A model generated the notes under the pieces. The model saw nothing but the letters and a program-made list of their open reading frames with translations. It did no database searches and was not told where the DNA came from. A program made the translations under genes and the position numbers. From Hansschlegelia beijingensis (GTDB lineage: Bacteria > Pseudomonadota > Alphaproteobacteria > Rhizobiales > Methylopilaceae), in contig NZ_JACIDR010000002.1 in assembly GCF_014196425.1 (NCBI RefSeq), positions 124,001 to 188,000 on the forward strand: a DNA stretch of 64,000 nucleotides. The letters run 5' to 3'. Shown here one piece after another: positions 1 through 64,000 of the stretch. Position 1 is the first letter of the stretch. Every line of letters begins with the position of its first letter.

Positions 1-73
1 GCGCTCGCCGTGGCGAACCGTCTCAGAGGGTCGAGCGCGGCCGCCTGCGGCGCCGTCTTGCAGCGGAGTGAGA

Positions 74-316
74 TCAGGGCGCCTTGTTCGGCGTGATCCT
101 CGAGATCAGAGCCTCGCCGTCCAGGACGGTTCGGGTCTCCATCCCGTGCAGCGCGCGGCGACCTGCCGACGTGATCGCCCAGCCGTCGAGCCGGCACTCC
201 GCCAGCCCCCTGCATGCGAGGCCATGGAGCGTGGCTCCGTCCCATATCAGGCGGCGGTCGCCAAAGGCGAGGCCGGTCAGCACCTCTCGTTCAGCACGCG
301 ACAGCCCAGGTTGCAT
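74..316 (-). CDS. small hypothetical protein, possible winged-helix fold
   Basis: An 80-residue protein that I do not recognise. It begins MQPGLSRAEREVLTGLA and contains a repeated-looking pattern of short helices and strands (RLIWDGATLHGLACRGL, then DGWAITSAGRRAL) that resembles a small winged-helix or MarR-like recognition element, but no catalytic motif is visible. It stands alone, convergent to nothing within the window, and about 250 bases upstream of the DUF4336 gene on the other strand. The opposite strand is also open here, so the assignment rests on its more natural composition. Confidence 0.5.
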   Translation of the reverse strand: MQPGLSRAEREVLTGLAFGDRRLIWDGATLHGLACRGLAECRLDGWAITSAGRRALHGMETRTVLDGEALISRITPNKAP

Positions 317-569
317 GGGTCCTCCCAGGCGCCTTCAACATCCGCCATAAGCCGTTTGTTCCGCCTCGGATTTCCCTTCCCCGCAGCGCCGCTAGGGGCA
401 GCCCGCCCGGCCCGTCGGCGGGACCGCCAAAGACGCGCGCCACGCCATCGCCAGCCGGACCCTGGCGCCTCATCGGGTCGCCCGACGCCGACGCCGCGGG
501 AACGGTTCGGGCGGCCGCGTGTTCTGCCGCCGGAATGCTGGTCGCAGCAGGAGGCGCTCGGGAGATCAC

Positions 570-1316
570 ATGACCGCGACAGAGACGCGTTCCGTCTATC
601 CGCCGCTCGATGTCCTGAAGCCGGTGGCTGACAATCTGTGGCTCGTCGATGGCGGGCCTCTTCACGCCGCGGGACTGCCGATCCCGGTGCGGATGACCGT
701 CGTGCGGCTGGCGAATGGCGACGTGTGGCTGCACTCCCCCACGCGCTACGACGAAGCCCTCAGAACCGAAATCGAGAAGCTCGGCCCCATCCGGCACCTC
801 GTCGCGCCCAACGTGGCGCACTGGTCGTTCCTGAAGGATTGGCGAAGCCGTTGTCCGGGCGCGGTCAGCTGGGCCGCCCCCGGTTTGCGCCAGCGCTCGC
901 AAGTCAGGAAATCAGGCGTCATCCTCGACCATGATCTCGGGGACGCGGCGCCGGCGGCGTGGGCCGGCGACATCGATCAGGTCGTCGTGCCGGGCGGGTT
1001 CGGCTTCAGGGAAGTCGCGTTCTTCCATCGCCCGACGTCGAGCCTCATCCTGACCGATCTCATCCAGAACTTCGAGCCCGAGAAGGTGAGCCGCCTGCTT
1101 CGGCCCCTGCTGCGGCTGGCCGGCTCGATGGCCCCGGACGGCAAGACGCCGCTGCACCTGCGGTTCGTCATCAACGCCCGAAGAAGCGCCGCGGCCGAGG
1201 CGGCCCGCCGCCTCATCCGGCTCGCGCCGGAGCGGGTCATCTTCGCGCATGGCCGCTGGTTCGAAACCGGCGGCGCCGAACGTCTGCGGCGCTCCCTCGG
1301 GTGGCTGACCGGCTGA
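570..1316 (+). CDS. DUF4336 domain-containing protein (metallo-beta-lactamase-like fold)
   Basis: A 248-residue protein of the DUF4336 type. It opens with PPLDVLKPVADNLWLVDGG, passes through a strand-rich core (MTVVRLANGDVWLHSPTRYDEAL, LGPIRHLVAPNVAHW) and ends with FAHGRWFETGGAERLRRSL. The family is related in fold to metallo-beta-lactamase-like hydrolases, with N-x-x-H (NVAH) near residue 83 and a late histidine (FAHG), but no canonical HxHxDH motif is present, so activity is unknown. The start at 570 was preferred over an upstream ATG at 519 because GGAG lies just before it and the upstream extension is arginine-rich and unlike the family. Confidence 0.8.
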   Translation: MTATETRSVYPPLDVLKPVADNLWLVDGGPLHAAGLPIPVRMTVVRLANGDVWLHSPTRYDEALRTEIEKLGPIRHLVAPNVAHWSFLKDWRSRCPGAVSWAAPGLRQRSQVRKSGVILDHDLGDAAPAAWAGDIDQVVVPGGFGFREVAFFHRPTSSLILTDLIQNFEPEKVSRLLRPLLRLAGSMAPDGKTPLHLRFVINARRSAAAEAARRLIRLAPERVIFAHGRWFETGGAERLRRSLGWLTG

Positions 1317-1488
1317 GGCCTCAGCGCGCCTGAGGCCGAGCGTCTGAACCCGACGAAGCGCCGCCGACGCTGATCGGCCCGTGACACGGCCGTTCAAAGC
1401 GGCGGGATGCCCGTTCAACGTCATCGGACTCCCCGGGCGATATCGTCCTCTCGCTGTTCGGCGCGCCGCGCCTCCGGAGTTCGAGACG

Positions 1489-2007
1489 ATGATGAGACGC
1501 TTTGTTCGTGGGCTTGCGAACGCGACGGCGCTTTGCGCGATCGGCTTCCCTTCGGCCGTCGCCGCGCAGAGCGCCCCATCGGCGGAATGGCGGACAGCGC
1601 AATATTATGAACGCGAGCGTCGCGGCGAAGGCAGGCCCTACGGCCACAGACCCGGCTACGGGGAGGAGCGCAGATCCGTTCGGTTTCATGTCGGCCAGAG
1701 CGTGCTGGCGCGCTCGGCGGGCGGGCCGCGCTACTTCCCGGGCGTCGTGACGCGCGTCGACGGCGACACGCTGACCGTCTTCTACGCGAGCAGCCTCACC
1801 GAGCGGCGTCCAGCCTGGCAGGTGCGCCCCTATGACTGGCGAAACGGCGACCGGGTGTGGTGTTTTCCCGGACGCCGCCCCGGCGCTCCCCTCGCTCCCG
1901 CGCGGATCGAGCGGCTGGACGTGCCCGGAGCGAACACCGCCATGACGGTCCGCTACGACAATGGCGGCGTCGAGCGCACCACCTCCGCCTGGTGCCACTC
2001 GCGATGA
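1489..2007 (+). CDS. exported Tudor-like domain protein
   Basis: A 172-residue protein. Residues 1-26 form a signal peptide (basic MMRRFVR, hydrophobic core, AVAAQ cleavage-like end). The mature part has a Tudor/Agenet-like barrel from about residue 63: FHVGQSVLAR, YFPGVVTRVDGDTLTVFY, then a second strand block VRPYDWRNGDRVWCF and a terminal YDNGGVERTT. Such barrels bind ligands or partners; nothing shows which. The start at 1489 has GGAG upstream and gives the signal peptide; an earlier in-frame ATG at 1381 would bury it. The stop overlaps the next gene's start (GATGA), so the two are probably co-translated. It resembles the protein at 4228-5031. Confidence 0.75.
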   Translation: MMRRFVRGLANATALCAIGFPSAVAAQSAPSAEWRTAQYYERERRGEGRPYGHRPGYGEERRSVRFHVGQSVLARSAGGPRYFPGVVTRVDGDTLTVFYASSLTERRPAWQVRPYDWRNGDRVWCFPGRRPGAPLAPARIERLDVPGANTAMTVRYDNGGVERTTSAWCHSR

Positions 2008-2318
2008 GCGCCCTCCGGCGCCCCGCGCTCGTCGCGACCGCGATGCTGTGTCTCGCGGCCCCCTCCTTCGCCGCGCCCTCCGTCACCACGGACTTTCTCG
2101 TGGGCGCCTGGGGCGTGGAAGGCTGCGATCCCCCGGCGGCGACCTATTCCCGCGACGGCTTTCTCAATGGCGGTTCAGGCCGCTGGCGGCTGAAGAACGG
2201 CCAGCTCATCACCGAGGAGGACGGCGAGCGCCACGCGAGCGCCGTGGAGCGGCTCGGTCCCGACCGCATGCGGCTCAACACCGCCGACGGTGCTTTCGAG
2301 CTCAAACGCTGCCGCTAG
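2004..2318 (+). CDS. small exported hypothetical protein
   Basis: A 104-residue protein with a signal peptide (residues 1-24, ending PSFAAP) followed by DFLVGAWGVEGCDPPAATYSR, a pattern seen in small periplasmic proteins that describe a GxW start and then a beta-rich lipocalin-like body. Two cysteines (in VEGC and near the end KRCR) could form a disulfide. It starts inside the stop of the Tudor-like gene and so is translationally coupled to it. Function unknown. Its 3' end overlaps convergently by 17 bases with the small membrane protein on the other strand. Confidence 0.65.
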   Translation: MSALRRPALVATAMLCLAAPSFAAPSVTTDFLVGAWGVEGCDPPAATYSRDGFLNGGSGRWRLKNGQLITEEDGERHASAVERLGPDRMRLNTADGAFELKRCR

Positions 2319-2574
2319 CCCTGGCGACGGCTCGCCGCCGCCACGCGCCGAGGCCTGAGCCCGCAATCGCGCCGATCGCGGTGAGGATGAACAGCATCGG
2401 CACGACGATCGGCTCGGTCGAGCCGCCGGACGGAAAGATCGCGATCGCGAGGAACGCCGCGCCTGCGGCGAGCAGCGGGAGCAGCGTCGCCGCCAGAATG
2501 GCGGAGACGCGGGTCAGGGCGCAGAGCGCGAACCCGGCGGCGGCGGCGACGAGCACAACGGCGAGGAGGGTCAT
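2302..2574 (-). CDS. small membrane protein, about three helices
   Basis: A 90-residue very hydrophobic protein starting MTLLAVVLVAAAAGFALCAL, with three probable membrane helices (residues 1-20, 27-49, 58-80) and a basic tail (AWRRRAVARA). It starts one base inside the stop codon of the AraC regulator gene (TGATG), so it is coupled to it. I do not recognise a family. The regulator may control this gene or respond to conditions that it senses; that is only an inference from the arrangement. Confidence 0.6.
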   Translation of the reverse strand: MTLLAVVLVAAAAGFALCALTRVSAILAATLLPLLAAGAAFLAIAIFPSGGSTEPIVVPMLFILTAIGAIAGSGLGAWRRRAVARASGSV

Positions 2575-3578
2575 CAGAGTTCCATTCCGGCGGCGGACGT
2601 CGCTCCGGTCCGCGCGCGACGCGCTTCGGCGCGGCAATCGCTCGGACTGGAGCCGAACCGGCTGCGGAACAGTCGGCTGAGATGCGCTGCGTCGCTGAAG
2701 CCGAGCCGCTCCGCGATCATGTGGATCGGCTCGTCGGAGCCCGTCTCCTCCAGCGCGACGCGCGCGGCCTCGAGCCTGCGGCGGCGGATATAGGCCTGGA
2801 CCCCGCCCTCCCGCTCGAACAGCCGGTGCAGGGTGGAGCGCGAGATCGCGAGGCTGCGGCAAAGCCGGGCCGGGCCGAGCGTCGGCGAGCCCAGCGAACG
2901 CTCGATCGCTGCGCGCGCCATCAGCGACAGCCCGCGGGCGCCCGCCGCCGCCTCGGAGGCCTGCCCCGCCGACTGGGCCGCAAGCACGATGAGATCCAGC
3001 ACGCCGCGCGCGAGAATCTGCTCGCTGCTCTTCGGTATCCCGGGCGCGGCTTCGCGCAGCGCCAGCAGGTGAGCGGCGAGAAGGGAGCCCGCGGCCGACC
3101 GCGTCGCGACGCCATGCAGCGCCTCGACAGCGAGACCCCGGCTGGCCGCGATCGCGCGGGGAACAGCGATCGCGATGGTCTTGCTGGCGCTGGACACATG
3201 CGACGACGTCTTGCTGAAATCCGCGAACTGGATGCTGCCTGTTCCGGTCCGGGCGCTCACGCCTCCCCACTCGCCCCGGGCCTCGCCCTGGACGGTGAGC
3301 GCGATCACCAGAGCGTCCGGCGTCCACGACTTGATCAGGGAAGCGTCGCGCACCCAGCTCTGACCGGTCACTTCGGCGAACTGAATGGTGATGCCGTCGA
3401 GCTGGAGCCTCTCGGAAGCGACGTCGAACGCCTCGAGAGGCTTGCACCGATAGGCCGGCGCGAGACTCGGCCAGTCGCGCTGCAGCCAAGCCTCATGCCG
3501 CTCCCGCGCAGGCAGCGCGCGGGTCGAGAAAGCCTGCAGTGAGAGCCTGGATGAATCCGGTGCAGCGAGCGTGGACAT
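2574..3578 (-). CDS. AraC family transcriptional regulator
   Basis: A 334-residue regulator. The N-terminal two-thirds is an AraC_binding_2-like ligand domain (SLQAFSTRALPARERHEAW, later VIALTVQGEARG). The C-terminal hundred residues hold the two helix-turn-helix motifs: LGPARLCRSLAISRSTLHRLF and IHMIAERLGFSDAAHLSRLF followed by RSRFGSSPSD, the classic AraC signature. Start at 3578 (MSTLAAPDS) chosen over an upstream ATG at 3734, whose extension reads as non-coding. The ligand cannot be told from sequence. It is followed, with one-base overlap, by a small membrane protein gene. Confidence 0.88.
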   Translation of the reverse strand: MSTLAAPDSSRLSLQAFSTRALPARERHEAWLQRDWPSLAPAYRCKPLEAFDVASERLQLDGITIQFAEVTGQSWVRDASLIKSWTPDALVIALTVQGEARGEWGGVSARTGTGSIQFADFSKTSSHVSSASKTIAIAVPRAIAASRGLAVEALHGVATRSAAGSLLAAHLLALREAAPGIPKSSEQILARGVLDLIVLAAQSAGQASEAAAGARGLSLMARAAIERSLGSPTLGPARLCRSLAISRSTLHRLFEREGGVQAYIRRRRLEAARVALEETGSDEPIHMIAERLGFSDAAHLSRLFRSRFGSSPSDCRAEARRARTGATSAAGMEL

Positions 3579-3772
3579 TAGCCGGCACCAAACCCGGGTG
3601 ATCTCCGGCGGCATATACGTAGTTCCACAGATGCAGCGTTCTTGCGCCGCGCGCTCCGCGTGTGGCTCCGCGAAGGCGCCGCAGGAGGCTCTAGGAAGAA
3701 GAGACCGGACTAGTTCTCCGGAGCGCTTGATCACTTATCCGCGAGCCGCCGCCTTATCTGCATCCCACGGGC

Positions 3773-4243
3773 TCAGTCCTCGCCGATGAGCTTGCAGGCG
3801 ATCCGCACCGGCTGCTCGGCCGGCTTCGGGACGACGCCTTCGAACAGCGCGCAGTCGAGCAGGTTGTCGTCGCTCTTCCGGCGCGCCGTGTAGAGGTTGA
3901 CGTTGATCCGCGGCTCGCCGGCGATCCAGCGCCGGGCGTCCGGCGGGGCGGCCGGTATGCGCGTGACGCCGCGCGCCTGCACCGGGATCTCGTCGAGCGG
4001 GACCTCCACCTGGCCGCTCGGCGAGACGCGGCGCGCCGCCCCCTTGGCCGGCGGTCCGAAATAGAAGGCGCTGGCCACGATCCCCTCGCCGAGCGCGGCG
4101 AGCCGTTTCTGAGCCTTCGGCGACAGGTCGACCGCGATGCTCAGCCCTTCAGGCTGCGGGGGTCCGGCGAGCGCCGGCGCGGCGGCAAGGACTGCGGCCG
4201 CCGCTGCCCCGCAGACGGCGGAAAGGTTCAGCGCGAGCGGCAT
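3773..4243 (-). CDS. exported hypothetical protein
   Basis: A 156-residue protein with a clear signal peptide (about 26 residues ending APALA). The mature part (LSIAVDLSPKAQKRLAALGEGIVASAFYFG, then INVNLYTARRKSDDNLLDCALFEG and VRIACKLIGED) looks like a beta-sandwich, with two cysteines that may pair. Family not recognised. It starts within the last codons of the upstream double-Tudor gene (16-base overlap), which marks the two as a coupled unit, parallel to the Tudor-plus-small-exported-protein pair at 1489-2318. Confidence 0.7.
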   Translation of the reverse strand: MPLALNLSAVCGAAAAAVLAAAPALAGPPQPEGLSIAVDLSPKAQKRLAALGEGIVASAFYFGPPAKGAARRVSPSGQVEVPLDEIPVQARGVTRIPAAPPDARRWIAGEPRINVNLYTARRKSDDNLLDCALFEGVVPKPAEQPVRIACKLIGED

Positions 4244-5031
4244 TTGCTCGTCCGGGTGCGCTCGCGGTCGCCGTCGTCATAGTCGATGCTGAGGCGCTGG
4301 CCGTCGGTGGCCGTGATGCGGCCAGGATACCAGGTTCCGCCGTCCTTCCAGTTGCATTCGACGCGCTGCCCCGAACGCCAGTCATAGGCCCGCACCTGGC
4401 GGAACGACGCCGCCTCGCGGTCTCCGTCGTCGTACTGGATGGTCACGTCGTTGCGCGAGATCGCGTCCACCACGCCCGGATACCAGTGCTCGCCGCCACG
4501 CCAGCGCCCGAGCACCTGGTCGCCCACGCGAAAGTCAGGCCCCTCGGACGCCCGGCTCGAGGAGCGATAGCCATCGTCCGGGCCGCGGCGCGGAGGATCG
4601 CGGTCGAACGAACGCTCCGGCGACCGGGACTGCCCGTCGCGGCCGGTCCGGATCCCGTTCTCGGTCACCCTGATGGTCCCGAGGCCGCAATAGTTCACCC
4701 GCTGCTCGAACACGGCTTCGCCCCGCATGGCGTCGCTGTCGACCACGACGCGGGTGTCGAGGACGCAGGCCCAGGGGCGATCAGCCTTGAAGCGAAGGCC
4801 GCGCCCTCCATAGCCGGGCACCGCCGTCTTCAGCCAGTTGCCCGACCAGGAGCCGTCGCGGTTGACGACCCGGAAGTCGCGGATGGCTTTGCTGTGCTCG
4901 TTGGTGAGGGTGAAACTCCGGTCTTGCGGACTCTGGGCGGCCGCCGGCGAGATCGCGGCGAACGCCGCGAGCAGCGCTCCGGCCGAAATCATGCGCCCAA
5001 AAGCGCGGCCTGCGTTGACCGGATCGGCCAT
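4228..5031 (-). CDS. exported protein with two Tudor-like domains
   Basis: A 267-residue protein with a signal peptide (residues about 14-33, ending SPAAAQ). Residues 35-125 form a beta-rich domain (FTLTNEHSKAIRDFRV, CVLDTRVVVDS, VNYCGLGTIRVTENG). A charged linker of about 40 residues follows. The end carries two tandem Tudor/Agenet-like repeats: FRVGDQVLGRWRGGEHWYPGV with VTIQYDDGDREAA, then WRSGQRVECNWKDGGTWYPGR with LSIDYDDGDRERT. The W-Y-P-G and Y-D-D-G-D motifs repeat exactly. The role in the periplasm is unknown. It is coupled by overlap to the exported protein downstream. Confidence 0.78.
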   Translation of the reverse strand: MADPVNAGRAFGRMISAGALLAAFAAISPAAAQSPQDRSFTLTNEHSKAIRDFRVVNRDGSWSGNWLKTAVPGYGGRGLRFKADRPWACVLDTRVVVDSDAMRGEAVFEQRVNYCGLGTIRVTENGIRTGRDGQSRSPERSFDRDPPRRGPDDGYRSSSRASEGPDFRVGDQVLGRWRGGEHWYPGVVDAISRNDVTIQYDDGDREAASFRQVRAYDWRSGQRVECNWKDGGTWYPGRITATDGQRLSIDYDDGDRERTRTSKCRSR

Positions 5032-5643
5032 GATGATGCTCCGTGATCAGGCGCGGCGACGACGCGCCGCTGCTGGATCGCGGTTAGCACGAGGGCCCTC
5101 GCCCTCCCTTGCACGGATGTCTCACGGCCTTGAACGGCAGCGTCACGCCGGGGCGCGCCTGTCTGCGGACCGTGACCGCGAGACGAAGAGCCCGAGCGCG
5201 CTGCGTTGAGGCGCTTTCCGGCGCCGCGGACGGCTTGGTCGAAGGCGACGCCAAGGCTTGCGCCGTCCCGTGGCGTCCGGCTAACAGTTCTCCAGCCTGC
5301 GCGGCGATGAACCGGTGAAAGCAACTCCCGTGTTGTGAAGCCCAGGTTTGCGGCGGACCGCCGCTCGATCGTCTTCCCGGAGACGGTCTCGTCCGCCCCA
5401 CGACAAAAGGCGGCCGCCAGGCGGCGGCGCTTGACAGGCAGGGGATCGCGCCCATCTCAAACAATAGAGAAGACGCCTACGCGCTATCGTAGCAATATAC
5501 AATAATAATAAAGATCCTTAATATTATTTTATTACTTGATCACATTAACATAATTATTTCGTGAATTGACCGGTCTCCAGCGATCGAAGCAGGACTAACC
5601 CGGTTCGAGGGGGGAATGTTTCCCTCTTGGTCGGGGGAGTTCA
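5032..5643. other. 612-base intergenic region with AT-rich promoter zone
   Basis: No convincing gene. The first 430 bases are GC-rich and featureless to me. From about 5470 to 5570 the sequence becomes strongly AT-rich, unlike its surroundings, and leads into the TonB receptor start at 5644, which has GGGGGAG just upstream. The AT-rich part contains an imperfect palindrome centred on GATC at 5513-5516. This is the likely promoter and control region of the receptor. Confidence 0.6.
5501..5528. promoter_or_regulatory. candidate operator upstream of the TonB receptor
   Basis: A 28-base imperfect palindrome (left arm AATAATAATAAAGA, right arm TCCTTAATATTATT, most positions self-complementary) in an AT-rich promoter region. 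TonB receptor genes are usually repressed by iron regulators (Fur, RirA or Irr in alphaproteobacteria), so an iron-regulator site is plausible. I cannot assign which regulator would bind. Confidence 0.35.
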
Positions 5644-7869
5644 ATGAAGAAGAGGCAAGAACTTGTGGCGCTGCTCGCGGCCACGAGCGTGGCGGCTTTG
5701 CTCGCGCCCGCGGGGCTCCGCGCCCAGGAGCGCGGCGCGACGCAGCTTGAACCGATCGACGTCAGGGGCGCGCGGGCCGCGGGTGCGTCCGCCGAGATCG
5801 GGACTGTCAGCCCGATCGACCCACGTCAGATGCTGCCGGCCGATCTTCAGGATTTCCCAGGCTCCGCCGAGCGCGTCACCTCCCAGGACCTCGCAGACCA
5901 GCGCCCCCTCACGACCCAGGACGCGCTCAGGAACGTTCCCGGCGCGGCCAGCGTCTCGGACGACGGCTTCGGACGGCATTCCGGCATCAGCCTGCGCGGC
6001 TCGCCGTTCCGCCGTTCGCGCAAGGTCCTCGTCATGGAGGATGGCGTTCCGATCAACTTCTCGCCCTACCTCGACGCGGGCACGCATTACACGCCGCCGG
6101 TGGAGCGCATCGAAGGCATCGAAGTCTTCAAGGGGCCCCTTGTGAACTACGGGCCGCTGAACAATCACGGCGTCATCAATTTCCGCAACCTTTCGCCCTT
6201 CGGGCCCAAGGAGACCGTGTTCAGCGGCGCGCTCGGCAACACCAAGGGCGCCGACCGCAGCGTCAACAACATGCGCCATGTGCATACCCGCCAGAGCGGC
6301 GAGAATGTCGGCGTCGTCCTCTCCTACTCAGGGCTCAATGCAGGCGGCTCGTGGGACACCGAGAAGCTCGGCTATAACGACTTCTACGGCGCGCTCGGCA
6401 TTCGCGGCGAGAACCAGGACCTCACCGTGTCGGGCGGGTTCTTCCGCCAGCGCGATCATTACGACGAAGACAACTTCTCGGGCACCCTCGCGGACTTCAA
6501 GAAGTACAAGCACAACAAGAAGGCCGCCGCAGACGCCGGCCACTTCCCGGTCTCGTGCGGCGGCTGCTACGACTGGAACACGTACAACGCCGACTTCTAC
6601 CGCGGCCAGATCTCGCATAACTTCTACTTCGACAACAAGACGACGCTGTCGACGCGGGTCTACGGCAATTACCACGACCGCGCCCGCTTCTATGTCAGCG
6701 ACGAGTCGAACAACCCGCCGTCCGACTTCGTGATGGAGGGTCGCGACCGCCTCTACCGCAACTACGGGGCGGACTCGCGCATCGAGTTCGCGGACCTTCC
6801 CCTGTTCGGCGGCCTGACGCATACGGTGCAGGCCGGCGCCCGTTATGAAGAGCATTTCTTCGACAACCAGAACCGCATCGGATTGACCAACGAGCGGCTG
6901 GACTTCGACGATCGCGGCTCGCGCGACGGCCGGCAGAAGCTCACCGCCAACTCCTTCGCGGCCTTCGCCCAGTCGGCGGTTCAGGTGACGCCGACCTTCA
7001 CGGTCGTCCCCGGCGTGCGCCTGGAGCGCTACAAGATCGGCTTCCGCGATCTGGACGATTCCGCCAACAACGGAAACTCCACCTATTTCCAGGCTCTCCC
7101 GATGCTCTCCTTCTCCTGGGAGTTCGCGCCGGTGACGACGCTCTACGGCGGCTATCATCGGGGCCTGTCGCCCCATATCGTCCGTGACGTGCTTGAAACC
7201 GAAACCGGCTACATCGCGCCGAAGAAGGAAGTCGGCGACAACTTCCAGATCGGCGTCCGCAGCAAGGCGGTCCGCGGCTTCACCTTCGACGCCGCCTACT
7301 TCCACAGCGACATCCGGAACTATCAGTTCGGCGAGGCCTTCCAGTCCGACTTCGGCGACCGTGTGTTCAGCTCTCTCGACAAGGTCCGTTTCGACGGCTT
7401 CGAACTGTCGGCCCGGGTCGACAGCAACGCCTTCACCGACAGCGCCTGGAACGTCTATGGAGAAGGCGTCTACACCTTCGTCCACAGCAAGATCGTGAAG
7501 GGCACCGAGGAAGGGGGCGTCAACGTCGCGGGCAACCGGGTTCCCGAGTCCATGCGCCACACGGCCAATCTGACGCTCGGCGTGCAGCATGACAGCGGCT
7601 TCGACGCCAGCCTGAGCTGGACCTATCGGGGCGCCTATTACACCGACGCCCTCAACCTGCCGATGAACCCGCTCGATGTCGAAGAAGGCAAGGTCGACGG
7701 AGTGTGGCTGCTTTCGGCGCGCGCCAGCTACAAGGTCACGAAGGAGCTCACGGCCTGGGTGTCGGGCCAGAACCTGACGGACAAGTTCTACGTCTCGGAT
7801 CGCAGCGACGGCGCCAAGCCGGGCATCGGCCGCACCGTGATGGCGGGCATGACCCTCAAGTTCAACTGA
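5644..7869 (+). CDS. TonB-dependent receptor, FecA-like
   Basis: A 741-residue outer-membrane receptor. Signal peptide at residues 1-27 (ending LRAQ). The plug domain follows at about 60-190, with DALRNVPGAASVSDDGFGRHSGISLRG-type features (shown in part: SLRGSPFRRSRKVLV, MEDGVPINF, VERIEGIEVFKGP). The remaining 500 residues form the 22-strand barrel, ending in GRTVMAGMTLKFN. The plug wording and length fit the Fe(III)-dicitrate/FecA group, but the ligand is not provable from sequence; a region with cysteines (SCGGCYDWN) in an outer loop is unusual. No FecR/FecI sensor genes sit beside it. A strong hairpin follows the stop. Confidence 0.88.
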   Translation: MKKRQELVALLAATSVAALLAPAGLRAQERGATQLEPIDVRGARAAGASAEIGTVSPIDPRQMLPADLQDFPGSAERVTSQDLADQRPLTTQDALRNVPGAASVSDDGFGRHSGISLRGSPFRRSRKVLVMEDGVPINFSPYLDAGTHYTPPVERIEGIEVFKGPLVNYGPLNNHGVINFRNLSPFGPKETVFSGALGNTKGADRSVNNMRHVHTRQSGENVGVVLSYSGLNAGGSWDTEKLGYNDFYGALGIRGENQDLTVSGGFFRQRDHYDEDNFSGTLADFKKYKHNKKAAADAGHFPVSCGGCYDWNTYNADFYRGQISHNFYFDNKTTLSTRVYGNYHDRARFYVSDESNNPPSDFVMEGRDRLYRNYGADSRIEFADLPLFGGLTHTVQAGARYEEHFFDNQNRIGLTNERLDFDDRGSRDGRQKLTANSFAAFAQSAVQVTPTFTVVPGVRLERYKIGFRDLDDSANNGNSTYFQALPMLSFSWEFAPVTTLYGGYHRGLSPHIVRDVLETETGYIAPKKEVGDNFQIGVRSKAVRGFTFDAAYFHSDIRNYQFGEAFQSDFGDRVFSSLDKVRFDGFELSARVDSNAFTDSAWNVYGEGVYTFVHSKIVKGTEEGGVNVAGNRVPESMRHTANLTLGVQHDSGFDASLSWTYRGAYYTDALNLPMNPLDVEEGKVDGVWLLSARASYKVTKELTAWVSGQNLTDKFYVSDRSDGAKPGIGRTVMAGMTLKFN

Positions 7870-8364
7870 GCCCGTCTGCCTCAAACCTGTAAACACTGCG
7901 CGCGGCCTTGTTTCCCCGCGTCCGGAAAGCCTGGCGGCTGTCCGGACGCGGGAGCGGCAAGGCCGCGCGAGTCCAGGCTGGATGCCTCCAGGGCAAGCCC
8001 AACACCAAGCGCCCGCGGCTTACGCGCGGCGCTGCGCTGAGCCTCGTCATCATGTCGATCTATGGCGCGCTAGTCCGTCTTCGGACGCAACGCGCGACCG
8101 GCGCGCGATCGCGACCTGGTCGATGACGCCGTTCATTCACGGCTCCGAACGCCGCGCCGCACGCCCCGGCAGCTCCTGACGAGCGGCCGCGGGCCGAGAG
8201 GCGCCGCTCTTCATCCAGAACACTGGGCAGATCTCGTCCGCCTCGATCTCGGCATCAGCGGCGCGCCTGACGACGCGCGGCCTGCGATGTCGCGAGTCGC
8301 CGCAATGGAGACCTGAGCGACGTCTGGTCTCACGAAGCTCCCGAGCGATTGAAGATGCGGAGGG
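7870..8364. other. 495-base intergenic region between convergent genes
   Basis: Lies between the 3' ends of the TonB receptor and the SDR dehydrogenase. It contains the long inverted repeat at 7899-7969, described separately. No gene with believable composition is seen in the rest. Confidence 0.6.
7899..7969. terminator. long two-segment stem-loop, likely terminator
   Basis: Left arm CGCGCGGCCTTG (7899-7910) pairs perfectly with CAAGGCCGCGCG (7958-7969). Inside it CCCGCGTCCGGA (7915-7926) pairs with TCCGGACGCGGG (7941-7952). Together they give 24 perfect base pairs with small symmetric internal gaps and a 14-base loop. It lies 30 bases after the receptor stop and lacks a T-tract, so it may act on both strands as a transcript-end stabiliser rather than as a classical terminator. 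Confidence 0.6.
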
Positions 8365-9120
8365 CTAGTCTCCAAGTTCTCCGGCGCGAGCTTTGGTCGA
8401 AACCCAGCCGCCGTCGACCTTGATCTCCGCGCCGGTGATGTAACTCGACTCGTCGAGGGCGAGGAACACGGCGGCGTTGGCGACGTCCTCCGCTCTGCCC
8501 CACCGACCGACGGGGGTTTCCTTGCCCCAGTCATGCTCCTCGTCGGCCGCGTGCTCGGCGTTCATCGGCGAATTGATCGAGCCGGGCGCCAGCGCGTTGA
8601 CCGTGATGCCCATGCGGCCGAGGTCGATCGCCATCGCGCGGGTCATGCCGAGCAGGCCCGCCTTCGCCGCCACATAGGCGACGCGGTCCGGCCGCCCGAC
8701 GAAGCTCGCGATCGACGCTGTGTTGATGATGCGTCCCGAGCCGGCCCTCTGCATGAACGGGACCACCGCGCGGGAGCACAGGAACGGACCGGTGAGGTTG
8801 GTCGAGATCATGACGTCCCAGTCGGCGTCGGTGTGTTCGAGGAAGGGCTTCACCACCCGGACGCCGACATTGTTCGCCAGGATGTCGATGCGACCGAACT
8901 TTCCAAAAACCTGTTCGGCCATGGCGTCGGAGGATTTCGAACTGGTGACGTCGACATGGACGAAAAGGCCGCGGATCTCTTCGGCGACGGAGCTTCCCTT
9001 GGCCTCGTCGCGGTCGGCCACGACGACGCGCGCGCCCTCCGCCGCGAAGGCCACGCCCATCGCCCTGCCGATGCCGCTCGCGCCGCCGGTGACCACAGCG
9101 ACCTTGCCTTCAAGCCTCAT
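8365..9120 (-). CDS. SDR family NAD(P)-dependent oxidoreductase
   Basis: A 251-residue classical short-chain dehydrogenase. Cofactor motif TGGASGIG at residues 11-18, acidic D36 after the second strand (VVVADRD) suggesting NAD preference, NNVG (83-86), and the catalytic triad S136, Y149 and K153 (YVAAK). It ends with the family's DGGW. It oxidises or reduces a secondary alcohol/ketone; substrate unknown. It is the last gene of the minus-strand group enolase-superfamily enzyme, IclR regulator, SDR, so it probably acts in the same catabolic pathway as the plus-strand transporter and redox genes. Confidence 0.9.
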   Translation of the reverse strand: MRLEGKVAVVTGGASGIGRAMGVAFAAEGARVVVADRDEAKGSSVAEEIRGLFVHVDVTSSKSSDAMAEQVFGKFGRIDILANNVGVRVVKPFLEHTDADWDVMISTNLTGPFLCSRAVVPFMQRAGSGRIINTASIASFVGRPDRVAYVAAKAGLLGMTRAMAIDLGRMGITVNALAPGSINSPMNAEHAADEEHDWGKETPVGRWGRAEDVANAAVFLALDESSYITGAEIKVDGGWVSTKARAGELGD

Positions 9121-9180
9121 GACGAACCCTCCTGCCTTCTTCTTGTTTTGTGAGCCGTCTCGCTCGAAAGGCGGCCGGCG

Positions 9181-9960
9181 TCAGTCCCGAAGCCCGGCCT
9201 CCTCCGCGATCTCTTCAGCGGCCTGCTGGAGAAGGGGCAGGTGGCCGAGCGCGGCGTCGGCGGACATGCGGAACACGGGGGCGTGGATCGACACCGTCGC
9301 GACCACCGCGCCCGTCTTGCCGAAGATCGGCGTCGAGACGCCGATAAGCCCGAGGTGGTATTCCTCACGATTGATCGAGTAGCCGCACGCGCGGATCGCC
9401 GCGCATTCGGCCTCGATCGCCTCCGGCTCGGTGATCGTGTTTGGGGTGAACTTCTCGAGCCGCAGCCCCTCGAGCATCTTGCGTCGCTGGCGCGCGGTGA
9501 GCTGGGCGATGAACAGCTTGCCGGACGCCGTGGCGTGGACGGGCACGCGCGAGCCGGCCGAGAGCTGCATGCGCAGCGGCCAGTCGCATTCCACGCGCTC
9601 GAGATAGAGCACCTCGTCGTCGTTCAGGATCGAGAGGTTGCAGGACTCCCCGATCTGGTCGACGAGCCGGCGCATGATGGCGCGAACCTGCGGCTGCCGC
9701 ATGCGCGCCGACAGCGCCTCCACGCCGAGCCGCACGCCAGCGGAGCCCACCGTATAGCCTCTGCCTGCGAGGTCGCGCTGAACGGCGCCGACCTCCTCAA
9801 GCTGGTTCAGCAGCCGGTGGACCGACGGTTTCGGCATGTCGAGCTGCTCGGCGAGCTCCGTGAGCTGGGGCGGCGACGGCGCCGAGAACAGCGCGTGCAT
9901 GAGGCGAAAGGCCTTCTGGATCGCGGTGCCGCCGCGTTCCCCATCCGCATCGCTCGTCAT
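9181..9960 (-). CDS. IclR family transcriptional regulator
   Basis: A 259-residue regulator. N-terminal winged helix (GTAIQKAFRLMHALF, LTELAEQLDMPKPSVHRLLNQLEEVG at about 18-65) and a C-terminal IclR effector domain with VPVHATASGKLFIAQL and GLIGVSTPIF. Start at 9960 chosen because GAGGAG lies upstream; the longer form from 10047 is unsupported. IclR proteins regulate adjacent catabolic and transport genes in response to a pathway metabolite. The palindrome at 14487-14511 and the weaker one near 11171 are candidate binding sites. Confidence 0.9.
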   Translation of the reverse strand: MTSDADGERGGTAIQKAFRLMHALFSAPSPPQLTELAEQLDMPKPSVHRLLNQLEEVGAVQRDLAGRGYTVGSAGVRLGVEALSARMRQPQVRAIMRRLVDQIGESCNLSILNDDEVLYLERVECDWPLRMQLSAGSRVPVHATASGKLFIAQLTARQRRKMLEGLRLEKFTPNTITEPEAIEAECAAIRACGYSINREEYHLGLIGVSTPIFGKTGAVVATVSIHAPVFRMSADAALGHLPLLQQAAEEIAEEAGLRD

Positions 9961-10022
9961 GTCCCGACGCTCCTCGAGATCCGGGAAAGACGCCGCACGC
10001 CCTTCCGTCGGCGCGTGCGATA

Positions 10023-11156
10023 TCACGAGGCGGCGCCGGCGGACCACACCGCGGCGGCGGGCCTCCGCGGCGCAGTTCCATCCCTCCAGCCGCCCGCGGT
10101 CGCGACCTCGTAGGATTGAAGGACCGCCTCGTCGATTTCCGGGGCTTCACCCGACAGGACGATGTCGGCGCCGTCGACTGCGAGCGCCGGACCGAGCACC
10201 CGAACCCGGGTCTTGAGAAAGCCGTTCATTTCGCCGGCGGAGCGAGCTCCGCCGAGCGCGCAGCAGGCCTCCATCCAGCAGCCGAGGTCGGAGGCGACCC
10301 CATTGCCAAGCACGGGCTTCATGCCGCGGTCGACGATCATCCGCAGGCCGGTCTCGAGCGTTTCAAGGTCGCCCAGCTTCATGAGCTTCAGTTTTATGTA
10401 ATCGGCGCAGCCGAGTTCGGCGGCGCGGTCGATGTCCTCCAACCCGTAGATCGACTCGTCGAGCATCATCGGCGCCGCCGAAGCGCGCTTGGCGGCCGCC
10501 GCAGCAGCCCAGTCGCCGGCGGCGCATGGCTGCTCAACGAGTTCCACGCCGGTCGGGTCAAGCCGGCTGAGGAACGCTACCGCTTGATCGACCGAATAAC
10601 CCTGATTGGCGTCGATCCGCAGGCTGGCGCGGCCGGCGGCGATCGATCTCACCGCGGCGACCTGAGCGAGATCCTTCGGGACGTCCCAGCCAATCTTGAC
10701 CTTGAGGGTGCGGTAACCGCTCTCGATCAGCGCCTCGACCTCGGCCTCAAGCGCCGCGGCGTCGTCGGCCTTCCCGTTGACCGTCCCGAGCAGCTCCACC
10801 CGGCCGGACCGGTCCAGGATGGGGTTTCGCCCGAGCCAGTCCAGCGCCGTGAGCAGAGCGGTCGCCGCGAAGGGAGAGCGCGTCAGCGCCGCGCTGCCGA
10901 AGTCGCGCGCCGCTCCGACGGTGCGGACCGTCTCGACCGCCTCGCGCGCCAGCGCCCACCCGCCTTCGACAGTCTCGTCGGTATAGCCGGGCAGGATCGT
11001 CGCCTCGCCCCAGCCGCAGACCCCATCGGCGTCGCGCACTCCGAGGAGAATGACGTCGAAGCCATGCAGGTCGCCGAAAACCAGACGGTAAGGCGTGGTG
11101 AGCGGAAGGCGAAGCAGATGCGCTCGCAATTCGATCGGGCTGCTGGCGTCGACCAC
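10023..11156 (-). CDS. enolase-superfamily (MLE/mandelate racemase-like) enzyme
   Basis: A 377-residue enzyme with the muconate-lactonising / dipeptide-epimerase layout: N-terminal capping domain (residues 1-130) and a TIM barrel with K-x-K (K152, K154 in LKVKIG), metal ligands D182 (IDANQGY), E208 (ELVEQP) and D233 (LDES), and the opposite base lysine in IKLKLMK. It abstracts an alpha proton from a carboxylate. The true reaction (cycloisomerase, epimerase or racemase) cannot be read from sequence. It is divergent from tctC, sharing a control region, and lies upstream of the IclR gene, which supports a role in catabolism of the acid imported by TctCBA. Confidence 0.85.
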   Translation of the reverse strand: MVDASSPIELRAHLLRLPLTTPYRLVFGDLHGFDVILLGVRDADGVCGWGEATILPGYTDETVEGGWALAREAVETVRTVGAARDFGSAALTRSPFAATALLTALDWLGRNPILDRSGRVELLGTVNGKADDAAALEAEVEALIESGYRTLKVKIGWDVPKDLAQVAAVRSIAAGRASLRIDANQGYSVDQAVAFLSRLDPTGVELVEQPCAAGDWAAAAAAKRASAAPMMLDESIYGLEDIDRAAELGCADYIKLKLMKLGDLETLETGLRMIVDRGMKPVLGNGVASDLGCWMEACCALGGARSAGEMNGFLKTRVRVLGPALAVDGADIVLSGEAPEIDEAVLQSYEVATAGGWRDGTAPRRPAAAVWSAGAAS

Positions 11157-11325
11157 CGTTCACCTTTTCCGGTACGAAAAGTCTCATTTTTTTGTAGATG
11201 CGCACATTCTGCTGTGTCAAGCTCTCTCCGTCGCCAGCTCCTCAGCGGGTGGTCGATACTGAAGCAAGACCGGGAAAGCGCCGACTCAGGGCGCTGTAAT
11301 CCTGGCTTGAACTTGGGAGAACGTC
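11157..11325. promoter_or_regulatory. divergent control region, enolase-like gene and tctC
   Basis: The 169 bases between the two divergent starts contain an imperfect palindrome TTTTCCGGTACGAAAA at 11166-11181 and an AT-rich run, so both promoters probably lie here. The site shares TTCC/GGAA ends with the better palindrome at 14487-14511, which fits one regulator, likely the IclR protein, acting on both. Confidence 0.35.
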
Positions 11326-12276
11326 ATGCCGAGCCGTCTTCTGGCGCTCGCCGCATCGGTTGCGGCTGCGTGGTTCCTCGCGCCTTCTGCGTCGTTCGCC
11401 GACGCATATCCGTCCCGGCCGATCACCTTCATCGTCCCCTGGGGGCCAGGCGGCGGCGCTGACCAGGTCGCCCGCATGGCGAGCAAGCTGATGGAGCCCG
11501 AGCTCAAGGTCTCGGTGCCGGTCGTCAACATGCCGGGCGCGACCGGGCAGACGGGCCACCAGAAGCTGCTGACCTCGCCGTCGGACGGCTACACACTCGA
11601 GATCATGACCGCCGACACGTTCGCGACGCTGGCGCAGCCGAATTCGCGCTTCAAGATCGAGCAGTTCATCCCCGTCGCTGTGCTGATTCAGCAGCGCTCG
11701 GGCCTGTTCGTGAACGCGACCGGTCCGATCAAGACGTTCGAGGACATCACCAAGGGCGACAAGGAGCTGAGGGTCGCGATCACCGGCTACAACAGCCCGG
11801 ACGATCTCAGCATCAAGCTGCTCGGCAAGCAGGGCGCCAAGCTCCAGGGCATCCCCTTCGCCGAACCCGGCCTGCGCTACGCTTCCGTCATCGGCGGGCA
11901 GAGCGACATCGTCTACGAGCAGGCCGGCGACGTCCGCAGCTTCCTCGACGGAAAGCAGATCAAGCCGATCCTGTTCTTCAGCGACAAGCCGGCCGCGGGC
12001 TTCGAGGACACCCCCTATTCCGGCAAGCTCGGCATCGACGTCAAGCTGTCGCAGTTCCGTATGGTCGTGGTGCGCGCCGACACCGACCCCGCGATCGTCA
12101 AGAAGCTCTCCGAGGTCCTGAGCAAGGTGGCGCAGAGCGCGGAATACAAGGCCTATCTCGCCCAGCAGTACGCTCAGCCGGACAGCTATGTCGGGTCCGA
12201 CCAGGCGCTGCCCTTTATCAAGGGGTGGCTCGCCGAGTTCACTGCGCTGATGCCGAAGCGACAAGCCGCCCAGTAA
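11326..12276 (+). CDS. tctC: TctC-type solute-binding protein of a tripartite tricarboxylate transporter
   Basis: A 316-residue periplasmic binding protein with a signal peptide (residues 1-25, ending SFADA). It carries family hallmarks: YPSRPITFIVPWGPGGGADQVAR, VVNMPGATGQTGHQKL and the C-terminal LSKVAQSAEYKAYL. Bug/TctC proteins bind carboxylates (citrate, dicarboxylates, aromatic acids) and hand them to TctAB. It leads the operon tctC-tctB-tctA. Confidence 0.92.
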   Translation: MPSRLLALAASVAAAWFLAPSASFADAYPSRPITFIVPWGPGGGADQVARMASKLMEPELKVSVPVVNMPGATGQTGHQKLLTSPSDGYTLEIMTADTFATLAQPNSRFKIEQFIPVAVLIQQRSGLFVNATGPIKTFEDITKGDKELRVAITGYNSPDDLSIKLLGKQGAKLQGIPFAEPGLRYASVIGGQSDIVYEQAGDVRSFLDGKQIKPILFFSDKPAAGFEDTPYSGKLGIDVKLSQFRMVVVRADTDPAIVKKLSEVLSKVAQSAEYKAYLAQQYAQPDSYVGSDQALPFIKGWLAEFTALMPKRQAAQ

Positions 12277-12312
12277 GCCCGCCCGCTCTGAAGACTGGCG
12301 AAGGACCGGCCT

Positions 12313-12846
12313 ATGCCAATGGCGACGAGGCTCCGGCAGCTTGCGCCCTACGTGATCATCCTGATCGTAGGGATCTCGCTCTATGCGGTCGCCGACCGCA
12401 TCGCCTACACGAAGTTTCCCAACCAGATCGGCCCGGACCATTGGCCGAAGCTGATCATCATCGTGATGATCAGCGTCTGCCTGTTCGAGATCGGGCGGAA
12501 GCTTCTGGCGAGCCCTGCCGCCGAGCAGCCCGGCTCCGAGGTCGAGGGGTGGGAGGAGGAAGAGGAGGCGGGGCCGCCGCGCACCGTGTTCGCCGCGATC
12601 GCGATCACGGTCGTCTACCTGCTCACGCTCGGCATCGTCGGCTTCGTCATCGGCACGCTGTTCTACGTCGCCGGCCTGATGTGGCTCGGCGGCACGCGGC
12701 GGCCGGGGACAGTCGCGATCCTCTCCTTGAGCATCACCGCCTTCTTCGCGTTCTTTTTCATGAAGCTGATCTACGTCGCGCTGCCGACGGGAATCTCTCC
12801 GTTCTCGTGGGTGTCGTTCGCGGTGATGAAGCTGCTCGGCGTCTGA
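12313..12846 (+). CDS. tctB: TctB-type small membrane subunit
   Basis: A 177-residue membrane protein of the TctB family with four probable helices (about 9-29, 45-62, 94-118, 124-160) and an acidic cytoplasmic loop between helices two and three (EVEGWEEEEEAGPP). It pairs with TctA in the transporter. It lies between tctC and tctA with short gaps (36 and 16 bases). Confidence 0.88.
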   Translation: MPMATRLRQLAPYVIILIVGISLYAVADRIAYTKFPNQIGPDHWPKLIIIVMISVCLFEIGRKLLASPAAEQPGSEVEGWEEEEEAGPPRTVFAAIAITVVYLLTLGIVGFVIGTLFYVAGLMWLGGTRRPGTVAILSLSITAFFAFFFMKLIYVALPTGISPFSWVSFAVMKLLGV

Positions 12847-12862
12847 GCGAGGGAGCCAACCG

Positions 12863-14389
12863 ATGGATACTTTGACCCTGCTCGGCCGCGGCTTCGCGGA
12901 ACTCTTCCAGACCCAGGAACTGATCGCGCTTTTCCTCGGCCTGATGTTCGGGATGCTAGTCTCGATCCTGCCGGGGCTCGGCCTCGTGATGGGCGTCGTG
13001 CTGGCGCTGCCCTTCACCTATTCGATGGAGCTCGGCCCTGCGATCATCCTGCTGACCGCCATCTACATGTCCGGCACCTATGCTGGCTGCTTCACCGCGA
13101 TCCTCTACCGTATTCCCGGCGAGCCGATGGACGTGCCGCTGCTCTGGGACGGCTGGGGCATGACGAAGCGCGGCGAAGCCGCCAAGGCGCTCGGCTGGGC
13201 GCTGGTCGCGGCGCTGACCGGCGGTCTGGTCTCGACCATCGTGATGATCGGCCTCGCGGCCCCGCTGAAGAACCTGGCGCTCAGCTTCGGCGCGCCGGAA
13301 TATTTCGCCGCCGTCTTCTTCGGTCTGACGACGGTCGTCGCGCTCGCCGGCAACTCGCTGCCGAACGCCCTCATCAGCCTGTGCCTCGGCCTGCTGGTGT
13401 CGACCGTCGGCATCGACGCGACCTATGGCTCGGAGCGCTTCACCTTCGGCTTCACCGAACTGATGAACGGCGTTCCTTACGTGATGGTGCTCGTCGGCAT
13501 GTACGGCTATGGCGAGATCCTCTCCAAGCTCAGCCACAGCTCGTCGCTGAAGGCGATCCCGAAGCAGGACAGCTTCACCACTAAATTTCCGACCCGGGCC
13601 GAGCTCTGGGGCCTGCGCGCGACCTTCGCCCGCAGCACCGGCCTCGGCACGCTGCTTGGCCTGATCCCGGGCGCCGGCGCGACCATCTCGTCCTTCGTCG
13701 CCTACGGCGTCGAGAAGCAGTACGGCAAACGCGGCGACAAGCTCGGCACCGGCATCCCGGAGGGCATCGTCGCGCCCCAGATCGCATCCACCGCCTCGGT
13801 CGCCGGCCACATGGTGCCGCTGATGACGCTCGGCCTGCCGGGCAGCGGCGCCACCGCGGTGATCCTCGCCGCGTTCCTGTTGAAGGGCGTGCAGCCCGGC
13901 CCATTCCTGTTCCAGAGCGAGGCGACGACGCTCGTCGTCTACACCATCATGGCGTCGATGTTCGCCTCGGTCATCGGCATGTGCCTGCTCGGCTTCCTCT
14001 GGATCCCGCTGGTCGTACGCGCCCTGCTGATCCCGACCGGCGTGCTTGCGGCGATCATCGTGATGCTGACTCTCGTCGGCGCCTTCGCGGATCGCAACAG
14101 CCTTTCGGACGTCTGGATCGTCGTCGTCTTCGGGGTGCTCGCCTGGGTGCTGGACCGCTACAAGATCCCGATCGCCCCCATGGTGCTCGGCGCGGTGCTG
14201 GGGCCAATGGCCGAGGACTCCTATACGCGGAGCATGATCACCTTCCACGGTGACTGGACGATCTTCTTCAAGCAGCCGCTGAGCGGCTCGTTGATGGGGC
14301 TCGCTTTGCTGTCGCTGGCCTTTCCAGTGATGCGCAATCTGTTCGGGCGTTTCTCGCGCGCCAAGGCGAAGCCGCTCAACGCGACCTGA
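12863..14389 (+). CDS. tctA: TctA-type large permease subunit
   Basis: A 508-residue permease with about 12 membrane helices. Family motifs: GLMFGMLVSILPGLGLVMG near the start, YAGCFTAILYRIPGEP, GTLLGLIPGAGATISSFVAYG and MVPLMTLGLPGSGATAVILA. It forms the channel of the tripartite tricarboxylate transporter and uses the ion gradient. The substrate is probably the organic acid handled by the neighbouring enzymes. Confidence 0.93.
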   Translation: MDTLTLLGRGFAELFQTQELIALFLGLMFGMLVSILPGLGLVMGVVLALPFTYSMELGPAIILLTAIYMSGTYAGCFTAILYRIPGEPMDVPLLWDGWGMTKRGEAAKALGWALVAALTGGLVSTIVMIGLAAPLKNLALSFGAPEYFAAVFFGLTTVVALAGNSLPNALISLCLGLLVSTVGIDATYGSERFTFGFTELMNGVPYVMVLVGMYGYGEILSKLSHSSSLKAIPKQDSFTTKFPTRAELWGLRATFARSTGLGTLLGLIPGAGATISSFVAYGVEKQYGKRGDKLGTGIPEGIVAPQIASTASVAGHMVPLMTLGLPGSGATAVILAAFLLKGVQPGPFLFQSEATTLVVYTIMASMFASVIGMCLLGFLWIPLVVRALLIPTGVLAAIIVMLTLVGAFADRNSLSDVWIVVVFGVLAWVLDRYKIPIAPMVLGAVLGPMAEDSYTRSMITFHGDWTIFFKQPLSGSLMGLALLSLAFPVMRNLFGRFSRAKAKPLNAT

Positions 14390-14486
14390 CACGACAACGG
14401 ATCATCATCGGAAAGCTTGTCCGGGCGGGTTGACGGCTCGGTCTCCGAATAGGCGCGCTCGCCCGCGTTTCGCGTCTGATTTCTCA

Positions 14487-14511
14487 AAAATGGAACTTGA
14501 AGTTCCGTTTT
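14487..14511. promoter_or_regulatory. 25-base palindromic operator before the amidohydrolase operon
   Basis: Arms AAAATGGAACTT and AAGTTCCGTTTT around a central G at 14499; every position but one per arm is self-complementary. A promoter can be drawn through it: TTGAAG (14498-14503) and TACAGT about 16 bases on. Palindromes with GGAAC/GTTCC halves are typical of IclR-family operators, and an IclR regulator is encoded 5 kb away. Regulator binding is an inference. Confidence 0.6.
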
Positions 14512-14569
14512 ATGAAGATACAGTGGTTGCAAGCTGCGGGCTCGATCCGCGTGCAAGGGAGGGAGCGTC

Positions 14570-15649
14570 ATGAGAGTGCTCGACGCCGACGTTCACGAGA
14601 GCTTCGGAAGCATCAAGGATCTGGCGCCTTACCTGCCCGAGCCTTATCGCGGCTGGATCGCGAGCGGCGCGTGGCGGGGCTTCAGCCAGCCCTTCGCCTA
14701 CACCTCGCCGGGGCTCGGCAACCGGGCCGACGTGCGCAGCAAGGACGGCTCGGCCTCGGTTTCGGACTACGGTCAGATGCGTGACCAGTTGCTCGACCCC
14801 TACGACCTCGGCCACGCCGTCCTGACCGGCTATTTCTATCCAACCGGCCTCAAGCTGCAGTACGGCCTCGCGACCGCGCTCGCCGCCGCTTACAACGACT
14901 ACGTGGCGGAGCATTGGCTCGCGAAGGACAAGCGGTTCATCGGCTCGGTCCAGATCAACGCGCGCGACCCGGACGCAGCGGCTCGAGAGATCGACCGTAT
15001 GGCCGCCCATCCCCAGGTCCGCCAGGTGCTTCTGCCGGTCGTGGACGACATCGCCTACGGCCACCCCCAGTACCGGCCGATCTTCGAGGCGGCGAACCGC
15101 AACCGGCTGATGGTCGCGTTTCACCACACGACCTTCGCGCAGGGGCCCTACGGCATGGGCCTGCACTACATGGAGCGGCATGCTCTGCTGCCGCTCGCGA
15201 TGATGCCGCAGATCATCAGCCTCATCTGCAACGGCGTGTTCGACGCGTATCCGAACCTGCGCTTCATGGTGCTCGAGGGCGGCTTCAGCTGGCTGCCCCA
15301 TGTCATGTGGCGGCTCGACCGCGAATACCGACAGGGCCGGATCGAGGTGCCGTGGATCAAGAAGCTGCCGAGCCAGCATTGCCGCGAGCGGCTGCGGCTC
15401 TCGACCCAGCCGACCGAGGACATCACCGGCGACCAGTGGATGAAGCTGATCGACCTGATGGGCACCGACGACGTGCTGGTGTTCTCGACGGACTATCCGC
15501 ATTTCGACTTTGACGATCCGAACGCCGCGATCCCGCGCTCGCTTCCCGAGACGACGCGCGAAAAAATCCTCTGGAGGAACGGCGCGGAGTTTTATGACCT
15601 CGGCGACGCCCCGAAATCCGAACGGCCGCTCGAAGCGGCGGCGGAGTAG
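14570..15649 (+). CDS. amidohydrolase-2 family protein
   Basis: A 359-residue TIM-barrel hydrolase/decarboxylase of the amidohydrolase-2 (ACMSD-like) group. It starts [11 protein letters not shown], has the mid-barrel histidines in VAFHHTTF, the typical [21 protein letters not shown] and the metal aspartate in [12 protein letters not shown]. The first metal motif reads D-A-D-V-H instead of HxH. Members decarboxylate or hydrolyse ring carboxylates and related acids. AGGGAGGGAG precedes the start. It is the first gene of a tight operon with Rieske and reductase components, an unusual company discussed in the findings. Confidence 0.85.
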
Positions 15650-15653
15650 CGGC

Positions 15654-16019
15654 GTGGCGCGTCATTCCGTCTGCAAGGTTCACGACGTCGCCGTCGGAGC
15701 CCTCACCGAGGTCAAGGTCGGGCGCTCGCCCATTGTGTTGTCGCGGCTGCCGTCCGGCGAGATCCGCGCAGTCGGCGGGCGCTGCCCGCATCAGGGCGCG
15801 GCGCTGCGCCATGGCTGCGTGTCGGGCACCACCGGCGCGGACAGGCCGAACGAGCTGACCTATGGCTGCGAGGGCGAAATCCTGCGCTGCCCCTGGCACG
15901 GCTTCGAGTTCTCGCTGCGCGATGGCCTGCCGACCACGCCCGACTCCGAGGGCCTCGCCTTGCGACTGCGGCTCTATGAGGTCGAGGTTGAGGGCGACGA
16001 AGTCGTCGTCGTCACATGA
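15654..16019 (+). CDS. small Rieske [2Fe-2S] protein
   Basis: A 121-residue Rieske domain protein. Cluster ligands: C-P-H in GRCPHQGAAL and C-P-W-H in ILRCPWHGFEF, with the standard spacing stretched by an insertion (GCVSGTTGADRPNELTYGCEG). The GTG start at 15654, four bases after the amidohydrolase stop, gives a sensible N-terminus; no ATG is available. Such ferredoxin-like Rieske proteins pass electrons to oxygenases. The stop overlaps the reductase start (ATGA). Confidence 0.82.
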   Translation: MARHSVCKVHDVAVGALTEVKVGRSPIVLSRLPSGEIRAVGGRCPHQGAALRHGCVSGTTGADRPNELTYGCEGEILRCPWHGFEFSLRDGLPTTPDSEGLALRLRLYEVEVEGDEVVVVT

Positions 16020-17062
16020 TCGCAGTCCGCGTCGAGGATCGGGCGGGAGAGCGGGCCTCCTTCGCGGTGCGCCCCGGGGAGCGCCTGCTGCATGCGGGCC
16101 TCTCGGCCGGCCTCGGCCTTCCTTACGAATGCGCGACCGGAACCTGCGGCGGCTGCAAGGCCACGGTGACCGAGGGCGAGGCCCGCAGCCTCTGGAACGC
16201 CGCGCCAGGCCGCAGGGTCTGCCGTCGTCCCGGCGAGATCCTGATGTGCCAGAGCGCGGTCGCGAGCGAGACGCTCACGCTCAAGCTGCCCGCGGCGTTT
16301 CGCGAAGCGCGTGAACCGCCGAGCGGCGTCCGCGTCGGCCGAGTTTGCGGGTTCCGCCATCTCACCCCTGAAATCGGAACGTTCTCGGTCGAACTCGATG
16401 CGCCGATTGAGCACGCGCCAGGGCAGTTCGCGCTGATTTCGGCGCCGGGCGTCGAGGGGCCGCGCGCCTATTCCATGACCAGCGCCCCTTCCTCGACGCC
16501 GCGCCTCGATTTTCTGGCGCGGTTGAACGAGGCCGGCGCCCTGACGCCGCTGCTGTTCTCCGGCGCTCTCGACGGATGTGAGGTCAACGTCCTGGGTCCG
16601 CTCGGCCGCGCGACTCTTCGCTCCGACGACGATCGCCCGTTCCTCGCCATCGTCGGCGGATCCGGGATCGCGGGCATGCTGTCGATCGTCGAGGCCGCGC
16701 TCGCCGCCGGCCATTTCGGCCGGCATCCGAGCCGACTGGTGTTCGGCCTGAGGAAGCCGAACGGGGCGTTCCTGCTCGATGAGCTGGCCGACGCGGTCCG
16801 CAGATCGCAGGGCGGCCTGCGCGTGACGGTCGCCTTCTCCGACGAGCCTCCAGGACCTGATTTCGCGGCCGCATTTCCCGACCTTGAAGCCGCGCACGGC
16901 CTCGCGCACGACGTCGTTCGCGCTGGCGTTTCCGAGATCGCGGCGGAGCGGCCGATCGTCTTCGTCGCCGGGCCTCCGCCGATGGTCGACGCGTCGATGC
17001 GCATGCTCGTGATGGAGGCGAAGGTGAGCCCAGCGGAGATCCGGTTTGACCGCTTCGGATGA
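16016..17062 (+). CDS. ferredoxin-NAD(P)H reductase, plant-type ferredoxin plus FAD/NAD domains
   Basis: A 348-residue oxygenase-reductase. Residues 1-95 form a plant-type [2Fe-2S] ferredoxin with CATGTCGGC and a fourth cysteine in ILMCQS. An FAD domain follows (RAYSMTSAP) and then an NAD domain (LAIVGGSGIAGMLSIVEAAL, FVAGPPPMVDA). This is the layout of reductases for benzoate, toluene and related ring-hydroxylating systems. Coupled by ATGA overlap to the preceding Rieske gene and by 17 bases to the next. Confidence 0.9.
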   Translation: MIAVRVEDRAGERASFAVRPGERLLHAGLSAGLGLPYECATGTCGGCKATVTEGEARSLWNAAPGRRVCRRPGEILMCQSAVASETLTLKLPAAFREAREPPSGVRVGRVCGFRHLTPEIGTFSVELDAPIEHAPGQFALISAPGVEGPRAYSMTSAPSSTPRLDFLARLNEAGALTPLLFSGALDGCEVNVLGPLGRATLRSDDDRPFLAIVGGSGIAGMLSIVEAALAAGHFGRHPSRLVFGLRKPNGAFLLDELADAVRRSQGGLRVTVAFSDEPPGPDFAAAFPDLEAAHGLAHDVVRAGVSEIAAERPIVFVAGPPPMVDASMRMLVMEAKVSPAEIRFDRFG

Positions 17063-17375
17063 TCTCGTCTGGGAGCCGCTCGACGACGTGGCCGACCTCG
17101 AGGTCGGCGATCGTCGCGAGGTCAGCCTCGCGAGCGGAAAGCTCGTGCTCGTCATGCGCACCGAGGATGGCCTGCACGCTTCCTGCGCCGACTGCCCGCA
17201 CCAGGACACGCCGCTCGCGGAGGGCATGCTCGACGGCTCGGTGCTCACCTGCCCGGTGCACTTCTGGCAATGGGACGTGACGACCGGCGAGCCGCTCGGC
17301 GTCGCGGAGCTGCCGCTCGAGATCTTTCAGCTCAGGCAGGAGGGCGGAAGGTGGATGATCGGGACGCGGCCGTGA
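17046..17375 (+). CDS. Rieske ferredoxin
   Basis: A 109-residue Rieske ferredoxin. Ligands C-P-H (CADCPHQDTPL) and C-P-V-H (LTCPVHFWQWDV) with normal spacing and the following TGEPLGVAELPLEIF. It starts at TTG 17046, supported by GGAG seven bases upstream, overlapping the reductase gene by 17 bases. It is the shuttle between reductase and a terminal oxygenase in three-component systems, but no such oxygenase is encoded here. Confidence 0.88.
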   Translation: MTASDDLVWEPLDDVADLEVGDRREVSLASGKLVLVMRTEDGLHASCADCPHQDTPLAEGMLDGSVLTCPVHFWQWDVTTGEPLGVAELPLEIFQLRQEGGRWMIGTRP

Positions 17376-17385
17376 GGAGACTTCG

Positions 17386-18375
17386 ATGAAAGCCGTCCAG
17401 ATCGCGGCCTTCGGCGGCGCCGAGGCGCTCGGCCTGTCCGACGCCGACATGCCTTCGCCCGGACCCGGCGAGGTTCTGGTTCGGCTCGCCTGCGCCGGCG
17501 TCAACTTCATCGACGTGTATATGCGCAGCGGGGTCTACGCCCGATCCGACACCTACAAGACGCCGCTGCCGATGACGATCGGGATGGAGGGTGCGGGGAT
17601 CGTCGAGGCGGTCGGAGAGGGAGTCCACGACTGGACCCCCGGCGCCCGCGTGGCCTACTGCCTGTCGCGCGGCTCCTACGCCGAATACGCCGTGGTCCCG
17701 GCCTGGCGGCTGGTCCCGGTTCCGGACGCCGTCAGCTTCGAGCAGGCGGCCGCGCTGATGCTGCAGGGATCGACGGCTCACTACCTCTCGCACTCCGCCT
17801 ACCCGCTGCAGCCGGGAGACGCCTGCCTTATCCACGCCGGCGCGGGCGGGGTCGGACAGATCCTGATCCAGCTCGCGAAACTGCGGGGCGCGACCGTGAT
17901 CGCGACGGTCGGCAGCGCCGAAAAGGCCGCCATCGCGAAGGCGCGCGGCGCGGACCACACGATCCTCTATCGTGAGGAGGATTTCGCCGCGCGCGTTCGG
18001 GAAGTCACTGACGGCGCGGGCGTCCATGTCGCCTATGACTCCGTCGGCAAGGATACGATCCACAAGTCCATCCGCTCTGTTCGACGGCGCGGGCTTTGCA
18101 TCCTGTTCGGCGCGAGCTCCGGCGTCGTGCCCTCGATCGAACCGATCGAACTCGCCGAGGCCGGGTCGGTGTTCTTCACCCGCCCGCACCTCGCCGACTA
18201 TATGGCGGACGCTGGCGAGATCCGCGGGCGGGCGAGCGACCTGTTCGCGGCGGTCGAGGCGGGGCGGCTCGATCCCGTCATCCAGCAGGCGCTGCCGCTC
18301 AAGGACGCCGCCGAGGCGCACAGGATGCTGGAGGGCCGTCAGACCCGCGGCAAGCTCGTCCTGGCCGTGGCGTGA
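17386..18375 (+). CDS. NADPH:quinone oxidoreductase-like protein (zeta-crystallin group)
   Basis: A 329-residue MDR-superfamily reductase lacking zinc ligands. Features: MKAVQIAAFGGAEALGL, PMTIGMEGAGIVEAVGEGV, the quinone-reductase signature LIHAGAGGVGQILIQLAKLRGA and the terminal DAAEAHRMLEGRQTRGKLVL. It reduces enones or quinones with NADPH. It starts ten bases after the Rieske gene with GAGGAG before the ATG, so it belongs to the same operon. Confidence 0.9.
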   Translation: MKAVQIAAFGGAEALGLSDADMPSPGPGEVLVRLACAGVNFIDVYMRSGVYARSDTYKTPLPMTIGMEGAGIVEAVGEGVHDWTPGARVAYCLSRGSYAEYAVVPAWRLVPVPDAVSFEQAAALMLQGSTAHYLSHSAYPLQPGDACLIHAGAGGVGQILIQLAKLRGATVIATVGSAEKAAIAKARGADHTILYREEDFAARVREVTDGAGVHVAYDSVGKDTIHKSIRSVRRRGLCILFGASSGVVPSIEPIELAEAGSVFFTRPHLADYMADAGEIRGRASDLFAAVEAGRLDPVIQQALPLKDAAEAHRMLEGRQTRGKLVLAVA

Positions 18376-18426
18376 GGCGCGCCCCTCCGAGACCGCGCGC
18401 GGCGCGCCCATGACCGTCTCCTCGGA

Positions 18427-19170
18427 GTGACCGTTCCCTGGGAGTTGGCGGCGGCGGGCGGCGTCTTCATAGCGATCGCCTCCTTTCTGCGCGGGCTCAC
18501 CGGCTTCGGCTTCGCGATCGCCGCGACGCCGCTGCTCGCTCTGGTGCTTCCGCCGGCGCTGGCGGCTCCGATCATCGTGACGCTGCAAATTCCGGCCGGG
18601 CTGCAGACGGTCGCCACCGACTGGCGTGAGACGGACGTGCGCGCGGCGCTGCTGGCCTGTCTCGGCGGCCTGCCGGCGATCCTGCCGGGGCTCTGGCTGG
18701 TCTCCATGCTTCCCGCCGAAACCATGCGGCTCGTCGTCGGAGCCGTCGTCATCCTGTCGACCATCCTCCTGTCGCTCGGCTTGCGGCTGGGGCGAGGGCC
18801 GCGGACGCAAGAGATGCTCGGGACCGGCGCGATGAGCGGCTTTCTCATGGGCGCGGTCGCCATGGCCGGCCCGCCCGTCATCGTCCTGCTGCTTGCGACC
18901 AACTGGTCCGCCGGGCGCTGCCGCGCGACGTTGTCGCTCGTCTTCTTCACGCTCGGCTGCGCGACCTTCGCGTTCGGCCTCGCAAGCGGCGTCGTGACGT
19001 TCGAGACCACCACGCTGGCCGCGCTCTACGCGCCCGGACTCTTCCTCGGGCAGTGGCTCGGAAAGATAGCCTTCATGCGCATCGACGGCGCCCGCTACCG
19101 GACGATCTCATTGGCCACCGTCGCCGCGACCGGCGTCATCGTCCTGCTCCGGGGGATCGTCGAGCATTAG
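18427..19170 (+). CDS. sulfite exporter TauE/SafE family permease
   Basis: A 247-residue membrane protein with about eight helices and the TauE pattern: FLRGLTGFGFAIAATPLLALVLPP at the start and GTGAMSGFLMGAVAMAGPPVIVLLLA in the middle. GTG start at 18427 preceded by CCTCGGAG. Family members export sulfite, sulfoacetate or small organic anions. It ends the catabolic operon, where it may export a product or a toxic intermediate. Confidence 0.85.
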   Translation: MTVPWELAAAGGVFIAIASFLRGLTGFGFAIAATPLLALVLPPALAAPIIVTLQIPAGLQTVATDWRETDVRAALLACLGGLPAILPGLWLVSMLPAETMRLVVGAVVILSTILLSLGLRLGRGPRTQEMLGTGAMSGFLMGAVAMAGPPVIVLLLATNWSAGRCRATLSLVFFTLGCATFAFGLASGVVTFETTTLAALYAPGLFLGQWLGKIAFMRIDGARYRTISLATVAATGVIVLLRGIVEH

Positions 19171-19200
19171 GTCGTCTCGGTCAGCCGGTCAGTTCTCCCG

Positions 19201-20217
19201 TCAGACTGCCGGCCGGGCGGTGATGACCGCCATTGGGGACTGAGTGGGTGTGATCGCGACGTCGCCGAAGCCCGCTCTCACCAGAAGGTCTCGATATTCA
19301 GCGAAGGAGCGCTCGCGACCGGTCAACATAACCAGCATGTTCAGGTCCATGAGCGGCGCGAGACCCGGCTCCCCGACTTCGTCCAGCACGAGTTCTATAA
19401 TCGCGACGCGGCCGCCCGGTGCGATCGCGTTCCGGCAGTTGCGCAGAATGGCGATGCATTCCTCGTCGTTCCAATCGTGCAGTATCCACTTCAGCAAATA
19501 GAGGTCCGTTGAAGGAACGCTCACGAAAAAATCGCCCGCGACCTTGTCTATCCGGGCGACGATATGGGCCGGCGTGCTCGAGAAGGCGTCACCGTCGATC
19601 ACGTTCTGCAGATCGAACAACGTCGCCTTCAAGGAAGGATTGGCTTCGAGGAGCGGCGCCAACAGAGCGCCGCTAGCGCCTCCGATGTCCACGACCCGAT
19701 CCACCCCGGCTGTGTCGAGAACGCGTGCGGCCTCGCTGGCCACAAGCGCTGTCAAGCCTTCCATCGATTCTGTGAATGCCTCCGCCTCGGTCGGCGTTCG
19801 GCCGAAATACTCGAAGATACCTGAGCCCAATGCAGGAACCGTCTGCGGACGCCCTGAGCGGAGCGCCTCGGCAAAGCGCCCCCACGGCAGCCAATGGCCC
19901 GCCGCTGGCTGCGACAATGCAAATCCGCGCATCGACTGAGGATGATCCCGTCGCAATGTGTCGAGCAGTGGAGTGGTCGCAAACCTTTCACCGTCGAAGC
20001 CGACAAGCCCGAGGCTCGCGCAGGCACGCAGATGTCGGAAGACCGCCGGCGGGTCCATGCGGGCAAGCGTGGCGAGCTCCTCCGCAGTCGCCGGGCCCTT
20101 CTGCAGGTGCTCGGCGTATTCGGCTACCGCAGCCCCATGAACAATCTGCGTCACCCAGTAACCGGTGATCATCTGGAGCATGCGTGTTGCAGGCTCCGAA
20201 ACGTCATTGATGTTCAT
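19201..20217 (-). CDS. O-methyltransferase, SAM-dependent (hydroxyneurosporene/caffeate type)
   Basis: A 338-residue class I methyltransferase. An N-terminal dimerisation/winged-helix part (MITGYWVTQIVHGAAVAEYA, MDPPAVFRHLRACASLGLVG) is followed by the SAM site VVDIGGASGALLAPLLEANP, FDLQNVI, and the catalytic-region motif LLKWILHDWNDEECIAILRNC. It methylates a hydroxyl on a small aromatic or isoprenoid substrate that cannot be identified here. It faces the catabolic operon convergently and has no operon partners. Confidence 0.88.
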   Translation of the reverse strand: MNINDVSEPATRMLQMITGYWVTQIVHGAAVAEYAEHLQKGPATAEELATLARMDPPAVFRHLRACASLGLVGFDGERFATTPLLDTLRRDHPQSMRGFALSQPAAGHWLPWGRFAEALRSGRPQTVPALGSGIFEYFGRTPTEAEAFTESMEGLTALVASEAARVLDTAGVDRVVDIGGASGALLAPLLEANPSLKATLFDLQNVIDGDAFSSTPAHIVARIDKVAGDFFVSVPSTDLYLLKWILHDWNDEECIAILRNCRNAIAPGGRVAIIELVLDEVGEPGLAPLMDLNMLVMLTGRERSFAEYRDLLVRAGFGDVAITPTQSPMAVITARPAV

Positions 20218-20622
20218 GAACCTTCCATTTCAGTCTGTAGATGGCGCCGGCCCCGCTGGGGCGCCGACGACGCGCGCTCGCGGTCATCGACCGAAAAACC
20301 TGGTGTCGCGTCGATCAGGTTGGTCCGTTCGCCTGGATCACCGAACGAGTCCGGCAGATGTGCAAGGTCCGCCTGCGCTGTCAGTGGAATACTGGCTGGC
20401 CGCAGAACGATGTTGACCGCGCCACGACCAGGGCGGGCGCATTATGAGCTTCGCCAGCCGGGCCGAAACGGCAATCCGCACTTGAAACCTTGGGCAATTC
20501 TCCTCGCCGATCCCGGACCGGCTCGCCCTGACGGGCGGTCTCGATGGCTATCCGTCGCCCGCGGCACAACCGCCGGCACGGGACGTCATCGCCGGAGCCA
20601 TGCGGCCGCGAGAAGACCGTCG
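20218..20622. other. 405-base intergenic region
   Basis: Lies between the methyltransferase start and the 3' end of the peptidase gene. The sequence is GC-rich with interrupted open frames on both strands and no ribosome-binding site before any of them. I see no gene, RNA or strong repeat. Confidence 0.5.
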
Positions 20623-21249
20623 CTAGCTGAAGAGCGCCGCCCATTCCTCGCGGTGATCGCCGGCGTGGTTGTCCATGCCCGGCTTGGTCAGCACGCCTTT
20701 CGGCTCGACGAAGCTCGAGATCCGTCGGGCGGGCCGCTCGTGCCAGCTGATGTTGAACGCGAAGTAGCGCGGGTAGAACTCGAGGTCCGAGTACGGCAGC
20801 GTGTCGTGGATCCACCAAGCGAGCTTCCGCCAGTCGCCGGGGTTTTGGAACCGGTCCCAGAAGCTCGGAACCACGATGCAGGCGGTCGCGCCCATGCAGC
20901 CGTCCGCATCGCGGAGGTCCCAGATGTGCCCGGCCCGGTTCTTCTCGTTCGAGGCGCAATTATAGCCCGCCTTGCCGGCCAGCATCTGCTCGGAGCCGAA
21001 GCCGTTGACCTCCGGCGAGCGATAGGCGGAGCGTACGGCGATCCGGCCGAACGCATCCTGGATCGGCTCCAACAGCTCCTCGCACAGCCTCGCGCCGGCC
21101 GCGATCGCGAGGTCCGGGTCGTCGGGGACGTTGGCGAAGCCGTGGAGCGCCGCGATTTCCGAGAACAGGAAGTCGCGCATGAAGAATGATTTCGAGAGCC
21201 GCGTTCGACCGAAGTCGGCGAGGCTTTGAACGGATTGCGGCTTCCGCAT
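20623..21249 (-). CDS. M15-type peptidase-like protein
   Basis: A 208-residue protein with the layout of D-Ala-D-Ala carboxypeptidase-like M15 enzymes: RIAVRSAYRSPEVNGFG, the metal motif H-x6-D in GHIWDLRDADG and a later WWIHDTLPYSDLEFYP with a further histidine. Such enzymes cleave peptidoglycan peptides; zinc binding is likely from the H/D pair. The start at 21249 has GGAG just before it. No signal peptide is visible, which is odd for a peptidoglycan enzyme unless it is of phage origin. Confidence 0.7.
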   Translation of the reverse strand: MRKPQSVQSLADFGRTRLSKSFFMRDFLFSEIAALHGFANVPDDPDLAIAAGARLCEELLEPIQDAFGRIAVRSAYRSPEVNGFGSEQMLAGKAGYNCASNEKNRAGHIWDLRDADGCMGATACIVVPSFWDRFQNPGDWRKLAWWIHDTLPYSDLEFYPRYFAFNISWHERPARRISSFVEPKGVLTKPGMDNHAGDHREEWAALFS

Positions 21250-21374
21250 CGCCGAACTCCATACGGCTCGGCGAGCAGGCGCCCGGAGCACGAATCAACA
21301 AGACAGGATATGCATGCGCGCCGGCTAAGTTTACGCCGGATTCAGTCGGCGCCGGCGTCCGCGGAAACGAGCGA

Positions 21375-21917
21375 ATGAGCCTGAACATCGACAAGATCGT
21401 GGCCGCGATCCCGTCGGCGGGTCCTGAAAAGCGACGTCAGATGCGGGCGAACGCCCGGACTTGGCTCGAAACCGGAACGGACGCGCAGAAGCAGGCGGCG
21501 CAGACGCTGCTCACCGCTCTCGACGGCCAGGAGGCGCAGGAGCGCGAGGCGCTGATCGGCGAGCTTCGTGGCATGGACGTGTCCGAACGGGTGGTGCGGG
21601 CTTTCACTGCCCAGAAGATGGCCGAAACCGAAGCCCGGCTGATTCAGGCTCTGCTCGATCACCCGGGCTCGACGTCGAGCGCCTTGAGCAAGGCCATGGG
21701 TTGGGAGGCGCAGAGCTGGCACCTGCATTTCGGCACGATGTGCTTCAACCGCTCGACCTACCTCTGGCCGGCGCCGGAGTCCGAACGCCGAGATGGGGCC
21801 TTCTATTCCGGAATTCTCGCCGATTTCGACGACGCCTCCAGCACCTTCACCATGAAGGCGGACGTCGCGGCGGCGTTCGCCAAGCTCGGGCTGAGGCCGA
21901 AACACGCGGCTCGCTGA
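21375..21917 (+). CDS. hypothetical protein
   Basis: A 180-residue soluble protein. The first 70 residues are helical and charged (IVAAIPSAGPEKRRQMRANARTW, LLTALDGQEAQEREALIGEL). The C-terminal half has a winged-helix-like part (ARLIQALLDHPGSTSSALSKAMGW) and a tryptophan-rich segment. This hints at DNA or nucleotide binding but I recognise no family. Start at 21375 with GAAACGAGCG upstream. It divides the clear host genes from the prophage edge. Confidence 0.65.
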   Translation: MSLNIDKIVAAIPSAGPEKRRQMRANARTWLETGTDAQKQAAQTLLTALDGQEAQEREALIGELRGMDVSERVVRAFTAQKMAETEARLIQALLDHPGSTSSALSKAMGWEAQSWHLHFGTMCFNRSTYLWPAPESERRDGAFYSGILADFDDASSTFTMKADVAAAFAKLGLRPKHAAR

Positions 21918-22839
21918 TTTTTTCGGACGAGATCACGAAGGAAGCCCGACCAGGCGTCCCGGAACCTCAGCGCGGCGGGCGCCCGACAGACCGGCCAGCT
22001 GCGCCGCCGCGCGTCGGCGTCCGGGTCCACTCGGCCGCTCGGCGGCGGACGGCCTTCCCATCTGCGCCACCGGGAGGATCACGGCGCGCCGGCGGCGACG
22101 CCGGTTTGATAGGCCGACGGCGGATGGCTTCGCAGGCGTGCGGCGTCGATGTGGCGCTGGCCACGCGTCTCGGAGAGACGACGCTGCAGCAAGAAGATTT
22201 TCTGGGGGCGACGAGGTGGTAGCGGAGGTCCGCTACGGCCTCTTGAGCCGAACGCAACCTATTGAAATCGTCAGCCTCGGGACCTGGCAAGAGAGCGCAG
22301 TGCGCGCTCTGGCCGCCGCGGCGCGGGCTTCGACCCCGTGACGGCCGCCGGCCATCGTGTCGTCTGGCACGGTCGCCACGCGTATCGCTTGACATCGTCG
22401 GAAAAAAATTGAGCAGAGAACCTCGCGAAAGTTCAGGTCGCGTGAAACAATCGTTCAAGAACGAGAGCGACCATCACCGATTCACAAGACGGAAAGTAGC
22501 CTCGGCCCGGCCTGGGCTCTGGCGCAAGTCTACACGCCGTATTCCGGACTGGCTCGACGTGGTCGAGCGGGCCATCGCAGCCGCAGAAGGCTACCGGCCA
22601 AACGTCGGCCCAAGCCCGGCATAAGGCTGGCATAAGGCTGGCGCCCGTGCCGGGCTTGGACCCATCAAGCGTGGCGCCGCAAGCCTGTCTTGAGCCTGTC
22701 TTTGGCCATGCTTGAGGCCTGTCTTATCTTGTAGATTCTCTAAGTAAGAGCAGTAAGAGTGTCCACAAATAGGGGGGTACCCTCTCGCCGGTACTTTTGA
22801 GGGTCTTTTTACCGGTGAGGGTATCATACGCGTAAAAGC
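21918..22839. other. 922-base prophage edge region with iteron-like repeats
   Basis: No convincing gene. TTGACA at 22391-22396 may be a promoter -35 element, followed by a short open frame to 22624 (ending DWLDVVERAIAAAEGYRPN) that may encode a small protein from a TTG start at about 22408. From 22616 the region carries 11-base repeats (GGCATAAGGCT twice, then GCCTGTCTT three times) and from 22734 a segment duplicated at 24447. The left end of the prophage probably lies in this stretch, but I found no repeat of it near the integrase. Confidence 0.5.
22616..22725. repeat. 11-base iteron-like repeats, left cluster
   Basis: GGCATAAGGCT occurs twice in tandem (22616-22638) and is followed by GGC. 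Farther on GCCTGTCTTGA, GCCTGTCTTTG and GGCCTGTCTTA recur with spacing near 11 bases. One helical turn of spacing is what proteins that bind in phase on one face of DNA use. The same motif (as GGCACAAGGCT) recurs at 24336-24430. Confidence 0.6.
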
Positions 22840-22857
22840 GTGCCACTCTTCAAAACA
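22734..22857. repeat. duplicated leader segment, copy A
   Basis: About 124 bases that match 24447-24575: both begin GATTCTCTAAG, share TAAGAGTGTCCA, a G-run with GGTACCC, CTCGCCGG, and end near TTCAAAAC. In copy A, GGTACCCTCTCGCCGGTA (22777-22794) can pair with TACCGGTGAGGGTATC (22810-22825), making a strong hairpin just before the GTG start at 22840. Confidence 0.75.
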
Positions 22858-23238
22858 GGAGCCGCGCAGGTGGTTTTAGACGACGAACTTGAGCGGGCCA
22901 TTGACGAGATGGCGAGCGAGCTTCTGGAGCGCGTCTACCGGCTCGCGGCTGCAAGACTCGCCGCAGGCACGCGGCCCGCAATCTCACGGCCGGACCCAGA
23001 CGTCAGCGACCTGAGCCTTCTCGCGAAGGTGGCGGCGCACGGAGCCGCAGGAGTAACGTGGCGGCGCATTCGCTTCTCGCGGCGGTGTAGCGACCCGCGA
23101 TTGTCCGTCACCCGGCTCGTCGCATCGGGAGACGTCATCTACGGCAAATCCCGAACGGCTTCCGGTCAATCGCTGACACGCCTCTGGGCGTTGCAGCACG
23201 CACCAGCAGACATCGTGCCTCAGCCGTTTACAGCATGA
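22840..23238 (+). CDS. hypothetical phage protein, possible winged helix
   Basis: A 132-residue protein starting at GTG, directly after duplicated leader A. N-terminal half helical (LDDELERAIDEMASELLERVYRL); C-terminal half (VTWRRIRFSRRCSDPRLSVTRLVASGDVIYGK) looks like a winged helix that could bind DNA. No family recognised. The position after the iteron-like repeats would suit a regulator or replication accessory protein, but that is inference. Confidence 0.6.
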   Translation: MPLFKTGAAQVVLDDELERAIDEMASELLERVYRLAAARLAAGTRPAISRPDPDVSDLSLLAKVAAHGAAGVTWRRIRFSRRCSDPRLSVTRLVASGDVIYGKSRTASGQSLTRLWALQHAPADIVPQPFTA

Positions 23239-23306
23239 AGCCCATCTGGGCCCGCCCTGGGTGGCGGCTCCGGAGCCCCCACCCTCTCGTAAATCCGGTC
23301 GTGATG

Positions 23307-23717
23307 TCAGCCGCCCTTCACCAGAGCCTGGCGCGCCGCAGAGGCGAGCCAGGAAGATCGTGTCAAGCCGCGGTTCTTGGCCGCCTCGTCGATGGCGTAG
23401 AGCAGCCCAGCGTCGAGAGAGAGGTTCGCCTTGATGGGGCGACCGAGCTCCTGCACGAGCGGAATGAAGACGGGAACAGCGCCGGCGCCGATCGCGATGC
23501 TAACCTCCTCGCGTGCCGTGAAGGTGGCGAGGTCCTCAGCCTCGTAGGTGCGGCCGGCCGCGGCCTCGTCTCCGATCCACTCCGAGAGCGCGTCGGTCGC
23601 ATTCCTGACGGCCTCGTCCATCGTCCTGCCCATCGCGACGCAGCCAGGGAGCTGGGGGAAGGAAATGCCGTAGGAGCCGCTCCGCTCCTCCTTGTCGATC
23701 AGTGCGATGAAGCGCAT
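23307..23717 (-). CDS. hicB: HicB family antitoxin
   Basis: A 136-residue antitoxin. The N-terminal partial RNase-H-like fold has the HicB signature SYGISFPQLPGCVAMGRTMDEAVRNATDAL. The C-terminal segment (KANLSLDAGLLYAIDEAAKNRGLTRSSWLASAAR) is a ribbon-helix-helix DNA-binding domain, so this HicB can act as an autorepressor. It follows hicA by 12 bases with AGGAGAG before the start. It neutralises HicA by direct binding. Confidence 0.9.
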   Translation of the reverse strand: MRFIALIDKEERSGSYGISFPQLPGCVAMGRTMDEAVRNATDALSEWIGDEAAAGRTYEAEDLATFTAREEVSIAIGAGAVPVFIPLVQELGRPIKANLSLDAGLLYAIDEAAKNRGLTRSSWLASAARQALVKGG

Positions 23718-23729
23718 GGCGCTCTCCTC

Positions 23730-23918
23730 TCAGTTCCAGCCTGCGGCTTTGGCTATGTTGCGGGCGACGCCCGGCGAAAGCCAGCGGTGACGCGGGACGA
23801 AGATGGGCTTGCGGCCCGCCTTCGTGAACTTGTCGTGCTCCTTGCCGCCCTCGTTCTTCCAGCCTTCCGCAAGAAGCCGGCGGACGATAGTGGGCTGGTG
23901 ATCTTCGGCTTTCGGCAT
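23730..23918 (-). CDS. hicA: HicA family toxin
   Basis: A 62-residue toxin with the double-stranded-RNA-binding-like fold of HicA: VRRLLAEGWKNEGGKEHDKFTK, the catalytic-type histidine in KEHDKF, and IFVPRHRWLSPGVARNIAKAAGW. HicA degrades mRNA. The start at 23918 is preferred: GGAG lies eight bases upstream, and longer starts (23942, 23972) would place coding sequence over the operator palindrome. On a prophage the pair can stabilise the element or block competing phages. Confidence 0.88.
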   Translation of the reverse strand: MPKAEDHQPTIVRRLLAEGWKNEGGKEHDKFTKAGRKPIFVPRHRWLSPGVARNIAKAAGWN

Positions 23919-23936
23919 CGGCTTCGCTCCGTCTAT

Positions 23937-23996
23937 GCGCATTATAATGCGCTTATTTGGCGAGGCCGTCAAGTTGATGGGTGCATTATTTTGCGC
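23937..23996. promoter_or_regulatory. hicAB promoter with two operator palindromes
   Basis: A perfect 16-base palindrome GCGCATTATAATGCGC lies at 23937-23952. A second copy, GTGCATTATTTTGCGC (23981-23996), matches it at 13 of 16 positions, 44 bases away, about four helical turns. On the minus strand TTGACG (near 23971) and CATTAT/TATAAT within the first palindrome form a promoter. The ribbon-helix-helix domain of HicB is the obvious candidate binder. Confidence 0.75.
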
Positions 23997-24013
23997 CTAG
24001 TTGGGGCCGCCGC

Positions 24014-24364
24014 ATGACGGACTCAACCCACGCCCTCTGCTTCTGCCGCCGGCGCGCGGACGGGCTCGGCTTCGCGCCGACCGAACGCGCGTCTGTCCTC
24101 TGGTTCTGCGACGAGTGCGGGCCGTCTGTCGCCGGCGGAGTCTACGCACCGGGATACGATAAAGCCGGCAGCGCCGACCACGTCGCGCCAGTACAGTCAA
24201 TTTCCGCCAAACGCCATTCAGCAACGAGCGACGCCCGAGCGGCTCGCCAAGACCGGCAGATTGCCGTCTGCCCCCCCTTCCAGTCAGCGTTGTGGGGCCT
24301 CCCAAGCCGCCTCTCCACCCCACAAAGACCCGTCACAAGGCCGGCACAAGGCTGGCACGCGTGA
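24014..24364 (+). CDS. small cysteine-rich hypothetical protein
   Basis: A 116-residue protein whose first 60 residues carry C-F-C and C-D-E-C pairs (HALCFCRRRADGLGF, WFCDECGPSVAGG), which look like a zinc-binding knuckle. The C-terminal half is low in structure and runs into the repeat region, so its end may be of recent origin. Such short zinc-finger proteins are common among early phage genes. Start at 24014 without a strong ribosome-binding site. Confidence 0.5.
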   Translation: MTDSTHALCFCRRRADGLGFAPTERASVLWFCDECGPSVAGGVYAPGYDKAGSADHVAPVQSISAKRHSATSDARAARQDRQIAVCPPFQSALWGLPSRLSTPQRPVTRPAQGWHA

Positions 24365-24430
24365 CACCCTTCAACCGCCCAAGGGTGGCACGCCGTGCCA
24401 CTCTTGTGCCAGCCTTGTGCCAGCCTTTTG
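24336..24430. repeat. 11-base iteron-like repeats, right cluster, two orientations
   Basis: CAAGGCCGGCACAAGGCTGGC lies here in direct orientation (about 24337-24357, stated as two 11-base units) and TTGTGCCAGCCTTGTGCCAGC (24404-24424) in inverted orientation. The unit is the same as in the left cluster at 22616. Facing iterons around a GC-rich spacer suggest a site for a multimeric DNA-binding protein or a replication origin. Confidence 0.6.
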
Positions 24431-24446
24431 GACACCCTTGATGGTT

Positions 24447-24575
24447 GATTCTCTAAGGAAAAGAGTAAGAGTGTCCAAAAAAGTAGGGGGTACCCCCTCG
24501 CCGGCCGATTTTGGGGGTTTTTCGGGGGTGGGGGCTATTACGCGCGCGAAGGGCGCCACCCTTTCAAAACCGATC
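24447..24575. repeat. duplicated leader segment, copy B
   Basis: Matches 22734-22857 from GATTCTCTAAG to TTCAAAAC with scattered changes. The arms that form a hairpin in copy A are changed in both halves (CCCCTCGCC against GGGGGTGGGGG), so the ability to fold is kept although the bases differ. It leads directly into the VRR-NUC gene, as copy A leads into the gene at 22840. Confidence 0.75.
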
Positions 24576-24971
24576 CCCGAATGGCGGCTCCAGGCCGCCG
24601 CCGTCGGCGAGCTCCGCCGGATGATCGACCGCGGCGCGCCGTTCCTGATCGCGGGCGACATGAGCGGCGTCCGGATGTCGAAGGCCACAGCCGGCATCGC
24701 CAAGGTGACGGGCATGGAGCCGGGCGACCCCGATCTCCGCGTCTACCTGCCCAACGGCCGGCTCGGCCTCATCGAATACAAGGCGGCGGCCGGAAGGCTG
24801 AGCCCCGCGCAGAAGATCCGCCACGTCGTGCTCCGCTCGCTCGGCCACCAGGTCGAGGTCGTCAAGGCCGCGACCGAGGAGGACGCCAGATCGCAGACCG
24901 TGGCCATCGTGCTCGGCTGGCTCGCCGCAAACGACAACGCGCCGGTGGTGGCGCAACGGAAGGCTTCCTGA
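24528..24971 (+). CDS. VRR-NUC-type nuclease domain protein
   Basis: A 147-residue protein matching phage VRR-NUC nucleases: DPDLRVYLPNGRLGLIEYKAAAGRLSP gives the D...E-x-K catalytic set, followed by AQKIRHVVLRSLGHQVEVVKAATEED. Members cut branched DNA and act in replication, recombination or packaging. The start is uncertain; GTG at 24528 lies inside the duplicated leader hairpin and no ATG is in frame. The C-terminus ends LAANDNAPVVAQRKAS, bearing the A-N-D-N motif. It overlaps the next gene by one base. Confidence 0.75.
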   Translation: MGAITRAKGATLSKPIPEWRLQAAAVGELRRMIDRGAPFLIAGDMSGVRMSKATAGIAKVTGMEPGDPDLRVYLPNGRLGLIEYKAAAGRLSPAQKIRHVVLRSLGHQVEVVKAATEEDARSQTVAIVLGWLAANDNAPVVAQRKAS

Positions 24972-25516
24972 TGCCCCGCAAAGTCTCCCTCGCGCAGTTC
25001 TCCTGGGATGCGACGCCCGAGCGGCTCGCCAAGGCTGCGAACGACAACGAGATCGTTCACGACAAGGAGGAGAACGGCGCGCCCGTCTCCCGGCGTCGCG
25101 TGATGGACTGGCCGCTGGCCCGGCTGCGCTCGCGCGGCCTCCTCGACGCCGATCGGGCGCTCAACGAGATCCTGTTCGAGGCCGGCGAACTCTACTACGC
25201 CGCCTGGTACTATGCGGGACTCGCACCGTTGTGCGCGATCGACTATGGCCGCGAGCACGTCGACGGCGGAGCCCTGCAGGGCCTCAACGTCAGCGAGTAC
25301 CGGCTGGCCGCGCTCGAGCGCTTCCGCCGCGCTGGCAGGGCGATGGGCGACTGCGCGCCGATCGTCGACGCCGTGGTGCTGAACGGGGCGACCGTCTCGG
25401 ATGAGTCCGGCGAGGGCGGCGCAGCCAAGGCGCGCGGCATGGCCTCGCTTCGTGAGGGCCTGCGGCGCCTGGCGCAGCGATACGGGATGATCGAGGCCGA
25501 TCGCGCTGCCGCGTAA
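24971..25516 (+). CDS. hypothetical phage protein (early/late switch type?)
   Basis: A 181-residue protein, not recognised. N-terminus MPRKVSLAQFSWDATPERLAK-type with A-N-D-N motif at residues 23-26. The middle (LARLRSRGLLDADRALNEILFEAGELYYAAWYYAGL) and end (YRLAALERFRRAGRAMGD, REGLRRLAQRYGM) are helical and resemble the helix-turn-helix-like proteins that precede terminase genes in Rhizobiales phages, where a role in late transcription is suspected. Coupled to the nuclease gene by TGATG. Confidence 0.65.
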   Translation: MPRKVSLAQFSWDATPERLAKAANDNEIVHDKEENGAPVSRRRVMDWPLARLRSRGLLDADRALNEILFEAGELYYAAWYYAGLAPLCAIDYGREHVDGGALQGLNVSEYRLAALERFRRAGRAMGDCAPIVDAVVLNGATVSDESGEGGAAKARGMASLREGLRRLAQRYGMIEADRAAA

Positions 25517-25634
25517 ATCGTTCTCGTTTTGTTCTTGACACGGCGGCCCCTGAACGGTATGTTTGGGTCATAGTCCACACGAACGCCCGGAGCGACTCAC
25601 CTCGCTGCCGGGCGTTTTCGTTTCCGGATCACCC

Positions 25635-25844
25635 ATGAACGTCCGCCGCCCGCTCAGTCGCCCGAACACGCTGTTCGGACGCCAGCTTCTTGACGACCAC
25701 GACGCCCGTCTTGCGGGTGGTCGGTCGCATTACGACTGGCGCCTCGGCGGGCTGCCGAACGACATGGTTCCGCACTCGCCCTTCTCGGACGACATCCCCG
25801 CCGCCGCCAACGACAACGACTTCGACGAGGAGATCGCCGCATGA
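25635..25844 (+). CDS. small hypothetical phage protein with A-N-D-N tail
   Basis: A 69-residue protein, VRRPLSRPNTLFGRQLLDDHDARL followed by HYDWRLGGLPNDMVPHSPF, ending in AAANDNDFDEEIAA. Family unknown. It overlaps the next gene by four bases (ATGA) in a string of three tiny genes. Confidence 0.6.
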   Translation: MNVRRPLSRPNTLFGRQLLDDHDARLAGGRSHYDWRLGGLPNDMVPHSPFSDDIPAAANDNDFDEEIAA

Positions 25845-26008
25845 CTGAGCTGAAGGTCGACATCGCGGACGTCGCCAAGGACGTCACCGTGCGGGTGAGG
25901 ATCGTCGGGCTCGGGGCCTTCGGGTTCCGCGTCTGGCTGGCGAGGAAGCTCATCGCGGCCGCGGCCATCGTCTCGCCCTGTGCCGTCGAAGTGGAGTTCG
26001 CCGCGTGA
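25841..26008 (+). CDS. tiny hypothetical phage protein
   Basis: A 55-residue protein: MTELKVDIADVAKDVTVRVR, then GLGAFGFRVWLARKLIAAAA. One amphipathic or membrane-associating helix (LGAFGFRVWLARKLIAAAAIVS). Four-base overlaps with the genes on both sides (ATGA and GTGA) support translation. Function unknown. Confidence 0.65.
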   Translation: MTELKVDIADVAKDVTVRVRIVGLGAFGFRVWLARKLIAAAAIVSPCAVEVEFAA

Positions 26009-26193
26009 CCGCCGAGCAGTTCAAGTTCTGGTTCGAGGGCTTCGCCGAGAACGCCGGCTATACGCCCACCTACGAGCAGTGGGAGCGCATCAAGGCCAAG
26101 GTGGCCGAGATCGGTGCGCCTGCACCGCTGGAGCCCCTCGGCGCGATCAACTACGGCCTCCGCAAATACGACTTCGAGAAGCGCTACGGCTAA
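26005..26193 (+). CDS. tiny hypothetical phage protein
   Basis: A 62-residue helical protein starting at GTG (MTAEQFKFWFEGFAENAG, YEQWERIKAKVAEIG, LRKYDFEKRYG). The E-Q-F-x-x-W-x-x-G-F pattern recurs in small phage proteins encoded near tail and packaging genes, but no function is known. It is the third of three overlapping small genes. Confidence 0.65.
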   Translation: MTAEQFKFWFEGFAENAGYTPTYEQWERIKAKVAEIGAPAPLEPLGAINYGLRKYDFEKRYG

Positions 26194-26311
26194 GCGCCGC
26201 CGCACCCAACACTGCAGCTCCGCGAGGCCCCAGGCCGTGCGGATAGCCAAAGGCTCACCGTACGGGGGCCGGCTGCGTTCCTCCCTCGCCACCTTCGGAG
26301 CCTGACGCCAC

Positions 26312-26722
26312 ATGGCGGATCTCAGCATCACCGCCGCCAACGTCATCCCCGGCGCCGACGCGGCCCTCGAGACGGCGATGGCCGGCGAGGCCATCACGGC
26401 GGGCAGGTCCGTCTACCTGTCCTCGGCCACCAAGAAGTTCCTGCTGGCGGACACCAACTCGGGGACCGCCGAAGCGCGCCGCGCGCGCGGCATCGCCGTG
26501 AACAGCGCTGCAGCCGGACAGCCGCTCACGATCCAGCGCGGTGGCGAAATCGCCCTCGGCGCGGTCCTGACGGCCGGCGTCGCCTACTACGGCAGCGACA
26601 CGCCCGGCGGCATCTGCCCCGTCGCCGACATCGGCGCGGGCGAATACGTCTGCCTGCTGGGCGTCGCGAAGTCGTCCAGCGTGCTCTCGATCGGCATCCA
26701 GTTCCCGAACGTCGCGCTCTGA
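26312..26722 (+). CDS. DUF2190-like capsid decoration/cement protein
   Basis: A 136-residue beta-rich protein: MADLSITAANVIPGADAALE, AGEAITAGRSVYLSSATKKFLLAD, GIAVNSAAAGQPLTIQRGGEI, YYGSDTPGGICPVADIGAGEYV. This is the pattern of phage head decoration or cement proteins of the DUF2190 type, which cover capsid three-fold axes. It stands before the terminase rather than beside the capsid gene, which is unusual, and next to the tRNA pair. Confidence 0.65.
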   Translation: MADLSITAANVIPGADAALETAMAGEAITAGRSVYLSSATKKFLLADTNSGTAEARRARGIAVNSAAAGQPLTIQRGGEIALGAVLTAGVAYYGSDTPGGICPVADIGAGEYVCLLGVAKSSSVLSIGIQFPNVAL

Positions 26723-26772
26723 TGGAAACAAGACCCGCCACGCCCCAGGGCGCACCCCGGCGGGTTACTCAC

Positions 26773-26848
26773 TGCGGAATAGCTCAGTCGGTAGAGCGCC
26801 TCGCTGTTAACGAGGATGCCGCAGGTTCGAGCCCTGCTTCCGCAGCCA
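26773..26848 (+). tRNA. tRNA-Asn (anticodon GTT)
   Basis: Full cloverleaf: acceptor TGCGGAA with TTCCGCA, anticodon stem CCTCG/CGAGG around loop CTGTTAA, T arm GGTTCGAGCCC, and an encoded CCA at 26846-26848. Anticodon GTT at 26806-26808. It lies inside the prophage. Confidence 0.95.
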
Positions 26849-26849
26849 G

Positions 26850-26926
26850 CCTTCCGTAGCTCAGCCGGATAGAGCGCTCGGTTCCGGACCGGGAGGCCCG
26901 AGGTTCGAGTCCTCGCGGAAGGGCCA
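26850..26926 (+). tRNA. tRNA-Arg (anticodon CCG)
   Basis: Full cloverleaf one base after the tRNA-Asn: acceptor CCTTCCG with CGGAAGG, D stem GCTC/GAGC, anticodon stem CTCGG/CCGGG around TTCCGGA, T stem CGAGG/CCTCG, and encoded CCA at 26924-26926. Anticodon CCG at 26884-26886 reads CGG codons. Confidence 0.95.
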
Positions 26927-27053
26927 TCTCCGCACCCCACACCGTCCGGCTACCGCCTCGCGCGGACCGGGCGGCACACGCCCCGGCGCCGGCTTCCCGC
27001 GCCCTCCTCTCGCGGTCGACGGCCGCGTCGGGGCGGTCAAATTCAGGCAGGCG

Positions 27054-27713
27054 ATGATGGGCAAGCTTCTGGACCTCGCCGGTGAGCGATTCGGCCGCTT
27101 ACTCATCGTCGATCGGGCGCTGACCAAGAACAAAGCTACTCGCTGGTCGTACATTTGCGATTGCGGCTCGCGCGGTGAAGCCAACACCAGAGACCTACGT
27201 CACTGCGGGCAACAGAGCTGCGGCTGTCTACAGCGAGAGGCGGCGGCGCGGACGGGCCGCGCCAATGTCTCGCACGGTCACAGCCGCCAAGGGCGTCGGA
27301 GTCGAACCTATTCGTCGTGGTGCGCGATGAAGGAGCGGGTTCTTCAGGAGAACCACATCGCGTTCTCTCGATACGGCGGCAGGGGCATCTCGATCTGCGA
27401 TCGATGGCTCGAAGGTTCGTCTGGGCGCAGCGGCTTTGAATGCTTCCTGGAGGACATGGGCGAACGGCCAGATGGCATGTCGATCGACCGGATCGACACC
27501 AATGGTCACTACGAGCCTGGCAACTGCCGTTGGGCGACGGTCATCACGCAGAACCGCAACTCGAACAGCAACAAGCTGAATTCCGCTGACGTCGATCGAA
27601 TGCGGTCGACCGCTGCGAACGAGACCGTCTCCTACTCGCGCCTCGCGTCCGACTTCGGGGTCTCCAAGGCGCATGCTCATAGAGTCGTACGTGGCGACCG
27701 GTGGGCGGCCTGA
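27054..27713 (+). CDS. HNH/AP2-type homing endonuclease-like protein
   Basis: A 219-residue protein. N-terminal zinc-like cysteines (YICDCGSRGEANTRDL, QQSCGCLQREA), a middle ISICDRW region and the hallmark DGMSIDRIDTNGHYEPGNCRWAT (residues about 139-161), typical of phage proteins with a degenerate HNH core followed by an AP2/DNA-binding tail (RLASDFGVSKAHAHRVVRG, a helix-turn-helix). Such genes behave as free-standing homing endonucleases and often sit next to tRNA and packaging genes. The last 41 bases overlap the next gene. Confidence 0.7.
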   Translation: MMGKLLDLAGERFGRLLIVDRALTKNKATRWSYICDCGSRGEANTRDLRHCGQQSCGCLQREAAARTGRANVSHGHSRQGRRSRTYSSWCAMKERVLQENHIAFSRYGGRGISICDRWLEGSSGRSGFECFLEDMGERPDGMSIDRIDTNGHYEPGNCRWATVITQNRNSNSNKLNSADVDRMRSTAANETVSYSRLASDFGVSKAHAHRVVRGDRWAA

Positions 27714-28005
27714 CGCGAGGTCAGAAGAGGCCAGGGCTTACCGACGCCTCTACAAGACGGCCCGGTGGAAGTCGCTGCGCATAACCAAGCTTACCGAGCA
27801 GCCGTTGTGCGAGTGGTGCCTAGAGCAAGAGATCGTGACGCCCGCCAGTGAGGTCCACCACGTGGTGCCGCACAAGGGCGACGAGGCGATCTTCTGGTCG
27901 GGGCCTTTCGTTTCAACCTGCAAACCCTGCCACGCACGTCGCGGGCAACTTGAGGACCACGGCCAGACGGTCGTGCGCTTCGGCGCCGACGGCTGGCCCG
28001 TCTGA
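27673..28005 (+). CDS. HNH endonuclease, packaging-associated
   Basis: A 110-residue HNH nuclease: LCEWCLEQEIVTPASEVHHVVP with zinc cysteines and the H-H pair, then VSTCKPCHARRG. In HK97-like phages this gene sits before the terminase and aids DNA cleavage at cos during packaging. The ATG at 27673 overlaps the upstream gene; a GTG at 27691 is an alternative start. Confidence 0.85.
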   Translation: MLIESYVATGGRPDARSEEARAYRRLYKTARWKSLRITKLTEQPLCEWCLEQEIVTPASEVHHVVPHKGDEAIFWSGPFVSTCKPCHARRGQLEDHGQTVVRFGADGWPV

Positions 28006-28015
28006 GGAGACAAGC

Positions 28016-28300
28016 ATGGCCGGCAATGTCTGCGTCCTGCGCGGGGAATCCGGCGGCCTCGTGGTCGCCGTAGGCGGCAAGGTCCTCGACGGCCTGGCCG
28101 ACATCGACATCAACGGCGCCGACGGCGTCGCAGTGCTGACGATCCCGCTTTCGCACGTCGTGTTCGGCGAGCTGGCGCCCATCCTGAAGGCGGCCGAGGA
28201 GCGGGTCGAGGGCAGGGCCGCCGGTCACGCCGAGGTCATCGACTTCGCGAAGTTCAGGGCGGCGCAGGCCGTGGCCGAGGAGCCGCCGACCGAGGCGTGA
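28016..28300 (+). CDS. hypothetical phage protein
   Basis: A 94-residue protein beginning MAGNVCVLRGESGGLVVAVG, with a beta-rich first half and a helical acidic end (LKAAEERVEGRAAGHAEVIDF). Not recognised. GAGGAGA precedes the start. It lies between the HNH nuclease and the small terminase, a place often held by small packaging accessory genes. Confidence 0.6.
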   Translation: MAGNVCVLRGESGGLVVAVGGKVLDGLADIDINGADGVAVLTIPLSHVVFGELAPILKAAEERVEGRAAGHAEVIDFAKFRAAQAVAEEPPTEA

Positions 28301-28305
28301 TCGCG

Positions 28306-28393
28306 TGTGGCATTTGAGCCACATGTGACCATCGGGCAACAGCAGGCCGATTGAGGGTGTGGCCCTCGGGGCACAGTGTGGCCGTTCGGCCAC
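28306..28393. other. three consecutive TGTGGCC hairpins before terminase
   Basis: TGTGGC/GCCACA (28306-28323, six-base loop), an imperfect TGTGGCCC/GGGGCACA (28358-28375), and GTGGCC/GGCCAC around a GTTC loop (28378-28393). The 270-base stretch between genes otherwise holds nothing. It may be an RNA leader or the site where terminase or the HNH nuclease acts (cos region). Confidence 0.45.
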
Positions 28394-28570
28394 GGGAGGG
28401 GGTGGTCGCAGGACGACCGCCCGACCCCCTAGGGACCGGCGCGGGACCACCGCACACAGTTTTCCAATTCAAATATGGGGGCTGGCGACTGGCTGTCCCG
28501 GAGCAATGCTCCACGGCGACGCAAGTATTGAAACCCAGTCACTGCAAGACGTCAACAAGGTTTCTGCGAA

Positions 28571-28954
28571 ATGCCGCGGCCCAGAACGCCTAAGGCGAAG
28601 GCCGAGATCACGGGCTACGCCGACAAGAAGCGGACGAAGTTCGAGAACCGCGTCGAGCCTACTGTCGACGAGGACATCGGCTCTCCGCCGCTTTGGATGA
28701 CGGAGCGCCAGCGCGAATCCTGGCGCGTCCTCTCCGACGAAATCCCGTGGCTGAACAAATCGCACCGCGCGCACCTGTCGATCGCGGTCGTCATTCACGC
28801 GCGGCTGTGCGCCAACGAGGACGTCGGCGTGCAAGCGCTGAACCTCCTCCGACAGTGCCTCGGCCAGATGGGAGCAAACCCGGCGGACGCGAGCAAGGCC
28901 GGTGGCAAGCCAGATGGCGAAGGCGAAGACCCAGCAAACGAGTTCTTTGGCTGA
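28571..28954 (+). CDS. terminase small subunit, P27-like
   Basis: A 127-residue protein that opens with the basic MPRPRTPKAKAEITGYADKK and contains PPLWMTERQRESWRVLSDEIPWL, the pattern of P27-type small terminases. It recognises the packaging site and recruits the large subunit. The 3' end overlaps the large subunit gene. Confidence 0.82.
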   Translation: MPRPRTPKAKAEITGYADKKRTKFENRVEPTVDEDIGSPPLWMTERQRESWRVLSDEIPWLNKSHRAHLSIAVVIHARLCANEDVGVQALNLLRQCLGQMGANPADASKAGGKPDGEGEDPANEFFG

Positions 28955-30827
28955 CCTGAACCCGCCGTACCCTTCGGGGTCGGTGGACGAGTACGCCGAG
29001 GCCGTCATCGCGGGCGACATCGTCGCCGGGCCGCACGTCCGCAACGCCTGCCGGCGCCACCGCGACGACCGCAAGAACGGCCCCGCCCGCGGCGTCCACT
29101 GGGACCCGGCGGCCGCCGACCGCGTCTTCCGCTTCTTCGAGGTGGTGCTGCGGCTCAACGGTGGCCAGTTCGAGGGCCGGCCGTTCAAGCTTCACCCGTC
29201 GCAGAAATTCGTCGTCGGGTCGCTCTTCGGCTGGAAGCGCGTCGAGTCGGACGGGGCTTTGCTCCGCCGGTTTCGCCGCAGCTACATCGAGCAGGGCAAG
29301 GGCAACGGCAAGTCGCCGCTCGCCGCCGGCATCGGCCACTATTGCATGGTCGCGGACGGCGAGGCCGCCGCCGAGATCTACGCGGCCGCCGCGAACAAGG
29401 ACCAGGCGTTCGTGCTCTTCCGCGACGCGGTCGCGATGTACGAGCAGTCGCCGAGGCTCAAGCAGGACATCACTCCGTCGGGCGGCAACCCGGTCTGGAA
29501 CCTGTCGTACATGCGCAAGCGGTCGTTCTTCCGACCGATCTCGCGCGAGGGCGCGCACAGCGGCCCGCGGCCCTACGTGGCGCTCTGCGACGAGATCCAC
29601 GAGCATCCTGACGGCCACGTCATCGAGATGCTCGAGCGCGGCTTCAAGTTCCGGCGCCAGCCGCTCCTGTTCATGATCACGAACAGCGGCTCGGACCGGA
29701 GTTCGATCTGCTGGGATGAACACCAGCACGCGGTGAAGGTCGCGGCCGGCACGAGGACGCCGGACGAGGACTTCACCTATGTCGGCGAGCCGATCGACGA
29801 CGCGACGTTCTCCTACGTCTGCGCGCTCGACAAGGACGACGACCCGTTCACCGACCCGACGTGCTGGCAGAAGGCGAACCCTCTCTTCGGCGTGACGCTG
29901 AAGCACGACTATCTCGAGGGCGTCGTCGCCCAGGCGCGCGACATTCCGTCGAAGCGGAACGGCATTCTGCGGCTGCACTTCTGCGTGTGGACCGAGGCCG
30001 ACACGTCCTGGATTCCGAGGCCGCTGCTCGACAAGGTGATGGTCGACTTCGACCCTTACGAGAAGGACGCGGGCCCGATCTCAGCGGCCGGGCTCGACCT
30101 GTCTCGGGCGAAAGACCTGACGGCCGCGGCCTTCGTCCGGGAGACCGGCACGAAGCGCGTCGTCCGCGCCGACGGCACCGAGGCTGATCTTCCGACCTTC
30201 GATCTCTGGATCGAGGCGTGGACGCCGCGCGACACGATGGACGAGCGGTCGAAGACCGACAGCGTTCCGTATCGGCTGTGGTTCGACCAGGGCTACATCC
30301 ACGCGCCGGAGGGCGCCCGGATTCGGTACGACCACGTCGCCGCGATGATTTCGCGGCTCCACACCGAGTTCGGCATCGGCGTTCTCGCCTACGACACCTA
30401 CGCCTACGACAAGTTCGCCGACGAGCTCGACGAGTACGGCTGCGACGTCAAGGCAGTCGCTCATCCGCAGGGCGGCAAGAAGCGCGCACGACCAGATCCG
30501 GAAGCCGTCGAGGCGGCGAAGGCGGTTGGCCTTGAGCTGCCGAAGGGTCTCTGGATGCCTGGCAGCGTGGCTGCCCTTGAGGAGTTAATCCTTGAGGAGC
30601 GCGTCCGCATCCGCAGGAGCCCGGTGATGATGGCGGCCCTCATGGGCGTCCACATCGAGACGGACCCTCTCATGGGGAACTCCTGGTTCAACAAGAACAA
30701 GACGTCGAACCGCATCGACCCCGCCGTTGCGGCTGCGATGGCGGTCGGCGCCGCCACTGACGGCGCTCCAGTCCATGTCCCTGCGGTCTCTCCCTGGGAG
30801 AACCCGGACTTCTCAATGGCGGCCTGA
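28914..30827 (+). CDS. terminase large subunit
   Basis: A 637-residue packaging motor and nuclease. The ATPase has a Walker-A-like EQGKGNGKSPLAA, a Walker B with the acidic pair in YVALCDEIHE and a coupling segment FMITNSGS. The nuclease part starts near GPISAAGLDLSRAKDLTAAAF with metal aspartates, later VLAYDTYAYDKF. ATG 28914 is taken; GTG 28902 is possible. This is the HK97/GTA-type large terminase. The stop is three bases before the portal gene start. Confidence 0.9.
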   Translation: MAKAKTQQTSSLADLNPPYPSGSVDEYAEAVIAGDIVAGPHVRNACRRHRDDRKNGPARGVHWDPAAADRVFRFFEVVLRLNGGQFEGRPFKLHPSQKFVVGSLFGWKRVESDGALLRRFRRSYIEQGKGNGKSPLAAGIGHYCMVADGEAAAEIYAAAANKDQAFVLFRDAVAMYEQSPRLKQDITPSGGNPVWNLSYMRKRSFFRPISREGAHSGPRPYVALCDEIHEHPDGHVIEMLERGFKFRRQPLLFMITNSGSDRSSICWDEHQHAVKVAAGTRTPDEDFTYVGEPIDDATFSYVCALDKDDDPFTDPTCWQKANPLFGVTLKHDYLEGVVAQARDIPSKRNGILRLHFCVWTEADTSWIPRPLLDKVMVDFDPYEKDAGPISAAGLDLSRAKDLTAAAFVRETGTKRVVRADGTEADLPTFDLWIEAWTPRDTMDERSKTDSVPYRLWFDQGYIHAPEGARIRYDHVAAMISRLHTEFGIGVLAYDTYAYDKFADELDEYGCDVKAVAHPQGGKKRARPDPEAVEAAKAVGLELPKGLWMPGSVAALEELILEERVRIRRSPVMMAALMGVHIETDPLMGNSWFNKNKTSNRIDPAVAAAMAVGAATDGAPVHVPAVSPWENPDFSMAA

Positions 30828-30830
30828 TCC

Positions 30831-32117
30831 ATGCCCAATTGGCTGACCGGCCGTCGTGCGCCGACGCCGGAGACGCGCGCGTCGCTGGAAGATCCGCGGG
30901 TGCCGCTGTCCGACGTGGCGGCGGTGCGCGCTCTCATGCAGGAGTGGCACGGCGTCGATCTGCCGATGGTGACGGCCGACACGGCGCTGTCCGTGCCGGC
31001 GATCTGGTGCGCGGTCAACTTCATAGCCGGCACGATCGCCGCGCTCCCGCTGCAGCTTTTCCGGCGCACCGAGGCCGGCCGCGAGACGGCGTCGAAGGAC
31101 CCGCTCTATGCGATCCTGCACGACGCGCCGAACGACGAGCTCACCTCGTTCGCCTGGCGCAAGGGCTTCATGGTCAACGCGCTGATCACCGGGCGCGGCT
31201 GCTCCTACATTGAGCGCAACAAGGCCGGCCGGGTGATGAACCTCTGGCCGCTCGACCCGGCGAACCTGACGGTCGAGCGCCTGAACGGCCGCAAGCGCTA
31301 CCGCTACAGGGACGGCGCGCGCGAGGTCGTTTACGCCGCCAACGAGGTCATCGACATCCCCTTCATGCTGAAGGCGGACGGCATCTCGCATGTGAACCCG
31401 GTCGACCGCCTGAAGGGCGCGATCGGGCTTTGCCTGTCCCTCCAGGACTACGCGGCGAAGTTCTTCGCGAACGGCGGCGTGCCGCCGCTGGCGCTCACCG
31501 GGCCGCTCCCGTCTCCGGGGGCTGCGTCGAGGGCCTCTTCAGACATCACCAAGGCGGTTCGAGACGCGAACGCGGAGCGCCGAAACGTCCTGATCGTGCC
31601 GTCGGGCCACACGCTGGCGCCGATTGGCGTCGACCCCGACAAATCGCAGATGGAGACGGCGCGCCGCTTCCAGATCGAGGAAATCGCCCGCGTCTACGAC
31701 ATCCCGCCGGTCTTCCTGCAGGACCTCACGAACGGCACCTACTCCAACACCGAGCAGCAGGACCTCCACTTCGTCAAGCATACGCTTGGGCAGTGGATCA
31801 AGGCCATCGAGCAAGAGCTGAACCTCAAGCTCTTTACTGCTCGAAACAAGACCAACTACGTCGAGTTCAACGTCGACGGACTTCTGCGCGGCGACTTCAA
31901 GACGCGCATGGACGGCTGGCGGACGGCGATCTTCGCGGGGATCAACACCCCGAACGAAGCGCGCGAGGCCGAGAACTGGCCGAAGCACGGGCCCGAGGCC
32001 GACAAGCTCTACGTGCAAGGCGCGACGGTCCCACTCGGGACCGTGCTGTCGCCTACGAAGCCGGCGCCTCCGGCCAACGACAACGATCCCGCCGAGCCGA
32101 AAGACGACGCCGCATGA
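30831..32117 (+). CDS. phage portal protein, HK97 family
   Basis: A 428-residue portal. Typical elements: ALSVPAIWCAVNFIAGTIAALPLQLF, LYAILHDAPNDELTSFAWRKG, IARVYDIPPVFLQDLTNGTYSNTEQQDLHFVKHTLGQWI. It forms the dodecameric DNA entry ring. The C-terminus ends APPANDNDPAEPKDDAA, another case of the A-N-D-N motif. It overlaps the protease start by four bases. Confidence 0.95.
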   Translation: MPNWLTGRRAPTPETRASLEDPRVPLSDVAAVRALMQEWHGVDLPMVTADTALSVPAIWCAVNFIAGTIAALPLQLFRRTEAGRETASKDPLYAILHDAPNDELTSFAWRKGFMVNALITGRGCSYIERNKAGRVMNLWPLDPANLTVERLNGRKRYRYRDGAREVVYAANEVIDIPFMLKADGISHVNPVDRLKGAIGLCLSLQDYAAKFFANGGVPPLALTGPLPSPGAASRASSDITKAVRDANAERRNVLIVPSGHTLAPIGVDPDKSQMETARRFQIEEIARVYDIPPVFLQDLTNGTYSNTEQQDLHFVKHTLGQWIKAIEQELNLKLFTARNKTNYVEFNVDGLLRGDFKTRMDGWRTAIFAGINTPNEAREAENWPKHGPEADKLYVQGATVPLGTVLSPTKPAPPANDNDPAEPKDDAA

Positions 32118-32725
32118 TCAAGACTGAGAAGCGCTCGGCCGGCCTCGGCGTCGAGGTACGGGCGGCGGACGACGGCAAGCGTACGCTGGTGGGCTACGCG
32201 GCGGTCTTCGAGCGCGTCGCGACGATCAGTTCCTACTTCAAGGAGCAGATCGCGTCCGGCGCCTTCGCTGACGCGATCGACGGCGACATCCTGGCGCTCG
32301 TCGAGCACGACCGCAGCCGCGTTGTCGGCCGGACCAAGTCCGGCACGCTCCGGCTCGCGGAAGACGGCAAGGGCCTGCGCGTCGAGATCGACGTGCCGGA
32401 CACGACCGTCGGCAACGACCTCTGGGTGCTCGTCGAGCGCGGCGACATCGCCGGCATGAGCTTCGGCTTCCGGGTCGTCAAAGAGACCTGGGACGAGTCG
32501 ACCACGCCTCCGACCCGCACGATCGAGAAGCTCGAGCTCGTCGAGGTCTCGGCTGTGACCTTCCCGGCCTACGAAGACACCGAGATCGGCGTCCGCTCCC
32601 TCCAGGAGTTCCGCGACGCCAAGGCCGCGGCGGAGACGCCGCCCGAGAAGACCGCAGGCTCCGGCGCCGTGCGCCTTCGCCTGAAGATCCAGAACGACCT
32701 GCGGGAGCGATCCCGACCGCGCTGA
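32114..32725 (+). CDS. prohead protease, HK97 family
   Basis: A 203-residue serine protease of the HK97 gp4/herpes assemblin type: LVGYAAVFE, then LVEHDRSRVVGRTKSGTLRL with the catalytic histidine, and LELVEVSAVTFPAY with the catalytic serine. It removes the capsid delta domain during maturation. It starts in the portal stop (ATGA). A terminator-like hairpin follows. Confidence 0.93.
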   Translation: MIKTEKRSAGLGVEVRAADDGKRTLVGYAAVFERVATISSYFKEQIASGAFADAIDGDILALVEHDRSRVVGRTKSGTLRLAEDGKGLRVEIDVPDTTVGNDLWVLVERGDIAGMSFGFRVVKETWDESTTPPTRTIEKLELVEVSAVTFPAYEDTEIGVRSLQEFRDAKAAAETPPEKTAGSGAVRLRLKIQNDLRERSRPR

Positions 32726-32754
32726 GGGCAACACCCGACGCGACCTCCCCAACC

Positions 32755-32778
32755 AGCCGCCCCCAGGGCGGCTTTTTT
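32755..32778 (+). terminator. rho-independent terminator before the capsid gene
   Basis: AGCCGCCC (32755-32762) pairs with GGGCGGCT (32766-32773) around CCA, followed by six T. It may lower read-through so that a capsid-specific promoter sets its own level; a ribosome-binding site (CGGAG) comes just after it. Confidence 0.8.
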
Positions 32779-32802
32779 GTTGCCCTACGGAGCAAATCTT
32801 TC

Positions 32803-34056
32803 ATGACCCTCGCCGAGATCCGCGCGAAGCAGGCCGAACTCGTCGCGCAGGCGCGCGCCGCCTTCGACGAAATCAAGACCGACACCCCGGAAGCCCGCGC
32901 GACCGAGCTGGAAGCCCAGCACGACGCCGCGATGAAGGAGCACGACAAGCTCGAGGCGCGCGCCGCGCGCGAGATCGCGCTGTCGAAGGCCCAGGCCGCG
33001 CTCGAAGAGTCTGCCGACGATCGCGCCCCCCGCGGCGAGGACCGCGCGCAGAAGGCCGCCGACACCGACACCCGCACCGCCGAGGAGCGCTACGCCGAGG
33101 CGTTCGAGAGCTTCCTCCGTCGCGGCCGCAGCGGCCTGAGCGCCGAGCAGCGCGCCGTCCTGGTGCAGGCCCCGGAGTCCCGCGCCCAGTCGGTCGGCAC
33201 CAACACCGCCGGCGGCTACCTGGTCCCGGTGCAGTTCCAGGAAGAGCTGATCAAGTCGCTGAAGGCTTGGGGGCCGATGCTGGACCCGGGCGTCGCCCTC
33301 ATGCTGCGCACCGCCACCGGCGCCGAGATTCCCTTCCCGACGATGGACGACACATCGAACGTCGGCGCACTCATTGCGGAGAACACGCAGGTCTCACAGT
33401 CCGAGGTCGCGTTCGGCACCAAGACGATCGGCGCCTACAAGTACACCTCCGGCGTCGTGCTCGTCTCCGACGAACTGCTGCAGGACTCGGTTCTCGACGT
33501 CGAAGCGATCATCCGCGAGGCGATGGCCGAGCGTATCGGCCGCATCGGCAACACGCACCTGACCACGGGCGACGGCGCGGACAAGCCGCACGGCTTCATC
33601 ACCGCCGCGACCACCACGGCCGCCGCCGCCGCGGCGGCGATCACCTTCGACGACATGATCGAGCTCTACCACTCGGTCGACCCGGCCTACCGGTCGGCCC
33701 CGAAGGTCGGCTGGCAGTTCAACGACGGCACGCTGAAGCTGCTCCGCAAGCTCAAGGACGCCGAGAGCCGCTACATCTGGCAGCCGGCGGACGCGAAGCT
33801 GGGGGCCCCGGCGACGATCCTGGACAAGCCCTACGCGGTGAACCAGGCGATCGCCAACGTCGGCTCCAACGCCAAGTCGGTCGCGTTCGGCGACTTCGAC
33901 AAGTACGTCGTCCGCATGGTCAACGAGTTCGCCATCAAGCGCCTCGTCGAGCGCTACGCCGACTACGGCCAGGTCGGCTTCATCGGCTTCACCCGCATCG
34001 ACGGCGAGCTGCTCGACACCAAGGCGATCAAGGTGCTCACGCACCCGAGCTCGTAA
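32803..34056 (+). CDS. major capsid protein, HK97 fold
   Basis: A 417-residue protein. The first 120 residues form the charged coiled-coil delta domain (IRAKQAELVAQARAAFDEI, MKEHDKLEARAAREIALSKAQ) that acts as internal scaffold. The capsid core starts near VGTNTAGGYLVPVQFQEEL, likely just after the cleavage site, and contains YTSGVVLVSDELLQDS, TTGDGADKPHG and LGAPATILDKPYAVN. It ends with the P-domain strands IGFTRIDGELLDTKAIKVL. Confidence 0.95.
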   Translation: MTLAEIRAKQAELVAQARAAFDEIKTDTPEARATELEAQHDAAMKEHDKLEARAAREIALSKAQAALEESADDRAPRGEDRAQKAADTDTRTAEERYAEAFESFLRRGRSGLSAEQRAVLVQAPESRAQSVGTNTAGGYLVPVQFQEELIKSLKAWGPMLDPGVALMLRTATGAEIPFPTMDDTSNVGALIAENTQVSQSEVAFGTKTIGAYKYTSGVVLVSDELLQDSVLDVEAIIREAMAERIGRIGNTHLTTGDGADKPHGFITAATTTAAAAAAAITFDDMIELYHSVDPAYRSAPKVGWQFNDGTLKLLRKLKDAESRYIWQPADAKLGAPATILDKPYAVNQAIANVGSNAKSVAFGDFDKYVVRMVNEFAIKRLVERYADYGQVGFIGFTRIDGELLDTKAIKVLTHPSS

Positions 34057-34065
34057 GGGCCGGCA

Positions 34066-34323
34066 ATGCCTGACGTCAGAATCACCACGAGCGCCGAGGG
34101 GCATGGGTTCTCCCTTGTCCCCGGCCGCACGATCGACCTCGACGAGCTCATCCGGCTCGTCGGGGCCGGCGCCGTGAACCTGAGCGAGCCGGTGGAGACG
34201 CCGGAAGTCGCGGTCGTCGTCGAGACGCCGGAGACCGAAGAGGTCATCGAGACCCCCGAGGATCACGTCGCGCCGATCGACACGCCCGAGGCGGCCAAGC
34301 CCAAGAGGCGCACGAAGCGATGA
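34066..34323 (+). CDS. small phage protein with repeated ETPE tail
   Basis: An 85-residue protein. Residues 1-45 (MPDVRITTSAEGHGFSLVPG, IDLDELIRLVGAGAVNL) may fold; the rest repeats V/I-E/D-T-P-E four times in an acidic stretch and ends in a basic KPKRRTKR. Charged unfolded tails of this type occur in head-completion proteins. Function unknown. Overlaps the connector gene by four bases. Confidence 0.7.
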   Translation: MPDVRITTSAEGHGFSLVPGRTIDLDELIRLVGAGAVNLSEPVETPEVAVVVETPETEEVIETPEDHVAPIDTPEAAKPKRRTKR

Positions 34324-34907
34324 ACGAGTGGGGCCGTCTGAAGCTCGTGACGGCTCCCGCGGCCGATCCGGTCACGCTGGCCGAGGCGAAGAAGCACCTT
34401 CGCGTCATGCACGACGACGAGGACGCGCTGATCAGCATGCTGATCAAGGCGGCCGCCGCGCAGATCGAGGGCCCCTCCGGGATCGGCGTCGCGCTCGTCA
34501 CCCAGACGTGGCGGCTGTCGCTCGACGGCTTTCCCTGCGAGATCGAAATCCCGCTCACGCCAGTGTCCGCGGTCGACAGCGTCACCTTCAAGGACGCCGC
34601 CGGCGCAGATGTCGCTTTCACCGACTTCGCCGTCGACCTGGACGCCTCACCGACCCTCGTCGCGCCCGCCTACGGCGCGACCTGGCCTGTCCCGCGCTGC
34701 GAGCGCGGCAGCGTCAAGGTCGAGTTCACAGCAGGCTACGGCGCGCCCAGCGACGTCCCGGCAGACCTGCGCGCCGCTGTGCTGCTGATCGTCGGCCACC
34801 TCTACGAAAACCGCGAGGCGGTCGTCCTGTCCAATCAGCAGCCGTTCGAGATGCCGATGGCGGTCGACTCCATCCTCAATCGCTACCGCGTCGGGCGCTT
34901 CGGCTGA
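34320..34907 (+). CDS. head-tail connector protein
   Basis: A 195-residue connector of the phage gp6/phiE125-gp8 type: LVTAPAADPVTLAEAKKHLRV, DALISMLIKAAAAQIEG, and the helical C-terminal VPADLRAAVLLIVGHLYENREAVV. It forms a ring under the portal. Position between capsid and closure genes is canonical. Confidence 0.88.
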   Translation: MNEWGRLKLVTAPAADPVTLAEAKKHLRVMHDDEDALISMLIKAAAAQIEGPSGIGVALVTQTWRLSLDGFPCEIEIPLTPVSAVDSVTFKDAAGADVAFTDFAVDLDASPTLVAPAYGATWPVPRCERGSVKVEFTAGYGAPSDVPADLRAAVLLIVGHLYENREAVVLSNQQPFEMPMAVDSILNRYRVGRFG

Positions 34908-34931
34908 CCCGCAGACAGCACCAAGGAAGCC

Positions 34932-35366
34932 ATGCCCACCCGCGACATCCATAGCGACATCCACGTCGTCCCGCTGATCGTGCCCGTTGCGGCGCGCACC
35001 GACAACACCGCGATCGTCTCCGCGATCATCGACACGCTCGGCTACGGCGCGTGCGAACTCGTGCTCGTCACCGGCGCGAACACGGACGCGAACGCGACCT
35101 TCGCGACTCTGGTCGAGGACGGCGAGGCCTCCAACCTCTCCGACGCGGCAGCGGTCGCCGACCAGTACCTGATCGGCACCGAGGCGCTCGCGAGCTTCAC
35201 GTTCGCCGACGACAACGAGTGCCGCAAGATCGGCTACAAGGGCACGAAGCGCTACGTGCGCCTGACGGTCACGCCGTCCGGCAACGACTCCGGCAACATC
35301 TTCCTGTCGGGCGTCGCGATCCTCGGCCACCCGGCCACCACGCCGACCGCCAACCCGCCGCAGTAA
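34932..35366 (+). CDS. hypothetical phage structural protein
   Basis: A 144-residue protein: IHVVPLIVPVAARTDNTAIV, IIDTLGYGACELVLVTGANTDANATF, YVRLTVTPSGNDSGNIFLSGVAILG. This pattern occurs in Rhizobiales and Rhodobacterales phages between connector genes, perhaps as a head fibre or minor capsid protein. No biochemical role is known to me. Confidence 0.7.
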   Translation: MPTRDIHSDIHVVPLIVPVAARTDNTAIVSAIIDTLGYGACELVLVTGANTDANATFATLVEDGEASNLSDAAAVADQYLIGTEALASFTFADDNECRKIGYKGTKRYVRLTVTPSGNDSGNIFLSGVAILGHPATTPTANPPQ

Positions 35367-35368
35367 GC

Positions 35369-35587
35369 GTGCCCTGGCTGCGGTTTTCGCGCCAGTTCGA
35401 CTGGGACCCTCCCGAGTTGTCGGGGCGCGTCACGATTTCCTACTCCGCCGGTTCGACGGTCCTCGTGAGGCGCGCATGCGCCGCCGCGGCGATCGCGGCC
35501 GGCGCCGGCGCTGAAACGGAGCGGCCAGATGACGGCGGGACGCCTGCGCGACCTGGTCGCATTCGAGGCCGCCCAGGACGCCGATGA
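35369..35587 (+). CDS. small phage protein of the head-tail region
   Basis: A 72-residue protein from a GTG start two bases after the previous stop: PWLRFSRQFDWDPPELSGRV, TISYSAGSTVLVRRACAAAAIAAG. The W-L-R-F...F-D-W and R-R-A-C-A-A-A-I-A-A-G pattern is shared by tiny proteins at this place in many Rhizobiales phages. It overlaps the closure gene by 59 bases in another frame. Role unknown. Confidence 0.65.
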   Translation: MPWLRFSRQFDWDPPELSGRVTISYSAGSTVLVRRACAAAAIAAGAGAETERPDDGGTPARPGRIRGRPGRR

Positions 35588-35885
35588 CGGCGGGGGCTCG
35601 ACACGCGGCGGCTTCGCCGAGGTGTTCCGGGCGAACGCCGGAATCGTGTTCCTGCGCGGCTCAGAGCCGGTCGTGGGGCAGCGTCTGCAGGGCATCCAGC
35701 CGGTAGTGATCACAGTGCGCGACTGCATCGCGGTCACGTCCGTCGCCGACGACTGGCGCATTCGGGACGTCCGCTCCGGCGCGACCTTCAACATCCGCGC
35801 GATCACGCCGAACGACCGGCGGAGCTACGTGGACTTCCTCTGCGAGGCCGGCCGTCCCGATGGCGACGAAAGTAATCGGCCTTGA
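35529..35885 (+). CDS. head-tail adaptor (head closure) protein
   Basis: A 118-residue beta-barrel protein of the SPP1 gp16/HK97 closure family: MTAGRLRDLVAFEA, VFRANAGIVFLRGSEPVVGQRLQ, WRIRDVRSGATFNIRAITPNDRRSYVDFLCE. It plugs the connector after packaging. Overlaps the next gene by 26 bases. Confidence 0.85.
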   Translation: MTAGRLRDLVAFEAAQDADDGGGSTRGGFAEVFRANAGIVFLRGSEPVVGQRLQGIQPVVITVRDCIAVTSVADDWRIRDVRSGATFNIRAITPNDRRSYVDFLCEAGRPDGDESNRP

Positions 35886-36366
35886 GCGTCTGAGGCGAAA
35901 GCTCGGCCGGCTGCCCATCGAAGTCCGCACGCAGATGCGCAAGGACATCGCGAAGGGTGCCGACGAGATCGTGGCCATGCAGCGGGCGCTCGCGCCCGTG
36001 GAAGACGGCGACCTGAAGCGGTCGATCAGTTGGACCTTTGGCGAGGCTCCGCCGACCAGGGCGACCGGAGCGCCGCGTATCAAGCGCTCGACCTTCGTGC
36101 CTGGCGATAACGATATCAGGGCGACTATCTACGCCGGCGACGACGTGGCCTTCTACGCTAGATGGGTCGAGTTCGGCACCGCGCCGCACTCGCTCGCCAA
36201 GGGCGCCGATCGGACGCGGAACAAGCTGCAGGACGTCGGCGGCTGGCACCCCGGCGCCAGGCCGCGCCCCTTCTTCTTCACACCCTACCGCACGCTCAAG
36301 AAGCGCGTCGTCTCGCGCATCTCGCGCGGCATTCGTAAGGCCGCGCGCAAGGTGGCGAGATCATGA
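35860..36366 (+). CDS. HK97 gp10-like tail completion protein
   Basis: A 168-residue protein: LERLRRKLGRLPIEVRTQMR, QRALAPVEDGDLKRSI, the typical ARWVEFGTAPHSLAK and a basic C-terminus (IRKAARKVARS). This is the HK97-gp10-like family at the head-tail joint. Four-base overlap with the following gene. Confidence 0.85.
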   Translation: MATKVIGLERLRRKLGRLPIEVRTQMRKDIAKGADEIVAMQRALAPVEDGDLKRSISWTFGEAPPTRATGAPRIKRSTFVPGDNDIRATIYAGDDVAFYARWVEFGTAPHSLAKGADRTRNKLQDVGGWHPGARPRPFFFTPYRTLKKRVVSRISRGIRKAARKVARS

Positions 36367-36770
36367 GCCCAGACTGGGAGCTTCAGAAGGCGATCGTCGC
36401 CAAGCTGAAGACGAGCGCCGGCCTGAAGGACCTGATAGGCGACCCGCCGCAGATCGCGCAGCAGGCGTCCGCCAGCACCGCGCGCCCCTACATCCACATC
36501 GGCGAGAGCCAGAGCGTCGGCGTCTTCGCCGACTGCGTCCGCGCCGAAGAGATCTACGTCGACCTGCATATCTGGTCGGACACTGAGAGCTTCGCCGAGG
36601 TCAAGCAGATCATCGGCGTGATTGTCGACGTCCTTCACGACGCCGACCTTGAAATCGCCGGCGGTCACATCGCCGCCCTGCGCTTCCGCAACGCGCGGAC
36701 GCTCCGCGACCCGAACAGCATCAGCCGGCACGGCGTCGCCACCTTCCGCGCGATCGCGCAACGCACCTGA
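36363..36770 (+). CDS. DUF3168 tail terminator protein
   Basis: A 135-residue protein of the DUF3168 family: WELQKAIVAKLKTSAGLKDLIGD, YIHIGESQSVGVFADCVRAEEIYVDLHIWS, VATFRAIAQ. Family members cap the tail tube end at the head joint. Confidence 0.87.
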   Translation: MSPDWELQKAIVAKLKTSAGLKDLIGDPPQIAQQASASTARPYIHIGESQSVGVFADCVRAEEIYVDLHIWSDTESFAEVKQIIGVIVDVLHDADLEIAGGHIAALRFRNARTLRDPNSISRHGVATFRAIAQRT

Positions 36771-36819
36771 TCACCACAATCGCGCCGCCCGCGGCGCTCC
36801 ATTACGACGGAGGGCCTTG

Positions 36820-37269
36820 ATGGCCGACGACAAGATCCGCCGGGGCACGCTGCTGACCATCAAGGTCGGCGACGGCGCTTCGCCCGAAGTGTTCACGAAG
36901 ATCTGCGGTCTTCAGACCAAGTCCTTCAACCAGTCGGCGAACATGTCGGAGCACGTTCCGACCAACTGCGCCAACCCGGACGCCGTGAAGGCCGTTCGGC
37001 GCATCAAGCAGAGCAAGGGCGCGGAGCTGACCGGCAGCGGCTACTTCCTCTCCGAGAATCGCGCAACGCTCCAGGTGCTCTTCGACTCGCCGGACGCGAG
37101 CAACGTCCGCATCGCGGTCGAAGTCCCGCTCGCCGACGGCGGCGGCTGGTACGAAGGTCTGTTTCACCTCTCGACCTTCAGCGTCACCGGCGGCGACGAG
37201 ACGATGCTCGAGGCCGAGATGACCTGGCAGTCCGACGGCGACTACGCCTGGACCGACGCGACGGCCTGA
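36820..37269 (+). CDS. major tail tube protein
   Basis: A 149-residue protein: RRGTLLTIKVGDGASPEVFTKIC, FNQSANMSEHVPTNC, LTGSGYFLSENRATLQVLFDSP and GGWYEGLFHLSTFSVTGGD. The pattern fits the GTA/HK97-like tail tube. AGGGCC with CGGAGG lies just before the ATG at 36820. Tail chaperone genes follow at once, as expected. Confidence 0.88.
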   Translation: MADDKIRRGTLLTIKVGDGASPEVFTKICGLQTKSFNQSANMSEHVPTNCANPDAVKAVRRIKQSKGAELTGSGYFLSENRATLQVLFDSPDASNVRIAVEVPLADGGGWYEGLFHLSTFSVTGGDETMLEAEMTWQSDGDYAWTDATA

Positions 37270-37271
37270 TC

Positions 37272-37673
37272 ATGGCGCGCGGCGAGACGACATTCGACTG
37301 GGCGGACGGCGAATACACGTTCGCCCTTCCGCTCGGCCAGGTCGAGGAGCTTCAGGAGAAGGTCGGCTGCGGCCCGTACTCGCTTCTCCGCCGGCTCCAG
37401 GACGGCACGTGGCAGCAGAGCGACATCCGCGAGACGCTCCGCCTCGGACTGATCGGCGGCGGTCAGGTCAAGCCGGTTGAGGCCATGCGCCTGGTCCGCG
37501 CCTACGTGGACGAGCGGCCGCTCCTAGAGAACGTGCCGGCGGCGACCGCGGTCATCCTGGCCGCCCTGGTGACGCCCGAAAACGAGCCCCAGCCGGGGGG
37601 AGGCGAGGCGGAGGAGGCGACGACCGAATCTCCTTCGCCGACATCCGAGGCCTCGCCGCCGCCATCGGTCTAG
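37272..37673 (+). CDS. GTA gp10-like tail assembly chaperone
   Basis: A 133-residue protein of the GTA-gp10 group: TTFDWADGEYTFALPLGQVEELQEKVGCGPYSLLRRL, LRLGLIGGGQVKPVEAMRLVRAYVDERPL. The last 30 residues are low-complexity (PGGGEAEEATTESPSP). It coats the tape measure with its extended partner. A slippery heptamer at 37595-37601 would fuse part of the chains to the next reading frame. Confidence 0.88.
   Translation: MARGETTFDWADGEYTFALPLGQVEELQEKVGCGPYSLLRRLQDGTWQQSDIRETLRLGLIGGGQVKPVEAMRLVRAYVDERPLLENVPAATAVILAALVTPENEPQPGGGEAEEATTESPSPTSEASPPPSV
37595..37601 (+). promoter_or_regulatory. candidate -1 ribosomal frameshift site GGGGGGA
   Basis: In the zero frame this reads G-GGG-GGA, the X-XXY-YYZ arrangement that allows both tRNAs to slip back one base. 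An inverted repeat (GGCGAGGC 37602-37609 with GCCTCGCC 37650-37657) follows and could stall the ribosome, although it begins closer than usual. The frame reached encodes the second tail chaperone domain. Confidence 0.7.
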
Positions 37674-37807
37674 CGCCCAGCGAAATGCTGCGGATGACGA
37701 TCTGGGAGTTCTCCGCGGCCGTCGATGGCTGGAAGAAGTCCCAAGGCATCGAAGACGATCTGCCGCCGCCGGACCGGGCCAAGATGCTCGAAATGCTGCG
37801 CGACTGA
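37601..37807 (+). CDS. second tail assembly chaperone domain, made by -1 frameshift
   Basis: In the -1 frame the codons after the slippery site read RRGGGGDDRISFADIRGL, then AAIGLAPSEMLRMTIWEFSAAVDGWKKS and end DRAKMLEMLRD. The G-L-x-P-x-x-x-L-x-M-T-x-x-E pattern fits the Phage_TAC_6 (GTA g10.1) chaperone. No ATG, GTG or TTG occurs in this frame between about 37553 and 37684, so independent initiation of the full domain is unlikely. The fusion would be about 178 residues. A short product from ATG 37685 cannot be excluded. Confidence 0.75.
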   Translation, partial: RRGGGGDDRISFADIRGLAAAIGLAPSEMLRMTIWEFSAAVDGWKKSQGIEDDLPPPDRAKMLEMLRD

Positions 37808-37827
37808 TCCTCAACACCACGCATTCC

Positions 37828-37860
37828 AACGGCCGTTGCATTCGCAGCGGCCGTTTTCTT
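37828..37860 (+). terminator. stem-loop with T-rich tail before the tape measure gene
   Basis: AACGGCCG (37828-37835) pairs with CGGCCGTT (37848-37855), followed by TTTTCTTTT-type sequence. It stands directly before the ribosome-binding site of the tape measure gene. Confidence 0.7.
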
Positions 37861-37875
37861 TTGAGGTGAGCTGCT

Positions 37876-40800
37876 TTGGCTGACGATCTTGAACGTCTCG
37901 TCGTCCAGCTCGAGGCGTCGCTCACCAAGTACGAGAAGGAGCTGCGGCGCGCCGGCGGCGTCGCCGACAGCACGGCGAAGCGCGTCGAGGCGCGCTTCTC
38001 GCAGATGAACAAGCGGCTGGACGGCCTGTCGGCCGGCCTCGGCCGCAACCTGACGGCGTCGCTCGGCGCCATCGGCAGCGCGCTCGCCATCAAGGAGGTG
38101 GCGAACTACGCCGACGCCTGGACGCGTGCGAAGAACAGCCTCGCGGTCGCGGGCGTCACCGGCGCCAAGCAGGAGCAGGTCCTCGAGGCGCTGTTCGCCA
38201 GCGCGCAGAAGAACGCGGCGCCGATCGGCGCTCTGACGTCGCTCTACGGTGCGGCCGCGCAGGCGCAGAAGGAACTCGGCGCGAGTTCCGAGCAGCTCAT
38301 CACCTTCACGGACGGCGTCGCCGTCGCGCTGAAGGTCGCCGGCAAAAGCTCGACCGAGGCGCGCGGTGCGCTCGTCCAGCTATCGCAGCTTCTCGGCTCA
38401 TCGCGCGTCATGGCGGAGGAGTTCAACAGCGTCAACGAGGGCGCGCGCCCGATCCTGATGGCGGTCGCCGCCGGGCTGGATGCCGCCGGCGGGTCGGTCT
38501 CCAAGCTCAAGCGCCTCGTCACAGAGGGCGCGGTCTCCAACCGGCAGTTCTTCGAGGCGTTCCTGAAGGGGATGCCCGTCATTCAGGCGATGGCGAAGAA
38601 CGCCACGCAGACGCTGGCGCAGGGCTACACGAAGGTCGAGAACGCCCTCACCAAATACATCGGAGAGCAGGACCAGTCGCTTGGCGCGACGGTCGTGCTC
38701 TCTAAGGCGCTCAACGCGCTCGCCGACAATTTCGACGAGGTCGCCGACGCCACGCTGAAGGTCGCGGCGATCATCGCCGCCGCGCTCGTCGGCCGTTCGA
38801 TCGGCGGCATGGTGGCGAGCCTCGGCATCGCGATTCCGGCCGTGATCCGCTTCGTCGCCGCGCTGCGCTCCTTTGCGACCGCGCGTGTGGCGCTCACCGG
38901 GCTGTCGGCTGCCGCAGGACCCGTCGGGGCCGTTCTTGGCGTCGCGGCGGCGGCTGGGCTGTATCTCTACGAGCAGAGCCAGAAGGCGGCCGAGGGCGCG
39001 CTCCGCGCGAGCGAAGCCATCGCGGCGATGGGTGATAAGGCCAAGGGCTCGGCGAAGGACATCCGCGACCTGGTCGACGAGATGGCCGCGCTAAGCCGCA
39101 CGAAGCTTACGGCCGAGATAAAGGACACATCGAACCTCATCGCCCAGCAGGCCGACGCGGTGCGCGCGGCCAACCCGTTCGCGCCGATCGGTGGCCGCGT
39201 CGGGCGCGGCCGCGGACAGGTCGCCCCGTCCGGCGCCGACCTCGAGTTCAACCGCGCCACCGAGAAGTTCCTCAACGGCGGGTCGCTCGCCGACTACCAG
39301 AAGGCGCTCGACGACCTCGCCAAGCGGTATCCGCAGCAGGTGCAGAAGCTCGCCGAGGCGCAGAAGGCCGCGGAGCTCTACACCAGGGCGATCCAGCGCC
39401 GCGCCATGCAGGACAAGGCGCTGGCGCAGCAGGAGTCGAAGGACACCTACACCGGCATCAAGCGCGTCCAGGGCGAGTCCAGCAAGGGCGAGCAGGAGCG
39501 GGCCGAGAAGCGCGGCGACGAGACGCGGGACTTCTTCCGCGAGCGCGACGTCGAGCAGAACAAGACCGATCGCGAGAAGGACATCGACAAGCGCGTCGAC
39601 GAGATCGTCGCGGCGATGGAGAAGGCCGGCAAGGCCATCGACAAGGCCGCGGTGCGGCTGCGCGCCGAGACCGAGATCGACAAGGAGTTCGCGCAGAAGC
39701 AGACCGCCGAGTTCAGCGGAGACGCGGTCAAGTCTTACGTCGACCGTGTCGTGAAGGCGGAGAGCGGCGGCAAGGCCAACGCCAAGAACCCCTATTCGTC
39801 CGCGACCGGTGTCGGCCAGTTCATCGAGGAGACATGGCTCCGCCTGTTCCGAAAATACTATCCGGAGCAGGCAGGCTCTATGGGCCGAGACGCGATTCTT
39901 GCGATGCGCAAGAACGCCGACGTCTCCCGGAACATGATCGAGGCCTACGCAAAGGAGAGCGCCGAGGCGCTTCGCAACGCGGGGCTCGCGGTCACGGAGG
40001 CGAACCTCCACCTGGCGCACTTCCTGGGGGTCGGCGGCGGCAAGAAGCCGGGCGCGATTGAGGCGCTGAAGGCCGACCCGAACGCGAGCGCGTCCGCGGT
40101 CCTCGGCGCCGACGTCGTCTCCGCCAACAAGGGCGTCTTCAAGAACGACAGGGTCAGCGACGCGCTCGACTACGCGGACCGCCGCGCGAACGCCACGCGG
40201 TACGCCGCGGGCGACCTCACGCCCCAGGAGAAGACGGACAAGGAGTTCGCCGACACGCTGCGCGACAGCGACCAGCGCACCGCCGCGATCAATCGCGAGG
40301 CGGAGGCGATCGGCAAGCTGACCTACGCCCGCGAGTACGCCGCCGAGAAGGCCCGCCTGCTCGAGGAGATCGAGAAGGACGGCGCGAAGGCGACGCCCGA
40401 GCAGATCCAGTCGATCGAGGCGAAGGCTGATGCCTACGCCAAGGCGCAGACCAACGTCGAGACGCTCAAGACCTCCTACGAGAGCCTGCGCGACGCGGAG
40501 AGCTTCTTCGCGGAGGGCGTGACGTCGGCCTTCACCGACATCATCACGGGCGCCTCGTCGGCCAAGGACGCGATCCGCAAGCTGGCGTCGTCGTTCCTCG
40601 AGAGCGGCCTGCAGGCCCTTCTCATGGGCAAGGGCCCGCTCGCCGGCCTGTTCGGCACGGCGTCCGCCGACGGCGGCACGGGCGGCCTGTTCGGGGCGCT
40701 GTTCGGCGGTCTGTTCGCCGAGGGCGGCGTGATGACGCCGAGCGGGCCGCGGAAGCTGTCCAAGTTCGCGCGCGGCGGGAAGTCCCAGACGGCGGCGATC

Positions 40801-41085
40801 TTCGGCGAGGCCGGGCCGGAGGCGGCGGTGCCGCTGCCCGACGGCCGGCGCATCCCGGTCAACCTGCGCGTGCCCAACATCGGCAAGCCCTCCGGCGCGC
40901 GGCGCCCGCCCTCCAGCGGGTCGCTGACGGTCAAGACGTCGATCGACCTGACCGGCGCGAACGGCGACGAGACGATCCGGCGCATCTCGAAAGAGGCGGC
41001 GGAGGCTGGCGTGGCCAAGGGCCTCACCGCCTACGACCGGAAGTTCAACAACCGGATCGACTACGCCGACAAGCACGAGAGGTGA
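37876..41085 (+). CDS. tail tape measure protein with transglycosylase-like domain
   Basis: A 1069-residue protein. The N-terminal 250 residues are the TMP-like part (LERLVVQLEASLTKYEKEL, NYADAWTRAKNSLAVAGVTG, RVMAEEFNSVNEGARPILMAVAAGL). Hydrophobic helices lie at about 290-370. Residues 620-760 include a lysozyme-like fold (VVKAESGGKANAKNPYSS, ATGVGQFIEETW). A coiled-coil stretch and a glycine-rich end (LFGALFGGLFAEGGVM) complete it. TTG start at 37876 follows GAGGTGAG. It sets tail length and probably opens peptidoglycan during DNA entry. Confidence 0.92.
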   Translation: MADDLERLVVQLEASLTKYEKELRRAGGVADSTAKRVEARFSQMNKRLDGLSAGLGRNLTASLGAIGSALAIKEVANYADAWTRAKNSLAVAGVTGAKQEQVLEALFASAQKNAAPIGALTSLYGAAAQAQKELGASSEQLITFTDGVAVALKVAGKSSTEARGALVQLSQLLGSSRVMAEEFNSVNEGARPILMAVAAGLDAAGGSVSKLKRLVTEGAVSNRQFFEAFLKGMPVIQAMAKNATQTLAQGYTKVENALTKYIGEQDQSLGATVVLSKALNALADNFDEVADATLKVAAIIAAALVGRSIGGMVASLGIAIPAVIRFVAALRSFATARVALTGLSAAAGPVGAVLGVAAAAGLYLYEQSQKAAEGALRASEAIAAMGDKAKGSAKDIRDLVDEMAALSRTKLTAEIKDTSNLIAQQADAVRAANPFAPIGGRVGRGRGQVAPSGADLEFNRATEKFLNGGSLADYQKALDDLAKRYPQQVQKLAEAQKAAELYTRAIQRRAMQDKALAQQESKDTYTGIKRVQGESSKGEQERAEKRGDETRDFFRERDVEQNKTDREKDIDKRVDEIVAAMEKAGKAIDKAAVRLRAETEIDKEFAQKQTAEFSGDAVKSYVDRVVKAESGGKANAKNPYSSATGVGQFIEETWLRLFRKYYPEQAGSMGRDAILAMRKNADVSRNMIEAYAKESAEALRNAGLAVTEANLHLAHFLGVGGGKKPGAIEALKADPNASASAVLGADVVSANKGVFKNDRVSDALDYADRRANATRYAAGDLTPQEKTDKEFADTLRDSDQRTAAINREAEAIGKLTYAREYAAEKARLLEEIEKDGAKATPEQIQSIEAKADAYAKAQTNVETLKTSYESLRDAESFFAEGVTSAFTDIITGASSAKDAIRKLASSFLESGLQALLMGKGPLAGLFGTASADGGTGGLFGALFGGLFAEGGVMTPSGPRKLSKFARGGKSQTAAIFGEAGPEAAVPLPDGRRIPVNLRVPNIGKPSGARRPPSSGSLTVKTSIDLTGANGDETIRRISKEAAEAGVAKGLTAYDRKFNNRIDYADKHER

Positions 41086-41088
41086 GGC

Positions 41089-41793
41089 ATGGCCATTCTC
41101 AAGAATTGGCCGTGCCTCATCATGGGGTCCGAGTCCGACGACTGGCGCCTGGTGGGCGTCACCGAGGGCGACCGGACGGTGGCGGGCTTCCCGCTCTTCC
41201 GGCGCCTCGATGGCGGCGGTCTCTGGACCCTGACCCTTTCCGACATCCTGATCTCGACGCCTGACGAGATCCGCACCTGGGACGCGATCACCGGCCAGAT
41301 GGACGAGGGGGTGACCCCCTTCGCCGTGCCGTACCTCATCTCGGCCACGCAGCCCTTCGTGGACAGCGCCCGGAGCGCTCCGGTTCCCCACAGCGACGGC
41401 GCCACGCACAGCGACGGCTCGCCGTTCGGCACACGGCTGATCGACTGCGCCATCGAGCAGGGCGCGGACCTCCGGGCGACGCGGGTGAAGATCAGGCGCA
41501 AGCGCGCCGCGCGGTTTCGCGGCGGCGAGCGCTTCTCCGTCACGCACGCGGACTGGGGCCCGCGGCTGCACAAGGTCATAGGCGTGGTGGACGGCCAGGA
41601 CTCGGCCGTCACCACCGTCGACATCCGGCCGCCGCTCCGGTTCCCCGTGAGCGCCGGGACGGACATCGAGATGGACCGGCCGCTCTGCACGATGACGATC
41701 TCCGATCCTTCGGGCGCGGGCGGTCCGCTGCAACAGCGGCGCTTCGGCACCCGCACGATCTCCTTCGTCGAATTCGGCAGGCTTCCAGAATGA
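41089..41793 (+). CDS. distal tail protein
   Basis: A 234-residue protein, ILKNWPCLIMGSESDDWRLVG, RTVAGFPLFRRLDGGGLWTLTL, ending RRFGTRTISFVEFGRLPE. Its place, right after the tape measure, is that of the distal-tail (Dit) or GTA gp12-like protein. The beta-rich sequence agrees, but I recognise no named family. Overlaps the next gene by four bases. Confidence 0.75.
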   Translation: MAILKNWPCLIMGSESDDWRLVGVTEGDRTVAGFPLFRRLDGGGLWTLTLSDILISTPDEIRTWDAITGQMDEGVTPFAVPYLISATQPFVDSARSAPVPHSDGATHSDGSPFGTRLIDCAIEQGADLRATRVKIRRKRAARFRGGERFSVTHADWGPRLHKVIGVVDGQDSAVTTVDIRPPLRFPVSAGTDIEMDRPLCTMTISDPSGAGGPLQQRRFGTRTISFVEFGRLPE

Positions 41794-42398
41794 CGCCGTG
41801 GTCCGCTGAGGAGGAGGCGGCCTTCGCCTCCGGGTCGATCGGCTACGGCATCTTCTTCCACCTTCGCACGGACCCGCCGGTGCGGCTCTGGGCCGGCATC
41901 GGCGACTGCGAGGGCGAGATCAACGCCATCGACCAGACGTCCGAGATCTACCGCGGCGCGGGCACGCTGACGGACATCCCGGCCGTCCAGAGCATGATCA
42001 ACGGCAAGTCCGAGCGCATCGCCTTCCGGCTTTCCGGCGTCGACGATCGCGTCCTGGAGCTGGCGCGCGGGGAGCGCGCGGCGATCAAGGGCAAGACCGT
42101 TCACCTCGGCTTCGGCGTCTTCCGCCGCGACTGGAGCTCGCTGCTCGGCCCGGTCCGATGGGTGTGGCGCGGTCGCGCCGACTACATGGAAGAGGTCATC
42201 GGTGAGGCTGACGACATCTCGGCGCCGCTGCGCCGTTCAGTGCAGCTTTCGGTCGGCTCTATGCTGACATCGCGAAAGCGCCCTCAGTTCTCCTTCTATA
42301 CAGACAAAGACCAGCAGTCGCGGTCTCCGGGAGATCGCTTTTGCGAGCGAACGCCCAACTACGTCCAAGAATACGCCAAGATCTTCGGCCCGACGTAG
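41790..42398 (+). CDS. tail tip-associated protein
   Basis: A 202-residue protein, SGSIGYGIFFHLRTDPPVRLWAG, IGDCEGEINAIDQTSEIYRGAG, ending RTPNYVQEYAKIFGPT. In position and style it corresponds to the tail hub/baseplate protein between Dit and the peptidase in GTA-like tails (DUF2163-like place). Its 3' end overlaps the next gene by 58 bases. Confidence 0.72.
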   Translation: MTPWSAEEEAAFASGSIGYGIFFHLRTDPPVRLWAGIGDCEGEINAIDQTSEIYRGAGTLTDIPAVQSMINGKSERIAFRLSGVDDRVLELARGERAAIKGKTVHLGFGVFRRDWSSLLGPVRWVWRGRADYMEEVIGEADDISAPLRRSVQLSVGSMLTSRKRPQFSFYTDKDQQSRSPGDRFCERTPNYVQEYAKIFGPT

Positions 42399-42799
42399 GC
42401 GAATACATCGCCCTCGCCGGCCGGAGGCCCTGGGCGTGGGGCGAACACGACTGCACGCTGTTCGCCGCGGGTTGGGCTCTCTCCGCCCGCGGCGTCGACC
42501 TCGCCGTCGGCTTCCGGGGCTCATATGCGACCGCCGAAGAGTGCCGCGCGCTGTTGAAGCGCGAGGGCGGCCTCGTGGCGCTGGTGAGCCGCGCAGCGGC
42601 CGCGCACGGCCTCTCGCCAACTGACGCGCCAGGCGCCGGCGACGTCGGCGTCGTTCGTGGCGCGATCGAGTGGCGCGGCCGCGTCCTGCGCCCGCCGACC
42701 GCCGCCGTCTGCGTCGGCCCCGCGCGATGGGCGCTCCTCACCGAGGCCCGCGGCGTCGCGATCGCCGACCTGCCCGTCCTATCCGCCTGGAGCGTCTGA
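42341..42799 (+). CDS. DUF6950/NlpC-P60-like tail peptidase
   Basis: A 152-residue protein with a cysteine-peptidase-like start, RPWAWGEHDCTLFAAGWAL (the cysteine following H-D), a later VGVVRGAIEWRG and AVCVGPARWALLTEARG. The layout matches the DUF6950 family, thought to be NlpC/P60-related tail proteins that cut peptidoglycan during entry. TTG start at 42341 with GGGAG upstream. Confidence 0.75.
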   Translation: MRANAQLRPRIRQDLRPDVGEYIALAGRRPWAWGEHDCTLFAAGWALSARGVDLAVGFRGSYATAEECRALLKREGGLVALVSRAAAAHGLSPTDAPGAGDVGVVRGAIEWRGRVLRPPTAAVCVGPARWALLTEARGVAIADLPVLSAWSV

Positions 42800-42802
42800 T
42801 CT

Positions 42803-44965
42803 ATGCCGCAGGCAATAGGCGCCGCGATCTTCGCGGCCTTTGGCGCTGCCGGTGTGACTGCTGGCGCGACGGCCATCGCAGGTACCACGCTGGCGTCGAT
42901 CGTCGGCGCCGTCGCCCTGACGGCGGCGGCCGGCGTGCTGCAGTACCTGCTGGCGCCCAAGCCCCCGGTGCCGAAGGCCCAGGCCGGCTATTACCCGCTC
43001 CGGCAGACCCGCCCGCCGCGCATCACGGGCTACGGCGAGGCCCGCCTCGCCGGCTCCTACATGTTCTACGAGACGCTCGGCGACAACTCGTACGACGTCC
43101 TGGCGCTGCACCACGGCAAGATCAAGGAGTTCACGCGGTTCTACCTGCACGACGACGTCGTGACGCTGAACCCCGACGGCACCATCGCGACGTCGTCGCT
43201 GGACCACGACTACCATCCGGAGACGTCGCAGGTCGTCCTGCTAACGCGGCGCGGCGAGGCCACCGAGACCGCCTTCGGCATGGTCGTCGATGCGGCCGCT
43301 GCAGAGGCCGCGAGCAGCGGCAAGGCACAGATGTGGACCGCCGCGCACCGCGGCGACGGCATCGCGTCTCTGGCGCTCTACTGCAAGACGCGAAGCGCGA
43401 AGAGCTTCCCGGCCAACTACCCGCGCGGCGTCCACATCCCGTCGGTCGCGGCGCGCCTCAGCTACATCTACGACCCCCGTGCAGAGGGCCAGGTCCACGG
43501 CGAGCCGGAAACCTACGAGTGGAGCGACAACTGCGCACTGGCGATCGCCGACTACCTCACGAATGAGGATCACGGCGTCGGGCTGACCTGGGAGGAGTGC
43601 TTCCACGACGGCGCCGAGATCGCGGTCGAGGCCGACATCTGCGACGAGCTGGTGCCGCGCAAGGCCGGCGGCACGCGCCGGCGCTATCGCCTTGGCGGCG
43701 CGTTCCAGCACGACAACACGCCCGCCGACGTGCTCGCCACGATGCTGGCGACCTGCGACGGCTGGCTGGCCGAGCGCGGCGACGGATCGCTCCGCCTGCT
43801 CGTCGGCAAGTATCGCGCGCCGACCGTCACCTTCCGGACCGAGCACGCTAAGGCCTACTCGGTCACCTACGGCGTCGGCGACGAAGACGCCATCAACGAG
43901 CTGACCCCGACCTACACCTCGCCGGACCACGAGTTCGCCGAGGTCGAGGGCGAGTCCTGGCGTGACGAGGAGGACATCTCCGAGCGCGGCCGCACGCGAT
44001 CCGAACGACTGGACCTGAAGTGGGTCCAGGATCACGGCCAGGCGCGCATGCTTTGCAAGCGCGAGATGCTGCGGTCCAGCAGCCGGCTGCGCGGGACGCT
44101 GGTCACGACGCTCTACGGCCTCGTCGGCCTCGGCGAGCGCTGGATCAAGCTCGAGATCGACAATCACCCGGACCTCGCGGACCTGGTCGTCGAGGTCGTC
44201 ACCTCGCCGCGCATCGACTTCATGTCGGGCTCGGTGACCTTCGAGTGGCGATCGGTCAACCCGAACGCGGTCGACGCCTGGGACCCGAACACCGAGGAAG
44301 GCGACCCGCCGCCTGTGCCGGTGCGCAGCGCGTCGAAGACGCCGGCGATGCCGACTGGCGTCGAGGTGGTGATCGAAGGCTCTGACAACGCCGGCATCTA
44401 CGCCGATGTCGTCTTCGACTACGACGCCAAGGACTCGATGACGTTCCTCGTCGATCTTCGGCAGGTCACCGACGACACGGAGTCGTCCTGGTCGACGCTG
44501 ACCTATGACGGTGAGAGCGTCGAGATCGACGAAGTCCTCGACACCGTCAGCCTGTCCACCCAGGGACTTGCGCCGCGGACCTCTTACGAGGGCCGAATCC
44601 AGGTCAAGACTGGCTCCGGCAAGCTGTCGGCCTACTCGCCGATCTTCACCTTCGACACGTTCACCGTGGCGCCTGAATCGCCGACCGACTTCCGGTGGGA
44701 CGATGTCGAGGGGCTGCTGCGGTGGCGGGCGTCCGCCTCCACGCAGAGCGTCCTCTCGCGGGTCTTCCGCGCCCCTGCGGGCGATCCGTTCGTGGACGCC
44801 GATGAGATCACGCCCTCCGGAGGCGTGCCTGGCGAGCCGCTTCAGCAGGTGTCCTTTGACCCGCCCGACTATTCGGACGGGTGGTACTGGGTCGTGGCCG
44901 AAAGCGCCGCCGGTCTCAGATCTTCTCCCACAGGTCCGCTGACAGTCGAGACGACCGTCATTTGA
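42803..44965 (+). CDS. tail tip/host specificity protein with fibronectin-like end
   Basis: A 720-residue protein. N-terminal hydrophobic stretch of about 45 residues (AIGAAIFAAFGAAGVTAGAT), a tail-tip core (RITGYGEARLAGSYMFYETLGD, YDVLALHHGKIKEFTRFYLHDD, LSYIYDPRAEGQ, DNTPADVLATMLATCDGWLAERGDGSLRLLVG) and a C-terminal fibronectin III-like part (LAPRTSYEGRIQVKTGSGKLS). It corresponds to lambda J and makes host contact at the tail tip. Confidence 0.88.
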   Translation: MPQAIGAAIFAAFGAAGVTAGATAIAGTTLASIVGAVALTAAAGVLQYLLAPKPPVPKAQAGYYPLRQTRPPRITGYGEARLAGSYMFYETLGDNSYDVLALHHGKIKEFTRFYLHDDVVTLNPDGTIATSSLDHDYHPETSQVVLLTRRGEATETAFGMVVDAAAAEAASSGKAQMWTAAHRGDGIASLALYCKTRSAKSFPANYPRGVHIPSVAARLSYIYDPRAEGQVHGEPETYEWSDNCALAIADYLTNEDHGVGLTWEECFHDGAEIAVEADICDELVPRKAGGTRRRYRLGGAFQHDNTPADVLATMLATCDGWLAERGDGSLRLLVGKYRAPTVTFRTEHAKAYSVTYGVGDEDAINELTPTYTSPDHEFAEVEGESWRDEEDISERGRTRSERLDLKWVQDHGQARMLCKREMLRSSSRLRGTLVTTLYGLVGLGERWIKLEIDNHPDLADLVVEVVTSPRIDFMSGSVTFEWRSVNPNAVDAWDPNTEEGDPPPVPVRSASKTPAMPTGVEVVIEGSDNAGIYADVVFDYDAKDSMTFLVDLRQVTDDTESSWSTLTYDGESVEIDEVLDTVSLSTQGLAPRTSYEGRIQVKTGSGKLSAYSPIFTFDTFTVAPESPTDFRWDDVEGLLRWRASASTQSVLSRVFRAPAGDPFVDADEITPSGGVPGEPLQQVSFDPPDYSDGWYWVVAESAAGLRSSPTGPLTVETTVI

Positions 44966-44970
44966 TCAAC

Positions 44971-44998
44971 AAGCCCGCCTCTGGCGGGCTTTTTCTTT
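44971..44998 (+). terminator. rho-independent terminator after the tail tip gene
   Basis: AGCCCGCC (44972-44979) pairs with GGCGGGCT (44983-44990), followed by a T-run (TTTTTCTTT). Confidence 0.85.
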
Positions 44999-45009
44999 GA
45001 GAGCGCTGG

Positions 45010-47286
45010 ATGTCGACGACCGACGACTTCGTGCAGAGGGTAATGACCGTCTGGCGCGACTACGAGACGCCTGACCTGCCCTCGACCAAGGCGTGGGAGC
45101 CGAAGAAGGCCGAGATCCGTGACGCGCTGGCCGTTACGCTCGCAGGCATCCTCAAGGACATCATCGACCGGGGCTTCGAGGGCGACAACGTCACTGTCGC
45201 GACCTGGGAAGAGCTTGAGGACATCCCGCCGACGCGCGTGGGTCAGGCGGGCTTCGCGACGGACGACGCCGGCACGCACCCGCAGGATGGCTCCGACGTC
45301 CCGAACCAGGGCTCCTACAGCGCGACCGCGGACCTGGTCTGGAAGCGCATCGGCGATTTCGTTCCGCTCACCACCACGAAGGTGGCGAACCTCGACACGC
45401 TGATCGGCTCCATCCTCGACACGAGCGGCGCCAGCCCGTTCGTCAGGGTCACCGACGATCGCATCTCGGTCACCGACGAGTTCGGGTTCGAGATGCTGGG
45501 CCTGTCCGCGGCCGGGCTCGAATATGGCGGTATGGCTTTCGTGCCGAGCTCGGCTGTCGAAGGCCTGGTGCCGGTGGATCGCTGGGGCTTCGAGACGCAG
45601 CCGAGCGGCCAGTCGACGTCTCCGAACGCGGGACAGCCCGGCACGGTCACCCAGTTCGAGGTCGGCGGCGTCGTCGATACGGACGATGGCGGCGAAGCGA
45701 ATGTCGTCGCTGAGATCGATGGTCCGGACTGGACCAAGGTGCGCGCGGAGTTTTCGACCGACGCGTTCGGCACCAACGTCGTCTATCAGACCCCCGAGAT
45801 CTCGCCGACCGTCACCGACAAGGTCGCGGACGGCTCGCAGGTCTGGCGCACGGCGAAGTTCCGCTGCAAGGGCCTGCCGCGCAACACCCGGCTTTACTGC
45901 CACCTGTTCGTCGATGGGCGCCGCTATCTCGGATCGCCCCCGAGCTTCCTGTCGTGGCCGGCGAAGGGCGTTCCGGCGGACTTCGTCTTCTGGTTCGGCG
46001 CGTGCTCGCGGACGTCGCAGTCCCCGCGCATTCCGATGCTCGACTACATCGCGCGGCAGGACGACTTCCACTTCCTGCTGCACCTCGGCGACTTCGTCTA
46101 CGACAACATCACCGCCAACGACATCTATGCACTGCGGTCCGGTGGTCTGCGCCTCGGGCGCGCGCACGCGTCGCTCGCGGCGGTGCTTCGCAAGGCGGCG
46201 CTGATCGTCATCTACGACGATCACGACGGCTTCGGCGCGAACGACAACAACCGCGATAATGCGGCCTGGTCCGGCTACCAGAAGAGCGTCCAGGCGTGGC
46301 TTGAGGCCGGTGCCGGCTACAGGCCGATGCAGATCGCGCTGGGGGAGATCGACCCCAGCAAGCTGACCCTGGCTCAGCAGTTCGACATCGCGCACTGCCG
46401 CTTCATCGTCATGGACACCCGTGTCCAGTCGACCAAGCTCGGCGGGACGGTCCTCGGCAACGGCGTCAATCCGGTCGGCTCGTGGAACCAGGTCGCGGCG
46501 ATCAAGGCCGCGCTTGTTCAGGCCGGCGCGGACGGCATCAAGCACGTCTTCCTGTGCTCGCCTCGCGGCATCGGCAACGCCCACGACGGGCTGATGAACC
46601 CGTACTGGTCTGCGGACTACATCGGCCTTTGCAACTACATCCGCGACACCCCTGGCATCCCGTTCGTCACGATGCTGTCGGGCGACTTCCACTGGTCGCA
46701 CGTCGACTTCTCGACCTACACGGACAAGTCGACCGGCGGCGGCTGCCTCATGCCGGGCGCGATGTCGTCCGCCTTCATGTCGAACGCGTTCACGGACCCG
46801 TCCCTCGTGACGTCCTGGCCCGGCACGCCGACGCGCACGGGCAAGTTCACCTCCTCAACCAGCACCGCGGAGTTCGCGATCCGCGTCGCGGTGAAGGCGG
46901 CGGGCGGCTGGGAGATGAAGGTCTACGGCGCCCCGTTCGACGAGGACGGCGTGCCGACGCTGCTCGACACGTTCGACTGCGACGAGGTCGACCTGAAGCG
47001 GACCATTCAGTTCGCGTCCTCGACGCTCACTGTTCCCGCGGGCGAGCCGATCCTCCTCCCGATGCTCTGCTCCGGCCTTGGGCACAAGGGCGGCGGGGCG
47101 GCTGAGTACAAGCGCGGCAGCGAGGCGGCTGTGCCGTTCGAGCTCCGGCCGATGGCGCGGGACCAGACGGTCGAGGCCGGCAACGCGCCGTCCACGCCCG
47201 GGCAGACCGTGACCATCACGCTGCAGAACGCGGCCGCCTACTGCGCGCTCGGCGCGACCACCTCCATCACCATCACCGCCTCGTAA
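45010..47286 (+). CDS. tail fibre protein with PhoD-like metallophosphoesterase domain
   Basis: A 758-residue protein. Residues 1-140 form a tail-attachment part (VQRVMTVWRDYETPDLPS, GFATDDAGTHPQDGSDVPNQ). Residues 190-310 look like fibronectin strands (RLYCHLFVDGRRYLG). A PhoD-like enzyme follows: FGACSR (329-334), LGDFVYDN (359-366), YDDHDGFGAND (402-412) and SGDFHWSHV (557-565), all metal-ligand positions kept. PhoD enzymes cleave phosphodiesters and phosphomonoesters. The last 150 residues are beta-rich. It may cut a phosphate-containing surface polymer on the host. Confidence 0.85.
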   Translation: MSTTDDFVQRVMTVWRDYETPDLPSTKAWEPKKAEIRDALAVTLAGILKDIIDRGFEGDNVTVATWEELEDIPPTRVGQAGFATDDAGTHPQDGSDVPNQGSYSATADLVWKRIGDFVPLTTTKVANLDTLIGSILDTSGASPFVRVTDDRISVTDEFGFEMLGLSAAGLEYGGMAFVPSSAVEGLVPVDRWGFETQPSGQSTSPNAGQPGTVTQFEVGGVVDTDDGGEANVVAEIDGPDWTKVRAEFSTDAFGTNVVYQTPEISPTVTDKVADGSQVWRTAKFRCKGLPRNTRLYCHLFVDGRRYLGSPPSFLSWPAKGVPADFVFWFGACSRTSQSPRIPMLDYIARQDDFHFLLHLGDFVYDNITANDIYALRSGGLRLGRAHASLAAVLRKAALIVIYDDHDGFGANDNNRDNAAWSGYQKSVQAWLEAGAGYRPMQIALGEIDPSKLTLAQQFDIAHCRFIVMDTRVQSTKLGGTVLGNGVNPVGSWNQVAAIKAALVQAGADGIKHVFLCSPRGIGNAHDGLMNPYWSADYIGLCNYIRDTPGIPFVTMLSGDFHWSHVDFSTYTDKSTGGGCLMPGAMSSAFMSNAFTDPSLVTSWPGTPTRTGKFTSSTSTAEFAIRVAVKAAGGWEMKVYGAPFDEDGVPTLLDTFDCDEVDLKRTIQFASSTLTVPAGEPILLPMLCSGLGHKGGGAAEYKRGSEAAVPFELRPMARDQTVEAGNAPSTPGQTVTITLQNAAAYCALGATTSITITAS

Positions 47287-47296
47287 GGGGACGCGC

Positions 47297-48043
47297 ATGT
47301 CTGGACTTCTTCTCCGCGGCGGTGGCCAGGGCGGCCGCGCCGCGCTCGGCAAGTGGCGCGATCTGCCGGTCTCGACCGATGGCCTGCTCGGCGTGTTCGT
47401 GCTCGGGCAGAGCCTCGGGGCGTCGATCAAGAACCGCTGGGGCGATGACGACGCGACCGTGGTCGGCGCGCCCACCGTCAACCAGTACACGCTCGGTCTC
47501 GCGGGCGGCGTGAACTACCTGCTGCTGCCGTTCAACGATCCGGCCGCGCTGACGATCGTGTGGGTCGGGAAGTCGCTCGACAGTTCAAACGCGATTGGCT
47601 GCGGATCGAGCGGCAACGCCGGCTTCGGCGCGAACATCGGTCTGCGACCCGGCACGCCGAACGTGTACATGCAGGCGTACACGATGGCCTCGGACGGGTC
47701 GAACTCGAACAGCCGAGAGCGCAACCTTCCCGGCGTCGCAGCCTCCAGCATGAAGTGCCTGATCGGCGACGCAGACGGCACGTCGATCGCGTGCGCCGAC
47801 ATGAGCGGGACGGGCGGCGGGACCGGCGCCCAGCGCCTTGTCTCCACCATCGGGTCTGGCGATCAGGTCCGCAAGGACGGCGCTCAGATGGCGATCGGCG
47901 GACGCGGCTCCGGCCAGCCTGGCGCAACCGAGTGCTCGATGGCCTTCGTTTGGGCGCGCCGCATCTCGGACGCCGAGCGGGCCGCGCTCTACGCGCAGAA
48001 GATCCTCCCGATGCATCAGTCGTGGGGCTTCACGACCGTCTGA
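47297..48043 (+). CDS. lectin-like (jelly-roll) tail protein
   Basis: A 248-residue protein, glycine-rich N-terminus (GLLLRGGGQGGRAALGKW), then LLLPFNDPAALTIVWVGKSL, a loop-rich middle and SMAFVWARRISDAERAALYAQKILPM. The last pattern is typical of LamG/concanavalin-A-like sandwich domains in phage receptor-binding proteins. It lies between two tail fibre genes. Binding to a host glycan is likely but unproven. Confidence 0.72.
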   Translation: MSGLLLRGGGQGGRAALGKWRDLPVSTDGLLGVFVLGQSLGASIKNRWGDDDATVVGAPTVNQYTLGLAGGVNYLLLPFNDPAALTIVWVGKSLDSSNAIGCGSSGNAGFGANIGLRPGTPNVYMQAYTMASDGSNSNSRERNLPGVAASSMKCLIGDADGTSIACADMSGTGGGTGAQRLVSTIGSGDQVRKDGAQMAIGGRGSGQPGATECSMAFVWARRISDAERAALYAQKILPMHQSWGFTTV

Positions 48044-48075
48044 CGGCCTCCCTCCCTCCACCTGATCCGTTCCGC

Positions 48076-48097
48076 ACCGCCTCCGGGCGGTTTTTTT
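48076..48097 (+). terminator. rho-independent terminator
   Basis: ACCGCC (48076-48081) pairs with GGCGGT (48086-48091) and is followed by seven T. Directly behind comes GCCCGGAGA (48100-48108), the ribosome-binding site of the next gene. Confidence 0.82.
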
Positions 48098-48113
48098 ACG
48101 CCCGGAGATCCGC

Positions 48114-48458
48114 ATGGCGAAGAGCACCAGCATTCCGGTGCGCAGAGGGGACGATGTCACGCAGCCGCTCGAATGGGAGGCTGGCGGATCGCCTGTCGAC
48201 CTCACCGGCTCGACCCTCTGGATGAACATCCGCGTCGACTACCTGAACGGCGTGCTCAAGCTCACGCAGGGGAACGGCCTGACGGTCGAGGACCCCACCA
48301 CGGGCGTGATCCTGGTGTCCCTGACGGAGCAGCAGACCGGGTGGCTCTACCCCGGCCAGAAAAGCACCTTCGAGCTCAAGCGGCGCATCGGAGGCAAGAA
48401 GACGACCGCCATGGACGGCGTGTTCGACGTGACGGAGGCGGTCAACCCCAATGACTGA
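48114..48458 (+). CDS. BppU-like baseplate/Ig-like domain protein
   Basis: A 114-residue protein, TSIPVRRGDDVTQPLEWEAGG, VDLTGSTLWMNIRV, TGVILVSLTEQQTGWLYPGQKS, VFDVTEAVNPND. This pattern matches the N-terminal Ig-like domain of BppU-type baseplate proteins. It overlaps the fibre gene by eight bases, so the two probably form one appendage. Confidence 0.78.
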   Translation: MAKSTSIPVRRGDDVTQPLEWEAGGSPVDLTGSTLWMNIRVDYLNGVLKLTQGNGLTVEDPTTGVILVSLTEQQTGWLYPGQKSTFELKRRIGGKKTTAMDGVFDVTEAVNPND

Positions 48459-50115
48459 CGTCATCAAGGTCATCATCGACGAGCCCCAGGTCATCAAGGT
48501 CATCGAGGCTGGTCCGCAGGGTCCGGCCGGCCCGGCCGCCGATACGTCGGCGCTCCTCCCGCGCGCGGGCCTTGCGGCAGCGAAGGACGCCGCCGACCTC
48601 ACCGCAATGCAGAGTGACGCCGAAGTTCTGGCGGTCTTCCTGCAGAGCTCGAAGACCTATGACATCGGGTCGGCGATCCCGGCAAAGCCGGTCTTCGGGC
48701 CGGGCAAGCTGGTGCGATCGGGCGCCACCCTCGGCGGCTTTCAGCCGGCTTTCGACGCCTACCGCTGCAACTCGATCTATGCGCCCGACGACCCTATCAA
48801 GGCGCTCGGGTTCCCGGCCACGCCGGGGCACTACAGCACGATTTACTCCCCCGGCTCAAAGGCGCACCTCGCCGCCCGCCTGACGCGCAGCACGCTTTTC
48901 GGCGTCAGGAATATCGAGAACCCCGGCGCCGATGTCGATCGGGTGGACCTGTTCGGCGACGGAGCCGGGCGGCGCATGATGTTCGGCGAACGAATTACGG
49001 GCCTCGGGACCATCGCGCTCGAGCAGGCAGGCGCTCAGGAGTTCACCGGCCATAACTTCTGGTTCGACGGCGGCGGCTCCGGCGTCGCAATCGCCCCGGG
49101 AAGCCCCGGCTGGGATTATCAGGGGCTCGAGACGCGCAATCCCGGCATCGGCGCGAAGATCCTCGCTGCCGCCGTCCCGGCCGCGTCACGCGCCGAGGTC
49201 GCCTATCTGACGGCCGTCTCGCGCGACGCCATGAACCTGACGATCAAGGGCGTCGACAGCTTCGCCGGCGGCTACCGCGCGCTCGCCTATAACTTCCTCG
49301 CCTACCGATCGAACGCGATTGGTACCGACATCTTCCGCGACGGTGTGTTCCTCAAAGAGGCCACCGGCATGGGCCACCGCAACGGCATGCAGTGGCAGGA
49401 GGGGTCCTATGTCGGGCTGTTCGGAACCTACAACGCGTTCGCGACGGTCCGCGGCAGCAACGTCTTCATGCTGGGCCGCAACAACGCAGGGAACGTCCCC
49501 GACATCAACGGCTCGGTGCTCATCGGCATCGATCAGCTCAACGCCGGGGCCTACACGTCACTCGCGGATGTATTCGCGCTCGGGACCAAGGCCACGCCAC
49601 TGCTCGCGGGCAAGTTCGACACCGGCCGCGTCGGGATCAACTGCCTGCCTGAGAACGTGAAGAGGCGACTCCACATCTTCGAGAGCGACAGCGGGTGCGG
49701 AACGCCCGCCTCGCTGGACAGCGGCTCGCTCGTGATCGAGCGCAACACCCACACCGGCATCCTTGTCCAGACCCCGAACACGTCGATCGCCGGGATCTAC
49801 TTTGGCGATCCCGAGGACGACCAGGCCGGCGGCTTCACCTATCACCACGGCACCGACCAGGCTCGCGTTCGGGCCGGGGCCACCAACATCGCGTTCTTCT
49901 CGACCACCGCGATCAACATCGCCGCGCCGATCTTCCGAAGCGGATCGCAAGTCGTGAACACCCGTAAGACCGGCTGGGGCACCGCCACCGGCACTGCCAC
50001 CAGGACCACCTTCAACACCGCCACCGTCACGCTCCCGCAGCTAGCCGAGCGGGTCAAAGCGCTTCTCGACGACCTTCACTTCGCCACCGCCGGCCACGGC
50101 CTGATTGGAGCCTGA
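48451..50115 (+). CDS. tail fibre protein
   Basis: A 554-residue fibre. It starts VIKVIIDEPQVIKVIEAGPQ followed by a short collagen-like GPQGPAGPAA. The long body is beta-rich with asparagine and glycine turns (FGTYNAFATVRGSNVFMLGRNN), suggesting a beta-helix trimer, and ends with a helical TVTLPQLAERVKALLDDLHF. It has no recognised enzymatic site. Receptor binding is the likely task. Confidence 0.82.
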   Translation: MTDVIKVIIDEPQVIKVIEAGPQGPAGPAADTSALLPRAGLAAAKDAADLTAMQSDAEVLAVFLQSSKTYDIGSAIPAKPVFGPGKLVRSGATLGGFQPAFDAYRCNSIYAPDDPIKALGFPATPGHYSTIYSPGSKAHLAARLTRSTLFGVRNIENPGADVDRVDLFGDGAGRRMMFGERITGLGTIALEQAGAQEFTGHNFWFDGGGSGVAIAPGSPGWDYQGLETRNPGIGAKILAAAVPAASRAEVAYLTAVSRDAMNLTIKGVDSFAGGYRALAYNFLAYRSNAIGTDIFRDGVFLKEATGMGHRNGMQWQEGSYVGLFGTYNAFATVRGSNVFMLGRNNAGNVPDINGSVLIGIDQLNAGAYTSLADVFALGTKATPLLAGKFDTGRVGINCLPENVKRRLHIFESDSGCGTPASLDSGSLVIERNTHTGILVQTPNTSIAGIYFGDPEDDQAGGFTYHHGTDQARVRAGATNIAFFSTTAINIAAPIFRSGSQVVNTRKTGWGTATGTATRTTFNTATVTLPQLAERVKALLDDLHFATAGHGLIGA

Positions 50116-50116
50116 T

Positions 50117-50293
50117 ATGAATGACCTCGAGTTCGCCGGCGCTGTTGAGGCGCTTCTGCGCCGCGCCGGTCCGGTGATCACCTGGGACGAGCTCGCGGCT
50201 GCGGCGCGCGTCAAGATGCGCCTCGATCAGATGACGGCGCCTCCGCCTGCCGACGAGCCCGAAGAGAAGCCGGGCGAGCCCAAGTTTGCCTGA
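50117..50293 (+). CDS. small protein after the tail fibre gene
   Basis: A 58-residue acidic protein, NDLEFAGAVEALLRRAGPVI then EEKPGEPKFA. It begins one base after the fibre stop and ends before a terminator. It may be a fibre assembly helper, judging only by place and size. Confidence 0.62.
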   Translation: MNDLEFAGAVEALLRRAGPVITWDELAAAARVKMRLDQMTAPPPADEPEEKPGEPKFA

Positions 50294-50312
50294 CGCCTCG
50301 ACAATCCGAACT

Positions 50313-50343
50313 CCCCGCGCCCCGCCACCGCGCGGGGCTTTTC
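50313..50343 (+). terminator. rho-independent terminator ending the tail operon
   Basis: CCCCGCGC (50313-50320) pairs with GCGCGGGG (50330-50337), followed by CTTTTC. The text GGGGCTTTTCACATCC recurs at 50646-50661 behind the minus-strand gene. Confidence 0.75.
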
Positions 50344-50378
50344 ACATCCGCCACCAGCCGCCCTCTCAGGCTTCGCGG

Positions 50379-50594
50379 CTAGGATCGACCAACGGCTTCG
50401 ATGGCGTCCTTCAGCCTCTTTGCCAGTGCGAGGTCGGCCTTGTCAGATGACATCTGGATTAGGCGGTCGAGGACGGCCTTGGCGAGCGCGTAATCGATCT
50501 CGACTGGCGTCGTACTTTCTCGTGCCTGCCGGCCGCGCTTCCGACCATCCGGTTTAGCGTCGCAAGGCCGGCTCTGGGGTGTGTGCTCCGACAT
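50379..50594 (-). CDS. hypothetical small protein
   Basis: A 71-residue protein: basic start (MSEHTPQSRPCDAKPDGRKRGRQARE) and a helical hairpin end (VEIDYALAKAVLDRLIQMSSDKADLALAKRLKDAIEAVG). Not recognised. Start at 50594. It is the only minus-strand gene between the tail and lysis modules besides a doubtful one, and it is bracketed by the two CTTTTCACATCC copies, so it may be an inserted moron. Confidence 0.6.
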   Translation of the reverse strand: MSEHTPQSRPCDAKPDGRKRGRQARESTTPVEIDYALAKAVLDRLIQMSSDKADLALAKRLKDAIEAVGRS

Positions 50595-50700
50595 CGGGCT
50601 AGGAAGATGCTGGGGGGATGGAAGGTTCCCCACTGCTGCGCGCCGGGCTTTTCACATCCAGCCGATAGAACCCTCCGGGCATCTCCGCTATTTGGTCGCG

Positions 50701-50922
50701 ATGAACTCGACGGCCAAAGCCAAGCTCGCTGAGATCGAGCGACGGATCGACGAACTCACCGCTCTGCTGGTCAGGTCACTCGACGACGTAGCGGAGGCAG
50801 AGCGGCAAGGCGACGACGGCACGACCCACCTTCGCCGGAGCCTTGTTCTGCAGGGCACTATCAGCGCCCTTCACGACGAAGCTGACGGGCTCAGACGGGG
50901 GATGCGGAAGGCCGCCCACTAA
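50701..50922 (+). CDS. small coiled-coil protein, paralogue 1
   Basis: A 73-residue helical protein (KAKLAEIERRIDELTALLVRSLDDVAEAERQ, HLRRSLVLQGTISALHDEADGLRR). It shares about half its residues, without gaps, with the protein at 51589-51813, so one copied from the other. Function unknown; the heptad pattern suggests a helical hairpin that dimerises. Confidence 0.7.
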   Translation: MNSTAKAKLAEIERRIDELTALLVRSLDDVAEAERQGDDGTTHLRRSLVLQGTISALHDEADGLRRGMRKAAH

Positions 50923-50991
50923 CGCCTCTTGGGGCGTGGAAATTCAAACTGATGATCTGGCACTACCCCGCGGCGCCCGAGGGCGAGGATT

Positions 50992-51432
50992 TCACCGTCG
51001 CCGAAAGCACAACCGCATAAGCATTTCCAGATATGAGCGACGTTCGGGGGCCTCAGTCCGCGCCCGTGTTCCCCGATCGCGTTCCCCTCGAGGGGCGGGA
51101 GGCCGAAGCCCTTTTGACGGTGAAGTAGCGGGGCCACGCCTTCCTGCGCCCGCAGGCGGTGGAAGAGCCCGCTGACGAACAGAAGCCGGCTGAAGGGGCT
51201 TGATCCGGCTACCGACGCGCTGACCTTCTTGTGGAAACGCCAAATCTAGAGACGGGAGCGGGGGCCTGACCTTCGCCTCGACGTGCCGCAGCCGCAGTAT
51301 TTCGCTTACGGCATCCCTCGCGGTCTCGGCAACGGCTCGGGTGTCGACCTGACGTTCGCTCGGATCTCTGACGCCGTCGAAGTTGCGCGTGATGTCGTAC
51401 AGGCGGGTGATCAAGTCAGGAGCGTTCTTCAT
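50992..51432 (-). CDS. doubtful hypothetical protein
   Basis: A 146-residue open frame. Its first 80 residues look protein-like (KNAPDLITRLYDITRNFDGV, TRAVAETARDAVSEILRLRHVEAKV); the rest is arginine- and proline-rich and probably not natural. Short plus-strand frames at 50952 and 51033 compete with it. The start has no clear ribosome-binding site. A truncated or decayed phage gene is likely. Confidence 0.35.
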   Translation of the reverse strand: MKNAPDLITRLYDITRNFDGVRDPSERQVDTRAVAETARDAVSEILRLRHVEAKVRPPLPSLDLAFPQEGQRVGSRIKPLQPASVRQRALPPPAGAGRRGPATSPSKGLRPPAPRGERDRGTRARTEAPERRSYLEMLMRLCFRRR

Positions 51433-51475
51433 CTAAGTCCGGGGTCGGTTTTGCTGAGCGGCACACCGTAATCAG

Positions 51476-51492
51476 TTGATCATTATGATCAA
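51476..51492. promoter_or_regulatory. perfect 7-3-7 palindrome TTGATCA-TTA-TGATCAA
   Basis: A perfect inverted repeat with a three-base centre, in an AT-richer spot of a GC-rich region, about 100 bases before the second coiled-coil gene and 480 before the Kiwa-like pair. It has the look of an operator. No regulator is assigned. Confidence 0.45.
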
Positions 51493-51588
51493 GCCGTAGG
51501 GGGCAGCCCTCAATCGCGATTGCGTGAACTCATCTTCTCAGTCCAACGAACGCAGGAACCTACGGACAGCCCCGTTCCTTCAAACCGC

Positions 51589-51813
51589 ATGCCTACGACC
51601 GTCAAAGCCAAGCTCGCGAAGATCGAGAGACATATCGACGAACGGGTCGCCCTGTTGGATCAGGAGGTTGACGCCGCCGCCGCCGCTCAGCGGGCGGGCT
51701 CCAACGGGGCGGTCCATCTTCGCCGCGCGCTAGTCTTACAAGCGACAATCAACTCGCTTCACGATGAAGCTGGCGCGCTGCGACGGTTGATGCCTAAGAC
51801 CGACCTTAGGTAG
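51589..51813 (+). CDS. small coiled-coil protein, paralogue 2
   Basis: A 74-residue protein, paralogue of 50701-50922: VKAKLAKIERHIDERVALLDQEV and HLRRALVLQATINSLHDEAGALRRL match it position by position. It is close to the defence cargo. Role unknown. Confidence 0.7.
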   Translation: MPTTVKAKLAKIERHIDERVALLDQEVDAAAAAQRAGSNGAVHLRRALVLQATINSLHDEAGALRRLMPKTDLR

Positions 51814-51972
51814 CAGGCGCACCAAGGACCGCACAGGCGTTCCGGACGCGGGCAGATGCAACATAGATGATGGTATGCGGCCGATTGAGAGCCGGGAGCG
51901 TTCACCGTATGTTCTCGGGCAAGATCGGCACTGGTTCGGTGCCTCCGCACGTATTAAGAAGGGACGTCGCCC

Positions 51973-52581
51973 ATGGGCACGACAGCGTCAGTCGGCAGCG
52001 CACGTGGGGCGGGTGCTACCAAGATGGTCAAGCCTGGGTTCAGCTTCGCCCGACTCGTTCTTGTGGCGTCCAGTTTGAGCCCGTTGTTCGTTTTGTGGGC
52101 CCTGCGAGGGACGCCGAGCGTCAGTGATGCCTACTGGATCCCAGCATGCGCGGCTATGTTTCTGCTGCCAAACGCCTTTCTTTGGGTGCTTGTCAAGCGG
52201 ACTCGGCGGTCGCATAACAATATAACGTTCAAGGTCCATGCTCCAAAAGACCAGCGGGAGCATCTGCTGGTTTATCTTTTTGCTATGCTCATACCTCTAT
52301 ACGACGCGAACATGGGATTTGGGCGCGATTTGGCGGCCGTGTCCGCGGCTCTCTTATTTATTGTTCTTCTATTCTGGCACTTAAACCTTCATTATATGAA
52401 CCTGTTCTTCGCCATTAAAGGCTATCAAATTTTCACGGTTGACGTTGCGGTGGACGGCGGCGACTCGCCAAACTTTGCCACATATGCTGTCATCTCAAAG
52501 AGGCGGCGACTTGAGGAAGGAACGACCTTAGTCGGCCTCAGGCTAGGCGGGAACGTCGTTCTGGATACCGCGACGAAATGA
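51973..52581 (+). CDS. kwaA: KwaA-like membrane protein (Kiwa defence system)
   Basis: A 202-residue membrane protein with four helices (about 25-46, 53-75, 96-116, 120-147) and a cytosolic C-terminal domain: LFFAIKGYQIFTVDVAVDGG, YAVISKRRRLEEGTTLVGLRLGGNVVL. Four helices plus a G-Y-x-x-(F/Y)-x-V...I-S-K-R tail is the KwaA pattern. In Kiwa, KwaA senses phage at the membrane and works with KwaB. AAGGGA precedes the start at 51973; M18 is an alternative. The gene overlaps kwaB by four bases. G+C is clearly below that of the phage structural genes. Confidence 0.78.
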   Translation: MGTTASVGSARGAGATKMVKPGFSFARLVLVASSLSPLFVLWALRGTPSVSDAYWIPACAAMFLLPNAFLWVLVKRTRRSHNNITFKVHAPKDQREHLLVYLFAMLIPLYDANMGFGRDLAAVSAALLFIVLLFWHLNLHYMNLFFAIKGYQIFTVDVAVDGGDSPNFATYAVISKRRRLEEGTTLVGLRLGGNVVLDTATK

Positions 52582-53486
52582 TTGAACAAGAGTTTGACTC
52601 ATCATCCATCAAGTCATTCCAGCTCGGCGTTAGTTTGTTTTCAGGTGAACGGTATTGGATCCCGACTGACACATCGGTTGACCCAACGTTCATGGACATG
52701 CTCTCGCGTACGATCGGAAGCATCAATGTGCGCTCAGGCGACTGGGAGGAGTTTTCTCTATCGCAGGAGTATGGTCGCACCGAGCGCGTCTTCACGCCTC
52801 TCTCGGACGAGATCTTCAAAAACCTCTCGGATATGTACCAAGCTGAGACATATCCGGACATGTCCAACCTCCTTGAGAACATTAACGAGGTCGATTACTA
52901 TTTCGTCGTATTTCACGACGGGAGGGATAGGAAATTCATCGGCGTTAGGCGTGCGGCGCAGCTGAAGAGCATCTTGGCAGCGCGCCACCGAATCATGCAG
53001 CTGATCGACAACACAATGTACTTGATAGAGAACCCTGTCTTTCGACTCGATAAGGACTTCGATGGACTGATAGGAGAGGGGCACATCTATTTCTCGAACT
53101 TCCAAAATATGGAGTATATAGCGAAGATCACGAACAAGGTGGCAAAGGCTGCCCAACAGCGCATTCCCGTGATTGCCGATAATGTGACATTCCTCGACTT
53201 TTCAGGCTTCGAGAACGACATTGAGAACCACCCTCGGACCGCTCGTCTTCTTGTTGCAATAAGCAAAAGACCGAACCTGGACAAGTATGATCGGGAGGAA
53301 ATCCTCCGGCAGGCCGCAGCGCAAGGAGTCGCTTTCGTAAACCATGGCAGCCCCCGACTAAAATGTCGCGCGGCTGATAAGCACAAGCTTCTTGAGGTGT
53401 TAGACGATAGACGCTGGATCTCGAGAAACGCGACCGATGGGCCCGTTCCTTACAGAGCACCAAGCCGCCAGAAGGCCAGAATCTAG
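52578..53486 (+). CDS. kwaB: KwaB-like DUF4868 protein (Kiwa defence system)
   Basis: A 302-residue soluble protein. Its middle part, NPVFRLDKDFDGLIGEGHIYFSN followed by FQNMEYI, is the characteristic DUF4868/KwaB segment, and the C-terminus (LLVAISKRPNLDKYDREEILRQAAAQG) fits the same family. Length is close to the usual 310-320. KwaB binds DNA and acts with KwaA against phages. Sampled sequence is about 50% G+C against about two-thirds in neighbours, with AT-rich codons (AGT, TTT, TCA), a sign of transfer. The pair forms one transcription unit. Confidence 0.78.
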   Translation: MIEQEFDSSSIKSFQLGVSLFSGERYWIPTDTSVDPTFMDMLSRTIGSINVRSGDWEEFSLSQEYGRTERVFTPLSDEIFKNLSDMYQAETYPDMSNLLENINEVDYYFVVFHDGRDRKFIGVRRAAQLKSILAARHRIMQLIDNTMYLIENPVFRLDKDFDGLIGEGHIYFSNFQNMEYIAKITNKVAKAAQQRIPVIADNVTFLDFSGFENDIENHPRTARLLVAISKRPNLDKYDREEILRQAAAQGVAFVNHGSPRLKCRAADKHKLLEVLDDRRWISRNATDGPVPYRAPSRQKARI

Positions 53487-53802
53487 GCAAGTTGGAGGGT
53501 CTTTGGACTTATCGCACTCAGGACCTGCGGCATGAACACCACGGCGATTCCCTCCGCGCCAACTTACTTCGGATGTTTGGCCTCTCTGTCACTGATTCCG
53601 ACCGCCGTCGCTTCTCATGGCGAGGATCTCGCCTTCGATCTCGTCGCTTGTGGCGTAGGATGAGGACGACGTTGGGCTCTGACATGAGCCGGACTTTGGT
53701 GGACCGGAGCGGTCGAGCGCTTCAGAACCTTGGTGCGCTTGCCACCTAAGGCCGCGACCGACTGGCTTAACCGGACGCCGCCTTCACGACCTGATCGTCA
53801 CC

Positions 53803-53824
53803 AGCCGCCTCCCGGCGGCTTTTT
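53803..53824 (+). terminator. rho-independent terminator after the kwaAB region
   Basis: AGCCGCC (53803-53809) pairs with GGCGGCT (53814-53820), T-run to 53824. Confidence 0.78.
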
Positions 53825-53966
53825 CATTGCCCGGAGAAGCGACCGTAACCTCTGCTCGGGCGGCCCGACGCCGGGTTGGAGCTCGGCGCCGGGCCTAACC
53901 GCGCCAACCTTGCGATCCCCGCGCGGCTCCTGAATCCATCGCGCCACCAGCAACCAGCGTCAACCC

Positions 53967-53988
53967 GCCCGCCTCGAGCGGGCTTTTT
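53967..53988 (+). terminator. rho-independent terminator before the endolysin gene
   Basis: GCCCGC (53967-53972) pairs with GCGGGC (53978-53983), loop CTCGA, followed by five T. Confidence 0.78.
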
Positions 53989-54007
53989 CATGCCCGGAGA
54001 ATGACCC

Positions 54008-54709
54008 ATGACCGTGCTGGACATCCAGCGGCGCCTGAAGGCGCTCGGCCACGACCTCGGTAAGAGCGGAGCGGCGAAGGACGGCGTTGACGGCGACTTC
54101 GGCGGAAAGAGCCAGGCGGCGTTGTCGCTCAAGCCCACGACCGGCGCGCCGAAGCCCCTGCCGACCGCCGGCGTCTCGGCCGTTCCGGCCGCTTGGATGC
54201 CGGCCGCCAAGGTGGACCGCATCATCGTCCATTGGACGGCGGGTGGTCATAAGGCGAGCGCGCTCGACACGGAGCACTATCACCTCTTGATCGAGGCTGA
54301 CGGCGGCATCGTGCGGGGCAAGCCGTCGATCGACCTGAACGACCGCGGCGGCGTGAAGGCCGGTTACGCCGCGCACACGCTGAACTGCAACACCGGATCG
54401 ATCGGCGTCTCGCTCTGCTGCATGGCGGGCGCCGTCGAGAGCCCGTTCAAGGCCGGCTCAGCTCCGATGACGCGCGAGCAGTGGGATGAGCTCCCGCACG
54501 TCCTCGCCGCGCTTTGCCGGCGCTACGGCATCCCCGTGACGCCGAAGACCGTGCTGTCTCACGCCGAGGTTCAGGGGACGCTCGGGATCAAGCAGAAGGG
54601 CAAGTGGGACATCGCCCGTCTCGCGTTTGATCCGTTCGTCGTCGGCGCGCAGGCGGTCGGCGACCTGTTCCGCAAGCGTGCCGCGGCGCTGCTGGAGGCG
54701 GCGGCGTGA
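54008..54709 (+). CDS. endolysin, N-acetylmuramoyl-L-alanine amidase
   Basis: A 233-residue lysis enzyme. Residues 1-40 form a peptidoglycan-binding repeat (VLDIQRRLKALGHDLGK, GVDGDFGGKSQAAL). The amidase-2 domain follows: VDRIIVHWTAGG with the first zinc histidine, EHYHLLIEADG with the second, and VLSHAEVQGT with the third. It cuts the bond between muramic acid and L-alanine. No signal peptide, so release depends on a holin; holin-like genes follow 1 kb on. GCCCGGAGA lies just upstream. Confidence 0.93.
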   Translation: MTVLDIQRRLKALGHDLGKSGAAKDGVDGDFGGKSQAALSLKPTTGAPKPLPTAGVSAVPAAWMPAAKVDRIIVHWTAGGHKASALDTEHYHLLIEADGGIVRGKPSIDLNDRGGVKAGYAAHTLNCNTGSIGVSLCCMAGAVESPFKAGSAPMTREQWDELPHVLAALCRRYGIPVTPKTVLSHAEVQGTLGIKQKGKWDIARLAFDPFVVGAQAVGDLFRKRAAALLEAAA

Positions 54710-54745
54710 GAGGCTTCCATACAAGTGTAGCGTCGATCGTCGAAG

Positions 54746-55174
54746 TCAGTTCGCCGGCGGCTTCGGAGAGTTCATCGTGCTCTCGATCTGATCAAGCAGC
54801 GTACGTAATTGTTCTAGAAGCTCCGGCCCTAACGCTACAGATTGTCGGCCGTCCGGATGCTCGAATTGAAGCACTCCGATACGACCCGATATATCTGTAC
54901 CCGCCATGATGGCAGTAGCTTCCACCACCTCAGATGCCGTTGTTACTGTAGCAGGTCCGTGCTGCAGTGCCAATGAAAGCGAATTGTCGACTGCATACCT
55001 AAGTCGATCCATCAGTTTTTGCGCTTGTGCAATCGAGAGAAAAAGACGCCCCTTTGATTCGTTGTTGATTTCTAGCCCGATTAATACACCGCCCGACTCA
55101 ATGCCAACCTGTTGTTCAAAGGCTGTTACTGGCCAAATTACACTATAATCGCCTTCGTCTTTCTTTCTGGACAT
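54746..55174 (-). CDS. hypothetical moron protein
   Basis: A 142-residue soluble protein, SVIWPVTAFEQQVGIESGGVL, FLSIAQAQKLMDRLRYAV, ending ELLEQLRTLLDQIESTM. Not recognised. It is transcribed against the lysis genes and has lower G+C than they, as expected for a moron expressed from the lysogen. A regulatory or exclusion role is possible but nothing in the sequence shows it. Confidence 0.65.
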   Translation of the reverse strand: MSRKKDEGDYSVIWPVTAFEQQVGIESGGVLIGLEINNESKGRLFLSIAQAQKLMDRLRYAVDNSLSLALQHGPATVTTASEVVEATAIMAGTDISGRIGVLQFEHPDGRQSVALGPELLEQLRTLLDQIESTMNSPKPPAN

Positions 55175-55305
55175 TGCTGCCTCCGAGGTCCCCTGCAGCG
55201 TACTATCATCATTTTATCGCTGTCTACGGCACCAACTGAGCGGCATCGCGTCAAACATTCGCGTCGGCCGGCGGCCGTGCAACCTCCCGTCATCGGAGAC
55301 CTTCC

Positions 55306-55632
55306 ATGAAGACTGCCCTTAGGGCGGCCGCCTTCGGCCTGCTCGCGCTGTCGCTTGCCGGCTGCTCTGTCAGCGACGCGTCCACCACGACCCCCAAGAC
55401 CTTCGACGCGATCTGCGCGAGCGAGCCGGCCGTCTACGCCGCTTACGTCACCGTCGCGTCGACGCGCGGCGCATCGGCCAAGAAGCTCGCGACCGCCGCT
55501 GCGGCTCACAAGGTCGTCTCAGACCTCTGCGCTGCGCCTCCAGCCAATCTCGCTCAGGGCGTCGCTCAGGCGGCGGCCGCTTACGCAACCATCATGGCGG
55601 CTCGTGCTGAAGCCGCCCGGCAGGCAGCATGA
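55306..55632 (+). CDS. phage lipoprotein of the lysis cassette
   Basis: A 108-residue lipoprotein with lipobox LSLAGC (cysteine at residue 20), followed by a helical alanine-rich part (TFDAICASEPAVYAAYVTVAS, AHKVVSDLCAAPP). Such lipoproteins sit between amidase and holin in Rhizobiales phages and may act as outer spanin or holin-timing factor. Overlaps the holin-like gene by four bases. Confidence 0.78.
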   Translation: MKTALRAAAFGLLALSLAGCSVSDASTTTPKTFDAICASEPAVYAAYVTVASTRGASAKKLATAAAAHKVVSDLCAAPPANLAQGVAQAAAAYATIMAARAEAARQAA

Positions 55633-55970
55633 ACATGGCCAACCCGATCACCAAGGAACTCGTCGTCACCGTCGTTCAGGCGGCAGTCGCGGCGCTGCCG
55701 GACGGCGCCAGGCCGGAGGACGTCGCCAAGCGCGTCGTGACCGACCCGGCGATCGCGCCGACCCTCGAGCCGATCTCGCGCATGAAAAGCGAGACGCTGC
55801 AGGGCATCGTCGTCGCGGCCGCCGCGCCGCTCGTCGTGGCGGGCCTGAAGGCCGCCGGCGTCGAGATCGCCGACTCCGACGCGGCGAACATCATCGCCAC
55901 GCTGATCACGCTCGCCGGCGCCGTCTGGGCCTGGTACGGGCGCGAGACCGCGACCCGGCAGTTCGGCTGA
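55629..55970 (+). CDS. holin-like protein
   Basis: A 113-residue protein with two C-terminal membrane helices (about 57-75 and 87-103: GIVVAAAAPLVVAGL, IIATLITLAGAVWAWYG). It resembles Pam3-gp28-type putative holins. It would permeabilise the membrane for the endolysin. Start and stop overlap the neighbours (ATGA and TGATG). Confidence 0.75.
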   Translation: MNMANPITKELVVTVVQAAVAALPDGARPEDVAKRVVTDPAIAPTLEPISRMKSETLQGIVVAAAAPLVVAGLKAAGVEIADSDAANIIATLITLAGAVWAWYGRETATRQFG

Positions 55971-56458
55971 TGCCCGGCTTTATCGGCCGACTCTGGGGGC
56001 ACGCGCTCGACGCGGTGCGCCCCCAGGTCGACGGCGTCAGCGCGAATCGCAAGATCGAATGGTACGCCGCGTTCAACCTGCTCGCCGGCGGCGTCATGTT
56101 CGCGCTGCCGGGCTACACGCTCGCCACCAAGCCGGTCTACGAGCCGCTGGTGCGCGCCGGGTGGACCGACGCGAGCATGGCTGCGCTGTTCACCGGTGTC
56201 GGCACGGCCTGGTGCCTCGCGCTCTACGCGAATGGGCACTGGCGCCGCTCGCCGCTGATCCGATGCGTCGGCGCGCTCGCCGGCACGATCATCTGGGGCC
56301 AGGTCGCGGCCCTGCACGTCGTAAACGGCTGGGCGACCGGCACGCCGAATCTCGGCTCCGTCACCTACGGCCTCCTCGCCGGCTTCTGTCTCGCCGCCTG
56401 CTCGCGGGCCGCCGCCGACTTCTCCATCACAAGGCGGCGCGATGCCCTCCATCCCTGA
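55970..56458 (+). CDS. phage membrane protein, four helices
   Basis: A 162-residue membrane protein: FNLLAGGVMFALPGYTLATK, WTDASMAALFTGVGTAWCLALYANG, VGALAGTIIWGQVAALHVVNG, LGSVTYGLLAGFCLAAC. It belongs to a phage family found beside holins in Rhizobiales phages and may be a holin partner or antiholin. It overlaps the next gene by 17 bases. Confidence 0.72.
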   Translation: MPGFIGRLWGHALDAVRPQVDGVSANRKIEWYAAFNLLAGGVMFALPGYTLATKPVYEPLVRAGWTDASMAALFTGVGTAWCLALYANGHWRRSPLIRCVGALAGTIIWGQVAALHVVNGWATGTPNLGSVTYGLLAGFCLAACSRAAADFSITRRRDALHP

Positions 56459-56672
56459 CATCATCGCCGTCGTGACGCTGTTCGGCGGCATCTTCGGCCT
56501 CTGGTACGGCAACCGCGCCGGGAAGGCTGCGCCGACGCCCGCCCCGGCGCCGCACGACGATGCGAAGCTCGACCGCGTGGTCGAGATGCTGATCGTGCTG
56601 AAGGCCGAGGTGCGCGGCAACACGCGCGCGCTGGATCGCGTCGAAGAGGCAGTCGGAGATCTGCGCCGTTAG
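56442..56672 (+). CDS. small one-helix membrane protein, lysis cassette
   Basis: A 76-residue protein with one N-terminal helix (DIIAVVTLFGGIFGLWYGNRA), a proline-alanine linker and a coiled coil (AKLDRVVEMLIVLKAEVRGNTRALDRVEEAVG). This is the shape of an inner-membrane spanin or holin accessory. It ends the lysis operon. Confidence 0.68.
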   Translation: MPSIPDIIAVVTLFGGIFGLWYGNRAGKAAPTPAPAPHDDAKLDRVVEMLIVLKAEVRGNTRALDRVEEAVGDLRR

Positions 56673-56717
56673 GCTCTCTCTACGGCATCAGCCAAGATCC
56701 AGCAGACGCCATAGTCG

Positions 56718-57091
56718 TTGCGCGATGTAGCGCGCGCTCGGCACCCGAGATGCCCGCTCAAGCTAGTCCGCTCCGAGGCGGCGAGGGAGAGGCTGGCGGC
56801 GGTCATTCAGGGGGCGGAAGCGTCCAGTCCGGACTTGAAGGCCACCACTAAGAGCCCTGAGGCTACGCCTCGGCTTCAAGTTATCCTCAAGAGCGCCAAC
56901 CGCTACGGCCGAACCGTGGCGGTGGTGCTTGTGGACGGGAAGAATGTCGGGACGATCCTGGTCCGGGAGGTCACGCCAAGCCCTGGCCGAAGCTGACGAA
57001 GGCGGATCGTCGGGCGTGGTGCGACGTCCAAGAGACCACTGCGATGCGGCTCTTCCGAGTCGAGCAATTCGTGCTGCCTCAGGATTCGTGA
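56718..57091 (+). pseudogene. thermonuclease (SNase) pseudogene, frameshifted and 5'-truncated
   Basis: In the first frame the text HPRCPLKLVRSEAARERLAAVI and NRYGRTVAVVLVDGKNVGTILVRE is the C-terminal half of a staphylococcal-nuclease-like protein. It then runs off into VTPSPGRS and stops at 56996. The neighbouring frame continues the family text, GHAKPWPKLTKADRRAWCDVQ, to a stop at 57089-57091. One missing base near 56968 explains this. The N-terminal half with the D-G-D and active-site residues is absent, so the nuclease is dead. Confidence 0.8.
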
Positions 57092-57465
57092 CCGAGCGCG
57101 GGATCACGCCCCAGAAGAATTGAGCCGTAGCCGGCAGCGAGATCCGCGAGATAGGCGATGATCTCATCTCGCACCGCGATGAACTCGTCGCGCTGCTCCG
57201 CGGTGAAGATCACGGCGTTCTCATCTCCCATGGCGTCGAATGCTCCACCGCGGGGCGGATTCTTGCCCGGGAAGTCAAAGGAAATGAAGCCGTTGCCGCC
57301 TTTGATAATGTCTCGGAACTCCACCGCGGTGACGGCCCTCGCGACGATTACGCGATCGCCCTGGAGACCTTGCTGCAGAAAACTCCCGAGCCCGCCGAAC
57401 TTCTCGATCTTGATCAGGCGACCGTCGAACGAAAGGGCCGCGTTCTTCCCTCGGGCGACTCCCAT
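57079..57465 (-). CDS. DUF4429-like (PH-like) protein
   Basis: A 128-residue protein, KNAALSFDGRLIKIEKFGG, VIVARAVTAVEFRDIIKGGNGFISFDFPG, ENAVIFTAEQRDEFIAVRDEI. The order of strands and terminal helix fits the DUF4429 / short PH-like domain. Such proteins are common on mobile elements; the ligand is unknown. It faces the thermonuclease relic and is followed upstream by a lipoprotein gene in the same orientation. Confidence 0.7.
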   Translation of the reverse strand: MGVARGKNAALSFDGRLIKIEKFGGLGSFLQQGLQGDRVIVARAVTAVEFRDIIKGGNGFISFDFPGKNPPRGGAFDAMGDENAVIFTAEQRDEFIAVRDEIIAYLADLAAGYGSILLGRDPALGHES

Positions 57466-57466
57466 A

Positions 57467-57841
57467 TCAGGACGTCCTCGCCGACTTTCCGGATGGCGCA
57501 GGCGTCGGCCCCGCTGAGCAGCGCTTGATCATCGACGCCTTGCGTACGGCTTCCTGCTCACCCTTCAGACGTCCGATTTCCGGGGCGATGTTGTCGCCGC
57601 TGAGCGACGAGACCGGAAGGCCGATCAGGAGCACGCCGACCGTGTCGTTCGTGCGTGCCTTCTCCTGCTGAACCGAAGCGGTCGCGAGCGCGGAATTGAG
57701 GCGCAGGCTCTCATCGGCAAGCTGGCCGCACGTGTAGCCCTGGTAGCTGACTTCGCTGATGTATGACGGCGCGATGCTGTCCGGCGACTTGGCGCACGCC
57801 GCCGTTGCGAGCCCTGCGGCCGCGATCAAGATCAAACGCAT
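57467..57841 (-). CDS. lipoprotein, phage-associated
   Basis: A 124-residue lipoprotein with lipobox TAAC (cysteine at residue 16), then PDSIAPSYISEVSYQGYTCGQLADESLRL and LKGEQEAVRKASMIKRC. This family of small lipoproteins with a Y-x-x-x-x-C-x-Q-L motif is widespread in Rhizobiales and Rhodobacterales genomes and prophages. A role in superinfection exclusion has not been shown to my knowledge. One base separates it from the DUF4429-like gene. Confidence 0.75.
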   Translation of the reverse strand: MRLILIAAAGLATAACAKSPDSIAPSYISEVSYQGYTCGQLADESLRLNSALATASVQQEKARTNDTVGVLLIGLPVSSLSGDNIAPEIGRLKGEQEAVRKASMIKRCSAGPTPAPSGKSARTS

Positions 57842-57964
57842 GGTTTCCCCCGAAACTGGCCGAAGTGCCCCCGGCCTGTTGCGACCTTAACGGGCGACTA
57901 TCGCCGTCCGCAATCAGATGTTCGCGCTCCACTGCATTTTAAGGTCTGCGCGGGAGGCTCAGGC

Positions 57965-58912
57965 ATGGCCAAGCCGCCTCGCCCTCCCCGACACCGACCG
58001 ATCAAGCGCGCTGCCCGGCCGCAAACCGAGGCCGTCGTCAGCCGGCCGCTGATCGTCCGCCGCGATCCCCGCCAAGCAGAGCTCTTCCGGACCGAGTTCA
58101 TCCTGCCCTGCAAGCCGACGCTGCGGCTGAAGGCGCCGAGCGACCGCCGGTGGCAGTTCGAGATCAAGCACGACGGCTACCGCGCGCAGTGCCACGTAAA
58201 CGGCGGCCAGATCCGGATCTTCACGAAGAACGGCTTCGACTGGGCGGCGCGGATGCCGGCGATCGTCGCCTCGCTCGAGCAGCTTCCTGTCTCTTCCGCC
58301 GTGATCGACGGCGAAGCCGTGATGGAAGGCCAGGACGGAATCACGGACTTCTTCGCCCTGCACGCGGCATTGGCGAACAAGAGCGCTCCGCGCGCCTTCC
58401 TCTACGCGTTCGACCTCCTGCACCTGAACGGAGATGACCTGCGCGACCTGCCGCTCGACGAGCGCCGCCTGCTGCTGGAGGACATACTCAATCACCAGCC
58501 GCCGGCGCTGCGGTTCAGCGAGCATGTGCTGGGCGACGGACCTGCCGTGTACCGAGCCGCGTGGGAGCTCGGGCTGGAGGGGATCGTCGCCAAGGTGCGG
58601 GAGGCGCCTTACCGCTCCGGACCGAGCACGACCTGGCTCAAGATCAAATGCACGCAGACCGGGACGTTCGTCGTGACCGGCTACGACCCCGACGGGCGGA
58701 GCGGCGTCCGATCGCTCGAGCTCGCCGAGCAGAAGGGCAAGGATCTCATCCCGGCCGGCTCGGTGGGCTCGGGCTTGACGATGGCCCTCAGCCGGCAGCT
58801 GCGATGCCGGCTACACGCCGGCATGCGCGTTGCGGTCGAGGTTGAGTTCCGCGGGCGTACGCCAAGCGGCGGGCTCCGGCACCCGGCCCTGAAGGGCGCG
58901 CCGGAGCACTGA
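57965..58912 (+). CDS. ATP-dependent DNA ligase (LigD ligase domain type)
   Basis: A 315-residue ligase. Motif I with the adenylated lysine is E-I-K-H-D-G-Y-R (K68). Further motifs: RIFTKNGFDW (III region), AVIDGEAV (IIIa), LEGIVAKVREAPYRSG (IV) and WLKIKC (V), then an OB-fold (GTFVVTGYDPDG, VAVEVEFRGRTPSGGLRHP). It seals nicks. Its basic N-terminus (PPRPPRHRPIKRAARP) may bind DNA. Standing alone without Ku, it more likely serves phage DNA than end joining. Confidence 0.88.
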   Translation: MAKPPRPPRHRPIKRAARPQTEAVVSRPLIVRRDPRQAELFRTEFILPCKPTLRLKAPSDRRWQFEIKHDGYRAQCHVNGGQIRIFTKNGFDWAARMPAIVASLEQLPVSSAVIDGEAVMEGQDGITDFFALHAALANKSAPRAFLYAFDLLHLNGDDLRDLPLDERRLLLEDILNHQPPALRFSEHVLGDGPAVYRAAWELGLEGIVAKVREAPYRSGPSTTWLKIKCTQTGTFVVTGYDPDGRSGVRSLELAEQKGKDLIPAGSVGSGLTMALSRQLRCRLHAGMRVAVEVEFRGRTPSGGLRHPALKGAPEH

Positions 58913-59041
58913 GGGAGGAGGCTCCCCCCCAATTGTATCGATCAGAGAACGAGAGCTGTAAGGTAAAATACTTATCAACTTTGTGTGAATTGAACAGGCC
59001 CCGCGGAGACAGAGTAGATAGCCGCTCTGTGAGGGGTCGCA

Positions 59042-59566
59042 ATGATGTCATTCGATAACATAAAGCACCTTTTAGGCGTTATATGCCTAGCGGCAGTCAG
59101 TTTCGCCTTAAGTGGCTGCACGCCGCTTATAGCCGAGTACAACCTTGAAGCCTATAAGAACGCTACATCGTTGAAGGCTGAGACCGACAATCTGGTGAAG
59201 CTCTCCGGTACAAGTTACTCCAAACATGCCGCAGAGATAAAATCGCTTTCGACGAAGATAGATGCCGCATACGAGTTTTCGGCTGGCGTACCAAAGAACC
59301 AAGCAAGTACAACATTGTGGAAGGAGATGAGGAACCCCGAGGGGGGCCTTTGGGGCGCATTTGTCCCTTACTGGAAATCCCGCGGAAAGTTGCCGCAGTT
59401 TGCCGTAGACCATAACCGAAAGATTATTGCAGCCTATTATGATCTTATCATTTGTGTTGAGGCGAATAAGCAGAAGACAGCCTCGTGCACGGGCAGCAAA
59501 TCTCCTTCACCAGAGAGAAGCGCAGAGACAATCTCAACTCCGAAAAAGGGAAAATCTGGTGGCTAA
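59042..59566 (+). CDS. lipoprotein, low-G+C cargo
   Basis: A 174-residue lipoprotein with lipobox LSGC (cysteine near residue 26), then an alpha-helical part (YNLEAYKNATSLKAETDNLVKL) and WGAFVPYWKSRGKLPQFAVDH. Sampled sequence is about 46% G+C, far below its surroundings. It overlaps the next gene by eight bases. AT-rich DNA upstream (58950-58990) would hold its own promoter. No family recognised. With its partner it looks like transferred cargo. Confidence 0.7.
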   Translation: MMSFDNIKHLLGVICLAAVSFALSGCTPLIAEYNLEAYKNATSLKAETDNLVKLSGTSYSKHAAEIKSLSTKIDAAYEFSAGVPKNQASTTLWKEMRNPEGGLWGAFVPYWKSRGKLPQFAVDHNRKIIAAYYDLIICVEANKQKTASCTGSKSPSPERSAETISTPKKGKSGG

Positions 59567-59873
59567 CCTAGAAGATCAAATTATAAACGAGCTAAAGCCG
59601 CTACTTACTGGATTCCCGTCCAAGATAAAAAATGCGGCAATTGACTTGGCCCATCATTATGCAACGACTCACGCAACCGACATACCAAAGTATCTCGATG
59701 CGTTAAGAAGCGGGCATATCAATAAATCTGATTTTGATCACCTTATGAAGGGGCAGATCGCGCTTGAGAAAGGCTATGTGATAACTGCTTCTGCCCTGAC
59801 GATATCGGAGTTCGAACACCTGCGGGTCGCGATCGTTAGTGCGCTGATAAACCTAGCTTTTAAGGCGCTCTAG
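59559..59873 (+). CDS. small cytosolic partner protein, low-G+C cargo
   Basis: A 104-residue helical protein from a GTG start at 59559 (AAAAAGGG upstream): LEDQIINELKPLLTGFPSKI, YLDALRSGHINKSDFDHLMKGQIALE, and a C-terminal hydrophobic helix (LRVAIVSALINLAFKAL). Not recognised. The coupling to a lipoprotein gene suggests a two-part function such as exclusion or toxin with immunity, which is speculation. Confidence 0.65.
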   Translation: MANLEDQIINELKPLLTGFPSKIKNAAIDLAHHYATTHATDIPKYLDALRSGHINKSDFDHLMKGQIALEKGYVITASALTISEFEHLRVAIVSALINLAFKAL

Positions 59874-59876
59874 CCA

Positions 59877-60030
59877 TCATGAGGACGGTGCATCCTCCTT
59901 TTCCCCACGCGCCACGACCATGAGGGCGTCATCCGGCAGCGGCGGCTACAGCGCCTTCGCTTCATCCCAGGGTGCGCGCATCCAGACGTCGATCTCCTCC
60001 GCGGTGGTGAGGATCATCGCCGCGTTGATC
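59877..60030 (-). pseudogene. SRAP (YedK/HMCES) peptidase remnant with nonsense codon
   Basis: Read on the minus strand: INAAMILTTAEEIDVWMRAP then WDEAKAL, a TAG stop at 59946-59948, and on in the same frame PPLPDDALMVVARGEKEDAP to TGA. Intact SRAP proteins have A-L-Q-R-P-L-P at this place, so the stop arose from CAG. Only the C-terminal 50 residues remain; the catalytic N-terminal cysteine region is gone. SRAP proteins shield abasic sites in DNA. Confidence 0.78.
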
Positions 60031-60067
60031 GTTTATGTAGCGAGCGGGTCATGGACAGGACGGCCCA

Positions 60068-60412
60068 TTAACCGATACTGGCTAACATGACGTTGGCTGC
60101 CTCCTTTATCTTCGTCCAAGCGCTCGAAGCAATAAGGGCTCTGGCGTCGGCCTCATCTGCCTCTCCCAAGAGGCGCAGGAACTGATCTATGGCGTCTGTC
60201 GCCGCTGTAGACAGCTTGGCGGCCCGCCGATGACTAGCCCATATTTCATCCGCATCAAGGTCATCGAAGATTTGTTCGTGAAGTTCATCCGGATCAGTGA
60301 TAGATGTGGTCGCAGCTGATCTTCCTAGCCATTGATCTTCCAATTGTCCGGTGCTGATGATCCTCGCATAACAAATGATCTGCGGTAGCCAAACGCGTTC
60401 AAAGTCGATCAT
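60068..60412 (-). CDS. hypothetical protein
   Basis: A 114-residue soluble helical protein, DFERVWLPQIICYARIISTG, LHEQIFDDLDADEIWASHRRA and ATDAIDQFLRLLGEADEADARAL. Not recognised. It is first in a minus-strand stretch only by position; genes at 60504-61155 point the same way and may share its transcript. Confidence 0.65.
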   Translation of the reverse strand: MIDFERVWLPQIICYARIISTGQLEDQWLGRSAATTSITDPDELHEQIFDDLDADEIWASHRRAAKLSTAATDAIDQFLRLLGEADEADARALIASSAWTKIKEAANVMLASIG

Positions 60413-60503
60413 CGTTCACAAGCACCCTCTTAGCGCGCGGCGCCGTTCAGGTTGCGCCTTCAGAGGCCCGTGCCGTTCGGCAGCCGTCTTCCACCTTGCC
60501 GCG

Positions 60504-60716
60504 TCACCGGTCGATGTACCAGCGCTTGGCCTCCGCCTCGCTGATCGCGCGGTACAGCACCGGGCGCTTAGCGCCGCAAGCCGAACATCTGAGCCGCCGC
60601 GCTGCGTCAGGCGTCGGCATCTTCGCCTCTCCGCTCTGCCCCCAGAAGATCGCGCCCCGCCCGCAGGCGCCGCACTCCACGCACAAGCCGCCGAGGCAGG
60701 CGGGCACATCATCCAT
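60504..60716 (-). CDS. zinc-ribbon-like small phage protein
   Basis: A 70-residue protein with C-V-E-C-G-A-C near the start and LRCSACGAKRPVLYR near the end, two C-x2-C pairs that should hold one zinc. This is a standard small early protein in Rhizobiales phages. Its ATG at 60716 overlaps the true end of the frameshifted gene upstream. Confidence 0.75.
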   Translation of the reverse strand: MDDVPACLGGLCVECGACGRGAIFWGQSGEAKMPTPDAARRLRCSACGAKRPVLYRAISEAEAKRWYIDR

Positions 60717-60940
60717 CGGCCAGCTCGTCGTTCCGACCGACGACGCGGATGGTCAGGACCACCCCGGCGCCGTTGGAGGAGCTGCATGCTGTCCGTGTCG
60801 AGCATGTCGGCATGGTAGGCGTCGACCGCCGCCCAAAGCGCCGCCCTGCCCATGTCTACGGTCTTCGACTTCGACAGGATGCTGGCGCTGTCGCGCCGGT
60901 AGAACCGGACTTCCCAATGGGCAGCCTGCTTGTTGCCCAC
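60709..60940 (-). pseudogene. small phage gene interrupted by a single-base frameshift
   Basis: From GTG 60940 the frame reads GNKQAAHWEVRFYRRDSASI, RAALWAAVDAYHADMLDTDSMQLL and then arginine-rich nonsense that runs through the zinc-ribbon gene. The neighbouring frame has NGAGVVLTIRVVGRNDELADG and ends at TGA 60709-60711, exactly at the next start. Removing one C from the CTCC after the QLL codons joins both. A relic, an assembly error or a frameshift are all possible. Confidence 0.65.
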
Positions 60941-60941
60941 G

Positions 60942-61155
60942 TCACGGGAGCTGCCGCAGCGGCTGCCGGCCGCGCCGATAGCCCAGCGATCTGGCTACGC
61001 GCCAGCGCCCTCGCCTCTTCGCGCTCGGCAAGTTGCACCAGCAGCGCCCAGACCGCTGCACGGGGATCGCCGCCGGCCGCCCGAATCGCGTCGTCGACGG
61101 CCGCTTCCCGCGCCCCCAAGCTCTCATCTTCAAGCCGCTCGGCGGCGTCCGTCAT
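60942..61155 (-). pseudogene. small phage gene, second single-base frameshift
   Basis: From ATG 61155 (GGGAGA upstream) it reads TDAAERLEDESLGAREAAVDD, AIRAAGGDPRAAVWALLVQLAEREEARALARS and then leaves frame. The neighbouring frame continues SLGYRRGRQPLRQLP and stops at 60942-60944, one base before the next gene's GTG. Phage relatives end with a G-Y-x-R-G-R motif here. Removing one C from AGCC restores the frame, the same kind of change as in the next gene. Confidence 0.6.
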
Positions 61156-61179
61156 GGCCAATCTCCCTCTTCAGGAGAG

Positions 61180-61338
61180 ATGGAGTCCATGAGAACGAAA
61201 TGGGAACAAGGGGCGATGCGCAAGGACGGGCGCGGCCATGGGGATCATGACCACGATCCGCGGTCGATCCTCTCGACCGTGTTCGCGATCGTGGCCCCGC
61301 TCGCGCTCGCGACGCTTATTTGTTGGCGCTGGGGCTGA
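61180..61338 (+). CDS. tiny one-helix membrane protein
   Basis: A 52-residue protein: charged start (RTKWEQGAMRKDGRGHGDHDHDP, given in part) and one C-terminal membrane helix (ILSTVFAIVAPLALATLICW). AGGAGA lies upstream; the second ATG at 61189 has the better spacing. It is divergent from the frameshifted minus-strand genes. Function unknown. Confidence 0.5.
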   Translation: MESMRTKWEQGAMRKDGRGHGDHDHDPRSILSTVFAIVAPLALATLICWRWG

Positions 61339-61427
61339 CAGACGACGTGCGGTCCCGATGATCCAGGTGGTTGCAGCCTGGCGGACCCTGCCCCGCGCCC
61401 ACCATCGGACGCGTCGTTGACGCCACG

Positions 61428-61736
61428 TTATCGCGAGGCTGCAGATCCGCCGGCCTGTATGTTCCGGGGGCTGGCTCTCCGTCCCTCCCGATCTTCGCTC
61501 GGAAGGGCTGCGAAGGCTTTCTCTAGAGGGTCATCCGCGACAGCCTTGCTGGCGCCAAGGCCATCGATCCACCTGTCGAGCGCGCGCACGTCCGATCGCA
61601 GCACGCGCCCCGCCAAGGGAACCGACGCAGGTGGTTCGGCCGAGTCAAAGGTCGGAGCGCTGACGCCATAGTATGCCGCCGCGCATTTCTTGTTGAGGAG
61701 GCGAGGCAGATGTTTCTGGCGGTCGTCGTCAGCCAT
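61428..61736 (-). CDS. xis: excisionase-like DNA-binding protein
   Basis: A 102-residue protein: KHLPRLLNKKCAAAYYGVSAP, TFDSAEPPASVPLAGRVLRSDVRALDRWIDGL. This is the AlpA/MerR-like winged helix used by excisionases, with the recognition helix at residues 15-28. The start at 61736 has GGAG six bases upstream and lies 27 bases after the integrase stop, so it is co-transcribed with the integrase. It would steer the integrase towards excision. Confidence 0.75.
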   Translation of the reverse strand: MADDDRQKHLPRLLNKKCAAAYYGVSAPTFDSAEPPASVPLAGRVLRSDVRALDRWIDGLGASKAVADDPLEKAFAALPSEDREGRRASPRNIQAGGSAASR

Positions 61737-61762
61737 GATCGGCTCCCAATCTGTTCCCTCGC

Positions 61763-62773
61763 TCACCCTGCCCTCCTCTTCTCGCGCCCTGGCGCGTGCC
61801 ACTCGATGATCTTCCGCGCGTTGCCAAGCGGATCGGCCCACCACGCCGCACCGCGCCAGGCGGCCGGCACCGGCAGCTTGTTGATCGCATCGATGAGCGG
61901 CGCCTGCGGGATGCTGGTGTAACGGCGGCTCATGTCGGTCGCGACGTGGCCGAGGATCTGGTCCTTCACGTGCGGGTGGACACCGGCCAGGACGAGCTGC
62001 GTCGAACAGCTATGCCGCGCCGTGTAGGGCGACACGCCATCGATCCCTGACCGTCGACGCGCGCCGAGGATCGCAGTCTTGAGCTGCCCGCCTCCGCGGC
62101 CGGCCGCGTTGTCCGTCAGCGGGTACTCGTCGCCGCGCGGCGTGCGGAACACCTTCCCGCCGCGCTGGCGCAGCGACTCGAACAGCGGCGCCAGGAAGTC
62201 GTGCATAGGGACGCCGCGCGGATCGCCCGTCTTCGAGCTCCGCACGACGATCCACAGGCCGGCGACGTTCACGTCGTCGCACTCGAGCGCGAACAGCTCG
62301 ATCGGCCGCATGCCGGTATAGAAAAGCGCCGTCATCACGTAGGCCGGCGCCGGCGACATCTCGAGGACGAAGCGCGCGGCCGTCTCGTAGTCGATCGGCT
62401 TGCTGCCGGCGCGCGAGGCGCGCTGCACGACCGCCGTGCCCTTCGGCTTGCGCGGTTTAGGCCAGAGCCTTGGCTCCACCCACTGCTGGCGAGCCGCGTG
62501 GTTCCAGATCGCTATGAACGGCGTGTAGACCTGCCGGATGATCGTCTCGCGCGAGGCGTCAGGATGAAGGGCGTGAGCCGCCTCATCCAGATCGGCCGGC
62601 CTGAGCGACCGGAGAGAACGAGTCCCGAAACGCTGCCGCAGCGGCGTCAGGAACCGCGCTGAACCACCAGCTTCGACGTAGCGATCAGCAGCAACCTCGA
62701 AGGTAACCCGGAGCAACTTGTTGCGCCACGCCCGCATTTCCCGAGCATAGGCACTCCTCAGCGTCAGCGCCAA
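61763..62773 (-). CDS. int: tyrosine integrase
   Basis: A 336-residue site-specific recombinase. The N-terminal core-binding part covers residues 20-110 (VTFEVAADRYVEAGG, LRSLRPADLDEAAHAL). Catalytic residues: R156 (TGMRPIEL), K181 (SSKTGDPR), R253 (SPYTARHSC), H276 (ILGHVATD) and the nucleophile Y285 (SRRYTS). The box II histidine of the H-x-x-R motif is a tyrosine (Y250), a rarer but functional variant. It integrates and, with the excisionase, excises the prophage. Attachment sites were not found. Confidence 0.9.
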   Translation of the reverse strand: MALTLRSAYAREMRAWRNKLLRVTFEVAADRYVEAGGSARFLTPLRQRFGTRSLRSLRPADLDEAAHALHPDASRETIIRQVYTPFIAIWNHAARQQWVEPRLWPKPRKPKGTAVVQRASRAGSKPIDYETAARFVLEMSPAPAYVMTALFYTGMRPIELFALECDDVNVAGLWIVVRSSKTGDPRGVPMHDFLAPLFESLRQRGGKVFRTPRGDEYPLTDNAAGRGGGQLKTAILGARRRSGIDGVSPYTARHSCSTQLVLAGVHPHVKDQILGHVATDMSRRYTSIPQAPLIDAINKLPVPAAWRGAAWWADPLGNARKIIEWHAPGREKRRAG

Positions 62774-62871
62774 TGTAATACTGTAGCCGAATCGTAGTCA
62801 GTTTGTGGGCGACGCCGTGGCTAAATTGTATTTTCGTGGCCAGATCGTAGTTTCTAAGTGAGGGCGTACGT

Positions 62872-62891
62872 ATTCGCCCTTACGGGCGAAT
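62872..62891. repeat. inverted repeat near the integrase promoter
   Basis: ATTCGCCC and GGGCGAAT around TTAC, a perfect 8-base stem. It may be a regulator site for int, a crossover site, or a terminator-like hairpin. Confidence 0.55.
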
Positions 62892-62928
62892 GTTTGCTTC
62901 ATTCTCAGAATCGGATGATCGTGTTCGT

Positions 62929-63190
62929 GGGCTTAGCAACCCGGACAACAGCTAGGGTGCGTGTACCGCTTGGCGGCGGAGCGCGCTGACGCGGCAAGCC
63001 TTTGGCGAGGCGACCCGCAATGGACGCGCCTTGGCGGGCGCGCCGAACCTGGTCATTAGGCCGGGAGCGGTGCGCTATGTCCAGAGGGGGAAGCCCTTAA
63101 AAGCGCATCGGCCTGTAGCTTTCGCAGGTTGCTAACTCCCGGCTACCCGGTCCGCGTCCGGGCATTGGCCTTAGCAAGCCGAACGAAGGC
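62929..63190. repeat. direct repeat pair with competing hairpin partners
   Basis: GGGCTTAGCAACCCGGACAA (62929-62948) and GGCCTTAGCAAGCCGAACGA (63167-63186) match at most positions. GGTTGCTAA at 63127-63135 is complementary to TTAGCAACC (62933-62941) exactly and to the second copy with one bulge. CCCGG/CCGGG inside 63146-63162 adds a small stem. Two exclusive folds are thus possible upstream of the gene at 63198. Confidence 0.45.
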
Positions 63191-63197
63191 ACTCCAG

Positions 63198-63491
63198 ATG
63201 AACACCATCCTGCACTCCGCCGGGCCCGTCAGTGAGCTCGCACCCTCCGCCGCACTCGCCTCCGAGCCTGGTTCCGAAAAGAAGCCAGCCCTGAAGACGC
63301 GCGAGCGCCTCCACGAACTTCTGAGCGCCGACGCGGCGCTCGACGCGTTTCTCCGCCTGCTGCAGCCCGCGATCGTCGCGGGCGTGGCCAGGCTCCGGCT
63401 CGACATCAGCGTGAATGACTTCTCAGAGCTCCTCGATCGCGCGGACGAGGTCGCCGACTTCAAGATCGGGGCGGAGGTCGCGGCGGCGTAA
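63198..63491 (+). CDS. hypothetical protein
   Basis: A 97-residue protein, NTILHSAGPVSELAPSAALA and KTRERLHELLSADAALDAFLRLLQPAIVAGVARLRLDI, ending in an acidic helix (FSELLDRADEVADF). Start at 63198. Not recognised. It stands beyond the integrase, so it is either the last phage gene or the first host gene. Confidence 0.55.
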   Translation: MNTILHSAGPVSELAPSAALASEPGSEKKPALKTRERLHELLSADAALDAFLRLLQPAIVAGVARLRLDISVNDFSELLDRADEVADFKIGAEVAAA

Positions 63492-63800
63492 ATTCACGAC
63501 TCAACCTACCGGACCACTTCGTCGTAACGTTGCTCTTGCTGATCAACCCAGTGCAGGAGCCCACATGCGCAAGCTCTCCGCCTACCTGGCAGCCGCGGTC
63601 ATCGCATGCGAGCAGATTGATCCGCCGGCCGAGTTTGCCACATGACCGAGCTTCCTGCGCGACGTTGCGAAAGCACGGTGGCGCAGGTCGCTCCGTCGGC
63701 CGGCTGAGATAATCGCCTCAGAACTCGCGAAACAGAGTCGCTCAGGAAAGCTGTTGGGGCGGCCCCATAGATCGCGCTTTCAGTCAGGGAGGACGTCCCG
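63492..63800. other. 309-base region with one tiny possible gene
   Basis: Apart from the 26-codon frame at 63565-63645, which has AGGAG before its ATG, nothing is seen. GGGAGGA at 63787-63793 is the ribosome-binding site of the next gene. Confidence 0.45.
63565..63645 (+). CDS. possible 26-residue peptide
   Basis: MRKLSAYLAAAVIACEQIDP and a few more residues. AGGAG lies eight bases before the ATG. The first half is like a short hydrophobic leader. Too short to judge by composition. Confidence 0.3.
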   Translation: MRKLSAYLAAAVIACEQIDPPAEFAT

Positions 63801-63980
63801 ATGCAGGGAGCGAACGACAATGCCGCCCGGAGGTCGCAGACCTCGGGCAATGTCGCGCTCGCCGTCGAGCCCGACGAAGACGCCAGGGCGGCGCTTCGGG
63901 CGTTTGTGCGAGCACTTGCCTTGCGCCAGGCGCAGATCGACGCTGCCGTGACACACGACAACGATAACCTGCCAGCCTGA
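63801..63980 (+). CDS. small protein with A-N-D-N and N-D-N ends
   Basis: A 59-residue protein: MQGANDNAARRSQTSGN, an acidic middle (VEPDEDARAALRAFVRALALRQAQID) and the end THDNDNLPA. GGGAGGA stands just before the ATG. The A-N-D-N motif is shared with four proteins of the prophage, which suggests that the element may continue past the integrase. Confidence 0.65.
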   Translation: MQGANDNAARRSQTSGNVALAVEPDEDARAALRAFVRALALRQAQIDAAVTHDNDNLPA

Positions 63981-64000
63981 TGCGCGCGGCGATCTACGCC

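Follow-up and report, generated by a model that had tools for sequence, protein, structure and literature searches.

Kiwa is a defense system made up of two proteins, KwaA and KwaB. In PMC12904381, KwaA tetramers bound by KwaB dimers were described as forming a lattice, in which KwaA is the membrane sensor of infection, whereas KwaB attaches to incoming DNA and, leaving it uncut, prevents its replication and late transcription. PMC11514479 states that Kiwa acts via a RecBCD-dependent pathway and that KwaB can act without KwaA. Moreover, Gam-like proteins were given as inhibitors of KwaB in PMC12649759. Mobile carriage has also been documented, as PMC9090908 places 220 of 1019 Kiwa systems in prophages, and PMC9122126 lists Kiwa in the cargo of P4 satellites.

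The stretch analyzed in this study, hereafter the window, comprises 64,000 nucleotides of the Hansschlegelia beijingensis genome, and related loci found in the searches are numbered with the prefix L. The pair of genes at 51973-53486 was considered, with a probability of roughly 87%, to be a complete Kiwa system of the PDLC00218/PDLC00228 subfamily that is carried as cargo in the late region of a prophage, acts as the studied Kiwa systems do, and protects both host and phage.

The kwaA and kwaB gene pair

The pair and the signals around it are as follows.

51973..52581, + strand: kwaA, a 202-aa inner-membrane protein with 4 predicted TM helices followed by a cytosolic beta-rich C-terminal domain
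52578..53486, + strand: kwaB, a 302-aa KwaB/DUF4868 protein
51885..51913, + strand: weak promoter-like site TTGAGA-17-TATGTT, upstream of kwaA
53803..53820, + strand: terminator-like hairpin followed by T, downstream of kwaAB

Both open reading frames (ORFs) were found where the earlier note had placed them, adjacent on the same strand and with the four-base overlap it described (52578-52581). Promoter-like sites in the region were at about the chance level (2 found, 1.1 expected), and terminator-like sites numbered 9 against 3.7 expected from shuffles. The dip in G+C content at the pair was also present, although the values of 0.527 (52001-53000) and 0.578 (53001-54000) were slightly higher than the 50% or so that had been claimed. 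Nearly all other parts of the window lay at 0.62-0.73, and 59001-60000 was the single kilobase with a value (0.505) below that of the Kiwa stretch.

In the case of KwaA, 11 KwaA models of PADLOC were matched and no other model, with E values up to 10 admitted; PDLC00218 was matched with E 1.9e-58 over model positions 7-184 of 186. Pfam gave no match for KwaA. The protein had been described as a four-helix membrane protein, and this agreed with four hydrophobic stretches in the hydropathy profile (residues 23-41, 56-74, 98-116, and 119-137) and with the AlphaFold model (pLDDT 79.7), in which four long helical regions precede a C-terminal part rich in beta structure. The models of both proteins were computed from 40-row alignments that contained the window protein and relatives from the fetched loci. 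When the KwaA model was searched against the PDB with Foldseek (E ≤ 0.001), all seven chains found were solved Kiwa KwaA, the best being 9mrx_A (E 4.7e-7). The superposition on solved KwaA was loose (TM-score 0.41-0.52, rmsd 8-10 Å), for which the orientation of the domains in the model may be a possible cause. At the sequence level, solved KwaA in the PDB was reached with E 0.17 by the single KwaA sequence and with 5e-4 by a profile of 40 KwaA sequences. The G-Y...I-S-K-R tail quoted in the earlier note was present in the sequence; G150 and I174 were nearly invariant and R177 was invariant in the 40-row alignment, and Y151, S175, and K176 were absent from the lists of its invariant and nearly invariant positions.

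KwaB matched PDLC00228 of PADLOC with E 1.5e-46, and the search with E values up to 10 returned 10 KwaB models and no other model. The Pfam family PF16162 was matched with 43.9 bits, above its cut-off of 26.3. The AlphaFold model (pLDDT 86.8) found six PDB chains under the same Foldseek threshold (E ≤ 0.001), all of them solved Kiwa KwaB, with the best match to 9mrx_D (E 1.3e-12, TM-score 0.65). With TM-scores of 0.61-0.66, the KwaB model was closer to its solved counterparts than the KwaA model was. Solved KwaB in the PDB was reached with E 0.0027 by the single KwaB sequence and with 2.5e-6 by the 40-KwaB profile. The DUF4868-like segment pointed out earlier, FRLDKDFDGLIGEGHIYFSN, corresponds to KwaB residues 155-174, within which L157, D158, F161, and D162 were nearly invariant in the 40-row alignment. 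The profiles and predicted folds therefore came out as the earlier note had anticipated, as 52578-53486 matched KwaB/DUF4868 models in both PADLOC and Pfam and the predicted KwaA and KwaB matched solved KwaA and KwaB, respectively. The gene pair, its homology to Kiwa, and its predicted topology and folds were established in this way.

The pair is nevertheless divergent. Against the NCBIfam KwaA/KwaB equivalogs NF041622 and NF041623, the proteins scored 47.6 of 100 and 22 of 200 bits, under both cut-offs, and by these scores kwaAB is classed as a Kiwa relative outside these equivalogs. The solved and equivalog types are ones that we take to be enterobacterial, and the distance from them that had been proposed was evident in the scores under the cut-offs and in the weak single-sequence matches to the PDB.

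Relatives and their surroundings

The KwaA alignment found 48 loci in genome contigs, ranging from Proteobacteria to archaea. A KwaB ORF stood beside KwaA in 43 of them (short in L073 and L114), and the overlap was exactly four bases in 25 of these 43 loci, as in the window pair, with ORF starts taken mechanically. Four of the loci lacking KwaB (L074, L078, L084, and L089) have 75 to 713 bp of sequence left after KwaA, and in L108 no KwaB was found despite enough sequence after KwaA. All 40 KwaB proteins of the alignment matched PDLC00228. The same search of viral contigs gave five loci, one of which is the window's own phage. KwaA-like ORFs are present in a viral contig of 167 kb (L118:7968-8543) and in one of 72 kb (L119:7800-8549); nearby, one weak, overlapping KwaB was found in L118 and none in L119. 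In a 31-kb IMG/VR contig (L116:1165-9498), a Kiwa of the same subfamily directly follows what appear by eye to be type I restriction-modification genes.

The searches with single sequences returned far less. Neither KwaA nor KwaB matched any of 50,697 phage records by tblastn (E ≤ 0.01). KwaB found only the identical viral contig in IMG/VR, no near relative in genome contigs, and 2 of 72,556 plasmid records. Matches were obtained in 3 of 397 genomes from the order and in 4 of 385 sampled from the class, the own genome being counted in both. PHROG families of unknown function matched both KwaA and KwaB; therefore, such proteins are already among the known phage families.

The nearest relative found was the Kiwa of Methylobacterium sp. 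B4 (NZ_QJJJ01000002.1, L067), in which KwaA is 70% identical (best segment 76%), KwaB is 70% identical, and the four-base overlap is likewise present. At the DNA level, it is 67% identical to the window over 52021-53472 only. Within 8 kb on each side, its neighbors are a resolvase, a RecD2-like helicase, an Mrr restriction enzyme, and Abi_C, and the ORFs read in that range, unlike those in the window, included no evident phage gene. As this relative sits among chromosomal defense genes, the subfamily is not specific to phages. Two Rhizobium plasmids (NZ_CP017242.1 and NZ_CP072867.1) also carry Kiwa, with KwaB approximately 36% identical over 99% and a KwaA ORF upstream; unlike the window's pair, these are located on plasmids of 431 and 520 kb, and one adjoins a type I restriction-modification system.

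The genome of the window holds a second Kiwa pair on another contig (C3:406794-407342; L001:501-2100 and L008:8795-10394), which is very unlike the prophage pair and belongs to another subfamily, PDLC00215/PDLC00237. In a single BLASTP comparison with the prophage pair, the best E values were 0.039 for KwaB and 2.1 for KwaA.

Prophage setting, cargo slot, and flanking repeat

The phage features that surround the pair are listed below.

22217..22228, + strand: putative attL, a 12-bp copy of the tRNA-Met 3' end (the tRNA-Met gene lies 1.5 kb past the window's right end)
28902..44965, + strand: packaging, head, and tail genes (terminase 28902, portal 30831, major capsid 32803, tape measure 37876, tail fibre 42803)
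48451..50115, + strand: weakly matched tail needle/spike-like protein (PHROG 1219, E 0.00029; PHROG 4636, E 0.0061), left neighbor of the pair
54008..54709, + strand: endolysin, an N-acetylmuramoyl-L-alanine amidase (PF01510, E 6.4e-15; PHROG 5867, E 1.4e-42), right neighbor of the pair

The pair lies between tail genes (48451-50115 and upstream) and lysis genes, as had been claimed, with the endolysin on its right. The terminase, portal, capsid, tape measure, tail fibre, and endolysin genes all consist of long open frames that were strongly matched by profiles. A tyrosine integrase is encoded at 61763-62773, and located at the window's right end and beyond it is a large serine recombinase, which runs into the tRNA-Met gene. 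Moreover, an IMG/VR viral contig of 40,674 bp, which spans 23307-63980 of the window according to its coordinates, was 100% identical over the four stretches compared, although this contig may have been predicted from DNA of the same strain. With the structural genes, the endolysin, the recombinase genes, the putative att repeat, and the viral contig, the prophage setting proposed in the earlier note was established.

The ends of the element were approached through repeats. The first att search (minimum 13 bp) gave no repeat over 15 bp and none at the tRNA. A targeted search (minimum 11) gave the 12-bp copy of the tRNA-Met 3' end, which occurs once in the window, against 0.02 expected. In this search, a 13-bp match at 1875 and a 12-bp match at 56539 correspond to the tRNA gene's opposite end, and another of 12 bp, at 60884, corresponds to sequence just outside the gene; none of these was preferred as att. 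The prophage was thus probably inserted at the tRNA-Met end, and the copy at 22217-22228 suggests an element of approximately 43.3 kb, both ends of which are putative.

Some other genes of the element were also noted. Genes for tRNA-Asn and tRNA-Arg lie at 26773-26926, approximately 2 kb upstream of the terminase gene and inside the putative prophage. An ATP-dependent DNA ligase (PF01068, PF04679), presumably LigD-ligase-like, is encoded at 57965-58912. The kilobase 59001-60000 contains ORFs 59042-59566 and 59427-59873, which have no clear family matches; in PADLOC, Csx23 was weakly matched by the former (E 0.0054), and the stretch is a candidate second cargo.

The site of the pair had been called a usual moron site. 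In 12 related prophage loci that were inspected among those found, the slot upstream of the endolysin contained cargo recognized by Pfam match in four: acyltransferases in L012 and L015, a glycosyltransferase accompanied by an ABC-2-like protein that fell slightly short of its Pfam cut-off in L019, and an HTH protein on the opposite strand in L058 (L011 is similar). L059 and L060 are two copies within a single genome, which is from the same genus, and in both the endolysin comes immediately after the tail gene. In 6 of the 12 loci, no cargo was recognized upstream of the endolysin. Because the slot holds differing cargo or none, the moron-site reading is supported for this phage group. Accordingly, the pair stands among phage structural and lysis genes at a site whose contents were shown to vary in related phages.

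The pair is also framed by an imperfect inverted repeat, next to a small repeated gene.

51551..51792, + strand: small repeated gene unit, also present at 50708-50904 and, with 86% identity, on contig C6
51801..51827, + strand: left arm of the inverted repeat, 27 bp, imperfect, overlapping the 3' end of a small repeated ORF
53728..53754, - strand: right arm of the inverted repeat, 27 bp, imperfect

The arms match at 24 of 27 positions and frame kwaAB over 1,954 bp end to end, with a G+C content of 0.54 between them. The best 24-mer pair had 22 matches, compared with at most 20 in 300 shuffles of 50101-54100, and 40 random placements in the window gave a best arm match of 19/24. At a spacing of 300-5000 bp, it was the sole inverted pair of such quality in the 64-kb window, and six of seven other stretches (three from this genome and four from relatives) were without such a pair, the seventh (L061) having several. 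A gapped alignment of wider flanks scored 48, against a highest value of 47 and a mean of 29.2 in 200 simple shuffles; since this score barely tops the shuffles, most of the repeat signal is in the 27 bp themselves. The repeat as a general border of Kiwa was rejected, as 39 other Kiwa loci with 600 bp available on both sides reached at most 18/24, compared with 22 here.

These arms raise the question of whether kwaAB entered the phage as a 1,954-bp non-autonomous cassette with 27-bp inverted repeats, moved by a transposase from elsewhere. The 24-bp core had no further copy in the genome at up to three mismatches, and an IMG/VR search with the core and two free positions found this phage only. 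By eye, no target-site duplication was seen in the flanks and no transposase was noticed among the ORFs of at least 60 aa between the arms. BLAST similarity between the small gene and its C6 copy ends at 51792 and falls short of the left arm by nine positions, but a second, looser alignment, with the nearer copy, extends to 51805 and takes in five bases of the arm; the left arm is therefore not a clean insertion border. The small gene has three copies in the genome (50708-50904, 51551-51792, and L057:7564-7802), and near the C6 copy is what we take from a motif to be a fragment of an IS3-type transposase. Such a cassette origin is considered quite improbable; if true, it would be a route for small defense systems to hop into prophage cargo slots. 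Kiwa is reportedly mentioned once in a survey of Tn7 cargo, and Kiwa as transposon cargo may well already be in print.

Mechanism, alternative readings, and comparison with known Kiwa systems

In the mechanism considered most likely from homology to the studied systems, kwaAB would be expressed in the lysogen and form a complex, in which inner-membrane KwaA tetramers would sense how an infecting phage disturbs the membrane. The KwaB dimers on KwaA would then bind the incoming phage DNA without cutting it, and the DNA-bound KwaB would block phage replication and late transcription. The prophage would so shield its host, and itself, from competing phages, and kwaAB probably protects the host from other viruses in this way, with a specificity that may differ from that of known Kiwa. 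As both proteins miss the equivalog cut-offs, this mechanism is borrowed from proteins with only 14-18% identity. Moreover, RecC had no match in the window's genome, while the control gave matches in 2 of 14 genomes, including E. coli. A pair of nearby PDDEXK_1 frames in the genome, 1989 and 1037 residues long, look like AddA and AddB. The lack of a RecC match counts against transferring the described RecBCD-dependent mechanism, and a divergent, phage-borne Kiwa in such a genome is useful for asking how general the link between Kiwa and RecBCD is.

Other readings of the locus were weighed against a Kiwa cargo. Adjoining the endolysin and including a four-helix membrane protein, the pair could resemble Kiwa by chance and have another function, such as that of a holin-type lysis pair. 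However, chance resemblance is excluded because the profile matches reach E 1e-46 to 1e-58, and the folds match those of KwaA and KwaB. Both genes are present in 43 of 48 related loci, and the surroundings of L067 and of the two Rhizobium plasmid loci, read with annotation or Pfam, are not lysis cassettes. The lysis-pair reading was rejected on profiles and folds and would be true only by an extraordinary coincidence. It is unlikely that the region is a prophage remnant and the pair a plain chromosomal defense gene. The phage gene search covered late genes, from packaging to lysis, so the prophage may be incomplete, and the tyrosine integrase together with the right-end serine recombinase suggests a mosaic. 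The genes from terminase to endolysin are, however, open and strongly matched, the tRNA 3'-end repeat is at a fitting place, and the identical viral contig argues for a phage even though it was possibly predicted from the same strain.

A rather unlikely reading, in our estimate, accepts a genuine Kiwa homologue but regards it as a narrow gene for superinfection exclusion or lysogeny stability, or as an unexpressed, promoterless gene of the late region. This would be in line with the location of kwaAB on the same strand as the late genes and with the chance level of promoter-like sites. Nevertheless, neither ORF is disrupted, the pair is succeeded by a terminator-like hairpin, the residues conserved across the 40 rows are retained, and the nearest relative resides among chromosomal defense genes. 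Considering the profile matches, the folds, and the phage gene setting, the assignment as a Kiwa system within a prophage, first made in the earlier note, is supported.

Compared with the solved Kiwa (9mrx, 9mrr, 9mrg, 9mtn, and 9nyu), which we take to be of E. coli origin, the pair shares in its models a four-helix KwaA with a cytosolic domain and the KwaB fold. Unlike the solved Kiwa, it is only 14-18% identical over the structural alignments, scores under the NCBIfam equivalog cut-offs, and occurs in a host genome without a RecC match. In comparison with prophage- and satellite-borne Kiwa at large, it is similarly carried by a phage, but it is divergent and has no match in the 50,697 phage records. 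Since a prophage setting was documented for about a fifth of Kiwa systems in PMC9090908, the biological surprise is small. Kiwa is a known system, of which the pair is a remote yet unremarkable member, and its location is of a kind already described.
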